Shown here piece after piece: positions 1 to 64,000 of a DNA stretch of 64,000 bases (its first letter is position 1; every line of letters starts with the position of its first letter). The stretch is from Leucocoprinus leucothites (taxonomy: Eukaryota; Basidiomycota; Agaricomycetes; Agaricales; Agaricaceae), in assembly GCA_013368445.1 (NCBI GenBank), contig JAACJO010000037.1, positions 124,001 through 188,000 on the forward strand. The letters are read 5' to 3'. Both the position numbers and the translations under genes were made by a program. Below the pieces are notes generated by a model. The model saw only the letters and a program-made list of their open reading frames with translations. It searched no databases and was not told the DNA's origin.

Positions 1-306
1 AACGTTTGCGCGTGCTATTTGAGTAGCGATTCTCGTTGATTCCCTAACGCTGTGGTCTTAGCTTTACATTCATCTATGGGACCGTATCTTGCGCGTGTGA
101 TATGTGTGAATTCTGACGTGCGGATTGGCCACTTTTTGCTCGTCATAGGGGCTTCGTACTTTTAGGATGGTCACGACATGGCCTAGTCTGTTCCATATCA
201 AAGCTGAAGCGAATGAGAGCCATTTTTGCGGTGTTACAGGATTGTCACATCGCAAGTTGACAGCTGGGCGTCCCCGTGCCCCATCCTCGCTCATCCTCTC
301 ACTATC
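1..306 (+). promoter_or_regulatory. Upstream region of the membrane-ankyrin gene
   Basis: No gene is visible here. The stretch keeps many CpG dinucleotides, unlike most of the window. It ends in a pyrimidine-rich tract (CATCCTCGCTCATCCTCTC at about 282-300) directly before the ATG at 307, a common fungal 5' UTR feature. An in-frame ATG at 226 also exists, but the residues it would add (227-306) lack family character, so 307 is preferred. No clear TATA box was found. Confidence 0.4.
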
Positions 307-2600
307 ATGTCGACGCCAGGCCTCTGTCTCCCTTCGAACCCGGATACCTCTGGTATCGGCATACGAACTGCTATCTACGCTCAGAATCTACTTAGTTTTG
401 TACCAGCGCTCTTTGCGCTTCACGACGGGAAGGTCACCCCGTTGGAGCTCGAGGCGCTAGAGACTCAGTCGACGACCATTCTCATCACCGCTTTCGCCCT
501 TCTCTTGTCGGTCATCGTTCAGGCCCTCCAACACGGCTTGACCAACTACCACGCTGCCATCATTCTCAACCTCAGCTGGATGAACAACACGAACCTCTTC
601 ATTTACTTTTTCCTTTACGCCTATCATACATTCGAGCTGATGAAAGATGAAGAGATGAAGCAAGGCGGAGACCTACGAGCTTTCTGGGCTCTTCGGAGGA
701 AGAAGGCTATGAAGAATCCCGTATTACTCATTGGCTCCGCACACTTATCCCTCATGTCGGCAGTCGGAATATGGCTCTGGGCGAAACCCATCGCCTTCGG
801 GAATTCCCCGCCTTGTTCACTGTCAGCTTCGCTTTTCGTTGTGGGCCAACGAGCTTCGATTGGCTCTCAAGGGCTACGTGGATGGTCTCTTCTCATATAC
901 AGCCTGCTGCTTATTCCCGGTCTGAACCTAATTGCACCAATCGGGTTCTTCGCTGCACCTATTTGGGTTCTCGGTCGTTTTTTTTCTTTTTCTCTCAAAC
1001 GAGAATCCATGCTCAGGTTCGCGAGAGCTGGGTTAGCCGTGTTGGCCGTCATCAATGCTATCCTTCTGGTTGATACTGAAGTTGCGATTAGTAAGAATCA
1101 AGGTCTGACGGCAAAAGGTGATGGTGATTGGACATTCGGACAGACGCTAGCGCTGCTCCTACTCTTGATTCCCATTCGTGATATCGGAGAAGCACTCTCG
1201 GAACGGCGTGCAAAGACAGCTGGGGAAAGGCTTGAGACTGCGGCAAAGAGAGGAAATCTGGATATGGCTCGTGAGGCTATCAAGTCTGGAGCATCAAGAA
1301 GTGCAATAGGTAAATACATTATTAGTTATGAGAGAGGATATTGAAGTAATTGACTTAGAATCCTCGGTTGTGATTGCATTGAAGGAAGGTCACTTGGATT
1401 TGATAAAGGCTTTGATCGAAAATCCTAGTGGTGGAGAGCCTATATGTGAATAAGAGCTTTGTCTTATTCTTATGTGGCAGAACATTGATTCTTTTAATTC
1501 AGATCCCTCATTACAGGCTGCCCTAACTGCTTATTGTGAGATAGGCATGAGAAGTGAGCTGGTTAGTTCATCAACCCACTACATATATTTATAGTATCTA
1601 TTTAGATACACCAGGATGGAACGCACTTCACCATGCAGTTAAGCAGGGGCATACTAAGATGGTCAAACTCTTGGGTAAGCTTGAGGCAGGTCCCAATCTC
1701 CAAAGTAAGCCAGATGTATTGTCTACTCCTCCCAACATTGACAGTATCTGTTTAGATAAATCTGGGGAGACTGCTCTTCACCTTGCTGCTTGGAATGGGT
1801 GTACAGAGATTGTTGAAGTTCTGGCTGAGCTCAAGGCAGATCCCAACCTCCAAAGTAAGTCAGATGTATTGTCTACTCCTCCCAATATTGATAGTATCTG
1901 TTTAGACAAGGATGGGGAGACTGCTCTTCACCATGCTGTTAGTGGTAGGCATACAGAGATTGTCAAAGTCCTGGCTGAGCTCAAGGCAGATCCCAACCTC
2001 CAAAGTAAGTCAGATGTATTGTCTACTCCTCCCAACATTGACAGTATCTGTTTAGACAAGGATGGGGAGACTGCTCTTCAACATGCTGTTAGGGGTGGAT
2101 ATACAGGGATTGTCAAAGTCCTGGCTGAGCTCAAGGCAGATCCCAACCTCCTTGGTAAGTCAGATATATTGTCTACTCCTCCCAATATTGACAGTATCTG
2201 TTTAGATTCATATGGGTGGACTGCTCTTCACTATGCTGTTATAGGTAGGTATACAGAGATTGTCAAAGTCCTGGCTGAGCTCAAGGCAGATCCCAACCTC
2301 CTTGGTAAGTCAGATGTATTGTCTACTCCTCCCAATATTGACAGTATCTGTTTAGATTCATATGGGTGGACTGCTCTTCACCATGCTGCTAGGTATGGGT
2401 ATACAGAGATTGTCAAAGTCCTGGCTGAGCTCAAGGCAGATCCCAATCTCCTTGGTAAGTCAGATATATTGTCTACTCCTCTCAACATTGACAGTATCTG
2501 TTTAGACAAGGATAGAGAGACTGCTCTTCACCTTGCCACTAAAAACAGGCATACAGAGATTGCCAAATTTCTAACCAAGCTCAAGGTAAATCTAGAGTAG
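307..2600 (+). CDS. Multi-pass membrane protein with C-terminal ankyrin repeats
   Basis: The splice model has exons 307-1309, 1359-1445, 1503-1553, 1606-1704, 1756-1854, 1906-2004, 2056-2154, 2206-2304, 2356-2454 and 2506-2600. These total 1830 nt, or 609 residues plus TAG, and all nine introns are phase 1. Hydrophobic segments lie at about residues 20-38, 55-77, 82-108, 138-158, 190-224, 240-256 and 278-294. This N-terminal half resembles membrane proteins of unknown function that are common in Agaricomycetes. Residues from about 306 onward form ankyrin repeats, degenerate in exons 1-3 and canonical (G-x-TALHxA core) in exons 4-10. Ankyrin repeats normally bind proteins, so a membrane-anchored sensor or adaptor is plausible, but that is inference. 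Reading straight through the introns also stays open from 1554 to 2600, so an unspliced model would give a false separate 348-residue gene. No internal stop is seen, so the gene looks functional. Confidence 0.8.
1606..2600 (+). repeat. Tandem 150-bp exon-intron units, one ankyrin repeat each
   Basis: Seven ankyrin exons start at 1606, 1756, 1906, 2056, 2206, 2356 and 2506, a strict 150-bp period. Six exons are 99 nt (33 codons, exactly one ankyrin repeat) and the last is 95 nt including the stop. The six introns between them (1705-1755, 1855-1905, 2005-2055, 2155-2205, 2305-2355, 2455-2505) are each 51 nt, start GTAAG(T/C) and end GTTTAG. Each has a branch-like TTGAC, is divisible by three and lacks an in-frame stop. 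Splicing joins codons to give NLQ-NKDGETALH or NLL-DSYGWTALH, the expected ankyrin register. Apart from one CpG near 1621 the array has no CpG. Confidence 0.85.
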
Positions 2601-3471
2601 GAAATAGTTAAAAGTGTTGTAAGGTGCATAATGTTTTAGCATATATACCTGATGGGTTCTCATGAACTGGAAATATTAATAGTAGAATTCAACTATACAA
2701 TTTAGGAGACATTTGTATAAATTTTCTTCTTTATGGATAGGAAATTTATAGTACTCTACTATCTACTCCAGTACAATTGTCAGAATACACCAAATGTCAC
2801 TAAGTTGCATTGTCAGACATTATAATGGGCACCAAAACTATGTACAACAGGAATAGGCAATTATAATACAATACAATAAAATAATTTGTTTATTATATCA
2901 CTGTAACAACAGCTAGGCTCATTATAATTACACCAGGTGACTGATGTAACATGTGATAGCATAGGGCTAATGTTATAATTATCCCATAATACCACTGACT
3001 TGGTGTTTGGAGATCTATGGTAGTAATAATTAAAGTAAGAGTATTGGAATATTGTTTATTATAATAGAAAGTATAGCTGTTTTGATATTCCAGGACAGAT
3101 CAATATAATTGCCAATAATAAGTACAGAAGCCTCAAGATCCAAGATAGGGTTATGATTGTATCTTGAGCTATGATTTTGCTGTAGTTGCTGCTATTTGCA
3201 AATTGGGTGATATTCCTTGAGACTTAGATCAAGAAGTTGATATGGTGTAATATCAGAAGGGCACATAGTATATGTGGGTGCAGAAGTAGCACTAGTATCT
3301 GTATAACTGACATATGGGCACTGAATAGGGTACTCAGAAAGGAGAGGGAAGGTGGGACTTGAGAAAGGGGATTGTTGAAGTAAAGCAAGGAGTTGGGAAC
3401 CATGGATGGTATCTAAAGGTGGCAATGCTGCTAAATTAGAAAGTCAATTGTAATGGATGCTCTGGGCTATA
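2601..3471. other. AT-rich CpG-free tail downstream of the ankyrin gene
   Basis: No intact gene. The sequence is shared with 24108-24975. The plus strand carries no recognisable coding potential. The minus strand has a decayed ORF at about 3050-3425, listed separately. A 3' UTR and terminator for the ankyrin gene presumably lie in the first few hundred bases, but I could not place them. Confidence 0.5.
3050..3425 (-). pseudogene. Unrecognised decayed ORF, present in both duplication copies
   Basis: The minus strand reads open from about 3425 to 3050 apart from one TAG after residues HPICK (3192-3194). The copy at about 24560-24930 has CAG at that codon and instead carries a TAG a little upstream, near 24831. 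Each copy therefore disproves the other's stop and implies an ancestral ORF of more than 120 codons. Visible residues include Gln-rich (QQQLQQ) and Ser/Thr/Pro-rich stretches. I do not recognise a family. It could be an exon of a longer gene or chance openness in AT-rich DNA. Confidence 0.35.
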
Positions 3472-3473
3472 TA

Positions 3474-5048
3474 CAGTAGCTCAAAAAGCTATCCCAATGT
3501 TTTCACATTTTGGACATATTTGCTAATACCACAGCAGATATATGGCCTAGCATCCTGAATGTATTCACACAGGTACCTTGACATATTGGGAGCATATATT
3601 GCCATGATCACATGACTTTGTACATCAATGAATTATTAATGAATTATCAAAAATATCTACTCATTGGAACAGTTTTTTGACCTTCTGTCAGCCTCCTAGT
3701 GTCTATCTTGTAACATGCCAGGGGAGCATCAGGGCAGGTGTGGGAGTAATAAACAAGATTATGTGACCTTGGTTGACATGTTGAGATGGTTACAACTGTC
3801 TTTCTTCCTACCACTACATCATGAAAGCTATCTCCTCTACCCAATACTCTCAAGTTACTTCTCTTCTCAAAGATGGCTACTCCTTGTACCAGATTGAACA
3901 TAAAACTGGTCTAGGCAAGTCTACTGTTGGGAGGATCAAGAAAGAAGTTGATGGGAACAAGGAAAACAATAAGGGAGGACATCCTTCCAAGCTTTCTCTA
4001 TGTGATAAAAAAGCAATAATTCACCAAATAACCTCTGGAAAGCTAGACAATGCTGTCCAGACTACAAATTTCATTAACTCTACTCTGTCTGACCCTGTTA
4101 CACCCCAAACTGTCAGAAATACCCTTCAGGACAATAGATTTTGCTCTGTAACCAAGATCAAATGACATTGTGAGAAATGCCTTGACTTTGCACATGAACA
4201 TAGGAACTGGACAGTGGAGGACTGGAAGAGGGTGTTGTGGACAGATGAAACAAAGATCAACAGGATTGGGTTAGATGGAAAGGTGTATACCTGGAAGGAG
4301 AGGGGGGAACCACTGTTAGATAGGACCACTCTCCCTACTGTCAAATATGGAGGGGGTGGTAACATGATAGTGTGGAGGTGTATGGGGTGGAATGGAGTAG
4401 GAAAGCTGATAGAGGTTCAAGGGAATATGGATGCAGTGCAATACTGCGAGATTTTGGACAATGGGGTGGTGGAAAGCTTTGAAAAGTTGGAGATGGAGGA
4501 GGAGGAGAGGATATTCTAGCAGGATAATAACCCAAAACACACCTCAAAACTGGGACAACAATGGTTTGTGGACAACAATATTCAAGTTCTATCATGGCCT
4601 GCACAGTCCCCTGACCTAAATCCCATTGAACACCTCTGGACCTACCTGAAGGACCAGCTGAAGGCATATGAAAGACCACCTAAGGGAGTATTTGAATTGT
4701 GGGAGAGGCTAGTGGAGGAGTGGAATAATATTCCAGCAGAAAGGTGCCAAAGGCTGATAGAAAGCATGCCCAGAAGGATTGAAGCAGTTATCAGGGCAAG
4801 AGGAGGTCATACAAAGTATTGAGTAGGTAATTAACAGGGGGTCAAAAAACTGTCCCAATGAGTAGATATTTTCGATAATTCATTAATAATTCATTGATGT
4901 ACAAGGTCATGTGATCATGGCAATATATGCTCCCAATATGTCAAGGTACTTGTGTGAATATTTTCATGATGCTAAGCCATATATCTGCCCTGGCATTAGC
5001 AAATATGTCCAAAATGCAAAAACATTGGAACAGTTTTTTGAGCCACTG
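3474..5048 (+). mobile_element. Tc1/mariner element, copy 1 (decayed)
   Basis: The ends are CAGTAGCTC at 3474 and GAGCCACTG ending at 5048, flanked by TA (3472-3473 and 5049-5050). Terminal inverted repeats are about 200 bp. It is collinear with the 1593-bp copies at 22231 and 56380 but 1575 bp long, mostly explained by an 18-nt deletion near 4165. The duplicated locus at about 24976-24982 preserves the empty site, so the insertion boundaries are directly supported. Many CpGs of the intact copies are TpG or CpA here. Confidence 0.92.
3821..4822 (+). pseudogene. Tc1-type transposase pseudogene
   Basis: This corresponds to the 339-residue DD34E transposase of the intact copies. The frame is broken by a TGA and an 18-nt deletion at about 4162-4170, in the region between the helix-turn-helix domains and the first catalytic Asp. 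A CAG-to-TAG change lies at 4517-4519, just before the QDND motif. The first catalytic motif (LWTDETK) is intact at about 4236-4256 and the SPDLNPIEH motif is readable at about 4610-4636. The protein cannot be made whole. Confidence 0.9.
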
Positions 5049-5349
5049 TATATAGATGACACCTGTATACTTTGTTATAAGAGTGGTTATATGGTATTAA
5101 ACTGTTAAACAGCTTACAATTGTTGTATTAGCAGAGCAATCAAAACAACTAAGGTAGAGCTCACACAAGATGGTGGTGATCACATGTGGTGACATTGCTG
5201 TAACATCAGGCATGCCACATGAAGATAATACTTAGATTAAATGCATTCTATGTATTGTCAATCAAAGCTCAACTCTGAGCATTTCATTACTATATATTCA
5301 TCTATGCAAGGCCAGGACCCTCAAGAATCCTTGAAAACAGTCATAGGAA

Positions 5350-5830
5350 TGACCTAGTGACCATGATATTTTTTGCTAGCCCATGCAGCTTGGGCTTTGT
5401 CAAGGCCTTTTCTGTAGGCATCTGCATATTATAAAGAATGCATTGCAAACCTGGGGGCTGGATGGTCAGAGTTTGCATAGCCAATTATATAAACAACCTA
5501 CTGATGAATACTTATTATTGGCACAGGCTTCAGGTAGGCCCAGGTATTTTTCTTCAAATCATCTTCACTTAAAGATGCAGGAAGTAACATATACTGCCTC
5601 TTTGCATACCCCCAGGCTTGTTCAATGGGATTGAGCTCACAGTGAATTTCAAAGGAAATGAGAAGTAAGCTTGAGTTTGGTTGAGAGGTAAATATGCTGT
5701 TATGAGGCTCATCTTGCAGTAAATACACTAGGGCATCCTGGAATTGAGGTATTGAAGAAAACTGCCCACAACAAAAGTTTCCTTTATATCTAAGCTACAT
5801 TTCCTTGGAGGTACATTTTTTTTATCTAGG
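5350..5830 (-). pseudogene. Decayed fungal DDE transposase, C-terminal part (copy A)
   Basis: On the minus strand, 5728-5498 encodes HCELNPIEQAWGYAKRQY, the E-containing end motif of a DDE endonuclease family widespread in Agaricomycetes. It is followed, after a frame change, by a DAYRKGLDKAQAAWASKKY-like tail at about 5430-5360. Upstream of the motif the frame is broken. The same remnant occurs at about 25280-25772. Only the C-terminal third is recognisable, with no terminal repeats, so element limits are unknown. It is unrelated to the Tc1 copies next to it. Confidence 0.7.
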
Positions 5831-5993
5831 TCAGATGTCATACCCCTTATGTTTTCATGCCATTTATCACACTTGAGGTCATGTGATCACCACCCTCTCA
5901 TGTGAGCCCTACCATACCTTAGTCAATTGGCTTTACAATTTCTGGAGAAAACAACAATGCTTGGGACAAACTCACCTTCCCAGTCATTATCCT

Positions 5994-6537
5994 TGTTAAG
6001 CACACAAATGCTACAGATACAGGAGCTGACATCAGGGACTGGATCAACAGAGGTGGGACAGAGTTATAGTAGGAGCCAGTCATCAAATGTAGGAGTGGGT
6101 TGTGGCCTCAACTTATGTGTTGTGCCAACTACTGATGCTTGACCTAAATTCCAGACAAGAGAGGAGAGCAGAAGACAAATAGAGAGCAGAGAATTTAGCA
6201 TATTGCTAAGTTGATTATCAGACTAAGGAAACCAAATACAAAGTTGTGCTACTCATATATGATATGAGATATATGATCAGATAAGGAAAACAAAGTAGTA
6301 AATGGAGAAATAATAAAAGTGGAGTCCATAAATTTTACAAGGCTAAAAGATATAAAAATTGCTATTAATTGGTTGTTAGAAAATTTCAACAAGGTGGTAT
6401 GAATTAATGAAATAGAAGATGTTAAGATAAGTCCAAAGGCAAAAGTCTGATAAAGCTGATATGTGAAAGTGGATAAAAATTCAAGGAATAATACTAAGTC
6501 TGAATCATGAGCTGTTATTGATTATCAGCCCATAACA
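5994..6537 (-). repeat. Old GyA-family LTR, reversed
   Basis: This is the reverse complement of the GyA LTR (9867-10425) over its whole length, 544 versus 559 bp. It starts TGTTAAG and ends CATAACA where GyA has CGTGACA. It is CpG-depleted. It is the 3' LTR of an old reversed GyA copy whose other parts are 6666-7906, 8040-8305, 9632-9866 and 18711-19172. Confidence 0.85.
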
Positions 6538-6589
6538 GTATTTCCCCTTAGGGCTGAGCCCTCAAAGCCACATGACATGATCATGGGAA

Positions 6590-6612
6590 CCAATTCAAAC
6601 TCAATATAAATT
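6590..6612 (+). promoter_or_regulatory. CCAAT and TATA boxes before the antisense-ORF pseudogene, copy A
   Basis: CCAAT at 6590-6594 and TATAAATT at 6605-6612 lie 10 bp apart, about 55 bp before the start-codon position at 6666. The arrangement matches GyA (17430-17408, minus) and copy B (32267-32289). Confidence 0.6.
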
Positions 6613-6665
6613 CCGCTCTGAGGGAAAAAATAAGCTTTCCCACAACTTAACTCTCTATCTTTACT

Positions 6666-7906
6666 GTGGCACCTAGCTCCACTACTCAAAGATCTGACCT
6701 GATGAGCAACAGCAACTTGGAGACCAAGTTGTGCAAAATGGAGGAGGAGAATAAACAGAAAGTGGCCAAGGAGGAGGAATGGTGACAAAAGGAAGCAAAG
6801 GAGATAGAACTGACAAAACAAGAGGAAGAGGTGAGAAAGGAGGAGGAGTTGATGAGAAAGATGGCTGAGAAGAAGTGTAAAGAGGCAGAGGAAGCAGAGA
6901 GGAAGAAGAGAGAGACCAAGGAGGCTGTGTGGCTACAGAGGAAGAAAGAAGAGGCTGAGCTCACTAAGTGGATTTGGCTGGAGGCCAAGAAGAAGGAGAA
7001 GGAAGGGCAGAAAATAGAGAATGGGAAAGGAAAGAAAAGGGCAATGAAGGTAGGGGTTGAAATAGTGGAGAGCCCAGCTAAGAAGATGAAGATGACCAAA
7101 AAACACAAGTGGGAACTGGAGTTAGAAAGCCCCATATGAAGCTAATGAGTGGGCCAGCTGAAACAGTTATGACCCAACAGTGGAGTATAGCTGTGGGTCC
7201 ATCCAAGTACCACCTGACAGAGGTGGACAAACACACAGAAAATCTGGAATAGATGCCTGGCTTGGGACTTGCTGGCATTGATGGCTATGAGGCCACTCCC
7301 CTAAGAAAGCAGGGATAATGCAAAAGGTGGCAAGATCAAGAGGGATGGAGACAATGAGTGTGGGCAGTGTTTGTAGTTGGGAAAAAACTGTACTGAGCAA
7401 AGTGACATATGAGTAATTGCCAATATTTTGATATAGCTCAGCTAAATCAATAGGACAGTGGCAAATATATGTGTGAACCATGTCACACATCCAAGCAGAA
7501 GTGTGTGATGCCAATGAAGGCTGACAAGCAGCCTCATGAGCAGACCTATAAGCTTATCATCAAGCAAAGGAAGATCTATGCCATGCAATCAGCTATCTTG
7601 AAGGAGTTGAAGGATATTCAGGCTGAGCTGGGAACTTGGCACTTGGCAGTTGTGTCAAGTATCCAGTCCCAGACTAAGGTTGTGGATGGGTTGGCCAAAG
7701 ACTTTGAGGAATTCTATGACTGACTTGTCCTAGGTGACAAGGTCATGGATGATGAGGCACATAAGAAGGCCCAGGCAGAGTTGGATGCTTGTCTGGTCAT
7801 CCAAAAGAAAGCTGCATCAGAGAAGTCAGATGCCATGTCTGGAGATGAAGAGGGAGTTGGGGAAGAGGAGGTTGAGGGAGAGAAAGAGGGTGAGGATAGT
7901 AAGTAG
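6666..7906 (+). pseudogene. Antisense Zn2Cys6-like gene of old GyA, copy A
   Basis: This is homologous along its length to the GyA antisense gene (17354-16127). The start codon is GTG instead of ATG at 6666. Stops interrupt the Lys/Glu-rich coiled coil (for example TGA after the EEEW residues near 6782). The first cysteine cluster, CGQCL-stop-LGKNC, lies at about 7350-7390 and the second, CEPCHTSKQKC, at about 7474-7506. The intron donor GTGAGT is lost (ATGAGT at about 7409-7414), so splicing would fail. It ends at TAG 7904-7906. Nearly every CpG of the GyA version is TpG or CpA here. Confidence 0.8.
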
Positions 7907-8039
7907 TTGCCTCATGTCTTCCACTCCTCATCATCAGCTTGGCTTTTTAATCATAATTTGTCATATATCATATTGTCTTTTTAGTGCTAGTTGTTGGACT
8001 TGTGTGGGGAATTAATGTGTGTTTTCTTGGTCATTGAAG

Positions 8040-8305
8040 TGTGAATAAGAAGATATAAAGTAAAAGACAGGGTAAGATGGAAATGAGGCTATTGGGTGTA
8101 AGTAAAAACAAATGGTAAGTAGGAAATGTGAAAAATTGTCTAAGTCCAAATAAGAAAAGGAGCAAGCCAGTATCATAGAACAGATAATGAAAGTATGTAG
8201 CTGAAATGAGATCTAGGGTAACAGAAGCAGACTGGGTTTATCAGGATAAGCAGGATAGAAGTCAGAAATAAGTTCAGCCATGTATATAAGTTTGGTGTAG
8301 AGGCT
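8040..8305 (-). pseudogene. Old GyA pol 3' end (chromodomain end)
   Basis: Reverse complement of GyA about 16030-15745: the spacer after pol, the pol stop region (about 8214-8220) and the last codons of the chromodomain. Strongly CpG-depleted. Similarity stops near 8305, where a Copia-type remnant begins. Confidence 0.7.
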
Positions 8306-9631
8306 TGTTGATGTATGGATATAACACCAAGTAGAGAACTAGCTAGGTAGCTAGAGTATAACCTCAAACAAATTTGAGGGGGAGTATGAGAAATAGATGA
8401 GGATTTAGATAGTTACTACTGAAAAACACGAAATATGTGATGAAACTGAACTCTATACTGGTCACTCTGTGAAGCTTCTTGAAAACTATACTAGATTCCT
8501 GACTAAGTGCACTGCTGGCAATACTTAGATAACTTCTTAATCTAAGATCTTTTATCCTGAAGTTGTCTCTATTTCTCTCTAAGGTCAACTGGACCCTGTC
8601 TGTAATCACCTACTCAGCCACTCACTGGCACTGGTGCAGTTGATATGCTTTAACTACAAGCCTTCTTACCTTGGTAGCTACTTTTCTGTAATACTAGATT
8701 GAACTCAAAACTTAGAATATTTATCAGAATTACTAGTGGAAGTCTTTCTGCTAAAGCTCTCTTAGAAGATTGATAGCTTATTCACCTGAAAATGCTTAGT
8801 TTGTGGTCTGCACACCCTATAGCACTATGGAGGCATAGGATCCCTTGCCTATCTGCATGCTGTTGGGCCCTCTTTATATTAATTGAGAGATACAAAAATA
8901 GATGAAATATTCTAGAAAGAAATAGACATGATTTGAAATTTACTAATAGAAAATGACTGAATTGTCCTGGATCTGACTGGGTATACTTTTGCCATGTGAT
9001 GCCAACTGGTAGGTTTGTTTGATTGCCAGGTTATCATATGGGTGGTGGAGTAGCTACCATGCAAGTTTCTTTCATTAATCCTTTCTTGTTCATGGATAAT
9101 TATTTTAGCTGTGATATTTTCTTTATCTGAGGACCTCTGCTATGCCAATGTGACCATCAGTTTGCTTGGCCAATATAGTCAGATGACTGAGCAGTGCAGA
9201 AGTGATGTAGCTAAGTAGTGGGGTAGCTATGTTCTTGTCTTGTACATGTGGAAAGCATGGATTATTATCTGGTAACTGGTCCATTGATCACCCTGGTCCA
9301 GTTCTAGACCCTGGGTCTTACTTTAAGATCATTCAAATTGTGCTTGGCATAGAGGTTTCCCTTGAGTTCTAAAGCAGTAGTTTTGTGATGGTGTTGTCTT
9401 GAAGTTGAGGGTTTGAATTCCTAGAACAGTTCACAACAGGGGACAGCTGTACTAGATCACCAGTCTCACCTGCTATATTGGTTGACTGTATTACTTCTTA
9501 GTAAGTATCTTTGTAGCTACATCACTAATGCACTGTAGAGCTCTTAGATATAGTATCATTCTTTTATAATACTAAGTGTGAAATCACAAAGATATTAGTA
9601 TTTCTTGTTTTCTTTTGGTTTTCATGTCACA
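8306..9631. mobile_element. Probable Copia 3' remnant (polypurine tract plus LTR)
   Basis: This insertion splits the old GyA pol. At 8373-8384 it has TTTGAGGGGGAG, the same 12 bases that precede the 3' LTR of the intact Copia (50443-50454). The following sequence begins TATGAGAAATAG and could be an LTR. Inverted AGAAATA (8389-8395) and TATTTCT (9599-9605) may mark its ends, giving about 1.2 kb. No coding sequence was recognised. No partner LTR or target duplication is visible, so the identity is tentative. Confidence 0.45.
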
Positions 9632-9866
9632 ACAGGATGAACAGCATGCATGGAATCAGGGAGGCAAAGTGTGAACAAATGAGAGCCAGGTTGAGCAATA
9701 ATTTCATATGAACTGAGATATTTTTCAGAAAGCTTCTTGGATGGTCAGGTAATGTGGAAAAATTGAGCTTTAATGAAAACTTTCTGGCTAACTTTGAACT
9801 CCAGGGCTGGTAGCTGACATGCATCAGCAGATTGTTGGTAGTGTTCTTGAGCAGTGGCTATCTCAG
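9632..9866 (-). pseudogene. Old GyA pol fragment
   Basis: Reverse complement of GyA about 15540-15290, the region between integrase core and chromodomain. The intact GyA inserted immediately after 9866, so a new copy of the family lies inside an old, decayed copy in the opposite orientation. Confidence 0.8.
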
Positions 9867-10425
9867 TGTCACGAGCCGAACCTCAAGAACGGCTGACAGT
9901 TCGAACTTAGTATTATTTTCATGAACTCCTATCCGCTTTCGAATATCAGTTACTTCGGTTTATATTGGTCTTTTGCCTTTGGACTTATTCTGACACCTTC
10001 CATTTTATTAATTCATACCGCCTTGTCGAAATTTTCTGACAACCATTTAATAGTAAATTTTATATCTTCTAGCCTTGTAAAATTTGCGGACTCCACTTTG
10101 ATTATTTCTCCGTTTACTACTTTGCTTGTTTTCCTTATCCGATCCTATATTCAGCATCGTATATAAGTAGCACGACTTTGTACTTGGATTCCTTAGTCTG
10201 ATAATCAAATTAGCAATACGCTACTTTCCTCTGCTCTCTGTTCGTCCTCAGCTCTCTTATATTGTCTGAAATCCAGGTCAAGCATCAGTAGTCGGTACAA
10301 CACATAAGTTGAGGCCACGACCCGCTCCCGCGTCCAACGACCGGCTCCTGCCTTACCTCTGTCACACCTCTGTCCAACCGGTCCTTGACGTCGGCTCCCT
10401 ATCCATAGTGTTTGCGTGCTTAACA
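9867..10425 (+). repeat. GyA 5' LTR
   Basis: Starts TGTCACGAGCC and ends GCTTAACA. The same length as the 3' LTR. A TATATAAG box lies at 10160-10167. Confidence 0.92.
10160..10167 (+). promoter_or_regulatory. TATA box of the GyA 5' LTR
   Basis: TATATAAG lies 293 bp into the LTR and is repeated at the same offset in the 3' LTR (17777-17784). It likely drives the sense gag-pol transcript, placing the U3/R border about 30 bp downstream. Confidence 0.6.
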
Positions 10426-10472
10426 GTATTATCAGACTCAGATTCTACTGTCGCACTTGCACTTCTGTCATC

Positions 10473-11722
10473 ATGGTCAATACCCGCACTATCAAGGGCA
10501 AGACCTCCATCATTGCGCAACCAGAGCGGAAACGCTCTCACACTCCTCCTCCTGTCCCAAGCTCTTCTCATCTGACCGACGATAATTCTTGTATCAGTAT
10601 CCGCGCTCGTCGTTCACGTCGTCTTAATCCCAATCTCCCAGAAACTCCTCGATCTGCTAGTTCTCCTCCACCGCCTCCTCGTCGTTTTCGAAATATCCGT
10701 TCTCCCAGAACTCCTGCCCCACCTGGCAGTCTGCCATCTGACAGAGATCCATCCGATCCCTCAGAACCGGGTGACTCTGATGGTCCAGACTACGCCGATA
10801 ATCAATCTATGGGCCACGACGGCGATGATGAAGACGATAAACCCATCTATAACGGCTCCCCCGGTGGTCCTGGTGACCCCGACGACAATGATCCTGAAGA
10901 CCCTTCCCACTCCTCCGACGATGAGCCTCTTCCTCCTCGACGGGCACCTCATCCCCGAGCTCCCCAACAGAATCCCAACAATGATTGTCTAGCCGAGGCC
11001 TTGGGTAGGCTCGCTGACAATCTTGATCACCAAGCGGCTGCACAAGCCAACCAGACTCGCACCAATAAGGCTCGCCTCCCAGACACTTTTAGCGGCTCTG
11101 ACCCCGAAAAACTCAACACTTTCCTAATCCAATGCCGTCTATATTTCCGAGCCAACCCCACACAGTTCCAGCATGACAATCAGAAAGTTGATTTTGCTAT
11201 GACCTACCTCACCGGTGTCGCGCTTGACTGGTTCGAGGTTGGCCTCACTCAGGAAGAACAGGGTGTCTTCCATGACTGGTTCGATGATTGGAATGCATTT
11301 GTCCGTGAGCTCCATATGCATTTTGGCATCGCCAACCCGAAGGGAGAAGCAGCCGAGATGCTGGATACCCTTCGCATGAAACTGGGTGACAAGATTGCCA
11401 CCTACAACGTAGAGTTCCTTAAACATGCCTCTCAACTCGGTTGGAATGATGAGGTCCTCTGTCACCGTTACTACAAGGGACTTCTGAACCGCATCCAAGA
11501 CCCTCTCAGTACCTGCGAGCAGGGCAAACCTACTACCTTCGAAGAAATGCACCATTTGGCCATCATTTATGACGGACGCTACTGGGAGCACGACCGTGAA
11601 CGTGTTCGTGCCCGCGCTGCAGAGAAGGATGCTGCCGATTCTCTGAGTTGGAAGCAGCCGAACAAGCCCTCTAACTCCAATCCTTCCAATCCGAATCCGT
11701 CACGCAGCCAGTCTCAACCTGG

Positions 11723-11753
<31 letters not shown>

Positions 11754-12071
11754 CGAGGCAACAACAGTAACAGCAACAACAACAGCAACCGTAATCAGTC
11801 GCAGGCCCCGACTACCAAATCCAACACCCCCGCTCCATCCACATCCAGTACCCAACGTCCTACACCGAAATTCGACCTCTCTAGTAAACTCGGCCAAAAT
11901 GGCAAATTGACACCCGAAGAGCGAAAACAATGCCTCGACGAAGATCTCTGCCTATTCTGCAGCGGCAAAGGCCACAAGGTCGAGAATTGCCACAAGAAAC
12001 AAAATCGGGCCAAGATCCGCAAAGTCGAAGTGGCTCTGTCCAAGGACTCTGAAAAGAGTCCGGAAAAATAG
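10473..12071 (+). CDS. gag: GyA Gag
   Basis: Gag is the structural protein of the virus-like particle. From the ATG at 10473 (MVNTRTIKGK) it is 532 residues. The order is a basic Pro/Ser-rich N-terminus, an acidic Asp/Pro-rich linker, then a capsid-like segment with TFLIQCRLYF and AMTYLTGVALDWFE at about residues 200-250. A poly-Asn tract encoded by (AAC)n follows at about 11726-11790, then a zinc knuckle C-x2-C-x4-H-x4-C (CLFCSGKGHKVENC) near 11951-11992. No stop or frameshift is seen. It ends at TAG 12069-12071, and pol continues in the -1 frame. An upstream in-frame ATG at 10416 lies in the LTR and is unlikely to be used. Confidence 0.9.
12062..12071 (+). other. Candidate gag-pol -1 frameshift site
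   Basis: GGAAAAATAG places five A residues directly before the gag stop. Gag is read in the frame of 12063 and pol is open in the -1 frame across this point. It is not a perfect X-XXY-YYZ heptamer, so slippage is inferred from the frame relation only. Confidence 0.4.
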
Positions 12072-15000
12072 AGGGTGACCCTCAGGACTCTGCACAGACT
12101 GGGGGTCGCGTTGAGCTCATCTGTGCACCAGAGAGTCTCCTCCGCCTCAATGCATCCGCTCTTTCCGACCCAAATTCTCTTATCGCTTCCCTCACTTCTT
12201 CTCTCATTTGCTCATCTGATAATATCCAATGGATACCATTTTGTGCTCTCGTTGATTCCGGCTCCACTCATTGCTTCATAGATTCTGATTTCGTCCGCAC
12301 TCACTCTCTTCCGACTTCGCCCTTACCTCCTATCGAGCTTCGCCTATTTGATGGATCGTCGAATAGTTACATTACTGAACTTGTGAATCTGCCTGTTACA
12401 TTCTCTACTGGTGAATCTATGACTATTGACTTCTACATCACTCGGCTTGATTCTTCCTGCTCTGTGGTACTTGGACACAACTGGCTCACCCGCTACAATC
12501 CGTTGATTGACTGGGTTTCGAGCAGCATATCTTTCCGATCGCATTTGCAGGATAATCTTGCCCCTTCTGCCCACGTCGCATCCGCTCCCATAGCGGCTCC
12601 TACATTGTCACCCGCTCCTAGCCCGACGGCTGACACCCCTCCTCTGAATTCACCATCCTCTGGGACTTCTATGTCTACTCCTGGTATTGCAACAGCTCCA
12701 CGCATTTCAATCATCAATGCTGCTGCATACATTTGCGCTTTGCACCTTCCTGGTTCAGTAAACTTCCGCCTCAATCTCAGCTCGCCTTCCGCTTCCGCCA
12801 ATTCGGCTCGGGTTTCTGACGAGTCGATTGACCTTTCTAAAGTGCCCGACGAATATCATGAATTTGCCGATGTGTTCAGCAAAGCTCATGCTGACAGCCT
12901 TGCACCACATCGCCCTTACGATCTCAAAATCAATATTGAAGAGGGTGCTCAACCTCCCGTTGGCACTATCTATTCATTATCTCCATCCGAGCTTGAGTCG
13001 CTCCACAAATTTATTGATGAGCACGTGTCTATTGGATTTATCTGCCCCACTTCTTCGCCTCACAGCGCACCCGTTCTCTTCGTTCGGAAGAAAGACAGTT
13101 CATTATGACTTTGTGTCGATTTCCGCAGCCTTAATCGCATCACCAAGAAGGATCGCTACCTGCTCCCGCTCATCTCTGACCTACTCGACTCTCCTTGCAA
13201 AGCCCGCATCTACACCAAGATAGACCTTCGACACGCTTACCACCTCGTTCGGATCGCTGAAGGAGATGAATGGAAAACGGCTTTCAGGACCCGCTATGGA
13301 TCCTTTGAATGGCTGGTTATGCCTTTCGGACTCACCAACGCACCTGCAGCCTTCTAGCGGTTCATGAACAACATCTTTTCCGACCTCCTCAACGTCTGTG
13401 TCACAGTCTATCTCGATGACATCCTTATCTACTCTGATGACCTCGACACACACAAGAAACATGTTCGAGATGTCCTCAAGCGGCTCCGCAAGCATGGCCT
13501 ATATGCTAAAGCGGAAAAATGTGAGTTCCATTCCGATTCTGTTGAATACCTTGGGTATATCCTTTCACCAGCCGGTCTCAAAATGTCGGAAGACAAAATC
13601 AAAATCATCCAGGATTGGCCTGGACCGAAGAAAGTCAAAGACATCCAGTCTTTTCTAGGTTTCGCCAATTTCTATCGATGCTTCATTTACAACTATTCCA
13701 ATATCGTCATTCCGCTTACGCGCCTCACCCAAAAAGCATCTAAGTGGAACTTCGACGAACGGTGTCGCGAAGCCTTCAACTCCCTCAAAGAAGCGTTCAC
13801 TACTGCTCCCATCCTCACCCACTGGATACCTGATGCCCAGATCATCATTGAGACTGATGCTTCCGATTATGCACTTGCTGCCACCCTGTCCATTGTCGCG
13901 GACGACAACGAAGTCCACCCGATTGCGTTCCATTCCCGCACCTTCAACACGGCCGAGTTAAACTATGACACTCACGACAAAGAGCTCCTTGCTATCTTCG
14001 AGGCTTTCCGCACCTGGCGGCATTACCTTGAAGGAGCCCCACTTCCTATTGATGTTGTTACCGATCACAAGAACCTGGAATACTTCTGCACTACGAAGAT
14101 CCTAACTCGTCGACAGGCTCGTTGGTCTGAGTTCATATCACAGTTCAACCTCATCATCCGTTTCCAACCCGGCCGACTTGGAACCAAGCCTGACGCTCTC
14201 ACTAGACGATGGGACGTCTACCCTAAAGGGGGGAATAATGGCTACGCTTCGGTCAATCCTCATAATTTCCGACCTGTATTTTTGCATGAACAGTTATCGG
14301 CTTCAGTTCGAGCTACTTATTTTTCAACTCCTTCCCTTCGCACTGCCACCATACTAGATCTCGAGAAACTTCATTCTGATATCCTTACTTCACTCCCTCA
14401 AGACCTGATCGCATCCACTCACATCACTCATCCCGAAGGCTGCTGGTCAGTTGATTCCGCTGGTTTCCTTCGGCTCGACGACAGGATCAATGTACCTGAT
14501 GTCAACAATCTTCAACTCAGAGTACTACAATACAAACACGATCACGTCCTTTCTGGCCATTTCAGTCAGAACAAGACCCTCGAACTCATCCGACGCGAGT
14601 ACACCTGGCCTGATATCCGATCTCAGGTCAAGGCTTTCTGTAAATCCTGCGTTACCTGTATGCGATCCAAATCTCAGCGCCATAAGCCGTATGGTAACCT
14701 CAAGCAACTCCCCATTCCTGAACGCCTGTGGAATTCGATTTCAATGGACTTCATCGAGAAACTCCCTTCATCCTCTGGCTTTGACACTATCCTCATTATC
14801 ATCGACCGACTCTCAAAACAGGCTGTATTCATTCCGACTCACGACACTATCACTTCCGCAGAACTAGCACGGTTATTCGTCATTTACGTATTCTCTAAGC
14901 ACGGTGTTCCTTCTCATGTCACTTCCGATCATGGTTCAGAGTTCGTCTCACACTTCTTCCATTCCCTTGGCACGGCTCTGGACATGCGCCTTCACTTCAC

Positions 15001-15823
15001 ATCTGGTTATCATCCTGAAGGTGACGGACAAATGGAACGAACTAACCAAACGCTAGAGCAGTACCTCCGTGTTTACTGCAACTATCAGCAGGACAACTGG
15101 TCCGACCTCCTCCCACTTGCAGAATTCGCATACAACAACGCGCCCAGTGCTACCACCGGAATTTCACCCTTCTTTGCCAACAAGGGTTATCACCCTAACA
15201 TTACAGTCTATCCTGAACGCGATATCGCATCAGCTCATGCACGCAACTTCGCAGTTGACCTCGACGAACTACACACTACTCTCAAGGCTGAGATAGCCAC
15301 TGCTCAAGAATGCTACCAACAATCTGCTGATGCACGTCGGTTACCAGCCCCGGAGTTCAAAGTCGGCCAGAAAGTTTTTGTGAAAGCTCAATTCTTCCGC
15401 ACTACCTGTCCATCCAAAAAGCTTTCCGAAAAATATCTCGGTCCATATGAAATTATCACTCAACCTGGCTCTCACTCGTTCACCCTTCGCCTTCCAGATT
15501 CCATGCGTGCTGTTCATCCTGTCTTCCACATTTCCATGCTTGAACCAACCACACCCAATCCATTTTCCAATCGCACTGAACCGGCTCCCGCTGCCATTGT
15601 CATTGACGATGAACCAGAGTATGAGATCGCCCGCATCGTAGACTCGAAGATCGATCGACGTTGTGTATGCAAACTCCTTTACAAGGTCATCTGGCTGGGA
15701 TATGAAGATACTGATGAAGAATCTTCGTGGTTACCTGCTACCGAACTTACACATGCGACCGAACTTCTCTCTGATTTCCATTCTGCTTATCCTGACAAGC
15801 CTGGCCCACTTCCTTTATCCTAG
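12071..15823 (+). pseudogene. pol: GyA Pol with two nonsense codons
   Basis: Pol makes and integrates the DNA copy. It is one continuous frame except TGA at 13106-13108 (in SSL-stop-LCVDFR, where an Arg is usual) and TAG at 13355-13357 (in PAAF-stop-RFMN, where Gln is usual). Both are single C-to-T changes. Domains: protease with ALVDSGSTHCF at about 12244-12276; RT with VYLDDILIYS at about 13408-13437; RNase H from about 13840 (ETDASDYA); integrase HHCC zinc site at about 14535-14670; core residues in SMDFIEKL (14742), TSDHGSEF (14922) and GQMERTNQ (15027); C-terminal chromodomain at about 15615-15790. The chromodomain would steer integration to modified chromatin. Read-through or repair would be needed for function. 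Confidence 0.92.
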
Positions 15824-16126
15824 ACGTTATCTCGGCTACATATTTTCTTCACCCCTTTTATGATATCGGCTCACTTGTTTTCTTTTGGACTTAGACAATT
15901 TTTCGTACTTTCTTACTTACCGTTTTGTTTTTGCTTACACCCAATAGCCTCATCTCTCTCTCATCCTTTTTTCTTATTTCGGACTTTTCTTTACTCACAC
16001 TTGGCCCCAAGAAATATCATCCATTTCAAAAACAAGTCCAAAGAACAAAGGTAGAAAATATGCGACAACAAAAAACGGATTGACGACAAAACGAGCTGGG
16101 CGTGAGGAACGGGATGGACGAGACAA
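15824..16126. other. Spacer between pol and the antisense gene
   Basis: T-rich spacer on the plus strand, no ORF. Both convergent transcripts (pol, antisense gene) must end around here. No defined terminator was recognised. Confidence 0.4.
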
Positions 16127-17354
16127 CTATTTACTACCATTCTCACCCTCATCCTCTCCCTCATCTTCCTCTCCTCCTGCCTCTCCCTCATCCCCAGACC
16201 CAGCATCCGACGTCTCCGGCACGATTTTCTTCTTAGTGGACAATTTGGCATCCAACTCCGCCTGTGCCTTTTCATGCGCCTCATCGTCCATCACCTTGCC
16301 ATCAAGGACAAGCCGGTCGTAGAACTCCTCAAAGTCCTTAGCCAGCCCATCCACGACCTTGGTCTGGGACCAGATACTCGACACCATTGCCAAGTGCCGA
16401 GTTCCCAACTCGGCCCGGATCCCCTTCAGCTCCTTGAGAATGGCCGATTGGACGGTGCGGGTCTTCCTTTGCTCGACGATGAGCTTGTACGTTTGCTCAT
16501 GAGGCTGTTTGTCAGCCTCTGTCGGAACCGCACACTTCTGTTTTGAAGTGTGGCACAGCTCGCACATATACTTGCCACTGTGAATATTGTCATTTGATCA
16601 GCCGACCCAAGGAATCGGAAGTTACTCACGCGTCACTTTGCTCGGTGCAGTTCTTGCCCAGACGCAAGCACCGCCCGCACTCGTTGTTTCTGCCCATCTT
16701 TATCTTCCCTCCCTTCACATCATAGTTTCCGCGTTTTTGGAGGGCGGTGGTCTCGTCTCTTCCATCTCCGGCCAAACCTGAGCCGGGTGTCCACAACAGA
16801 TCGTCGTCTTGATCATCCAGCTCCATAAGCTGATACTTGGAGGGACCAGCGGCCACACTCCGTTGAGTCAACCTGGCCGTCTCAGCCGGCCCACTCGTCG
16901 GTTTCGCACGAGGTTTTCGAACCCCGTTTCCCGCCTTCGCATTCTCCGTCGTTTTCTTCTTCTTCACCAGACTCTCCACTATCTCCACTTCCACCTCCAT
17001 TGCTGTTCTCTTCCCTTTCCCCTTCTCTTTCTCCTATCTTTCCTTTTCCTTCTTCTCGGCCTCCAGCCGGATCCATTCCGCCAGTTCAGCCTCTTCCTTC
17101 TCCTTTTGTAACTGCTCTGCTTCCTCGGCCTCCTTCCTTTTCTTCTCTGCCATTTTCCTCCGCAATTCTTCTTTTCTCTTCCGTCGTTCCTCCTCCTCAT
17201 GTTTCTTTTTCTCGGCTTCCTCAGCCTCTTGCTTCTTCCGTTCTTCTTCTTCGGCTGCCTTCCGATCATCCTCTTCTTCCAGTTTGCGCAACTCATTCTC
17301 CAAGTCGCTATCACTCGACGGGTCAGATCTGTGGGTCACAGAGTTGGGCGTCAT
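16127..17354 (-). pseudogene. Antisense spliced gene of GyA with Zn2Cys6-like cluster
   Basis: Exon 1 is 17354-16630, exon 2 is 16577-16127, and the intron 16629-16578 is 52 nt, GTGAGT to CACAG, phase 2. Spliced length is 391 residues. Order: a short N-terminus (MTPNSVTHRSDPSS), a long Lys/Glu-rich coiled coil (about residues 15-125), a basic linker, then CGRCLRLGKNC plus CELCHTSKQKC. Joining the exons creates C-x2-C-x6-C-x10-C-x2-C-x6-C, the spacing of a GAL4-type binuclear zinc cluster with a long loop. A conserved helical region (residues about 265-335) and an acidic Ser/Glu tail follow. One in-frame TAG (17034-17036) lies in the coiled coil, probably CAG to TAG. The function is unknown; DNA binding is inferred from the cysteine pattern. 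Older copies lie at 6666-7906 and 32343-33459. Confidence 0.75.
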
Positions 17355-17407
17355 GGTAGCGTTAAGGGATTAAGTTGTGAGAAAGCTTAATTTTTTCCTC
17401 AGAGCGG

Positions 17408-17430
17408 AATTTATACGGAGTTTGAATTGG
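17408..17430 (-). promoter_or_regulatory. CCAAT and TATA boxes of the GyA antisense gene
   Basis: On the minus strand CCAAT (17430-17426) is followed after 10 bp by TATAAATT (17415-17408), and the ATG (17354) lies about 53 bp further on. The pair is conserved in both old copies. It lies outside the LTR, between the antisense gene and the polypurine tract, so it looks like a dedicated internal promoter. Confidence 0.65.
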
Positions 17431-17470
17431 TTCCCACGATCAAGTCACGTGGCTTCGAGGGCTCAGCCCT

Positions 17471-17483
17471 AAGGGGGGAATAC
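17471..17483 (+). other. GyA polypurine tract
   Basis: AAGGGGGGAATAC immediately precedes the 3' LTR at 17484, the expected place for plus-strand priming. No convincing tRNA primer site was recognised after 10425. Confidence 0.7.
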
Positions 17484-18042
17484 TGTCACGAGCCAAACCT
17501 CAAGAATGGCTGACAGTTCGAACTTAGTATTATTTTCATGAACTCCTATCCACTTTCGAATATCAGTTACTTCGGTTTGTATCAGTCTTTTGCCTTTGGA
17601 CTTATTCTGACACCTTCCATTTTATTAATTCATACCGCCTTGTCGAAATTTTCTGACAACCATTTAATAGTAAATTTTATATCTTCTAGCCTTGTAAAAT
17701 TTGCGGACTCCACTTTGATTATTTCTCCGTTTACTACTTTGCTTGTTTTCCTTATCCGATCCTATATTCAGCATCGTATATAAGTAGCACGACTTTGTAC
17801 TTGGATTCCTTAGTCTGATAATCAAATTAGCAATACGCTACTTTCCTCTGCTCTCTGTTCGTCCTCAGCTCTCTTATATTGTCTGAAATCCGGGTCAAGT
17901 GTCAGTAGTCAGCACAACACATAAGTTGAGGCCACGACCCGCTCCTGCGTCCAACGACCGGCTCCTGCCTTACCTCTGTCACACCTCTGTCCAACCGGTC
18001 CTTGACGTCGGCTCCCTATCCGTAGCGTTTGCGCGCTTAACA
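17484..18042 (+). repeat. GyA 3' LTR
   Basis: 559 bp, TGTCACGAGCC to CTTAACA, TATATAAG at 17777-17784. Differences from the 5' LTR are mainly CG versus TG or CA. Confidence 0.92.
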
Positions 18043-18043
18043 G

Positions 18044-18710
18044 TGTCACAACATGTGATTGGGTTATATAAGACAGCAGCTAACTGGTCTTTAACCTACT
18101 TCAATTAATGAGCTTGAGTATTCTCAAAAGCCCAGTAAGAGAAGGCCAAGATGACTTAAGGTAAGTCAAAGGTAGCACAAGGTTCAAGACAGCAACAATA
18201 ATACAAGTGAATTCAAGGCAAGGTGAGTAAACATAAGTATTCCAGGAAACAAAGGAAAGATTAAACTTGCATTTAATCTTCCTAATACAAAGTCCTTAAA
18301 TACTGACTAGATGAAATGATATCAAACTATGAAACTACAACTACAAGTCCAATATCACAATCATGATTCTGATAAATACTAATCTGTCTGCTGATATAAC
18401 AGCTATCATAGTTAGATATCTGATTGTTCTTATCCAAAACACAATGTCCATAAAATGATCATTGTCTGTTCATCTATCTTATTAGTCCATTCTGAATCAA
18501 AACATGAAACCATTCCTCCTAATCCTCCTAATAACATCTGTCCAATTATACTCATCCCAATCAACATCAACTCACTCTTCTTCTATATTGAACTTCCTAA
18601 TGTACTCTTCCCAATCAAGTAAGGCTGCTTCAGACTGGGTGGCTGTGTTAATGTCTAAGATGATCAAGTCACAGTGGGTGTCAATCAGGTTGATGTTTAT
18701 AACAGATGTA
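18044..18710 (-). mobile_element. GyC element 3' fragment, reversed
   Basis: It starts TGTCACAACATGTG, the reverse complement of the end of the GyC LTR at about 43148. The LTR runs to about 18483. Then the minus strand encodes the same terminal peptide (…EEYIRKFNIEEE…, about 18710-18500) found at 42457-42696. It lies between two parts of the old GyA pol, with about 280 bp of that pol missing. Confidence 0.75.
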
Positions 18711-19172
18711 AAGTGAAGGCACATGTCCAGAGCCATGCTGAGGGAACAGAAGAAGTGTGAGACAAACTCTGAACCACAATCAGAAGTGACATGAGAAGGA
18801 ACACTGTGCTTAGAGAATATGTGAATGACAAATAACTGTGCCAGTTCTGTGGAAGTGATAGTGTTGTGAGTCAGAATGAATATAGCCTGTGTTGAGAGTC
18901 AGTCAATGATAATGAGAATAGTGTCAAAGCCAGAGGAGGAAGGGAGTTTCTCAATGAAGTCCATTGAAATCAAATTCCAAGGGCATTCAGGAATGGGAAG
19001 TTGCTTGGGGTTACCATATGGCTTATGGTGCTGAGACTTGGATTGCATACATGGAACACAGGATTTACAGAAAGCCTTGACCTGAGCTTAGATATCAGGC
19101 CAGGTATACTTGCATTGGATGAGTTCAAGTATTTTATTCTGACTGAAATGGCCAGAAAGGACATGGTCACTG
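18711..19172 (-). pseudogene. Old GyA pol fragment (integrase)
   Basis: Reverse complement of GyA about 15005-14540: integrase zinc site (DHVLSGHFSQNK readable on the minus strand at about 19170-19135) through the SDHGSEF region. CpG-depleted. It continues the old reversed copy interrupted at 9866. Confidence 0.8.
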
Positions 19173-19435
19173 AAGTGGAATGACATGGGGATCACAACCA
19201 AAAATGCTAAACCTTGATTCATGGAACCAGGTACATCTTCATTCAAACTCATGTCAAAAACACCTAAACACATAAGTCTTGGTTTGACAAATAACAACAA
19301 CAATTTACTCACCAGATATACTAAAAGATACTGCTTCACAAGTGACTTCAGTTGGAAGGGGTTGAGGATCAACTAAAACATTGAAGATCAGATTAGGAAA
19401 GAATAGAACAAAAATCAATACTGACATTCATATGC
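19173..19435. other. Degenerate sequence between old pol and a solo LTR
   Basis: Weak resemblance to the upstream part of GyA pol may persist (minus-strand ORF 19372-19088 runs into the integrase peptide). Nothing else is recognisable. Confidence 0.3.
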
Positions 19436-20099
19436 TGTTATGTATATTGATTATATTTAGCATTTGTTCCATCTACAATATGAAGTTGATATTAGCTTTA
19501 CTTAAGTAATATCACAATTATGTTTTCTCTTTATTTGTCTTTGTATTTTCTAGCTTGTTTTGACTTGTTTATCTTGACTCATTATGACTTGTTATTGTTT
19601 GTTTGGTTTGGTTTATGTTTTGATGATATGTGATTATTAAATATAGCTGTGCTATATTTGGACTTATCTTGTGATCAATCAGATGATCAAAGAAGAACTT
19701 CTTTAGAAGAACTTCTAAAGCTTCTTTGACAGATTGTGTCTTATATAGTCTAATTAGTGTTAAGGAAGCTGTACACTTCTCTTGTTTCATTAGAAGCCCT
19801 TAACCCTAGTTAATATTAGATACAGACTTGTATCATATATAAGTTGTCGACATCTACCAAGGAGAAACATTGTTTCTACTTGGTTAGGTGGAGACTCAAT
19901 ACAAGCCTTTATCTATACAAAGTCGAATTGAACTTAAGCTCTAAGATCTCAATTACTGAAGTCTTTACTATTATAATTGCCATATTATAACTCTGACTTA
20001 GTAAATGACTTTGTTGCTTACTGAGAAGGAGTCCCCTTTGATAAGATCAATCCGATACTTATCGCACTAGCTTAGGACCAGGCCAGCATCACTATAACA
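19436..20099 (-). repeat. Solo LTR of the GyB family, reversed
   Basis: 664 bp, starts TGTTATG and ends ATAACA. It is the reverse complement of the GyB LTRs (33460-34099, 39705-40347). No internal sequence adjoins it. Flanking bases TATGC and GATAT do not form a target duplication. Confidence 0.85.
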
Positions 20100-21239
20100 G
20101 ATATTGACTTCATCTTAACAAACAAAACACAAATGTTGGTCAGATATTTGGGTTTCACTGATATAATATATGGACTTACAGTGGCCAACATAAGTGCAAC
20201 AAATTCACAAACAAAAGGATACCTGGACTATTTCATCAATATGAATACTTGGAGCAATCATACATGTGACTGGATCCAACAGTATTGAGACATTTCAAAA
20301 TTGAAACATCTAGAAATTAGAAAAGGAGGCAGGGCAGTAGCATCATTCTCCACATCTCAAAACACCATTTGTCTCAATGGACATACCATGAGATAGGCAC
20401 AAAACCACCTGCTTTCTTACACCATCACACCAACTCAATCTGAGTTGCTCTACTATTGTTCTGACATGAAAAAGAAATATAATGAATTTCAATATTGATG
20501 AATACTGTTAAAAAACAGATGCCTTACCAACTTTTAGTGGATGGGAAGACTGGGAGACCTGTAATGATTGGAGAGAGGATGACACCTGCAACTGGTTGTG
20601 CTTGACCAGATTACCTACCTCTCCATCTGACAATTTGGCTACATGTGCAACAATCATCATTGTAAGGTAGACACAGTTCATATACATCCAATGTCACATG
20701 AAGTGACAACTCAGTGACAGGGTTGTTAGCATAGTCCCACAGGCCCTTGGTGCTCATGTCACATCAAGCTGATTAGATTACAGTGTAAATAGACCTATAA
20801 ACCCAACTGAATCAAACCCCTGTCTCTTGCATATCACTCATGAGTGAGTCTGGAGGTATATGGTGTCCCCTGTATTTCCTCAAGGCTCAAGCAGCTTGCT
20901 TTCCACTCAATCTGCTGTGGTATGCATCTACTAAAAACCTGTGAGCTTGACAGGCATACCCATCAAATTTAAATCATGTATTGGTATCAAATCAAAGTCA
21001 ATAGAAGACTGGGAAACTCACTCTTGTATATGCTCTGCTGCTATTGTTCTTGTTAAGTTTCCTCTGCTATGCCTGGTGAAGTCATCTGAATAGAGAGATG
21101 AGCTCTCTTTAATTAAGCATGGTCCCCAACATTATTGATCCAAGACCTCTCTTGCTTTGAGCACCCCCATTCTTCACTCACAGCACATCTTCAATAATTG
21201 ACACAATGTGTCAGACTCAGCTCTAAGCTGAGGACTGGT
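20100..21239. other. Unassigned CpG-free DNA
   Basis: I see no ORF, repeat boundary or family match. CpG is absent, as in the decayed elements around it, so it is probably old transposon sequence. Confidence 0.4.
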
Positions 21240-21842
21240 GTCAAGAACTGGGTTACTAAAGGAAGGGGGACAGAGCCAATGTTCAAGATTGGGTGTCTAG
21301 GACAGAGGAGTAGAGATGACTGATTCAGTTGTTGAACACGGGAGTGGGTCTTGGCCTCAACTTATGTGTTGTGCCACTACTGATGCTGACCCAGATTTTG
21401 GAAACAGATAGAGATGGGAGAGTGATGAGAGAGCAGAGGTCAGACAAGGTAGTAACACATGACTTAGTCAATTATCAGACTGAGGAGTACAGTACAAGTT
21501 CAACTACTTATATATGAGATGGTGGATAGGGTTGGATAGTAACAAAACAAAGATATTGCAGAAAAAGGATAAGAGCAGAATTATTGTCTGACATTTTGGA
21601 AAGGCTAGAAGATAAGAATATCTGAGACATTGGAAGGGAACTAAAAATGACAAGGGGAATGGAACATGACATGACATGGGAAAGTCTGAATACAACACAC
21701 AAGAAGATATGGGGCAAAGAAGAAGAGTGAAGTGAATGAAGTAGAAGCAAGCTGATGTGATGAGACAGAAAGCAAAACATGCATAAAAAGGTTCTAAGTA
21801 AGATATTGCCAACCAGGCCAGTTGGGAGGATTGGGTCGTGAC
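21240..21842 (-). repeat. Diverged GyA-type LTR, reversed
   Basis: It ends GGGTCGTGACA, the reverse complement of a TGTCACGACCC start. At 21345-21400 it matches the reversed LTR core (GGCCTCAACTTATGTGTTGTG). Central parts differ from GyA, indicating another subfamily. The start at about 21240 is approximate. Confidence 0.65.
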
Positions 21843-22228
21843 AACTGGGCACATGCCTCAGCCCATGATTTGGGTCAAAAATCTTCTAATTGAATGATAA
21901 ATTTATTTAAGCTGGAATCAAAAAAAGTGAAACCACAGAATTATGAGGAAGTTGACTATCTATGATACTATGGTTTCACATTTTTGAATAATGTTGCTAG
22001 GACATTTATCATAAAAATCATGCTTTTGCACGTGACATTAGATGCATATGAACTGCATCTACCTTAGGAAATGTTGCAAACAACCCTGCATTCTTAGGGC
22101 CAAATGGTATGCAAATCATTAGCTGCTGAACATCCTGGACATAGATGACTCACTTCACTAAACAAAAGGTAACTGACTTCCAAACTCTCAATATGGTTCC
22201 ATGGAAAGCACGCACTATTGGCTCAACC
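21843..22228. other. Unassigned DNA left of Tc1 copy 2
   Basis: No gene or known repeat. It is not ankyrin sequence, although the other side of the adjacent Tc1 element is. Confidence 0.4.
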
Positions 22229-22230
22229 TA

Positions 22231-23823
22231 CAGTGGCTCAAAAAACTGTCCCAATGTTTTCGCATTTTGGACATATTTGCTAATACCAGGGCAGATATAT
22301 GGCCTAGCATCCTGAAAATATTCACACAGGTACCTTGACATATTGGGAGCATATATTCCCATGATCACATGACCTTGTCCATCAATGAATTAATAATGAA
22401 TTATCGAAAATATCTACTCATTGGGACAGTTTTTTGACCCTCTGTTATCTACCTACTCAATACTTTGTATGACCTCCTCTTGCCCTGATAACTGCCTCAA
22501 TCCTTCTGGGCATGGTTTCTATCAGCCTTTGGCACCTTTCTGCTGGAATCTTATTCCACTCCTCTACTAGCCTCTCCCACAATTCAAATACTCCCTTGGG
22601 TGGTCTTTCATATGCCTTCAGCTGGTCCTTCAGGTAGGTCCAGAGGTGTTCAATGGGATTTAGGTCAGGGGATTGTGCAGGCCATGGTAGAACTTGAATG
22701 TTGTTGTCCACAAACCATTGTTGTCCCAGTTTTGAGGTGTGTTTTGGGTCATTATCCTGCTGGAATATCCTCTCCTCCTCCTCCATCTCCAACTTTTCAA
22801 AGCTTTCCACCACCCCATTGTCCAAAATCTCGCAGTATTGCACTGCATCCATATTCCCTTGAACCTCTATCAGCTTTCCTACCCCATTCCACCCCATACA
22901 CCCCCACACCATCATGTTACCACCTCCTCCATGTTTGACAGTAGGGAGAGTGGTCCTATCTGACAGTGGTTCCCCCCTCTCCTTCCAGGTATACACCTTT
23001 CCATCTGACCCAATCCTGTTGATCTTTGTTTCATCTGTCCACAACACCCTCTTCCAGTCCTCCACTGTCCAATTCCTATGTTCATGTGCAAAGTCAAGGC
23101 GTTCCTCACGATGTCGCTTTTTGAGTAGAGGTCGTTTGATCTTGGTTACAGAGCAAAATCCATTATCCTGAAGGGTATTTCTGACAGTTTGGGGTGTGAC
23201 AGGGTCAGACAGAGTAGAGTTAATGAAAGTTGTAGCCTGGACAGCATTGTCTAGCTTTCCAGAGGTTATTTGGTGAATTATTGCTTTTTTATCACGAGGA
23301 GAAAGCTTGGAAGGACGTCCTCCCTTGTTGTTTTCCTTGTCCCCATCAACTTCTTTCTTGATCCTCCCAACAGTAGACTTTCCTAGACCAGTTTTATGTT
23401 CAATCTGGCGCAAGGAATAGCCATCTTTGAGAAGAGAAGTGACTTGGGAGTATTGGGTAGAGGAGATAGCTTTCATGATGTAGTGGCAGGAAGAAAGACA
23501 GTTGTAGCCATCTCAACATGTCAACCAAGGTCACATGATCTTGTTTATTACTCCCACGCCTGCCCTGATGCTCCCCTGGCATGTTACAAGGTAGATACTG
23601 GGAGGCTGACAGGGGGTCAAAAAACTGTCCCAATGAGTAGATATTTTCGATAATTCATTATTAATTCATTGATGGACAAGGTCATGTGATCATGGGAATA
23701 TATGCGCCCAATATGTCAAGGTACCTGTGTGAATATTTTCAGGATGCTAGGCCATATATCTGCCCTGGTATTAGCAAATATGTCCAAAATGCGAAAACAT
23801 TGGGACAGTTTTTTGAGCCACTG
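22231..23823 (-). mobile_element. Tc1/mariner element, copy 2 (intact)
   Basis: 1593 bp with terminal inverted repeats of about 210 bp, flanked by TA at 22229-22230 and 23824-23825. It encodes an uninterrupted transposase. Its length equals that of copy 3. The right flank is the ankyrin intron, while the left flank is unrelated to it. Confidence 0.95.
22457..23476 (-). CDS. Tc1-type DD34E transposase (copy 2)
   Basis: This 339-residue enzyme excises and integrates the element at TA sites. The N-terminal helix-turn-helix (about residues 1-50, with YSLRQIEHKTGLGKSTVGRI) and a second DNA-binding segment to about residue 115 precede the catalytic domain. Catalytic residues sit in LWTDETKINR, QQDNDPKHTS and SPDLNPIEHLW. 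Counting from the Asp of QDND to the final Glu gives 34 intervening residues (DD34E, Tc1 proper). No stop or gap. The length is typical of Tc1 transposases. It differs from copy 3 at only about one residue (SPRDKK versus SPCDKK), so it may be active or only recently silenced. Confidence 0.95.
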   Translation of the reverse strand: MKAISSTQYSQVTSLLKDGYSLRQIEHKTGLGKSTVGRIKKEVDGDKENNKGGRPSKLSPRDKKAIIHQITSGKLDNAVQATTFINSTLSDPVTPQTVRNTLQDNGFCSVTKIKRPLLKKRHREERLDFAHEHRNWTVEDWKRVLWTDETKINRIGSDGKVYTWKERGEPLSDRTTLPTVKHGGGGNMMVWGCMGWNGVGKLIEVQGNMDAVQYCEILDNGVVESFEKLEMEEEERIFQQDNDPKHTSKLGQQWFVDNNIQVLPWPAQSPDLNPIEHLWTYLKDQLKAYERPPKGVFELWERLVEEWNKIPAERCQRLIETMPRRIEAVIRARGGHTKY

Positions 23824-24107
23824 TATTGTCTACTGCTCCCAACATTGACAGTATCTGTTTAGACAAGGATGGGTGGACTGCTCTTCACCTTGCTGCTAGG
23901 AATGGGCATACAGAGATTGTCAAAGTCCTGGCTGAGCTCAAGGCAGATCTTAATCTCCAGGGTAAGTCAGATGTATTGTCTACTGCTCCCAACATTGACA
24001 GTATCTGTTTAGATAAATATGGAGAGACTGCTCTTCACCTTGCTACTAAAAACATACATGCAGAGATTGCCAAATTTCTAACCAAGCTCAAGGTAAATCT
24101 AGAGTAG
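23824..24107 (+). pseudogene. Ankyrin gene paralogue, 3' end only
   Basis: It retains the last part of a 51-nt intron (to AG 23861-23862), a 99-nt ankyrin exon (23863-23961), a 51-nt intron (23962-24012, GTAAGT to GTTTAG) and the 95-nt last exon (24013-24107). Lengths are identical to the intact gene. The 5' part, including the membrane domain, is replaced by Tc1 copy 2 and unrelated DNA. No stop occurs in the remaining exons, but there is no start. Confidence 0.85.
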
Positions 24108-25279
24108 GAAATAGTTGAAAGTGTTGTAAGGTACATAATGTTTTAGCATATGTACCTGACAGATTCTCATGAGCTGGAAATATTAACAGTAGAATCCAAC
24201 TATACAATTTAGGAGACATTTGTATAAAATTTTCTTCTTTATGCACAGGAAATTTATAGTACTCTACTATCCACTCCAGTACAATTGTCAGAATATGCCA
24301 AATCTCACTAAGTTGCATTGTCAGACATTATAATAGGCACCAAAACTATGTACAACAGAAATGGGCAATTATAATATAATACAATAAAATAATTAGTTTA
24401 TTATATCACTGTAACAACAGCTAGGCTCCTTATAATGACACCAGGTGACTGATGTATCATGTGATAGCATAGAACTAATGTTATAATTATGCCATAATAC
24501 CACTGACTTGGTGTTTGGAGATCTATAGTAGTAATAATTAAAGTAAGAGTATTGGAATATTGTTTATTATAATGGAAAGTACAGCTGTTTTGATATTCCA
24601 GGACAGATCAATACAATTGCCAATAATAAGTAGAGAAGCCTCAAGATCCAAGATAGGGTTATGATTGTATCTTGAGCTATGACTTTGCTGTAGTTGCTGC
24701 TGTTTGCAAATTGGGTGATATTTCTTGGGACTTAGATCAAGAAGTTGATATGGTATAATATCAGAAGGGCACATAGTATATGTGGGTACAGAAGCAGCAC
24801 TAGTATCTGTATAACTGACATATGGGCACTAAATAGAGTACTCAGGAAGGAGAGGGGAGGTGGGACTTGGGAAAGGAGATTGTTGAAGTAAAGCAAGGAG
24901 TTGGAAAACATGGATGGTACCTGAAGGTGGCAATGCTGCTAAATTAGAAAGTCAATTATAATGGATGCTCTAGGCTATATACATAGATGACACCTGTATA
25001 CTTTGTTATAAGAGTGGTTATATGGTATTAAACTGTTAAATAGCTTACAATTGTTGTATTAGTAGAGAAATCAAAACAACTAAGGTAGAGCTCACATGAG
25101 ATAGTGGTGATCACATATAGTGACATTACTATAACATCAGGCATGCCACACAAAGGTAATACTTAGATTAAATGCATTCTATGTATTGTCAATCAAAGCT
25201 CAACTCTGAGTATTTCATTACTAAATATTCATCTATGCAAGGCCAGGACCCTCAAGAATCCTTGGGAATAGTCATAGGA
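24108..25279. other. Copy B of the AT-rich tail, with Tc1 empty site
   Basis: Matches 2601-3471 joined directly to about 5051-5380. The join at about 24976-24982 (GGCTATATACATAGATG) is the pre-insertion site of Tc1 copy 1. The minus strand at about 24930-24560 holds the second copy of the unrecognised decayed ORF, with its own TAG but without the one in copy A. Confidence 0.75.
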
Positions 25280-25772
25280 ATGACCTGGTGACCACAATAT
25301 TTTTTGCTAGCCCATGCAGCTTGGGCTTTGTCAAGGCCTTTTCTGTAGGCATTTGCATATTATAAAGAATGTATCACAAACCTGGGGGCTGGATGGTCAG
25401 AGTTTGCATAGCCAATTATATAAACAACCTACTGATAAATACTTATTATTGGCACAGGCTTCAGGTAGGCCAAGGTATTTTTCTTCAAATCATCTTCACT
25501 TGAAGATGCAGGAAGTAATCTATACTGCCTCTTTGCATACCCCCAGGCTTGTTCAATGGGATTGAGCTCACAGTGAATTTCAAAGGAAATGAGAAGTAAG
25601 CTTGAGTTTGGTTGAGAGGTAGATATGCTGTTATGAGGCTCATCTTGCAGTAAATACACTGGAGCATCCTGGAAATGAGGTATTGAAGAAAACTGCCCAC
25701 AACAAAAGATTCCTTTATATCTAAGCTACATTTCCTTGGAGGTACATTTTTTTTATCTAGGTCAGAGGCCAT
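25280..25772 (-). pseudogene. Decayed fungal DDE transposase, C-terminal part (copy B)
   Basis: Contains HCELNPIEQAWGYAKRQY on the minus strand (about 25570-25500) and a short upstream segment (NVPPRKCSLDIKESF at about 25755-25710) with broken frame between them. Equivalent to 5350-5830. Confidence 0.7.
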
Positions 25773-25924
25773 ACCCCTTATGTTTTTATGCCATTTGTCA
25801 CACTCAAGGTCATGTGGCCACCACCCTCTTATGTGAGCCCTATCTTACCTTAGTCAATTGGTTTTACAATTTTCGGAGAAAACAACAATGCTTGGGACAA
25901 ACTCACCTTCCCAGTCATTATCCT

Positions 25925-26340
25925 TGTTAAGCACACAAATGCTACAGATACAGGAGCTGATGTCAGGGACTGGATCAACAGAGGTGGGACAGAGTTATAG
26001 TAGGAGCCAGTCATCAAATGCAGGAGTGGGTTGTGGCCTCAATTTATGTGTTGTGCTAACTACTGATGCTTAACCCAAATTTCAGACAAGGGAGGAGAGC
26101 AGAAGACAAATAGAGAGTAGAGAATTTAGCATATTGCTAAGTTGATTATCGACCAAGGAAACCAAATACAAAGTTGTGCTACTCATATATGATATGAGAT
26201 ATAGGATCAGATAAGGAAAACAAAGTAGTAAATAGAGAAATAATAAAAGTGGAGTCCATAAATTTTACAAGGCTAGAAGATATAAAATTTGCTATTAATT
26301 GGTTGTTAGAAAATTTCAACAAGGTGGTATGAATTAATGA
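25925..26340 (-). repeat. Old GyA LTR, copy B, first part
   Basis: Matches 5994 to about 6415 and is interrupted at 26340 by the hAT insertion. It resumes at 32084 and ends at 32213. Confidence 0.85.
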
Positions 26341-26439
26341 AACAAGTTTTGTTTCATGTGCCTATGGCACTTGGGTAAGTCTGAGTTTCAAACACAAAAT
26401 CATTTTTAAGTCAAAACTCTGTTGTCCACCCAGCACCTG

Positions 26440-26980
26440 TGGGCACCTAGAATTTAGTGTGATGCTGAGCATGAGCATATGTAGCCAAGCGTGGCTGAGT
26501 GTGATAAGTGTGAGGCCTAAAATAAAGCATGAAAGTGTTTTCCCTGAGTGTGAGTTGAGTGTGAGCTGATTACAGACTGAGCATGGACTGAGTGTGAACT
26601 GAGTGTGTGAGTGTGGACCTGATAGTGGACTGAGTGTAAATTATAGGTGTCTGAGTGTGGGCCAAGTGTGAGTTAGCAGGGGTCAGGCTTCAAGCTTCAA
26701 GAGTCCAATATCCAAGCATGGATCCAAGCATGGCTCTAAGCATGGTCATTGCAGCCTGAGTGTGAGGTGGGCATGATGGTGAGTGTGGTAAGTGTGATAT
26801 GTAGCATGAAATAGTACTATAAGCATGATGCAGACCTCATTGAGCATGAAAAACCTGCCATAGCTCTACAACTGAGCATGGGTGAACATCTGCAGGCACA
26901 AAAGCATGATGAAGTGGGAAGATGCATGATGGAGCATGAAAAATGTGCTGGGAAGCATAAAGGTGAGCGAGATTCTCTGA
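26440..26980. repeat. Dispersed GAGTGTG / GAGCATG heptamers
   Basis: Dozens of GAGTGTG, GAGCATG and AAGCATG words occur in about 540 bp near the left end of the hAT insertion. Sparser relatives lie at 31370-31900, beside TTTAAGCGCCCAT motifs that also occur at about 27510. They look like subterminal transposase-binding repeats that were once CpG-rich (GAGCGCG-like) and have decayed. Confidence 0.5.
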
Positions 26981-27847
26981 TATCCTATTACTCCTATATC
27001 ATCTCTCATATCTACTACTACCCAAATCAGCATACTGGTACCAACATGTTCAGTATTTTTTACAGCAACCCCACTCTGATAATGACTCTAGTGTTGGGTT
27101 GGTGAAATGGCAAGTTACTTTGCCCTACATCTTATGATTAAGGCCCTAACCCATATAGATAAGATCACCTACCAGCTTATCTGGCTGAGATTAAACATCA
27201 AGCATGAGTAGACCCTCCACCCTTCCACACTTAGCATGAGGGAGTTACACTAAAAACACATTACCCCTTCACCTGTGCCTCAGGAGCAGGGAGAAGCTCT
27301 TTATGTAAATCTCAATTTGTGAGATAACTGGTGTTGTGCTCAGGTGTACATTAAGTGCCCTTGTGTGCATAGTGTGTATAGTGGTTTAAATTTTTTTTTA
27401 CACTTATAAAGTGTTTAAGCAGCTGTCATGAAAATTGAAGTTTATTTATTTAATTTGATCCTGATTTCTGAGTGGGGGCAAGACACCTTCTTTCCCGCGC
27501 CCATCGCACGTTTAAGCGCCCATGCGCGTGCAAGATATACTTACCTATGAGCTGCAATGATTAGTTTAAGTTTTGAACTTAGAATATAATTTTAAAGTAG
27601 TTCTGCTCTTTTCCCATGCCTTGGATAAGGTCAATTCAAATTGGTTTGAAATAGGGACTGTCACGGATACGTGACAACCGGGTATCTGCAGGTAATGATC
27701 CATGATGACTGGATTGGGTCAGGTTGGATACCAGTTTGCCAGATACCTGTGGTAACCTGACAGGAACCAGTTAAAAATAGATATATAGTCTATATATGGG
27801 AGCTTTTGAGACTCCAAATCAAATTATTGATGTAAACATGTCAGATA

Positions 27848-30841
27848 ATGAACACGACCCTGTGTTCAAGCTTCTCACCCCTTGTAGTCCCTTCCTGCAT
27901 TGATATGCCTTGTATGAAATCAAGGCTTCCCTCTCATCCTGCTTCAGGGCCACCATCTAGGGGTTCAAGTGGCAGCAGGGCTGTCACACCACACATTTCT
28001 CGGGCCCAGACACCCGAGACTAGGGCTTCAAGTGATGAAGAAGATAATGCCAGACCACTCATCCCTGTACAATTCTCTCCTGTCAAACAGTGTCAGAAGG
28101 CAAAGGCTGCTAATCAAGTGGCTGATAAGCATGATCTTGATATCTGGGACCTGCCAGATGATGAAATTATTAGTATGTACATTCACAACCACTTCAAAAA
28201 TTTATTAATATATATAATCCAATAATTCTAGAGGCTTCATTTGCACATCTTAAGTCTCTTGCATACCAGCACTTTAACATCACCCTTGACTGTGTTCTCA
28301 AGGATGATGAGCCTTCTGAACTGGTATTTATCTTCACCTGTAAAACCAATCCAGACTGTCATACAGCACATCATTGGGGACGCATGAAGACACACGCAGG
28401 GACTGGAAACCTTCAGAAGAGCATCAAGGCCTGCAACCAGCTGAATGGACTCACTGAAGATGGCTCATTATTGGTCCCACATCAATCTGACTCTGATTAT
28501 ATTCCTTACTCTGAATCAGCTCACTGAGCAATTATTTCATTACAGTGTGCTGTGAATCAGCGCCCATTCAACTCAGTCAAGGATGGGCTTTATCATCTTG
28601 AAGTTGCTATGCTCTGAAAGGGAACAGTCCTTCCAAGTCCTGAGCAAGTTGGTCATGATACCTGACTTTTATATCGTGAAGTGTCTGGTATTGTTCATAC
28701 TCAACTCATGGTATGTTTGTATTTTTCTCACTCTACTTTAGAGACTGATCAGAGCAGTCAATTACTGGTGGTATCCATCTTGTTCTGGATGGATGGACAG
28801 CACCAATTGTAGTATCATATCTGGGCCTTGTCGTTATTTGGTCTGAACAGGGTACAATCTATCGGACAGTACTGGAGTTTATTAGGTAAGCAATAATATT
28901 ATTCTAACCCAGAGTATGAATTAAATTTGCTTAATAATAGGTTAAAACACAAGCACACTGGTGAATATCTTGCTAAGGTTGTTTTTGACTGTCTGAAATG
29001 TTGGGGATTGACAAAGAAGGTGAGTAATCTCAATATTTTAATTGACTGGATATGTTTACCAATCAAACTCTAGCTATTTTCTATATGCATGGATAATGCA
29101 GCAAACTGCAATAAGCTTGTAGAGTTTCTTCCTCAGCATATACCATCATTTCCTGGTCCAAAAGCTCATACTCAGTGCATGGCCCATATTTTGAATTTGG
29201 TAGCAAAGGTGCAGTATTTAATTTAAGCTTGACATTTACCATTATAATAATTTACTTTGCTTAGATGTTTATGTCATTTTTCTTTAAGAAGGGCAAGAAG
29301 AAGTTGAACCAGGCCATCATTTCTGATGATGGTTTAGTCTCAGTGGATGATCATTCAATATTCGTAGCAGATCAGGTTGTCGAGGATGAGGATGATGAAG
29401 ATGATGGAGTGCTCGAAGAAGATGATGGTCATGCTATTTTTAATCAGGAAGCTGTACTGGCACTCCGTCAGCCAGCAATTATGCAGATGCAAGCAAGGGA
29501 AGAGCCTGTTACTGCTACTCCTGCTCAGCTCCATACAGCTGAGGGTATTATGCCTCAGGTGTGTCTTTTATACTTGCAATGTGTACTTTTCTAATAATAT
29601 TTAGGTCTCTAGTCTTGCTTGTTGTATTCATGACTTACCTACTCTCCATGAGCAGTTTGATGAGTTAGTCAGCAAAAATCCCAGGCTTGATGGTGCTAAA
29701 CGTTCGCTCAATTGCTGGGTGGCAACTCACTGGAATTCAGATTTCCTTTGTCTTAATGCTTATGTTTATTTCCAAAAGGAGGTTGAGACAATGACTGGGA
29801 TTTCTGACAATAATCTGACACAGTACCGGTTATCAGCTGACCAGTGGAAGATAGTAACTGATCTCCTTCCTGTTCTTGAGGTATGTGTTAAAATTACCAT
29901 TAAGACATGAGCTAATAGTATTCTAGATTTTCAAAGAAGCAACTGATCTATTTTCAAAGGCTGAAGTTCCCCTCATTGTTGATGCCTTTCCACTCCTACT
30001 GGATATCCAAACATATCTTGTCAATGTGCATGAGGATGATGATGACGAGTTATCGCCAGTTATTCACATTGCAGCTCAAGCTGCAATTTCGATGGTTAAC
30101 AAGTATATCACACTTTGCGAAGAGTGTGAAATTTATTTCATCGCAATTGGTATGTTACTTTCTCTGTGAGTATAAGAGGTGTATTTATGCATTTCTAGTC
30201 ATGTGCCCTGATCGAAAGCTGCAGTGGTTTAAGGACAATGGTTTTTCATGTGCTGTTATTTCACAACTCAAACAGACTGTAATTGATCAGTGGGAGCAAA
30301 ACTACCAACCTGACCTCACACCTGACTCAGGAAGTGACTCAGCAGTACATAATCCCATCTCTATTAATATTAATTCTTACTGTTAATTTAGTGAGTCACT
30401 AACAAATACATGAAGAAACCCACTGCAGCAAAATCAACAGCAGGGAAACTGGATGACATTCGCACTTACCTGAAAGAGCCAGTCATCCAGTCTTCAACAG
30501 TCATTGATTCGGGGGGGTATATGAAGTGGTGGAACACTACTGCAACCAGTCGTCCCAATCTTGCAAGGATGGGAATGAACTACTGCAGTGCTCCAGGCTC
30601 ATACATTTCTCACACTCAATCCTTCCTTATCTGATATCTACTAGCATCATCTGTTGATGCCAAGCGGGCATTTTCAGTTGGCCAATGACAAATCAATTTT
30701 ATGCAACACAATATGTCTCCAAGCACTTTCAAAGCTCGGATGGGTCTTGGGTCATGGTATGGAAGCCCACTTTTCCTAGGTATCAAGGCAGCTGCAGCAA
30801 TCATCGAAGGTAAAGTATCAGAAGATTCAGATGAGGAATGA
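27848..30841 (+). pseudogene. hAT transposase pseudogene with introns
   Basis: Recognisable parts in order: an N-terminal acidic region; a BED-type zinc finger (FTCKTNPDCHTAHHWGRMKT, about 28330-28390); the RPFNSV block (about 28562); LVLDGWTAP with a catalytic Asp (about 28780); MDNAANCNKLVEF (about 29090); QCMAHILNLVAK (about 29176-29211); and the C-terminal dimerisation block with RPNLARMGMNY (about 30550) and SSVDAKRAFSVG (about 30650). Several introns look normal, for example 28712-28741 and 28888-28940. In-frame stops include TGA in AML-stop-KGT (about 28616) and in HDT-stop-LLYRE (about 28663), both likely CGA originally, and further stops near 30633 and 30688. Not functional. Confidence 0.8.
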
Positions 30842-32083
30842 GTTGATAAGCACTGCTATCTGTGAGCTTCAGTGGGCTGAAGGAAAGGAAGAAATGTATT
30901 TGTACGATCTATGAGTCCGTTCGCCATCTCAATTTATATGTTGTTCTGTAGCCCCAGTCAATGCGTTTTTAATGAGCCCACTTTGATAGAAATCGACCAA
31001 GAATTGAGGAAGATATGGTGAGTCGAGTGTTGATGAATGCCTCAATCCCCCCCAATATTTGTGAATATTTGGTCAAATTTGAAAGTCCCGTAGTGCACTC
31101 AATTTTGCGTATTTTTGCTCGAAACTTATACCAAAATTATCAGACAAGTCTATTCAATCTATATACATGCTCGCCCGAACAAAACGGGTTACTTGTATCT
31201 GCAGATGAACCTGCTATCTGCAGATACCCATCTGAAGCCATCCATGACTGCACCATCTGATGGTACCAGTCACGGATTGGTAACATTACAACCCATGATG
31301 GACCCTAGTTTGAAAGATCACTGGCTTTCTTGCACCCATGTCAATACAATGCAGGTGCTTGTGGTTTACTTTCTCGCACTCATTGAGCATTTAAGCGCCC
31401 ATCCTTGCACAATTAGCATAGTTATTCATTCAGTTTCAGCATAACTATTCATTCAATTTCAGCCTAAATACTCAATGAACAAAACATTCTATCATAATCT
31501 CTAAATGTAGATGAGACTGCCTCTCTCCTATGCATTTACCCCTGATTTTTGAGTGGGTAAACTGTGTGATTTGGCCATTAGTTAGTTTCTCACATTAATT
31601 GAGTGTTTAAGCACCCACATGCACTCATAATCTCATGCATACAACGTGTGAGCTAATGGCATGCAGTTTCTCATGTGCTTTGAGCATCCCAGCTATGCCT
31701 CCATCACCCACACTGATGGCTTTCTTGTGCTTGATGTGTAGATAGGTGCTTGTTGATGCACTGTGTTCCAGCTGCCAGTTAGTTTCTTATTTCTTACCCT
31801 TTATGTGCATTTAAGTGTGCATAAGTGCATATTACATTTATCTCCTTGTTCTTGTGCTGAAATATGCATTTTATGTGCTTAAACTCATGCAGGATACCCA
31901 CCAAGGGCCAGTGCAATAACCATCAACACCAGCAGCAGCCCTGGGGAGGCCCTATCAATCAATCCAAACAACCACATGTAAAGCACTCTCAGAATTATGG
32001 GGCACTGAAGCTTACTAATTATGACTAAGCCTGACAAAATCTGAGTCAACACCCACTTCTTCCCACATGATTTCCAGTAATTT

Positions 32084-32213
32084 ATTAATGGAAGATGTCA
32101 AGATAAGTCCAAAGGCAAAAGTCTGATAAAGCTGATATGTGAAAGTGGATAAAAATTCAAGGAATAATACTAAGTCTGAATCATGAGCTGTTATTGATTA
32201 TCAGCTCATAACA
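32084..32213 (-). repeat. Old GyA LTR, copy B, second part
   Basis: Completes the LTR begun at 25925. Ends TCATAACA before GTATTTTCCCC, as in copy A. Confidence 0.8.
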
Positions 32214-32266
32214 GTATTTTCCCCTTAGGGCTGAGCCCTCAAAGCTACATGACATAATCATGGGAA

Positions 32267-32289
32267 CCAATTCAAACTCCATATAAATT
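32267..32289 (+). promoter_or_regulatory. CCAAT and TATA boxes before the antisense-ORF pseudogene, copy B
   Basis: CCAAT 32267-32271 and TATAAATT 32282-32289, same spacing as the two other copies. Confidence 0.6.
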
Positions 32290-32342
32290 CCACTCTGAGG
32301 GGAAAAATAAGCTTTCTCACAACTTAACTCTCTATCTTTACT

Positions 32343-33459
32343 ATGGCACCTAGCTCCACTACTCAAAGATCTGACCTGATGAGCAACAGCAACTTGGAGA
32401 CCAAGTTGTGCAAAATGGAGGAGGAGAATAAATAGAAAGTGGCCAAGGAGGAGGAATGGTGACAAAAGGAAGCAAAGGAGATAGAACTGACAAGACAAGA
32501 GGAAGAGGTGAGGAAGGAGGAGTTGATGAGGAAGATGGCTGAGAAGAAGTGTAAAGAGGCAGAGGAAGCAGAGAGGAAGAAGAGAGAGACCAAGGAGGCT
32601 GTGTGGCTACAGAGGGAGAAAGAAGAGGCTGAGCTCACTGAGTGGATTTGGCTAGAGGTCAAGAAGAAGGAGAAGGAAGGGCAGAAAATAGAGAATGGGA
32701 AAGGAAAGAAAAGGGCAATGAAGGTAGAGGTTGAAATAGTGGAGAGCCCAGCTTAGAAGATGAAGATGACCAAAAATACAGAAGTGGGAACTGGGACTAG
32801 GAAGCCCCTTATGAATCCAATGAGTGGGCCAGCTGAAACAGTTATGACCCAACAGTGGAGTATAGCTGTGGGTCCATCCAAGTACCACCTGACAGAGGTG
32901 GACAAGCACACAGACAATCTGGAATAGATGCCTGGCTTGGGACTTGCTGTCATTGATGGCTATGAGGCCACTGCCCTAAGAAAGCAGGGACAATGCCAAA
33001 GGTGGCAAGATCAAGAGGGGTGGAGACAATGAGTGTGGGCAGTGTTTGTAGTTGGGAAAAAACTGCACTGAGCAAAGTGACATATGAGTAATTGCCAATA
33101 TTTTGATATGGCTCAGCTAAATCAATAGGACAGTGGCAAATATATGTGTGAACCATGTCACACATCCAAGCAGAAGTGTGTGATGCCAATGAAGGCTGAC
33201 AAGCAGCCTCATGAGCAGACCTATGAGCTTATCATCAAGCAAAGGAAGATCCATGCCATGCAATCAGCTATCTTGAAGGAGTTGAAGGGTATTCAGGCTG
33301 AGCTGGGAACTTGGCACTTGGCAGTTGTGTCAAGTATCCAGTCCCAGACTAAGGTTGTGGATGGGTTGGCCAAAGACTTTGAGGAATTCTATGACTGACT
33401 TGTCCTAGGTGATAAGGTCATAGATGATGAGGCACATAAGAAGGCCCAGGCAGAGTTGG
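32343..33459 (+). pseudogene. Antisense Zn2Cys6-like gene of old GyA, copy B (truncated)
   Basis: ATG is kept at 32343-32345. Stops interrupt the coiled coil (for example TAG after EEENK at about 32433, and TAG after VESPA at about 32754). The second cluster CEPCHTSKQKC is at about 33149-33181. The first cluster carries a stop. The gene is cut by the GyB LTR at 33460, just before its acidic tail. Confidence 0.8.
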
Positions 33460-34099
33460 TGTTATGATGATGCTGGCCTGGTCCTAAGCTGGCACAATAA
33501 GTATCAAGTAGATCTTATCAAAGGGGACTCCTTCTCGGTAAGTGACAAAGTCGTTTACTAAGTCAGAGTTATAATACGGCAATTATAATAATAAGACTTT
33601 GGTAATTGAGATCTTAATAACTTAAGTTTCAATTCGACTTTGTATAGATAAAGGCTGGTATTGAGTCTCCACCTAACCAAGTAGAAACAATGTTTCTCCT
33701 TGGTAGATGTTGATGACTTATATACAATACAAGTCTGTATCTATTATTAACTAGGGCTAAGGGCTTCTAATGAAGAAGAGAAGCGTACAGCTTCCTTAAC
33801 GCTAATTAAACTATATAAGACACAATCTGTCAAAGAAGCTTTAAAAGTTCTTCTTTGATCATCTGATCGATCATAAGGTAAGTCCAAATGTAGTGCAGCT
33901 ATATTTAATAATCACATGTCATCAAAGGGTAAACAAAACCAAACAAGTCATAACTAGACAAAGTAAACAAGTCAAAACAAACTAAAGAAAACAATAACAA
34001 ATAGAAAGAAAACATAATTGCAATATTACTTAAGTAAAGCTAATATCGACTTCGTATTGTAGATGGAACAAATGCTAGATATAATCAATATACATAACA
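33460..34099 (-). repeat. GyB 3' LTR
   Basis: 640 bp, TGTTATGATGATGC to ATACATAACA. Near-identical to 39705-40347. Confidence 0.92.
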
Positions 34100-34292
34100 T
34101 TATCCCTTTCCTAGCTAAGATGTTCACATCTTAGTAACTATTTAAGTCACTAAGGTAAATTACCTTCACCATCTATGTTGAAGTTGGCCTTATCATCATA
34201 ATGAGATTCATAATTGCCATCTTTGTATGGGGGTGTAAGGGGGTGGTCTCCCTCATAGATGCGAGAAGTTCGACTATGATGGGGACGTCTGT

Positions 34293-36938
34293 TCAGACTG
34301 CATCCTCAATGGTTTGGATGGGAGGAATGGACTGAGGTCTGGACACAACCATACTGTCTTCCTCATGGTGTGGGTTTATGGCCTCATCGCAGTGTAAAAG
34401 GAGGGTTGTAGGTGGGGCCGAGAGTGGTGGTGTTAACAGCCGTGGATGTTGGATTATGTCGTTCAGATTGAAGTCTGTCGATATTGGTGATGGGGGTGCC
34501 ATGATTGCCGGTTGGTACACTGGACTGGTGGGGCTGTACTCTGTCAGGTGGTAGATCTGTAATAAGACCATGGATATTTGGAAAAAGGGCCTTGTGGAAG
34601 AAGGGCCTTTAATTGGTCGCATCAGTGGTTTAACCAGATGATGGTTGATTTTGTACTGTTGACAAATAGGGCATCCTTTCACATAGTTCTGAATATATGT
34701 GTTCATTCCAGGCCAGTAAACTAATTTAGATAGTTTACAGAACATTTCGGCTGTTCCTGGGTATCCTGATGTCTCATGATCATGTACACATTGTAGAAGT
34801 CTTCTTTTTAGTTTGGCATCTTCAGGTATCACATGTCTTCCCTGATATTTATAAATGCCATCATCTTCTGTAAATCTTCCAGATGGGGCGATCTTTGTTT
34901 GTTTATTTTTAATTTCTTTTTTAATTTCCTCAGAAAGGAAGTTAATGAATTTTTCTGATGGTATCACAACTAGATCTTCATTATCTTTTCCATCTGGGAC
35001 TAGGTCTGGTCTTCTACTCAATGCATCAGCAAGAGTATTTTTGTTACCAGCCAAGTGCTTTATGGAGTAATAGAATTGTGTCATGTACAGCATCTATCTG
35101 GCTTGTCTTTGATTTAATTGTTGTGGTTCTCACCATCTGGTGAGATTCTCATGATCAGACCATATGATGATAGGGTGTGCTGATCCTTCGAGGTAGTGTT
35201 GCCATTCCTTTAGTGCTCTAATAATAGCAAGGAATTCTTGGTCGGACACATGATAGTTTCGTTCCACAGGGTTAAGGGTTTGTGAATAATAAGCCACAGG
35301 GTGTTTATCTCCATTTGAATCTCTTTGGAGTAGTACTGCACTGGTAGCAAATGCTGATGCATCACATTCGATTTCGAATGGCTTTGATTCATCAACTATT
35401 TGTAGTATAGGTTGCTTAAGGAATTGTTCCTTTAGCTTCTCAAAGCTTGTCTGTGCTTCTGGGTTCCATTCGAATTTCGTTGTTTTACAAAGTAATGTAT
35501 TAAGTGGTTGTGCGATAGCTGAGAAGTTGTGGATGAATTTGCAATAGAAGTTGCAGAAACCAATAAACTGTCTGATATTTCAGACAGACTTGGGTACAGG
35601 CCAATCCTGTATTCCCTTAAGTTTAACTGGATCCATCTCAATAGAGTCAGGAGTTATGATAACTCCGAGATACTCTAGACGTTGCTTCTTGAATTCGCAT
35701 TTCTCAGTCTTTAAATACAACTCATTCTGTTGTAGAATCTTTAAGACTTGTTTAGTAAGTCTTTTGAGTTGTTCCTTTGTTTTCGCATGGATAAGGATGT
35801 CATCCATATAGATAATAACTCCGCCTTTCTCAGTGAGGTCTTTAAAGATGTGATCCATCATGGATTGGAAGGTAGCGGGTGAATTCATCATTCCAAAGAA
35901 CATGACCGTGGGTTTGTATAACCCATTATGAGTGCGGAATGCCACTTTCCATTCATGTCCTTCATGGATTCGGACATTATTGTATCCTAGTCAGACATCT
36001 AACTTGGTAAACCAATTAGATCCTTTGAGTTTATCCATGATTTGTGATATGCTTGGTATTGGGTGAGCATTCTTTATCATATTCTTGTTAAGGAATTGAT
36101 AGTCTTGACATGGGCATAAGTCTCCTCCTTTCTTTCCTACAAAGAAGAAAGAAGAGGCCATCAGTGACTTGGATTTCTGAATATATTCCTTTCGTAGGTT
36201 TTCAGAAATAAACTTGTCAAGTTCAGTTCTCTCCTGGGGTGTCAGGTGATAAACTGGCATGCATTTGGGTTCAAATTCGGGTATAGTCTCGATTTTATGA
36301 TCCCAGGGACATCTGGGTGGTAATTTCTCAGATTCATCTTTGTTGAAGACTTTGAGAAACTGATGAAATTTCTTTGGTATGGCTTTCACAGGGTTTGATT
36401 CCTGTTTTGGTTTAGTTGCCAAATTGTGAAGTTGTTGTGATGTGTTAGATTTCACATTGATTTCATAATACAACTGATTGATGGAATCAGTTTTCACTTT
36501 GGTTAATTTGATTGTGTGAGAGTTTTCATCTTGCCAACATAATGACAGTTTCTGCCAATCAACGTCAGGGTTGAATCTCTTTAACCATGTGATTCCTAAG
36601 AATAGTTGGTTTGATCCAAGTTTGACTATTCTTGGAGAGATCGTCATAATCTTGTTGTTCACTTCTATTTTTAATTTTGTATAGTGAGTACAACTTCCTG
36701 ATATGTTTTGTATTCCATCAGCGTTACAGATTTTGATTGCCTTCTTCATTTTGAATTTTGGCAAGTTGTAGGTATTGACTAGTTGTGGGTCGATAAATTC
36801 TCCACTAGCTCCTGAGTCAAGTAGTGCTTGTAGGTTGTGTTTTGCTTTGGTTGTATGGAGCAATATTGGTACATGTACTGTTAATCCTTTGTTTGATTGA
36901 AGATCAATGATGTCTATCTGATCTTCATGAGTACTCAA
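34293..36938 (-). pseudogene. pol: GyB pol (protease, RT, RNase H, partial integrase)
   Basis: Protease LLDSGASGEF lies at about 36825-36796 and RT from about 36300. The frame is broken by TGA at 35993-35991 (LDV-stop-LGYNN, where Arg is usual), and RT continues with YMDDILIHA at about 35815-35790. RNase H has IECDASAFA at about 35375. The integrase zinc site (HDHETSGYPG, CPICQQYK) is intact at about 34780-34660. Just after the first core segment (an LITDLPP-like stretch near 34560 in a shifted frame) the sequence jumps to an unrelated Pro/Ser-rich tail, so the catalytic core with the remaining acidic residues is missing. It ends at 34293. It cannot integrate by itself. Confidence 0.88.
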
Positions 36939-36939
36939 A

Positions 36940-39134
36940 AAATTTCATTTGAGTATTCTTGAAATGGATCATCTTCGTCACTAGCTTGATCTATTTCGTA
37001 AACCATGGCATCAGGATCTTTCCTTTTAGGCTTGAAAGGTCTACGATTCCCTTGTTTCAGTTTGGACTGGGACTTCTGCATCTGCTTTGATCCCATGTTT
37101 GTCTTTCCTCTCAACTTAAACCAAACCTTCCTTGCCAGACAAGATTTAGCGAAATGTCCTTTCTTGTGGCAGAAGAAGCATTCTCATCTTTTGAGTGCAA
37201 TTCTCTGCTCATCAGTGAGAACATTATTGATGATGTGGGAGTATAGTGAACCATAGACATCTCTGTCTATGTTGCTTGGTCCTTCATTGTACATTTGGTT
37301 GATGTCCTCTCCTTCACTCTCCTCTTCTTCAGGATTATCATCATCCTCTGCACCAAGTTCGTATATACCTCTGTTGTCTGCTTCCCAATCATCTTTGACT
37401 GATAATTGGTATATGCTTCTTGATATTCTGTCGATATCCATGTCCCACTTGGATCATCTGGGTCTAGATATGGGTTGACTATAGATGTCATTATATCGTG
37501 GTTGAGGTCCATGTGGTCTACTATTCTTTTTGGTCTTTCTTGATCTGTTTGAAGATCCTGGATTAGAATTTCCAATGCGGTATCTCCTTTGCTCTTGGAC
37601 AACTTTGTATGCCTGTCTTGCAGCAGTTTTCCACTCGTCGAGGGTTTGGGGGTCAGATTGGATTGCTTCAAATCCAACATCATTGTCAAGTCCTTTGGCA
37701 AAGTAGGATTAGAGAGAAGTGCTGTCAGTAAGTCCTACACGTGAGGCAAGGACGGAAAAATTGGTGATGTATTCTTTGATGTATTTGTTTCATTGTCTGT
37801 AATAATGGAGCCCTCTTTCAGCCTCAAAGCTCTGTTGTGTTGGAGCAAATGACTGTTCGAGTGCATTCTTGAACTGGTCAAAGGTGTGTGGGACATGTCC
37901 TGCTTGGGTAGCTGCAGCTGCTTGACTAAGTCTGTAATCCTGTTGCCATAACTTGGCGGCTCCATCGAGTAATCCAAGGGTGTAGTTGATTCTTGCTTGA
38001 TCATCTGTGACACCATATGAGTCGAAGTAGAGTTCGACTTCAGCCATCCATGGTCTGTAATAGCTTGGGTTGCCATCAAACCTGTTGGGCTTTGGGTATT
38101 TAAGCTGGAATCCTGGCTGAGGTTGTGCCATGTTTGGGTTTGGTGGGGGGTTTGGATTAGGATTTGGTGGTCCTCCTCCTGGTCCTCCTGGTCCTCCTGG
38201 TCCTCTAGGCAGATTACCTCCGGGACTTGGTGGTGGCAGTGTAGGGCTTCTTCAATTTGAAGAACCTCCTGTGTTGGTGACAGCTGCCTTTGCTTTCCCT
38301 TTTGTTTGGGTGTTAGTGGGTATGGTGATGGTGGTAATGGCTGTAGTAACATTAGGATTGGTTGTTGGTAGGGTACTGGTACTGGCAATACCAGTGGGGG
38401 AATTGGTAAAGCTAAAGGGGATAGGGTTCATAATGGGACTGAGGAACCTTGGGCTATGTCCAAAGGCTGGGCTCGAGGAGTAAGAAGGGGGTCTATCAAC
38501 TCTGGGCTTCTCTGGGGATTTGAGTTTGAGATTATCAATTGCCCTTGCGAGTGCTTCTGCTTCCTCTTCTGTTTGATTTCCTTCAGATTCCTGTTGGCTT
38601 CTATTTCCACTATCTGTTCCTTCTTTGTCTTCTTCTTCTTTGTTGTCTTCATCAGCTTCACATTCTTCTGAGCTTGGAGTGTCAACTCTGGGCTCTGAAT
38701 TATTTTCTTGAGAGGTTTCTCCAGTTCTTGGGGTAATGTCAAGGACTGGTTCTGGTTCGATGGTCCTGCTAGATTCTGCAGGGGTTTCTGGAAATGGAGT
38801 TTGTTGTCTTCTTGCTTCTTCAGTGTACTGTTGTGGGGTAACATCTCAAAGTTCTTCAAGACCAGCTCCTCTTTCGATTTGCTGTTTGACAGTTCTGTGA
38901 AGTTTCTTGTGACCAAATGCAGCGAATTCAGCTTCAAGGATCCCTTCCTGTTCTTTCTTGATTGGGATGTAGGCAACTTTCCCTTTATGTTCTTTGATGT
39001 ATTAGAATCTTCCTGATCTTTTATTTCTGTAGAATCTTGTTCTTCAGGTTTCACTGTAGTAGGTACTGTAGGATTCTTCTGGAAATTCCCTTCTTGTGAA
39101 GATTTTGACCTGTCTTGCAAACTCTGCTGGGTCC
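36940..39134 (-). pseudogene. gag: GyB gag
   Basis: From MDPAEFARQVKIF at 39134 the frame continues through a charged, Glu-rich region and a Pro/Gly stretch (PGGPGGPGG, about 38205-38165). A capsid-like segment (RPWMAEVELYFDSYG at about 38060) and a zinc knuckle CFFCHKKGHFAKSC (about 37175-37134) follow. Several single stops interrupt it, including TGA in SET-stop-RTR, EEL-stop-DVT and SSN-stop-RSP, each consistent with CGA to TGA, and TAA in RF-stop-YIK, consistent with CAA to TAA. Otherwise it is full length. Confidence 0.82.
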
Positions 39135-39704
39135 ATTATGGACTATGTTTATGGGTGCCTATAGAGACACCTGGTATGGTTTTAAATGGTAAATTGTCCT
39201 TAAGACAATTATCACACTTGCAGTTTGATTCTGCCATGATTGGAAAATTAGTTTATAGTCGCTTTGGACTCACTTTTATAGTCACTAGGACTGTGTATTT
39301 ATAGTCTCTTAAGACTTTCAACAGATAAACTGTCTTCCAAGTATTTACCCTCAGGTCTGGTATTCTTCAGAGATATGCCTAATCTTCTGGCAAATTTCTC
39401 CCTTCTGAGTATCTACCCTTGGGTCTGGTATCTTATTTGAGATTCAGGTACAATGACCTTAGCTCTCACAAGCCTCCAAATGTTTTTAAGAGCATGGGAA
39501 ATCGCTCAGATCAATAAGAGTGATCCTCAACTGTTCCACTAGTTGGCAATGTGTGTTGACCCCCTCTTTGTTGTTATGCACAATAGTTTTGGGACAGTTT
39601 GTGCAATAACCACGATAACCCAAATCGACAGTGTTTGCAACATTGTTGGGTTACTGGGCAAAGTAATGGCTCTGTGCTAACAGAGAAGGATCATTTTTAC
39701 TTAA

Positions 39705-40347
39705 TGTTATGATGATGCTGGCCTGGTCCTAAGCTGGCACAATAAGTATCAAGTAGATCTTATCAAAGGGGACTCCTTCTTGGTAAGCAACAAAGTCGTT
39801 TACTAAGTCAGAGTTATAATACGGCGATTATAATAATAAGATTTTGGTAATTGAGATCTTAATGACTTAAGTTTCAATTCGACTTTGTATAGATAAAGGC
39901 TTGTATTGAGTCTCCACCTAACCAAGTAGAAACAATGTTTCTCCTTGGTAGATGTTGACGACTTATATATGATACAAGTCTGTATCTATTATTAACTAGG
40001 GCTAAGGGCTTCTAATGAAGAAGAGGAGAAGCATACAGCTTCCTTAACACTAATTAAACTATATAAGACACAATCTGTCAAAGAAGCTTTAGAAGTTCTT
40101 CTTTGATCATCTGATCGATCATAAGGTAAGTCCAAATGTAGTGCAGCTATATTTAATAATCACATGTCATCAAAGGGTAAACAAAACCAAACAAGTCATA
40201 ACTAGACAAAGTAAACAAGTCAAAACAAACTAAAGAAAACAATAACAAATAGAAAGAAAACATAATTGCAATATTACTTAAGTAAGGCTAATATTGACTT
40301 CGTATTGTAGATGGAACAAATGCTAGATATAATCAATATACATAACA
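39705..40347 (-). repeat. GyB 5' LTR
   Basis: 643 bp, TGTTATGATG to CATAACA. Confidence 0.92.
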
Positions 40348-40509
40348 AAAAGAGGATATTCTTTAATCCCTGAACAACCCATGGCCATTCAGTCTCCTGG
40401 AGTCAATCAGACTCTAAAAACACATAACTATCAGATGCATGAATGATTAAAATCGATTATATGAGAATATTTATATCAATCATTTCTATTCCCAATAGAC
40501 TATAAGCCA

Positions 40510-41784
40510 TCAAATAATAATCTCCCAAGTGATAAGGTAATAGAGCCTTATTGGGGGAGCTCAAAGTTTAGTGATTTGGAAAACTTTGTGTTAGCTGTTT
40601 TCATAGACCTTTCTTTGAAGGGTCTGGGAGGAATAGAGCCTGCTAGAGACAAGCTCCAGCTACTGACTCTCCAATACCATCTAGGTGGAGAGGCAAAGAA
40701 AATGTATATACAACATGCTATAAATGTCAACCATACTAAAATACACTGGACATTTGAAGAGGCAATCTGCACTTTGTATGATCACTTTGTTCTACCAGCT
40801 AATATGCATAATACCCAAGAGAGCCTCAAGAGAATTTGTTACAACTCCCACCTAGGAGTCCAAGGATACTATGATGCCATTATGGATAGTGCACAGTGTA
40901 TGACTGCACACTCTGATGATTATATGCTAGTGGAAGTATTCCTAGAAGGAATACCTCAAGACATGAAAACAGATATGCTATTCTACAATGGACTTTCCCC
41001 AGAAGTCCATTCATTAGAAGAGTTCATGTCATATGCCATCTCATATGAAATGAGATGAAAAACTATGGCTTTCTATCATAAAGCCCTTAATAATGGTAAG
41101 AGCATTGAACCATTAATGCACAATGCAAGACCTTAGAACCCAAAAGGCTTGGAACACAAGTTGATGGCCTTTGTGCCAAGGAAGTTTGTCAATAGGCAAA
41201 CTTCCATTTCATCAAAGGAGCTTCATTTCTTGAAATCAAAATGATCTCCAGACAGTCATCCACTGAATGGTAGACCTAGTAAAGAAATGAACCCAAAGGC
41301 TAGATCATCTAAATCCAACCAAAACATGAACTGAGCTCCAGTGATGGCAAGCAGAAAGAAGGCAGAGAGTAAGAATGTATCTTGCTATAGTTGCAGGGGA
41401 CCTCATTATGCTAATGAGTGCCCTAATAGAAAATTGTATCTGTGTGCAGCCCACACAGAGATCCTGTATGAGGAGAGACCTCAATCTGAGAATATGGATG
41501 AGGCAGATTCTATTATTGCTGAAACAGCAATAATTGACATGACAGCAGAAGAAGATGAGCATTCTATAGCTGTGACAGAACACAGTGATGACCTTGTCAA
41601 AGTAGGGGTTATTGAATTGGACTATGGATTGGGTGAAGAAGACAGTGACTTTCTCAGATCCATATGCAATGGATCCCTGACAGAGATAATGTCAGATATG
41701 GATCTGACATTGGAATATTGGAGATACCTGAAACTAATACATCCATGGAAGTTGACATGGATAATACTAGTGGTCTTAGGGCTA
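40510..41784 (+). pseudogene. gag: GyC gag
   Basis: A capsid-like ORF (LQYHLGGEAKKMYIQ at about 40670; GYYDAIMDSAQCM at about 40865) is broken by TGA at 41056 and further stops to about 41335. It then continues with a zinc knuckle CYSCRGPHYANECP (about 41383-41424) and an acidic tail ending near 41784. Agaricomycete Gypsy gag of the same general type as GyD. Confidence 0.72.
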
Positions 41785-41899
41785 TGACAGATAGCCCTAC
41801 TAGTGAAAATAACATCTGTATGTGAAAGATCACACTACAGAAAAATAAAGATAAGATCCTTCATCCACAATTACCAACAAAGGATAAGCAATGTCTCAC

Positions 41900-42696
41900 A
41901 TCCTTTGTCAACAACAATGGAGTTGATGCTTGGACACTATGGGATTCCAGATGTATGACATCTGGAATGACACCTACATTCACTCATGTAGCAAACATAA
42001 GGGTAAATAATTTAATTGATGAACATAAGCTCCAACTTGGCATGGTCAGAAGCCATGCTACTGGCAAATTTGGAGCTAAGGTTGACCTAACAATTTGAGG
42101 TTGACCATATCCTTGCTACCTTGATGTAGCAAATTTTGATTGTTATAACATTATACTAGGAACACTGTTCATACATAAACATAGAGTGAAGTTGGACTTG
42201 GAGAAGTCCACAGTTGTTATCAATGGGAGTGAGCTCCCAGCTGAGGACATAGTGGGTGACAAATATTCATAAATTTGACACCATAGGGTAACAGATAAAT
42301 ACCCAATGCAAAAATGACTATTGGAGGGTAAGGGTACCACTTGAGTCATAAAAGTAACCCTTGAGGAGGTACCTGAAGACCTGATAACCAACAAAGGGGA
42401 CACATTGCCCCCTAATCATCCTCATGTACTTTTAAGGACCACTAGAAGGGAAGACCATGTCTTCCCTAAATTCAATAAAGGCAATGGATGTTATAAACAT
42501 TGATTTGATTGATGCCCATTGTGACTTGATTGTCTTAGACATCAACACAGCCACCTGGTCTGAAGCAGCATTACTCAATTGGGAAGAGTATATTAGAAAG
42601 TTCAATGTGGAAGAAGAACAGTTCAATGTCAATTGGAATGAATACAACTGGACAGATGTTATCAAAAGAATTAGGAGGAATAGTTCTGCAGTATGA
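41900..42696 (+). pseudogene. GyC protease remnant and terminal ORF
   Basis: A retropepsin-like stretch reads WDSRCMTSG at about 41940 (the catalytic DSG appears as DSR) and YNIILGTLF at about 42143, with stops. From 42457 an open segment (INIDLIDAHCDL, EEYIRKFN, WTDVIKRIRRN) runs to TGA 42694. This last peptide also occurs next to the LTR in the fragment at 18500-18710. I do not recognise its family. Confidence 0.6.
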
Positions 42697-43148
42697 TGAA
42701 GAATGGACTAATGAGATTGTTGAACAGACTATGATTGTTTTATGGACATTGTGTTTGGATTAGAACAATTAGATATCTAACTATGATAGCTGTTACATCA
42801 GTGGAAAGATTAGTATTTATCAGAATCAGGATAGTGATATAGGACCTGTAGTGGTAGTTTCATAGTTTGATATTGTTTCAGTTCATTAGTATTTAAGGAT
42901 CTTGTATTATGAAGATTAAACTTGTGTTTAATCTTTCCTTTGTTTCCCAGAATACTTGTGTTTACTCACCTTGCCTTGAATTCACTTGCATTATTGTTGT
43001 TGTCTTGAACCTTGTGCTACCTTTGACTGATCTTAAGTCATCTTGGCCTTCTCTTACTGGGCTTTTGAGAATACTCAAGCTCATTAATCAAAGTAGGTTA
43101 AAGACCAGTTAGCCACTGTCTCATGTAACCCAATCATGTGTTGTGATG
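42697..43148 (+). repeat. GyC 3' LTR
   Basis: Reverse complement of 18044-18483. Ends CATGTGTTGTGATG versus CATGTTGTGACA in the other copy. Limits approximate. Confidence 0.7.
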
Positions 43149-45280
43149 TGTGATGTTACTAGGTGCTCTGACTATAAATCTTAACAATAAGATTAAACTT
43201 CCTACTATGCTGATTCTAGTAGTATCCCCTCAACAAACCCATTGCATTTGGTTCTCATTGCCTAGTTGGTGTACCATCCAACACCTCTTACAAGCTAGTA
43301 TTGCTTTGTGCTACACCCAAGCAGAACACTGAACTAATCTATAACCAGCAAGCCTCTGATTAGGAATTACACCTGAGAGTTATACATCACCCCTAGTGCA
43401 TGCCAAAGAACTGACCTGATTCCTTGCATACAAACTACAAAGGCAGTCAATCAGAAGAGTCTGACCATGAGTGTCCAACTAGCAGACTAACATCATCTGA
43501 AGAACCTAAATCACCATCATGGATCAGTGAGATCAATGATCAAACTGAAAATTATTCCACCTCAGGGTCCCACTAGGAAGGTCTAATTAGTAATAGTAGT
43601 TGAATCAAATACCCTGTCAAATTTGACAGCTTTCCTGGCCTGTCCCCAATGGCTTCTTAAAAGCTGAAAAAAGGTGGCAACTTAGGCTGTTCTCCACTGT
43701 CTGGTCTCAGACCTTTCAGCTATTGCTCTCCCCCAAGCCACTCAGCAGCACCTTCGGACCTCTCCATAGTCCTTCTGTCCCCTTCCATTCCCTACCTCCT
43801 TGCCCTTTTCCCACCATCCTCTCCTATTAACAATCACCATTCCCACCATCTTTTCTGCCTCCTGCCTTTGTGACAGAGTGACATCCAGTTTAGACATGGC
43901 TGTATTGCTGTGTTGCCCTCTCCCATGGATCACCTCTACCCTCCCTCTTACCTCCACCCTCCCTCTCACCTCCACCCTCCCTCTCACCTCCACCCTCCCT
44001 CTTGCCTCCACCCTCCCTCTTGCCTCCACTCTCTCTCTCACCTCCACCCATCTGCCCACTTCCCCTCCTCTCCCCTCTGGTGACAACAGTGTTAATAATG
44101 GCCAATAGTCACTGTCCTCTCTCATAGTGATCATCTACTATAAGGTATATACCTTCCTCATGGGCTCATTGCCTTATACTCTGACAACTGCCCACCATGG
44201 CCAGCTCCCATTGTCATGCAGCAGTGATATTCTCAAGAATGGTCATCCTCCACAGGCTGTCACCATCTTCTGGTGTCAATTATGGCCTCCTTGTGATGAG
44301 GTGTGCCACCAGCTTTGCTCAACCTTCTGGTGATGCTCAACACCCCCCTTTCTTGGCTGCACTCATCAAGACCTCAACACCACCTTACCTGCTTGCACAA
44401 TCATCCTCCAGTCATGATTGCTGCTCATACTTCTCTCCCCGACACTCATTCTAGGTACTGTACATCTCTCACTTAGTTCAAGATGATGATATCCGACACC
44501 AGTTCTCCTTAGGTTACCCCCTTTGTAATCTTCCTCACTATCTTCCTTGTTATCTGCTACTGGTGTGTCCCCCTCCACTTGCTCTCTTGACTCACTATTC
44601 TGATCATCTGACTCATACAGCAGCTGTGCACTTACTCTACTCATGACCACAAAACCCTTACAACTGTGAAACTCTTGTTGGATTGGCACCACCTGCTAGG
44701 CCCACTCCCCCCTTGACTCTCCCTGAATCACCACCCATCATTGATGTGGCCATGTCATTCCCACCTTTACTCATCATTGATGTGGCCTTGCCATTCCCAC
44801 CATTGCACCACCTCTCACTCACTCAATGGGACCCCTGAAAGCTTGGTGTCCACCTTCCATACAATTACCTTCCCTTACTATTCAAAATCACTGGCCATCA
44901 CTTATCACAATATTCATTCTGGTGGACATAGCAACTCTCACCCTTGTGCTCTATTTATATTATGTGTATCTCTCACTGTTTGCTGTCTCCCAAATTCAAT
45001 CCTTCCTGTGGCTCCCTATTGATGCTCTTACCTATATCACTCTGAGTTATCCTGAGACTCATTAGCTCTCTACTCAGTCATCAAGCTCTCAGCCAATGCT
45101 TATTCATGCAATTAATATTGTGAGTTTTTATGCATTTTTCATGCTCAGATGGCAGCCCTTCAGCTACCATGCCACTGCAACCTAATCATTAAACTTGTCA
45201 TGTGTCTGGTCAACACATCAACCACTTGTTTCCCTCCAGATCAATCCCATGAACACCATTTATTCAAAGTTCACCATCCC
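43149..45280. other. Unassigned CpG-poor DNA with a minisatellite
   Basis: No convincing gene. Open frames at 43742-44134 and 43800-44108 are translations of the 18-bp repeat. Nothing in 44150-45280 was recognised. Confidence 0.4.
43927..44046. repeat. 18-bp minisatellite
   Basis: About 6.5 units of CTC(T/A)CACCTCCACCCTCC-like sequence, strongly pyrimidine/purine skewed. The plus strand translates as repeated TSTLPL. Confidence 0.85.
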
Positions 45281-45299
45281 TTATTGTATGACAATGTGA

Positions 45300-45508
45300 T
45301 GACTAGTAGGTTACAGTCATCAATATCTCAAACCTGTCTTGAAGCTCAACATCATCAGGAGAGTCCAAACCCTGAAGATCATCAGTATCATCTGGTCCAT
45401 CCATGCAAGAAGTGTCATCATCAGCCACATCATTGTTGTCTTTGCATTGACAGCCATGGGAAGCTGAGCCATCCACATTCATCAGGGTTTTGTCTTCAGG
45501 GATACCTG
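45300..45508 (-). pseudogene. KDZ transposase C-terminal tail, left of the Copia insertion
   Basis: The minus strand reads IPEDKT, then Asp-rich DDTDDLQGLDSPDDVEL, and continues the KDZ reading frame that stops at 50815 on the other side of the Copia element. Removing Copia and one ACCTG restores continuity (LDPG then IPEDKT). Confidence 0.75.
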
Positions 45509-45868
45509 TGTCAGGATCGCAAACCCCTGCCGAGTCCTGTCTGCATAATATCAGCTCATTATCTGTATGGTATCCAAGTTTCGTCTCGCCGTGCTGACCA
45601 TACATTTTTCCGTACATTTATTCGTTGTTATCATAATGTAACTGAGCATGTTGTCTATGAGACAAGCTCTGTATTCAATATTGTCCTATAAGTAGTATAC
45701 CAACATGTCCTGACACTTCAGTTCTCGTGTCGAGATACTGAAGTGAGTTTGTTATCTAGTCTTTCTTACTTTTCTTACTTATGCTAATCATATTTGTAGT
45801 ATATATTTATCTTTCAGGTATTGACTACAGTTCTCGCATCGAGATACTGAATATATATTTATCTTTCA
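45509..45868 (+). repeat. Copia 5' LTR
   Basis: 360 bp. Starts TGTCAGGATCGC, ends ATCTTTCA. Confidence 0.93.
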
Positions 45869-45929
45869 GGTTATGGGCCCCACCCCATTGCATTGCTAAA
45901 GAAAGAAATTATCTATATTGAAGTTTACG

Positions 45930-48900
45930 ATGACTACCAATATGCTGTCCTCAGCAGTTCCGAAGTTGGATGTGTCTGGTAGTAACTGGGCGATATTCGC
46001 AATATGTTTTCAGACAGAGGTCCAAGGAAAGGATCTGTGGGGCCACTTCAATGGTAGTGAACCTCGCCCTGTAATCAGAGCTTCACCTTCTGCTAGTCAG
46101 ACTACTGGATCCCAGTCCGGCGCCACTCCTTCTGCTCCTACTACACAACCCACTGCTACTGCCTCTGATGCTACTCCTGCAAACCCTGCCGCTTCGAGCA
46201 CTGCCTCCACTCCTGCTACTGTTCCTGCCACACCCTTGCAGACTGCCGTCCCTATGAGCACTCAGCCTACCCTTGCTGTCACAACAACAGCATCTGCCAT
46301 CCCTACTCAGCCTACACAGCCTGCTGTCACAGTCGAGATGGTCGAGAGTTGGGTCAAGAACGAAAAATTTGCTCGTGCCTTGCTCGCCCAATGACTCCCT
46401 GACTCTACTTTTTTGGTTGTATCTGGACAGCCAACCGTCAAAGAAATGTGGGCGGCCATAGTGCAGGAATACACTTACAAGAGTGCCTTCTCACAGGCAC
46501 GTCTTCGTCGTGACTTCATGTCCATGCAATGCCCTGATAAGGGTGATATTTGTATATTCCTGAGTGAGCTTCACTGCCATAAAGCCAAACTTGAAGCTGT
46601 TGGTGTCATCATTAATGATGATGATTACAGGAATGCAATAATACAATCCTTACCTTGGTGGCTTGCTTCATATGCTTTGAACCAGCTATCTGCTGCCCGA
46701 CTCCATAGCTCCCTCCAACACACCATAGATCCCGACATCTTGATCATCTTAATTAGTGATGAATGGGATAGAACACGCCCCAATCAATCCAGGGGTGGTG
46801 CCGCTAAAGCCGAAAGTGACGATGCTTTGATGGTTGTGGGAAACAAGGGAGGGGGCAGTGGTGGAAACAATGGCGGCAGTGGAAAGTTCAAGGGAAAGGT
46901 GAAAAGAAGGGGCCATGTTGGATTTGTGGCAGTGATCACTGGAAGAGAGAATGCCCTAAGAGAGGCACTAGTGAGAAGAAGGAGGGGGAGAAGGGAGGTA
47001 ACGCACCTAGAAAGGGTGCCAGTGCCAATATTGTCACCAAAGACGATGACGACGACTGCTCCTTCATGGTAGAGGAGCTATTGGACTACGAGAGTGACTC
47101 AAGTTGGTCCGAACTCGAGGCTGATCACTTGAATAGTGTGTCGGAAAGTGATGAAGGGATCACAAGTGAAATTGATTTCGGATCGGATTTTGAAGAAGTC
47201 AATATCGCTGCAAATGAAGAGGTCATCAGTGTCAGCAAATCCACTCAAACATGAGTCGAGGTGTTCGACTCAGGTGCAACAACTCACATTACTCCCTACC
47301 GCGATCATTTTTCCACCTTCAAATCCATTCCCCCTCAACCCTTGCATGCTGCGAACAAGAAAGCTTTTGACGCTGTTGGAAAGGGTGAAGTCACTTTAGA
47401 CTTACCAAATGGTGCCGCTTCATCCCAACTCCACCTGAGTGAAGTGTGTGTATTCCCCCAAGGCTGGTTACACACTTGTATCCATTGGTCAGCTCGATGA
47501 TGCCAGATTCTCCACCACATTTGCAAATGGAAAGTGTGTCATCTGCGATGCAGGCGGCGCCCGAGTAGCTGAGATCCCAAGAAATGGGAAAGGCCTGTAT
47601 AAACTAGTCAGAGAGGGTGCAGAGGAAGTGAATGTGGCGAGTGAACCACTCACCCTAGATATGCTCCATTGCCGCTTGGGCCACATCGCTCCTGGAGCTG
47701 CTCAGAAACTTGTCCGTGATGGTCTAGTCACTGGCTTGAAGCTTGACGATGGAAGTGATACCGATTTCTTCTGCGAGTCTTGTGCCTATGCAAAGGCGAC
47801 TTGGCTACCAATTTCCAAGTTTTGTGAGGGTGAGCAGGTGGAAAAGTTTGGTGATGAAATCCATTCGGACATCTGGGGACCTGCACGCACTGAAACAAAG
47901 AAGGGTAAATGTTATTATGTGACATTTATCAATGATTTTTCGAGGTGGACTCACATTGATTTCCTCTCGAATAAATCTGACGTCTTCGAGTCATACCGCA
48001 ACTTCGATGCATGGTGTGAAACTCAGTTTGGTGTGTGTATCAAAGCCCTGCACTCAGACTGTGGTGGTGAATACACTATGAACAAATTTCAGTCATACCT
48101 CAAATCCCGTGGCATGAAAACAAAGCTTACCGTGCACGATACACCCCAGCACAACAGCATTGCCGAACACCGAAATCGAACCATCATCGAACGCACTCGT
48201 GCCTTGTTACATGCTAGTCATTTGCCAAAGTCGTTGTGGGCAGAGGCGGTTGCCCATGTCATGTGGTTAATGAACCGAACAGGCATGAAAGCGATAGAAG
48301 GACGAATGCCTTTTGAGGCATTGTACGGTCGGAAGCCAGACTTGCGGGCAATACATGAGTGGGGAGAGGAGGTGTGGGTACACCAAGCCGGTGGTGACAA
48401 GCTCGGTGGACGGGCAAAGAAGGGACGATGGGTGGGATATGACACAGAGAGCAATGGCTCTCGTGTGTATTTCCTAGACACGGGCGCTGTCAAAATTGAA
48501 AGAAACTTTCATTTCATTAATACAGGTCGTTCCGGGCTTGAGGGGGAGCACTCACCTGGGAACAAGCCTCGAAATGACGGCCCACGGAACAGCAACCCTC
48601 TGGCGGGAAATCCTGACACAACACCTATCCCTCCAACTCCTTCCCCTGATGAAAAACCCGCTGAAACTGAGCTGCACAAATCAAGTGCTGAGAACGATGA
48701 TGTCAACCCCAGAGAAGCACCCCGCGATGATGTTCCTCGAGCCGGAAGGACTTAGCGCATTAGAAATCCAAGTGCAAAAGCTCGGGCGATCCTTGAGGGG
48801 ACAGCGGTGACATTAGCTGAGGAAATCGATTGGGTTGATGTCCATGTTCTTGTGGCAGATATTGAGGAGACAGAGGGGCTGGAGCCAGGAAGCCTGAGTG

Positions 48901-50447
48901 AGGCAAAGACAAGGGGTGACTGGGAATTGTGGAAAAAGGCGATGGAAGAAGAACTTACCATGCTGGGTGATGCTGGCACATGGGAACTCATTGACCCGCC
49001 GATCAGAGTCAACATCGTTGGATCAAAGTGGGTGTTTAAAGCAAAGAAAGACGCCACTGGCAACGTTGTCCGCTACAAAGCAAGACTCATTGCGCAAGGG
49101 TTCTCACAGGTCCCAGGTGTCAACTATTTTGACATGTTTGCACCTGTTGCGTGCCTCTCATCCATCTGATCCATACTTGCCATCGCTGCCGCCTGTGATC
49201 TGGAGATCCATCAGATCGACATCAAAGGGGCCTACCTTAACGGGAAATTAAATGATGATGAGAACATTTACATGCGGCAACCACCCGGCTTTGTCTCTTC
49301 CTCTCATCCTCATTGTGTATGCCACCTCAAGAAGACCCTCTACGGCCTCAAGCAATCCGGGAGACGATGGTATCAATGTCTCTGCGAAATATTAGTCAAT
49401 AATCTGGGATTTTCGCACTGTGAAGTCGACCAGAGCGTTTTCTTCAAGACCATTGCCCCCGACCTCATCATTATCCTTGTTCACATCGACAACTGCACAA
49501 TTGCTGCCTCAACTATTGCATTAATTCATTGGGTGAAGAATGGAGTGAAGCAATTCGTGGAGATTACGGACCTGGGGGAGATACATTGGTTGTTGGGCAT
49601 TGAATTGAAACGGGATAGAGAACACAGTAAAATCTCGCTTTCCCAACGTTCCTATATTGACACTTCAATTCGCCGTTATGGTTTTGAGGATGCGAAGCCT
49701 GTCAGCATGCCCATGGACCCATCAACTCGACTAGCATCCACACAATCGCCTCAAATGACCGCCAAAATCGCTCAAATGTCCAAACAACCCTACCAAGAGG
49801 CCGTCGGCAGGCTTATGTATGCTGCACTTGGAACGCGACTGGATATCGCATATGCAGTGCAGGTGCTCTCGAAGTTTTCGAGAAATCCCGGGGAAGTGCA
49901 TTGGGAGGTAGTGAAACGAGTCTTCAGGTATCTGAAGGGGACTCAGGAGTATTGGTTGACATATGGAGGCATTGGAGAAAGCCTCAAGGGATTTATGGAC
50001 GCAGACGGCAACATGGCGGAGGATCGCTGTGCTACATCAGGGTATGCTTTCATCATTAACGGTGGAGCGGTTTCTTGGAGTGCGAAGCAACAAGAAATCG
50101 TTACTCTATCTACTACAGAACCTGAATATGTTGCTGCAACACACGCCGCTAAGGAAGCCTTGTGGCTTTGTTCGCTTATATCTCAAGTCTTCAATATCAT
50201 GCTCCCCTTGACTACCATCTTTTCCGACAACCAATCTGCCATCGCACTTGCCAAGGACCACCAGTATCACGCTCGCACCAAACACATTGACATACGCTAT
50301 CATTTTATTTGCTGGATCGTTGAAGAGGACAAGATTCGGCTTGTCTATTGCCTGACTGAAGACATGGTCACAGATGTCTTCACGAAGGCACTCGCATCAC
50401 CGAAAGTCAAGCATTTTGCTTGTGAACTCGGCCTCGTCAAGGTTTGA
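45930..50447 (+). pseudogene. gag-pol: Copia gag-pol polyprotein, broken
   Basis: Gag starts at MTTNMLSSAVPKLDVSGSNW (45930), followed by a Thr/Pro/Ala-rich insert. TGA at 46392 interrupts it (LAQ-stop-LPDS). The zinc knuckle CWICGSDHWKREC (about 46917-46955) is in another frame, so a frameshift lies near 46900. TGA 47252 precedes the protease DSGATTHITPY (47264). A second frameshift lies near 47445. From there one frame runs to 50447 with TAG 48753 and TGA 49167. It holds the GAG-pre-integrase HCRLGH site (about 47670), the integrase core (HSDIWGP 47862, HSDCGGEY about 48051, ENR-like AEHRNRT about 48165), RT (GSKWVFKAK 49020; the active site reads VHIDNC near 49480, where YVDD is usual) and RNase H to VKHFACELGL. 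Confidence 0.9.
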
Positions 50448-50454
50448 GGGGGAG
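50443..50454 (+). other. Copia polypurine tract
   Basis: TTTGAGGGGGAG directly precedes the 3' LTR and overlaps the pol stop (TGA 50445-50447). Confidence 0.75.
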
Positions 50455-50814
50455 TGTCGGGATCGCAAACCCCTGCCGAGTCCTGTCTGCATAATATCAG
50501 CTCATTATCTGTATGGTATCCAAGTTTTGTCTCGCTGTGCTGACCGTACATTTTTCCGTACATTTATTCGTTGTTATCATAATGTAACTGAGCATGTTGT
50601 CTACGAGACAAGCTCTGTATTCAATATTGTCCTATAAGTAGTGTACCAACATGTCCTGACACTTCAGTTCTCGTGTTGAGATACTGAAGTGAGTTTGTTA
50701 TCTAGTCTTTCTTACTTTTCTTACTTATGCTAATCATATTTGTAGTATATATTTATCTTTCAGGTATTGACTACAGTTCTTGCGTCGAGATACTGAATAT
50801 ATATTTATCTTTCA
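50455..50814 (+). repeat. Copia 3' LTR
   Basis: 360 bp. Starts TGTCGGGATCGC. Confidence 0.93.
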
Positions 50815-51915
50815 ACCTGGATCCAAGTTCCCATTGAAACCTGGTATTTTTTGCAGTTTCTGAAATCAGCAAAGGTGGAGCTCATTGAATCATATTTGCT
50901 TGCCTCAGTAGAGGTGGACATAGTGTGCAAGCAGAGGATCAGACTGAGAGAGTTGATTCTCTTGATCCAACAAGAACTGTTCTTTGTCCTGGATATGGGT
51001 TATGACACATCTTATCTTGCTATTCAACTAAGTGATTTCTTCATTTGCACACTTAATTTTGAAATGCTGATCCATGAGTGCTTGAATAGCAGGCCAAGAC
51101 CAGGGACAATCACATATATCTTGATGTGAATCTTGCAGCAGATCAAAATTGGAGAGAAAGGCATATTCCATGACTTCATTCCATTCAAGTGCAGGGCAAG
51201 GTGGAGACATTTCTTGTGCTGCCTTGTTGTACTGCTCCAAGGCCAATTTCACAGCAATTGATTGTGCATGTAGGGCCTTGCCAACTTGTTGTCGGAGCTT
51301 GTACCCTGACAATTACCAGTAAGCCATGCTCTCAGAACCAATACTCAAGGCACACCTGACTGAGACATGTTCATCTTTGATAACTCAAAGATGTGTGAAA
51401 CTACTAAGCCCTCCAGTTCATCCAGGTGGCGCTGATACTGCTGCTTATTAACTATTTCCTTTGCCCAGCACCAGGGCTCAGAATCCACTTCCCATCGCTC
51501 CTCAATGCTGAGCTTTTCTTCAAGTTTGTGTACAGCTTGGAGACAGTGCTCTTCTTTCTCCCATGGGTAACAGTGCCAAACAGCTGTTGCCATACCCTTC
51601 AGTGCTCTGTACTGCCCGCCCTTTGCACTCCCCTAAGTTGAGTTGATAAACATAATGTTTATATTGTTGGTCTCCAGACTAAAAGGCAGTGCATTTCAAT
51701 ATGATTCTAGGTAATAGCAGGCACAATGTACGTTAGCTCCTTCATCTCCACCAGTCTCTGATAGTATTCCATCTCCAGCATCTCCTGAATGGGTTCATGT
51801 GATAAGCCCTGCAGGTACATTTGCTCTTCTTTGAGTCATTGTGTGAAAATTTTGACATCCATGATTCCCTGCATTTGAAGTGATTGAATTAAATTTGTCA
51901 TGACAGTCTCCAAGA
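50815..51915 (-). pseudogene. KDZ-superfamily transposase, C-terminal part
   Basis: Minus-strand segments match the C-terminal region of fungal KDZ (Kyakuja-Dileera-Zisupton, CxC-type) transposases. Visible blocks: a linker block about 51840-51720; HCYPWEKEEH (about 51570); HLDELEGLVVSHIFELSKMN (about 51425-51365); SGYKLRQQVGKALHAQS (about 51309-51260); EYAFLSNFDLLQDS (about 51175-51130); LMDQHFKIKCANEEI (about 51080-51035); and PGFNGNLDPG at the Copia junction. Stops and frame changes are frequent. The catalytic N-terminal half is absent. Near 51915 the sequence switches to GyD RT leader. Confidence 0.78.
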
Positions 51916-52900
51916 GTATTTTAGATTTGGGTCAATCAGAGGTATTTCATGGTTGATTTCTCGTAACAGCAGAAGCAGTGTGTCTAATCCATCCCTACAG
52001 ACCTTCTTTGCATAGTCAACAAGATGTCCAGCAACCTCAGTCAATTTATCTTTGTACATAGTCATTGCTCAAGAAGATAGCTTGGTCACACAGACTCCTT
52101 TTAATGGTATGGGTGTTTCACTACCTATTACCACTGCAGGTGGTTCCAGGCATATGCTAACCTTATGTTGGAATAGAAAGGGGGTGCCTAGTATGACATC
52201 ATAATTCACCAAGTTCATCACATCAAACTCTTGCTTGTAACTGAGTTTTTGGTAAGTGAAGTGAATTATTGTTTGGTAGTTGATATTTGACCGTGAGCCT
52301 TGTGCTGCCATTTGCACAGGTATCACCTTTTCTAATTCAAATTCCAGTAAGTTCAGTTGTTGCACAATTGTAGTGGAGACAAAATCTCCCATTAATCCAG
52401 TATCAATTAGTGCTCTACAGGGATGTCCATTGACTTTAACAACTACAACTATGGGTCAAGGGATGACTCGAGAAATGTCTCGAGGGGTTGTAGAGTTCTG
52501 TTGAATGGATGGTTAAGTTCCTGTTTCGACTTGTAGGCCATTAACTTCAAAATTTATAATATTGGTAGAAGTACACACATTGGAGTGAGAGTCATCAGTT
52601 TTGAGATCTTTGAAGAGGGTCCTTATGTCTTCCAGAGCATCCTCAGACATGATGAGAGGTGAGTGACTGTTGTCTCCCTGAGTGTGTTGCTTTCTGACCC
52701 AATCAACAATGTTAAGTTTTTCATTTAGCAAGTGCCAACAACTTATTTTGTGGCTCAGATCAAGAAGATGATCACAAACAGTCACCCATGGCCCATTCCC
52801 TATGGCCCTGACCAAATAGCGAGGTGGATGTATTATGTGTATGAAATCATCTATGTATTTGCAGATGTCATGTGAGTATGTCAGGTTGAGGATGTTTTCT
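51915..52900 (-). pseudogene. GyD protease and start of RT region
   Basis: A leader with INHEIPLIDPNLK (about 51960-51925) is the stretch that precedes RT in agaricomycete Gypsy elements. Upstream, protease ALIDTG(L)MGDFVS lies at about 52410-52375, YDVILGTPFLFQHK at about 52205-52165, ending CVTKLSS with TGA at about 52069. The frame from 52815 to 52513 holds a linker. RT itself is not present. Confidence 0.72.
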
Positions 52901-53175
52901 GCATTTGAAAAAGGTGGGTCATTGAAGTAGAGGAGATCATAGCTAAGCTGGTCAATAGTCTCAAGGAGACTCCTTGGCAGTTGTTAGTGAGCTGAATAGT
53001 AGACTTTTCGAGTGATATACCTGGTTAAAGACTCAGGCCTCCACCTAAACACATACGAAGCTTTGACAGTAATTATGCCTGTCAAAATATCATTGTAGAT
53101 TTGTATTATTTCACTTCTGGGTGAGTGGTATGAGACTCCGAGTCCCCAGCTAGTGGGTAAGAGTTTCTGTGTAAC

Positions 53176-56090
53176 TCAGTCTAGCCAGAAATGTTTTGCA
53201 GAGCCAATCACCTCACATTTCTTGCCTAACAGACCTTCCATGTATTTCACAGCTTGAATGTCTGATATCAAATGACTATAAGCATGTGGAATAGACCTGC
53301 TAGGCTTGAAGTAGTCTCCCTCAGAATTGTAAGGATCATCATCATCTTTGGTTATCCATTCTGATACCTTCTCAAAGGAATCCATTGGTGGCATGGTGCA
53401 TAAATCCTTGAGACCTTGGTAGTCATGCACATGCAACCGAGTACTGCTAGGATTGAGGGCTTTTGGATCATTGGATTGAGTCTCATTGGACTCAAGATCT
53501 GTTTCAGATTCCTCAATTTCAGGTAGTACTATTTCATCATAGAGGTGAGTGTAGAATTCAGCATCATCATAATAGTCCATGTCCATCATTCCCAATTCAA
53601 TGAGATCTGTGCATTTGGTTGTTTCAGCAAGTTCTTGAAGATTTTCAGCCTGGTGTATGGCTGGGATTTCAATGTTATTTAGTGACCTGCTACCCAGTGA
53701 CCCTTGGCTGGAGGATGCAACATTGTTGCAAGTTGGACAGTGACGTGAGGTGTGTCCAACTTCCTTACACCTATAGCACCAATTTTCTGCACATAAGTGT
53801 TCTATCTCTTGTTCAGATAGACTGTACCAATTATTGCTACTAGATTTCCTTTCCAAAGAATTTTTGTCAGTTTTCAATTGTTCATTGCTGTTACACTGAT
53901 CATGATTACAGTGTGAATTACTAGAGCTGTTGTGGCTGGGGCAAAGCCTCCTATGACCAGTGTCTTCAAATCAGACCCTGTGCTCACAATTTCTGGAAGG
54001 GATGTTTCTGGATAGTTGACTGTTGGAGTGATGTGAGCACTTGCTTCTGGGGCCATGGGTCCTTCTATTGCTTCTTGAATCATTGTCACTACAACATGCT
54101 TGATGGGCTACTGAATTAGTCATATTGATAGTTTCTGCTGTCCTTAGTACATCAGCATATGTTGATTGTTCAGGATTTAATTGTTCTAACCACAACTGCT
54201 GTTGTATGTTGGGATTTAGGCCATACAATAATTTGGTGACCATATCAACTTCATTTCGCTTTTCATCATATCCAAGGATTGAGAAGTATTCATTTAATTG
54301 TAAAGCATATTCTCAAATGGATAGACCATTCTGATAGAATCTAGCTAGCTTACAGCATTGTTGGGCCCTGAAGTTGGTTGGGAAGCAGTAATCAAATAGT
54401 GCTTTGAAGAATTCACCAAGGTTCCAACATGTTGGGTCCAATGATGCTTCTCTAGCATAGAACTCATAAGCTTTTCCTGTGAGAGAATGAGATATGATTG
54501 ATACTTGACATTTGGGTCGAGTCCTCCCATCATTCACATAGTCCAGGGAGTGCCTGACAAATTGAAAGAATGATTGAGGGACAGGCTGCCATCATATTTC
54601 CCAGGGGGAATGGGTTTGAGCAGGGACCTGACCGAGTGGTGATGCTGACTGCTGTGATGACCTGGGTTGGCTTCACCAGAATCAGTGGGCCTCAAAGCAC
54701 TGGAAGTTTCAGAATTTGTGGTTGTTGATGTAGAAGAGAATCCACCTGAACTAGATCCCCTGCTGGAATGAGATGAACTGCTGGAGCTACTAGAGCTGCT
54801 AGAGCTGTCACTCGAAGTATCATTGGCATCAGAGCTGAGGTTACCATTATGGGAGTCATTTTCATCTGATGATGATGAACTATCACTGCTAGAGTCTGAG
54901 AGAGAGGGGCTGCACTTGCATTGACTATGCTTGTGTTTGCCTTTCCCTTTAGATTTTTTCTTTGTCCTCTCTGAGCAATGCTTCTTTTTGGGCTTGCTAT
55001 GATCTCCAGGGGGAACTGATGGTCAAATTGAATTGGCTCTTGCATCAGCAAAGGCCTTGCCCAAATAGCTATGTGGGTTAATTTGCTGAGAGGGGCGCAA
55101 ATTATCATTAATTCGGTGCAGGTTATCAGAACAGGAAGTTGTTCTTTCTTTACTAGCATCAACTATGCAATGGATGTGGTTAGCTATGCCATCAGAGACA
55201 TTGGAGAAAGTGGAAGTCTCATGGGTTCTGTCTACATCAACACTCCCCTTATGGAACTTAGCCTTCTTGTTAATCTTAGACTTCTTACGATGTTCATATT
55301 CTTTCTTCTTAGAACACTTCTTGTGATTTTGTTTGGACTCATCAGTCCTAGTCTCATGCTGGGAATCCTTATACATGGCTTGCTGCATGTTATCATTGAG
55401 TTCATTTTCCAGTATACCAGTGGCTCCCCAGTTGTGAGGGTCAGCACCTTTCCCTTTGTCTTTGGAGGTACCAACATGGGGGATGTTGTTAACTGGAGTG
55501 CCTGGGTGCCTATGGTGATAGTTGTCTCTTTGTTCATCTGAGAGACCTGCAGCGGCTTGGTTGACAGTGTCCAACTGTTCAGGGGACAGCTGCTCATTGG
55601 GTTCTTTAAGCAGGTTGATTACAAACATGATTGGTTGGTCAAAGGTGGTTATATCATTGATATTAGAGGGTCTATCAACAGACTCAGAGTGGAGAAGCAA
55701 AGATAGAACTTTGAAGCAGTTTTCAGACCACAGTGTGCTACTGAGGGGACTACTGATGTTCATATCTGAATGACATTCACTACAGAGAGTCACACGAGGA
55801 TGCCTCAGGACCCATTCCCATGACCCTGGAGGACTGGGGGTCATTGGTGAAGGGTTAACACCCATGCCAGCTACATGTACCACTAACAGAGTTGCCTCCA
55901 CAGACTGAGCAGAGATGGCAGGATTCACCATGTCATCTGCAATGTTACCTGTGGACATAGTGTCAGATCCTAAAACTTGTAGGAGAGTACTTACCTCCAT
56001 CATCCTCACTAGGAGGGTTTTCCAGTGCAGTTTTGTGACTGCAAAGATTGTATCTACTAGCAGCCATTCCAGAGAATGCAACACAAACAA
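53176..56090 (-). pseudogene. gag: GyD gag
   Basis: The minus-strand frame from about 56090 holds an acidic/basic Ser-rich N-terminal region, then PIPPGKYDG (about 54610), a capsid-like segment in broken frames (LTGKAYEFYAREASLD about 54490-54445; GLNPNIQQQLWLEQLNPE about 54222-54170), and the zinc knuckle CYRCKEVGHTSRHC (about 53776-53735). An acidic tail ends at 53176. At least one TGA (about 54313) and two frame changes occur. The leader 56091-56378 carries no recognised LTR. Confidence 0.72.
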
Positions 56091-56379
56091 GTATTTGGTT
56101 GAGATCAGAGCTAGGTGTTGACAGTCATCGACAGCAGACTTCTGGGTTGATCAGACTGGGGGGCATCCAGAGGTCAGTGATGTCAACAAGAGAGTGACTT
56201 AAGGTTTTATAGTTCCTTGTTAGGGCAAAGTGAGAGTTTGTACTGTCAAAAATATGTGGTGCAAGAGTGTTGACAGTTGTGACACATAGAAGGGAGAACT
56301 CAAGAATTGGTAACTTGACAGGAGTAAATCTCAATATTCAAGAGTCCAAACCATTCTCTAATACACAAGTAGCTGCTTA

Positions 56380-57972
56380 CAGTGGCTCAAAAAACTGTCC
56401 CAATGTTTTCGCATTTTGGACATATTTGCTAATACCAGGGCAGATATATGGCCTAGCATCCTGAAAATATTCACACAGGTACCTTGACATATTGGGCGCA
56501 TATATTCCCATGATCACATGACCTTGTCCATCAATGAATTAATAATGAATTATCGAAAATATCTACTCATTGGGACAGTTTTTTGACCCCCTGTCAGCCT
56601 CCCAGTATCTACCTTGTAACATGCCAGGGGAGCATCAGGGCAGGCGTGGGAGTAATAAACAAGATCATGTGACCTTGGTTGACATGTTGAGATGGCTACA
56701 ACTGTCTTTCTTCCTGCCACTACATCATGAAAGCTATCTCCTCTACCCAATACTCCCAAGTCACTTCTCTTCTCAAAGATGGCTATTCCTTGCGCCAGAT
56801 TGAACATAAAACTGGTCTAGGAAAGTCTACTGTTGGGAGGATCAAGAAAGAAGTTGATGGGGACAAGGAAAACAACAAGGGAGGACGTCCTTCCAAGCTT
56901 TCTCCTTGTGATAAAAAAGCAATAATTCACCAAATAACCTCTGGAAAGCTAGACAATGCTGTCCAGGCTACAACTTTCATTAACTCTACTCTGTCTGACC
57001 CTGTCACACCCCAAACTGTCAGAAATACCCTTCAGGATAATGGATTTTGCTCTGTAACCAAGATCAAACGACCTCTACTCAAAAAGCGACATCGTGAGGA
57101 ACGCCTTGACTTTGCACATGAACATAGGAATTGGACAGTGGAGGACTGGAAGAGGGTGTTGTGGACAGATGAAACAAAGATCAACAGGATTGGGTCAGAT
57201 GGAAAGGTGTATACCTGGAAGGAGAGGGGGGAACCACTGTCAGATAGGACCACTCTCCCTACTGTCAAACATGGAGGAGGTGGTAACATGATGGTGTGGG
57301 GGTGTATGGGGTGGAATGGGGTAGGAAAGCTGATAGAGGTTCAAGGGAATATGGATGCAGTGCAATACTGCGAGATTTTGGACAATGGGGTGGTGGAAAG
57401 CTTTGAAAAGTTGGAGATGGAGGAGGAGGAGAGGATATTCCAGCAGGATAATGACCCAAAACACACCTCAAAACTGGGACAACAATGGTTTGTGGACAAC
57501 AACATTCAAGTTCTACCATGGCCTGCACAATCCCCTGACCTAAATCCCATTGAACACCTCTGGACCTACCTGAAGGACCAGCTGAAGGCATATGAAAGAC
57601 CACCCAAGGGAGTATTTGAATTGTGGGAGAGGCTAGTAGAGGAGTGGAATAAGATTCCAGCAGAAAGGTGCCAAAGGCTGATAGAAACCATGCCCAGAAG
57701 GATTGAGGCAGTTATCAGGGCAAGAGGAGGTCATACAAAGTATTGAGTAGGTAGATAACAGAGGGTCAAAAAACTGTCCCAATGAGTAGATATTTTCGAT
57801 AATTCATTATTAATTCATTGATGGACAAGGTCATGTGATCATGGGAATATATGCGCCCAATATGTCAAGGTACCTGTGTGAATATATTCAGGATGCTAGG
57901 CCATATATCTGCCCTGGTATTAGCAAATATGTCCAAAATGCGAAAACATTGGGACAGTTTTTTGAGCCACTG
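56380..57972 (+). mobile_element. Tc1/mariner element, copy 3 (intact)
   Basis: 1593 bp flanked by TA (56378-56379, 57973-57974). Terminal inverted repeats 56380-56588 and 57763-57972. Nearly identical to copy 2, opposite orientation. The right flank is the Helitron helicase, interrupted inside its HINVE motif codons. The left flank is GyD leader. Confidence 0.95.
56727..57746 (+). CDS. Tc1-type DD34E transposase (copy 3)
   Basis: 339 residues, uninterrupted, with the same domains and catalytic motifs as copy 2 (LWTDETK, QQDNDPKH, SPDLNPIEH). The ATG at 56727 follows a short 5' UTR after the left inverted repeat, and the stop is 16 bp before the right inverted repeat. It carries Cys where copy 2 has Arg (SPCDKK), a change of CpG type. 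With both inverted repeats intact this copy could move if expressed. Confidence 0.95.
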   Translation: MKAISSTQYSQVTSLLKDGYSLRQIEHKTGLGKSTVGRIKKEVDGDKENNKGGRPSKLSPCDKKAIIHQITSGKLDNAVQATTFINSTLSDPVTPQTVRNTLQDNGFCSVTKIKRPLLKKRHREERLDFAHEHRNWTVEDWKRVLWTDETKINRIGSDGKVYTWKERGEPLSDRTTLPTVKHGGGGNMMVWGCMGWNGVGKLIEVQGNMDAVQYCEILDNGVVESFEKLEMEEEERIFQQDNDPKHTSKLGQQWFVDNNIQVLPWPAQSPDLNPIEHLWTYLKDQLKAYERPPKGVFELWERLVEEWNKIPAERCQRLIETMPRRIEAVIRARGGHTKY

Positions 57973-60406
57973 TATCAATGTTGAAATTTGTGTCTCAGTG
58001 GAAGTTGTGAAGTATATTCACAAATATATCTATAAAGGCCATGATAAAGCTACTCTGGAAATTAGTGCACGTGGGGATCAGCAGCGAGATGAAATCAAAG
58101 AATATCTAGATGCTCACTATATCTCTCCAATAGAAGCATGTTGGCGCATCTTTGAATTTCCTATGCATAGTGAAACTCCCACTGTATATCGTTTACTAAT
58201 TCACTTGCCCAACCAGCAGTTGATCTACTATGATCCAGATCAAACTGCAGAAGAAGTCATTGCCAGAGACAATATTCATAAAACTGCACTTACAGCTTGG
58301 TTTGAGGCTAACCAGCAATATAGTGAAGCTACACAAAATATTCTCTATCAAGACTTCCCCCGCACCTTTGTTTACAACAAAAAAAGCAAAAGGTGGACAC
58401 CCCATACAAAAGGATATGCAATTGGAAGAATGTATTTTGCTTCTCCTACACAGGGTCAGAGATTTTATCTCAGACTCTTACTCACAGCTGTTCTGGGTGC
58501 AACATCATTTGAGTTTCTGCGGACTTTTGAAGACAGGCTCTATCCTACATTCAAGGATGCCTGTTTAGCACGAGGACTATTGGAAAATGATGGAGAGTGG
58601 GAGCAGTGCTTGGATGAGGCCAGTGCTACTAAGACTGGCTCTGCATTACAGTCTCTATTTGCAGTAATCTTGATATACTGTGAACCTTCTGAACCTGAAA
58701 AACTGTGGGAGAAGTTCCGGGTTTATATCTGTGATGACCTTCGACGAAGACTGGGCAATATTAACCATTACCGGGATCGAGAATTTACTGATGTACAAAT
58801 CTGGGACTATGGACTCCATCTGCTTGACAAAATCTTACACAAGTCTGGCAAGGACTTGACCAAGTTCCCTAATATGCCACTTTCACAAGGTCCTGGAAAT
58901 GGTGAAGCATGGCATGATACTCATGCTAACTTCATATTGCATGAGCAGCTTGACTATGATTGACCTGCACTCAGAAGAATGGTAGCAGATAACCGTGCAT
59001 TGTTCAATCCAGAGCAGACTGCTGTGTTTGATGCAGTAATTGCATCTGTTGACCAGGAACTAGGCAAAATGTTTTTTACCCACAGTGCAGGAGGGAGAGG
59101 AAAGACCTTTGTGTGCAATACTCTTGCTGCAGAAATCTGATCACATCCAACTGAAGATGTTGCATTATGTGTAGTATCTTCTGGAATTGCAGCTCTACTA
59201 CTTGAGGGGGGCTGAACAGCTCATTCCAGATTCAAGCTTCCATTAGCTATTGATGAAGCTACAGTAGCACCCCTCACACCTCAACATCACATGTTTGATG
59301 TTTTAACATGCACCAAAATTCTCATCTGGGATGAAGTCCCAATGCAACATCGTCATGCAGTCCGTGCTGTTGATCACTGCTTATGATATTTGCTTGGCAA
59401 GGATATATCCTTTGGGGGGATTACTGTGGTCTTTGGTGGTGACTTCTGTCAGACACTTCCTGTTGTTCCTAGAGGACTGCGCCCAGATATTATAGGTGCT
59501 TCTCTTTGCTGAAGTGAATTCTGGCAGAATATTGAAGTTCACTACTTGGTGCAAAATATGAGGTTGGAAAGAACTGCTGAAAGTGATGCCCATGTATAGT
59601 GGCTGTTGCAAATTGGTGCTGGAGAAAATATGGGGAATGATAATACAGTGTTGGTCCCTGAGATAATGCAAGTTCCAGATAACTCACTGGAAAACTTAAT
59701 TGCATCCACCTATCCCAATATTAATCATCAACAGCCAGATCAGTATTATCTGGATAGGACAATTCTATCGTCGAGAAATGATGAAGTTGATGATATAAAT
59801 GAAACTATCCTTGCCAAGTTCCCAGGACAGAGAAAAGTGCTTATGAGTGTTGACTCAGTTGTTCTGGAAAACCAAGAAATACGAAATTACCAGCCTTATC
59901 CTCCAGAATACTTGAACTCACTTAATGCAAGTGGGTTGCCACTTGCAAAGCTTGCTCTCAAGGAGGGTGTTCCTGTAATGCTTCTTCGGAACCTGGATCC
60001 CTCTAGAGGTCTCTGTAATGGAACACAGATGGTTGTACACAAAATTGGGAGAAGGGCACTTACTTGCCGTATTATTTCTGGAGATGCAAAATTCTCAGGA
60101 AAACTAGCATTCATTCCAAGGATTGTGATTTGGCCAACAGCTGAAACACTTCCAATCCCTCTTCAGCGATGTCAGTTTCCAGTCCATCTTGCATTTGCAA
60201 TGACAATCAACAAATCCCAAGGACAGTCGGTTAAACATGTTGGAATCAATCTGCAAACCCCTGTATTTTCACATGGCCAATTGTATGTAGCTTTGTCTCA
60301 ATGTACATCTGGATCTAGGATCAAAATTCTTCTACCTTCAGAAAATAGAAATAACTGGACCACAAATGTAGTATATAGAGAGGTTTTGTCTGGACTTAGA
60401 CTTTGA
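57973..60406 (+). pseudogene. Helitron Rep-helicase, C-terminal (PIF1-like helicase) half
   Basis: One single frame covers the whole segment: INVEICVSVEVVKYIHKYIY from 57975, the linker to 58960, Walker A HSAGGRGKTF at about 59083, SSGIAALLLEGG about 59185, the Walker B-like WDEVPMQHRH about 59330, [13 protein letters not shown] about 59440, and the C-terminal helicase motif VHLAFAMTINKSQGQSVKH (about 60182-60238) to 60406. It is interrupted by TGA at 58961, 59138, 59213, 59384 and 59510 and TAG at 59597, with no frameshift. The five TGAs fall where PIF1/Helitron helicases usually have Arg. The HUH replication domain is missing beyond the Tc1 insertion. Confidence 0.9.
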
Positions 60407-60604
60407 TTCCTTTTTTGTTTTCTCATCTCTTACTTCAGTTCTTGGAGGGCCTTTAGTATATATATATATTCTTTTTTCAGATTTTTGAACAGTCTTTAGA
60501 ATATAGGAACAATTGTTTTACCATTTGATGTGAATTTTGTATTTTCAAATGATACTATCCTCCAGAACTCAAAGCCTAAGTTTGAAAGCTCAGATTTACC
60601 ATTG
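60407..60604. other. Region after the Helitron helicase
   Basis: T-rich, with a short (TA)n at about 60458-60470. No clear CTRR end with hairpin was recognised before the GyE LTR. Confidence 0.4.
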
Positions 60605-60879
60605 TGTCACACCCCGTGCCTTCGGCATGGGTATCAAAACTCGTAGGTGACTATGTGGTATAAATAAGAAAGATCAGTTGCTTAATAAGCAACTGTACAG
60701 GTGAATATAACAGAATTATTACATAATGTGATCAATTCATTACAAAATACATACAAACATAAATGTGGGTCATTGATTAATGACCCAGATTTGAGAGAGA
60801 TCATAAGAGGGTAGTCCAGTATGAACCAGACTACAATGTCCATAGTATAGACTCCTTACATTGATGTTCAGTGTTGTCA
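60605..60879 (-). repeat. GyE 3' LTR
   Basis: 275 bp. On the plus strand TGTCACACCCC to GTTGTCA. It adjoins a polypurine tract (AAAAGGGGGGGATAA, minus strand, about 60895-60881). Confidence 0.8.
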
Positions 60880-60896
60880 TTTATCCCCCCCTTTTA

Positions 60897-63800
60897 TAGG
60901 TTTTTCTCCTGGAAACCCTCCATCAAATTCTTTGATGGCTTCCTTGGCATTTCCCAGATTTGTTATTGGCTCCCATGAGTCTTCCTCATCTCCAAACCCT
61001 TTCCAGTGGACAAGGTATTGAATTTCTCAGCCTTGTTTTTGCCAACCTCTGATTTCTTCAACTTCAAACTCTTCTTCTATGATCTCAGGTGGCAGTGGTG
61101 CTGGCCTTCTTTGGCTGTCAAACTCTGGTCTGTGGAATGGAAGCAACAGGGATTTGTTGAATACATCATGGATGGCCCAGTTTGCTGGTAACTCCAGTTG
61201 GTAGGCTCCATCCCCTACTGGTTCCACAACTGGGAATGGACTGTATTGGAGGTGATATAATTTCTGTGATGGTCAGTTGCTCTTGATATTCGATCCTTCC
61301 AGCCAGACCATGTCTCTTGCTTTGAATTGATTGTCCCATATTTGCCCCTTCTAATGTGACTGTTTCATCCTTTGCCAGTTGTCTTCTAGTGCTTTTGTGG
61401 TCTTTTCCCTTGCTTCTTGTAGCTCCAGTAGGAATTGGGATACTGCTGGTGTTGGTATTTCAACTGTCGGGTTTCCCTTCCATGGGTGCTGCCCTTGGTT
61501 AAGGAAGAATGGTGTGTACCCTGTGGTGCTGTGGATCTTGTCATTGTATTGGAATTCTGCTATCACAATCCAGTTTGTCCAGTTGTCTTGGGTGTAGTTG
61601 ATGTAGCTGCATAGGAATAACTCAATTTCTTGGTTGATCCTTTCTGTCTGACTATCTGACTATGGGTGGTATGCTGTGGACATGTGTCATTGTATTCCTA
61701 TGGCTTCATACAGATGTTTGATGAATTTTGATGCAAATTGTGGACCTTTGTCACTGACCACCCTTTTGGGAACTCTGTGGATTTTCCAGACCTCGTCTCA
61801 ATATAGTGTTACTAGGTCTTGAGATGTTAGGTTTGTTGTAGTGGGTATTAGTTGGATCATCTTGGTGAATCTGTCTACCACCACTAGGATGGTGTCCTTT
61901 CCCTGGGAATTCAGCAATAGTCTGATCATGTCAACTGTAATGTCTATTCAGGGTCCATCTACCATGGGTAATGGGTGTAGTAGGACCTTCCAGCCTTGTC
62001 AGTTGATCTTGTTCCTTTGGCGGGTGTCATATCCCTTGATGAATTGTTTGACCTGTTTCACCATCTCTGGCCACCAATATGTCCTTTTGATGATTTCAAA
62101 CATCTGATGTTGACCCAGGTGTCCCATGTCTGGAGGGTCATAGTGATCTTGGAATACTTGTTCTCAGATGTTTGCAGATTTTGGTAGGTAGATGTGCCCT
62201 TGTCAGAATACGATCCCATTGTTTTCCCAAAATAGATCTTTGTTTTCCTGTAGACCCTTGATCACTTTTGTTTCCCATTGCTTCATTTTCCTTATCTTTT
62301 CCAGTAGTTCTTCATTTCCAGATACTTCTATCATGGAGGATCAGATTAGGATTGTCTCAAGAGGGGTTGGTTCTTTCAACTGTTCAGAGATTCATTGGAC
62401 AAATAGTTGTTCCTTGAGGAGGACTATGTTGTTGTTATCTTAGGATGTGTCAACTGTCATTTTCCTGGAGAGTATGTCTGCCTTCATGTTTGTCTTTCCT
62501 GGTATGTGTTTGAGTACAAAGTCATAGTCTTGTAGTTTGAGGTGCCATCAGGCTTGTCTGCCATTGAGTTTGTGTATTTCTCTGAAATATTTCAGGTTCT
62601 TGTAGTCTATCCAGATTTCGAATCTTTCACGAGTGTCTAGGAGGTAATGATGCCATTTCTCTAGTGCTTCGATGATTGCAAGGGGTTTTTTGTCATAAAT
62701 TTGGTAGTTGTACTCTGCTTCATTCATGGTTCTTGAGAGGAAGGCAATGGGGTGCCATTTTCCTTCCTGTTCTTGTGACAGTACTCCTCCTATCCCTACT
62801 CCTGAGGTGTCCACTTCTACTCTGAATTGTCCTTCTGTTCTTGGTAGTGCTAGGACCAGTTGTTCTGTTATACATTTCTTGAGTGTGTCAAATGCCTCCT
62901 GCTCCTCCTTTCCCCACTTCCATGGATTGTTTCCTTTGAGCTCATTGAGTGGCACTGCTATGTTGCTGTAGTCTTTGATAAATCATCTGTAGAAGTTGGT
63001 GAATCCTAAGAATTTTTCCACATCATGGCATGATTTTGGGTTGTCCCAGTCACTGACTGCTGCGATTTTTTTGTTTTCTATCATGACTTTTCCTCCTCCC
63101 ACTCATACTCCCAGAATTGGTATCTCCTCTGCATTGAACATGCATTTCAACTGTTTGAAGTATAGCCCATGCTTCTCTACCACTGTTAGGAATTGTATAG
63201 TTCTTTCCTCAAGTTTGTCCATGTTCCCAGCTGGGATGATGAAGTTGTCCATGTAGTTCACTAAACAGCCTTCCCTCAGCAGGTCCCTGAAGATGCTGTT
63301 CATCATTTGTTGGAATGTCCCTGGGGAGTTGCTCATTCCAAAGAACATGACTGTAGGCTCAAAAAGTCCTTTGCTTGTGAGGTATGCTGCCTTCCACTTG
63401 TCCCCTTCTTTGATTCGAATGTTGTTGTAACCCCAGATGATGTCAAGTTTGTTGAAGTACTTGGCATTCTTGAGTTTGTTGATAACATCATTGATCAGGG
63501 GGAGTGGTGTTTGGTGTACTTGTTAAGCCTTTGATAATCTTGTACCAGTTGTTTGGATCTGTCTTTCTTTGGGATGAAGAAGCAAGGTGCTGTGTATGGG
63601 GATTTGGAAGGTCATATATGTCCTGAGTCAAGGTTTTCCTTCAAGAACTTGTCCAATTCTTCTTCTTCTTTGATAGTCATTAAGTAGACTTTGACAGGTA
63701 ATTCTGGTGGTGCATCTGGTGTAAGGTTGATTTTGTGGTCCCATTCTGATCTCTTGGGGAGTTTCTTGAAGTTTTGCTTGTTGAAAAGATGTGTGAATTG

Positions 63801-63992
63801 CTGGATGTATGGTGGTAGGTCTTCTTTATTTGTGGGATCTGGTTCATCTTCTTCTGCTCTTGTGGGTTGGTCTGTGCTTGTCTGCATTCTGGTTGTTGAG
63901 TGTCTGTCCTGGTATACTGTGCAGTCCTTAGGGCATCTGGTGAATTGTATGACTCTCTCTTGCCAATCTATCTCTGGGTTGTGTTTCATCAA
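60897..63992 (-). pseudogene. pol: GyE pol
   Basis: From right to left: the protease-RT linker with PYIQQFTHLFNKQNFKKLP (about 63808-63752), RT with FFGMSNSPGTFQQMM (about 63345) and NYMDNF where YMDDF is usual (about 63258-63241), and RNase H VEVDTSGVGIGG (about 62810). The integrase has VVVDRFTKM (about 61890), SDKGPQF (about 61755) and DSQTERINQEIE (about 61655). The chromodomain has EEEFEVEEIRGWQKQG, TGA, then YLVHWKGFGDEEDSWEP (about 61075-60975). More than ten in-frame stops, several at positions expected for Arg or Gln. Confidence 0.85.
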
Positions 63993-64000
63993 CCAGTCAT

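What the first reader, a model, noticed from the sequence alone, without database searches (positions are those of the whole stretch)
16127..17354. Antisense, intron-containing Zn2Cys6-like gene carried inside a Gypsy retrotransposon
Seen: between pol and the 3' LTR of GyA, the opposite strand carries a 391-codon gene with a clean 52-nt intron (GTGAGT to CACAG). Splicing joins two half-sites into C-x2-C-x6-C-x10-C-x2-C-x6-C. Known: GAL4-type fungal regulators use C-x2-C-x6-C-x(5-12)-C-x2-C-x6-C. An intron can survive retrotransposition only in a gene antisense to the genomic RNA, which fits. The same gene is found in two older copies of the element (6666-7906, 32343-33459), so it is an inherited part of the family. 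Inference: an element-encoded regulator acting on its own LTR or on host genes.
Basis: partly seen in the sequence, partly recalled or inferred. Interest (0 to 1): 0.87.

Follow-up and report, generated by a model that had tools for sequence, protein, structure and literature searches.

The report
Antisense regulator-like gene in fungal retrotransposon
A family of jumping genes in a mushroom genome carries, on its opposite strand, a spliced gene for a probable DNA-binding protein that natural selection has kept working in several copies, so these elements may carry their own regulator.

Summary
The antisense gene is real and belongs to the element family, but the copy in this window is broken: coordinates, intron and cysteine spacing are as described, yet codon 107 is TAG (17034-17036). 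The host assembly matches Leucocoprinus leucothites. I aligned 40 distinct copies; all keep the 52-nt intron slot and 12 are open from ATG to stop. Between open copies dN/dS is 0.07-0.29 in 50 of 51 listed pairs, and the spliced antisense frame is the lowest of six frames in 10 of 10 tests. A diverged subfamily (45-47% protein identity) keeps the intron's place, phase and length, the six cysteines and a TATA-bearing leader. Three NCBI protein models equal the spliced products letter for letter. The element is a chromodomain Ty3/Gypsy. Antisense genes after pol are already known (Grande, Retand, Boty brtn). New here: an intron-split Zn2Cys6-like motif with half-sites apparently in swapped order, measured selection, and a gene block 3-9 times more diverged at silent sites than pol in five of six pairs, suggesting cassette exchange. 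A regulator role is the best guess but untested: no RNA or binding data, and Pfam's Zn_clus cut-off is not met.

The parts
16630..17354 (-). Exon 1 of the antisense gene (ATG at 17354); charged helical region, then first cysteine half-site
   Evidence: dN/dS 0.06-0.17 in five pairs of sister copies
16578..16629 (-). 52-nt intron, phase 2, GTGAGT...CACAG, between the two half-sites
   Evidence: slot of 52 nt and CACAG in 41 of 41 rows, GTGAGT in 30, ATGAGT in 11
16127..16577 (-). Exon 2: second half-site, helical region, acidic tail, stop TAG
   Evidence: dN/dS 0.07-0.20 in five pairs
16647..16679 (-). First half-site CGRCLRLGKNC
   Evidence: aligned to the second half of Pfam Zn_clus, 16.7-17.4 bits against a cut-off of 21, in the intact relatives
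16532..16564 (-). Second half-site CELCHTSKQKC
   Evidence: resembles the first half of host Zn2Cys6 domains
17034..17036 (-). In-frame TAG at codon 107: this copy is broken
17355..17483 (-). Leader between ATG and 3' LTR with TATAAA at 17415-17410; candidate antisense promoter, and polypurine tract next to the LTR
   Evidence: conserved sequence only, no RNA data
9867..10427 (+). 5' LTR of the element
   Evidence: 97.3% identical to the 3' LTR; matched span, the last bases may lie outside the LTR
17484..18044 (+). 3' LTR of the element
10389..12071 (+). gag frame (Ty3 capsid-like), stop-to-stop span
12053..13108 (+). protease and start of pol
13358..15823 (+). pol: part of reverse transcriptase, RNase H, integrase, chromodomain; frame interrupted between 13108 and 13358 in this copy
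   Evidence: one 1256-1292-codon frame in L014, L015, L016, L018, L020
6666..7906 (+). Older, decayed copy of the antisense gene
32343..33459 (+). Older, decayed copy of the antisense gene

Best explanation
This is an accessory gene of a chromodomain Ty3/Gypsy element family, placed antisense between pol and the 3' LTR. Shown: it codes for protein in the spliced antisense frame, is under purifying selection, and is shared by subfamilies. [quoted passage not shown] Inferred with less certainty: the protein (long charged helix, six-cysteine Zn2Cys6-like core, second helix, acidic tail) acts in the nucleus, binds DNA as a dimer and tunes transcription of its own element, as has been proposed for plant Grande and Retand antisense proteins and is known (recalled) for HTLV-1 HBZ. 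My odds: real, selected, spliced gene 0.95; metal-binding cysteine cluster 0.65; nuclear nucleic-acid-binding protein 0.6; regulator of its own element 0.4. The confidence below is for the whole chain up to 'DNA-binding regulator', whatever its target.
For: dN/dS 0.07-0.29 in 50 of 51 listed pairs of open copies, 0.46 in one; 15 pairs with dS of 0.02 or less were not listed. Predicted frame lowest of six in 10 of 10 pair-by-exon tests; position 3 most variable in 40 of 40 rows without filter for intactness. Intron slot of 52 nt in 41 of 41 rows and, at the same place and phase, in 4 of 4 L055-type genes. Six cysteines kept in that type; residues 206-282 are 48-53 of 77 identical against roughly 35-50% elsewhere. 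TATAAA 60-61 nt before ATG in 20 of 21 rows with flank and at -59 in 4 of 4 L055-type rows. NCBI proteins P0001, P0002 and P0004 equal the spliced products of L009, L018 and L055/L060; UniRef's name for P0004 begins 'Zn(2)-C6 fungal-type domai'. In the model a short helix follows each CxxC pair and a long helix follows the core.
Against: No RNA, localisation or binding data. Pfam Zn_clus below cut-off in every scan (11.3-17.4 bits against 21) and no match for full-length P0004. No Fungal_trans or other regulator domain at E up to 1. The core is modelled with low confidence, pLDDT about 46-53; the only Foldseek match up to E 10 is a Zn2Cys6 protein (PUT3) but at E 3.5, which is not significant. 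The L061 type has no TATA at that place (0 of 4 rows) and no selection could be shown in it. The LTR and leader were not shown to hold a binding site.
Confidence: 0.5

Rival explanations
1. A nuclear accessory protein that is not a transcription factor: it helps the pre-integration complex enter the nucleus or tethers it to chromatin; the cysteine core binds nucleic acid or protein and the long helix is a scaffold.
For: Long helix 15-115 at high confidence, Pfam cut-off not met, no regulator domain beyond the cysteine core. The review PMC7264820 considers such roles for plant antisense ORFs.
Against: The six-cysteine spacing is that of fungal DNA-binding clusters and the integrase already carries a chromodomain.
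Confidence: 0.3
2. The antisense RNA, not the protein, is the functional product: it pairs with the genomic RNA and feeds RNA interference or hinders expression.
For: Antisense position; the review PMC7264820 names this option. It could act in addition to the protein.
Against: Amino-acid-level selection in both exons and frame-specific signal. An RNA-only role does not need a frame, splice sites or cysteines.
Confidence: 0.03
3. A host Zn2Cys6-type gene captured recently by one element.
For: Host genomes of this kind hold many Zn2Cys6 genes: 24 matches in this genome individually reach Pfam's score cut-off of 21 bits.
Against: Found across subfamilies with pol 85-100% identical; the three protein searches returned no host gene, only products of element copies and one metagenome protein equal to the L061 type. 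An old capture is not excluded.
Confidence: 0.05
4. A chance open frame in biased sequence.
For: The region is rich in charged codons, and other frames hold stop-free runs up to 186 codons on the sense strand.
Against: Selection and frame controls, conserved intron, no sense frame open across the region in five copies.
Confidence: 0.01

Closest known systems
brtn of Boty-like Ty3/Gypsy elements in Botrytis cinerea (Zhao et al. 2011; not held, seen only as cited in PMC7264820, PMC8365987, PMC4227169)
   Same: Fungal Ty3/Gypsy element with chromodomain and an extra antisense gene between pol and 3' LTR
   Different: I could not compare sequences; whether brtn has an intron or a cysteine cluster is not known to me
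gene23 of maize Grande
   Same: Antisense between pol and 3' LTR, kept across copies, own promoter upstream of the gene (reported there; here only a conserved TATA leader)
   Different: Plant element; no zinc-cluster motif reported in the review parts I read
TRP28 antisense ORFs of plant Retand elements (PMC11963269, passages)
   Same: Antisense after pol, predicted DNA-binding, proposed regulator
   Different: Other domain (PF04195); the word 'intron' does not occur in that text
HTLV-1 HBZ (recalled, and named in PMC11963269 and PMC7264820)
   Same: Antisense regulator gene near the 3' LTR of a retroelement
   Different: Its antisense promoter lies inside the 3' LTR (PMC7264820); bZIP-type protein (recalled); not related by anything tested here
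GAL4-type Zn2Cys6 regulators (PF00172)
   Same: Six cysteines in two C-x2-C-x6-C half-sites with a linker of 10, helix after each CxxC in the model
   Different: Half-sites apparently in swapped order, Pfam cut-off not met, no Fungal_trans domain found

Membership tests
GAL4-type Zn2Cys6 (PF00172) | Cysteine spacing C-x2-C-x6-C-x(5-12)-C-x2-C-x6-C | tested here: met
   30 of 41 aligned rows keep the full pattern, the rest are decayed
GAL4-type Zn2Cys6 (PF00172) | Pfam Zn_clus curated score (21 bits) | tested here: not met
   11.3, 13.0, 13.1, 15.3, 16.7 and 17.4 bits for full proteins and pieces; none for full-length P0004
GAL4-type Zn2Cys6 (PF00172) | Order of half-sites: basic CxxCxxxKxKC first | tested here: not met
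   Scores trained on host half-sites call first half B-like and second A-like in 3 of 3 subfamilies (leave-one-out 10 of 10 and 13 of 14; partial sites added by hand). With the smaller set the P0004 first half was called A-like (+6.0), against this reading
GAL4-type Zn2Cys6 (PF00172) | Two zinc ions bound, DNA binding | not testable with these tools
   needs purified protein
Antisense additional ORF between pol and 3' LTR (aORF-3R) | Place and orientation | tested here: met
Antisense additional ORF between pol and 3' LTR (aORF-3R) | Kept in many copies of the family | tested here: met
   40 distinct copies aligned; diverged subfamilies
Antisense additional ORF between pol and 3' LTR (aORF-3R) | Own antisense promoter and transcript | tested here: inconclusive
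   Conserved TATA and leader; no RNA data
Chromodomain Ty3/Gypsy (chromovirus) | gag, protease, RT, RNase H, integrase, chromodomain in that order, LTRs | tested here: met
   (RT split by the break in this copy; rve 34.1 bits against 32.6, Chromo 26.6 against 25.1)
Chromodomain Ty3/Gypsy (chromovirus) | Target-site duplication | tested here: inconclusive
   Window copy: flanks do not match; matching 5-base flanks in 8 of the 9 other copies printed (L016's right end was mis-set)

The most novel reading that the evidence does not exclude
The antisense gene is an exchangeable control cassette that works like the immunity region of temperate phages: elements with nearly the same pol and LTR carry different versions of the protein, each kept by strong selection, and swap them by recombination so that one lineage escapes the control, or the host silencing, that acts on another. 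The protein would use a permuted zinc-cluster DNA-binding domain.
Probability: 0.12. Interest if true: 0.87.

Novelty: new variant of a known kind. Interest (0 to 1): 0.62.

Why it matters
Antisense genes after pol have been noted in plant elements and in Boty without a known function. Here is a fungal family with many copies, several young and open, a recognisable cysteine core, a candidate promoter and measured selection, so the question whether such elements carry their own nuclear regulator becomes directly testable. If the half-site order is truly swapped, it also widens what counts as a Zn2Cys6-like domain, and the mosaic block would be an example of control modules being exchanged between retrotransposons.

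Tried and rejected
Chance frame: rejected by frame-specific dN/dS. RNA-only function: not compatible with protein-level selection. Recent host capture: three protein searches found only products of element copies and one equal metagenome protein, but these searches need shared 5-residue words, and only 7984 candidates were scored, so distant relatives in other fungi may be missed.

Structure: one AlphaFold2 model from 3 sequences, mean pLDDT 63.3. Foldseek gave one match up to E 10, not significant. The VIA second look compared only 3 chains and returned a long-helix match of no weight; a Zn2Cys6 fold is neither shown nor excluded. Proteins of solved structures by sequence: best E 0.39, coiled-coil type. 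Phage records: none.

L061-type gene: differences between its copies show no clear position-3 excess (my start offset there may be off by a base, and the trial splices were out of frame for that reason), so neither selection nor a splice model was established.

'The gene simply mutates faster' was considered for the diverged block and set aside, because the pair WIN-L009 has dS 0.085 in the gene against 0.118 in pol. No formal recombination test was run.

Literature: nine library searches returned and a tenth; none listed a spliced antisense zinc-cluster gene in a retrotransposon, but most subscription papers are not held, and Zhao 2011 and Gomez-Orte 2013 were seen only as cited.

Full report
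What is in the sequence. On the minus strand 17354-16630 and 16577-16127 join across a 52-nt intron (GTGAGT...CACAG) into a 391-codon frame with C-x2-C-x6-C-x10-C-x2-C-x6-C. In this copy codon 107 is TAG (17034-17036), so the copy is broken. Its pol frame is interrupted between 13108 and 13358, whereas L014, L015, L016, L018 and L020 have one frame of 1256-1292 codons. The LTR match is 9867-10427 and 17484-18044, 97.3%. Pfam finds Ty3-type capsid, protease, RT, RNase H, integrase and chromodomain.

The host. The window is G000:C37:124001-188000 of a 47.0-Mb assembly. Proteins P0001, P0002 and P0004 bear Leucocoprinus leucothites names, and their longest contigs, 816867, 3177395 and 695087 bases, have the lengths of C18, C3 and C20 here. 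The host is therefore very probably that mushroom (Agaricaceae).

Copies. The DNA search gave 42 matches, two of them small fragments next to larger ones (its counts are lower bounds). I aligned 41 rows including the window; L036 and one of the two L024 rows are the same place, so 40 copies are distinct. All 41 rows have a 52-nt intron slot and CACAG; the donor is GTGAGT in 30 and ATGAGT in 11; 30 keep the six-cysteine pattern. The ATGAGT donors fit CpG loss: CpG counts are 103-111 in L009 and in the six near-identical copies L013-L018 but under 20 in many old copies. No row lacks the intron. Twelve rows are open from ATG to stop over more than 370 codons; one of these (L033) has lost its donor. 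Sister copies are true insertions: 8 of 9 printed besides the window have matching 5-base flanks, and young ones have LTRs 99.1-100% alike (L013-L017, L020). The window copy has no matching flanks.

Selection. Nei-Gojobori dN/dS among open copies is 0.07-0.29 in 50 of 51 listed pairs and 0.46 in L033-L044; 15 pairs among six near-identical copies were not listed. The 12 copies stand for about seven lineages, so the pairs are not independent. The window copy gives 0.35 with L009, and L055-type pairs 0.35-0.42, where much of the difference is younger decay. For five pairs and two exons the predicted frame gave 0.06-0.20, the facing frame that shares third positions 0.13-0.28, the other four 0.81-6.13; the predicted frame was lowest in 10 of 10. 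Without filter for intactness, differences from L009 sum to 1606, 1440 and 3999 at codon positions 1, 2 and 3, position 3 being largest in 40 of 40 rows. Pol gives 0.11-0.27 in seven pairs; an eighth (L014-L012) aligned unrelated frames and was dropped. No sense-strand frame is open across the region in five copies.

Depth. The L055 type (L054, L055, L060, L064) has pol 85-89% identical to the window's but a product 45-47% identical to the GyA type. It keeps the intron's place, phase 2 and 52-nt length with other intron letters, and the six cysteines. A third type (L061, L062, L063, L065, L066; pol 70-78%) has at the same place an antisense frame with CSQCVAGQREC-x8-CTYCAQAKKGC in L061 and close forms in the others, not split at that point. 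Its common descent with the GyA gene rests on place and motif alone, and selection on it was not shown. One protein equal to 285 residues of L061's frame comes from a JGI metagenome.

Open pol and open gene. In one search, 12 of 55 pol matches have an open frame of 1256 codons or more and no stop in the match. Of these I read eight of the GyA or L055 type: seven have an open antisense gene (L014, L015, L016, L018, L020, L055, L060), and L030 has two stops in exon 1. Two more (L061, L062) are of the third type, and two were not read.

Promoter. Of 21 GyA-type rows with enough flank, 20 have TATAAA 60-61 nt before ATG; 4 of 4 L055-type rows have it at -59; 0 of 4 L061-type rows. The leader is 88.7% identical over 106 columns between the window and L060 or L064, while the LTRs align only in pieces of 75-82% plus one 21-nt match at 90%. 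The stretch next to the LTR must serve the polypurine tract, so only the TATA part speaks for a promoter (inference).

The protein. The model has a helix 15-115 at high confidence, short helices 226-231 and 247-252 at the two CxxC pairs at low confidence, and a helix 261-330. The single Foldseek match up to E 10 is PUT3, a Zn2Cys6 protein, at E 3.5: a hint only. Pfam aligns the first half-site with the second half of Zn_clus, below cut-off; the second half-sites alone matched nothing in that family. Host-trained half-site scores call the order swapped in 3 of 3 subfamilies, but the smaller training set called P0004's first half the other way. By these tests I do not file it as a GAL4-type member, though it may work like one.

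Mosaic block. L014 and L020 differ by 0.5-6% along gag and pol, by 7-24% over the gene, and by 2.5-5% after it. Silent divergence, gene against pol: L009-L014 0.42 and 0.049, L014-L020 0.69 and 0.093, L009-L020 0.53 and 0.098, WIN-L020 0.529 and 0.099, WIN-L014 0.438 and 0.151, WIN-L009 0.085 and 0.118 (pol over 411-1255 codons). So the gene is not simply fast; blocks seem to have been exchanged between lineages (inference, no formal test).

What is known. The review PMC7264820 (parts 1 and 2 of 3 read; [quoted passage not shown] Passages of PMC11963269 report predicted DNA binding of Retand TRP28 proteins. Passages of PMC8365987 and PMC4227169 mention brtn. The kind is thus known; an intron-split zinc-cluster-like version was not listed in my ten searches.

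Verdict. A real, selected, spliced antisense gene of the element: very likely. A DNA-binding regulator: about even. Acting on its own element: plausible and untested.

Noticed in passing
window 1551-2600; also 23822-24121: A frame of ankyrin repeats in 150-nt direct repeats, with a related unit 21 kb away.
   Followed up: partly
window 22457-23512 (-) and 56691-57746 (+): Two near-identical open 351-codon transposase frames with DDE_3 and HTH_Tnp_Tc3_2 domains, flanked by further matching repeats.
   Followed up: partly
window 45508-50753: Copia-type element (integrase core, RVT_2) with LTR-like ends 98% alike.
   Followed up: partly
window 57839-60406: Two open frames next to the transposase; the second has a Pif1 2B helicase domain, possibly a Helitron remnant (the Helitron idea is a guess).
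   Followed up: no
window 33772-40319: Another Gypsy-like element, minus strand, LTR-like ends 98% alike; it lies directly beside the older antisense-gene copy at 32343-33459.
   Followed up: no
P0003, JGI metagenome contig of 3929 bases: A metagenome protein 100% identical to the first 285 residues of the L061-type antisense frame, so the same or a very near fungus was sampled there.
   Followed up: no
L061, L062, L063, L065, L066: Third type of antisense gene with an extra cysteine in the linker and a stop after codon 285 that an intron might remove; not resolved.
   Followed up: partly
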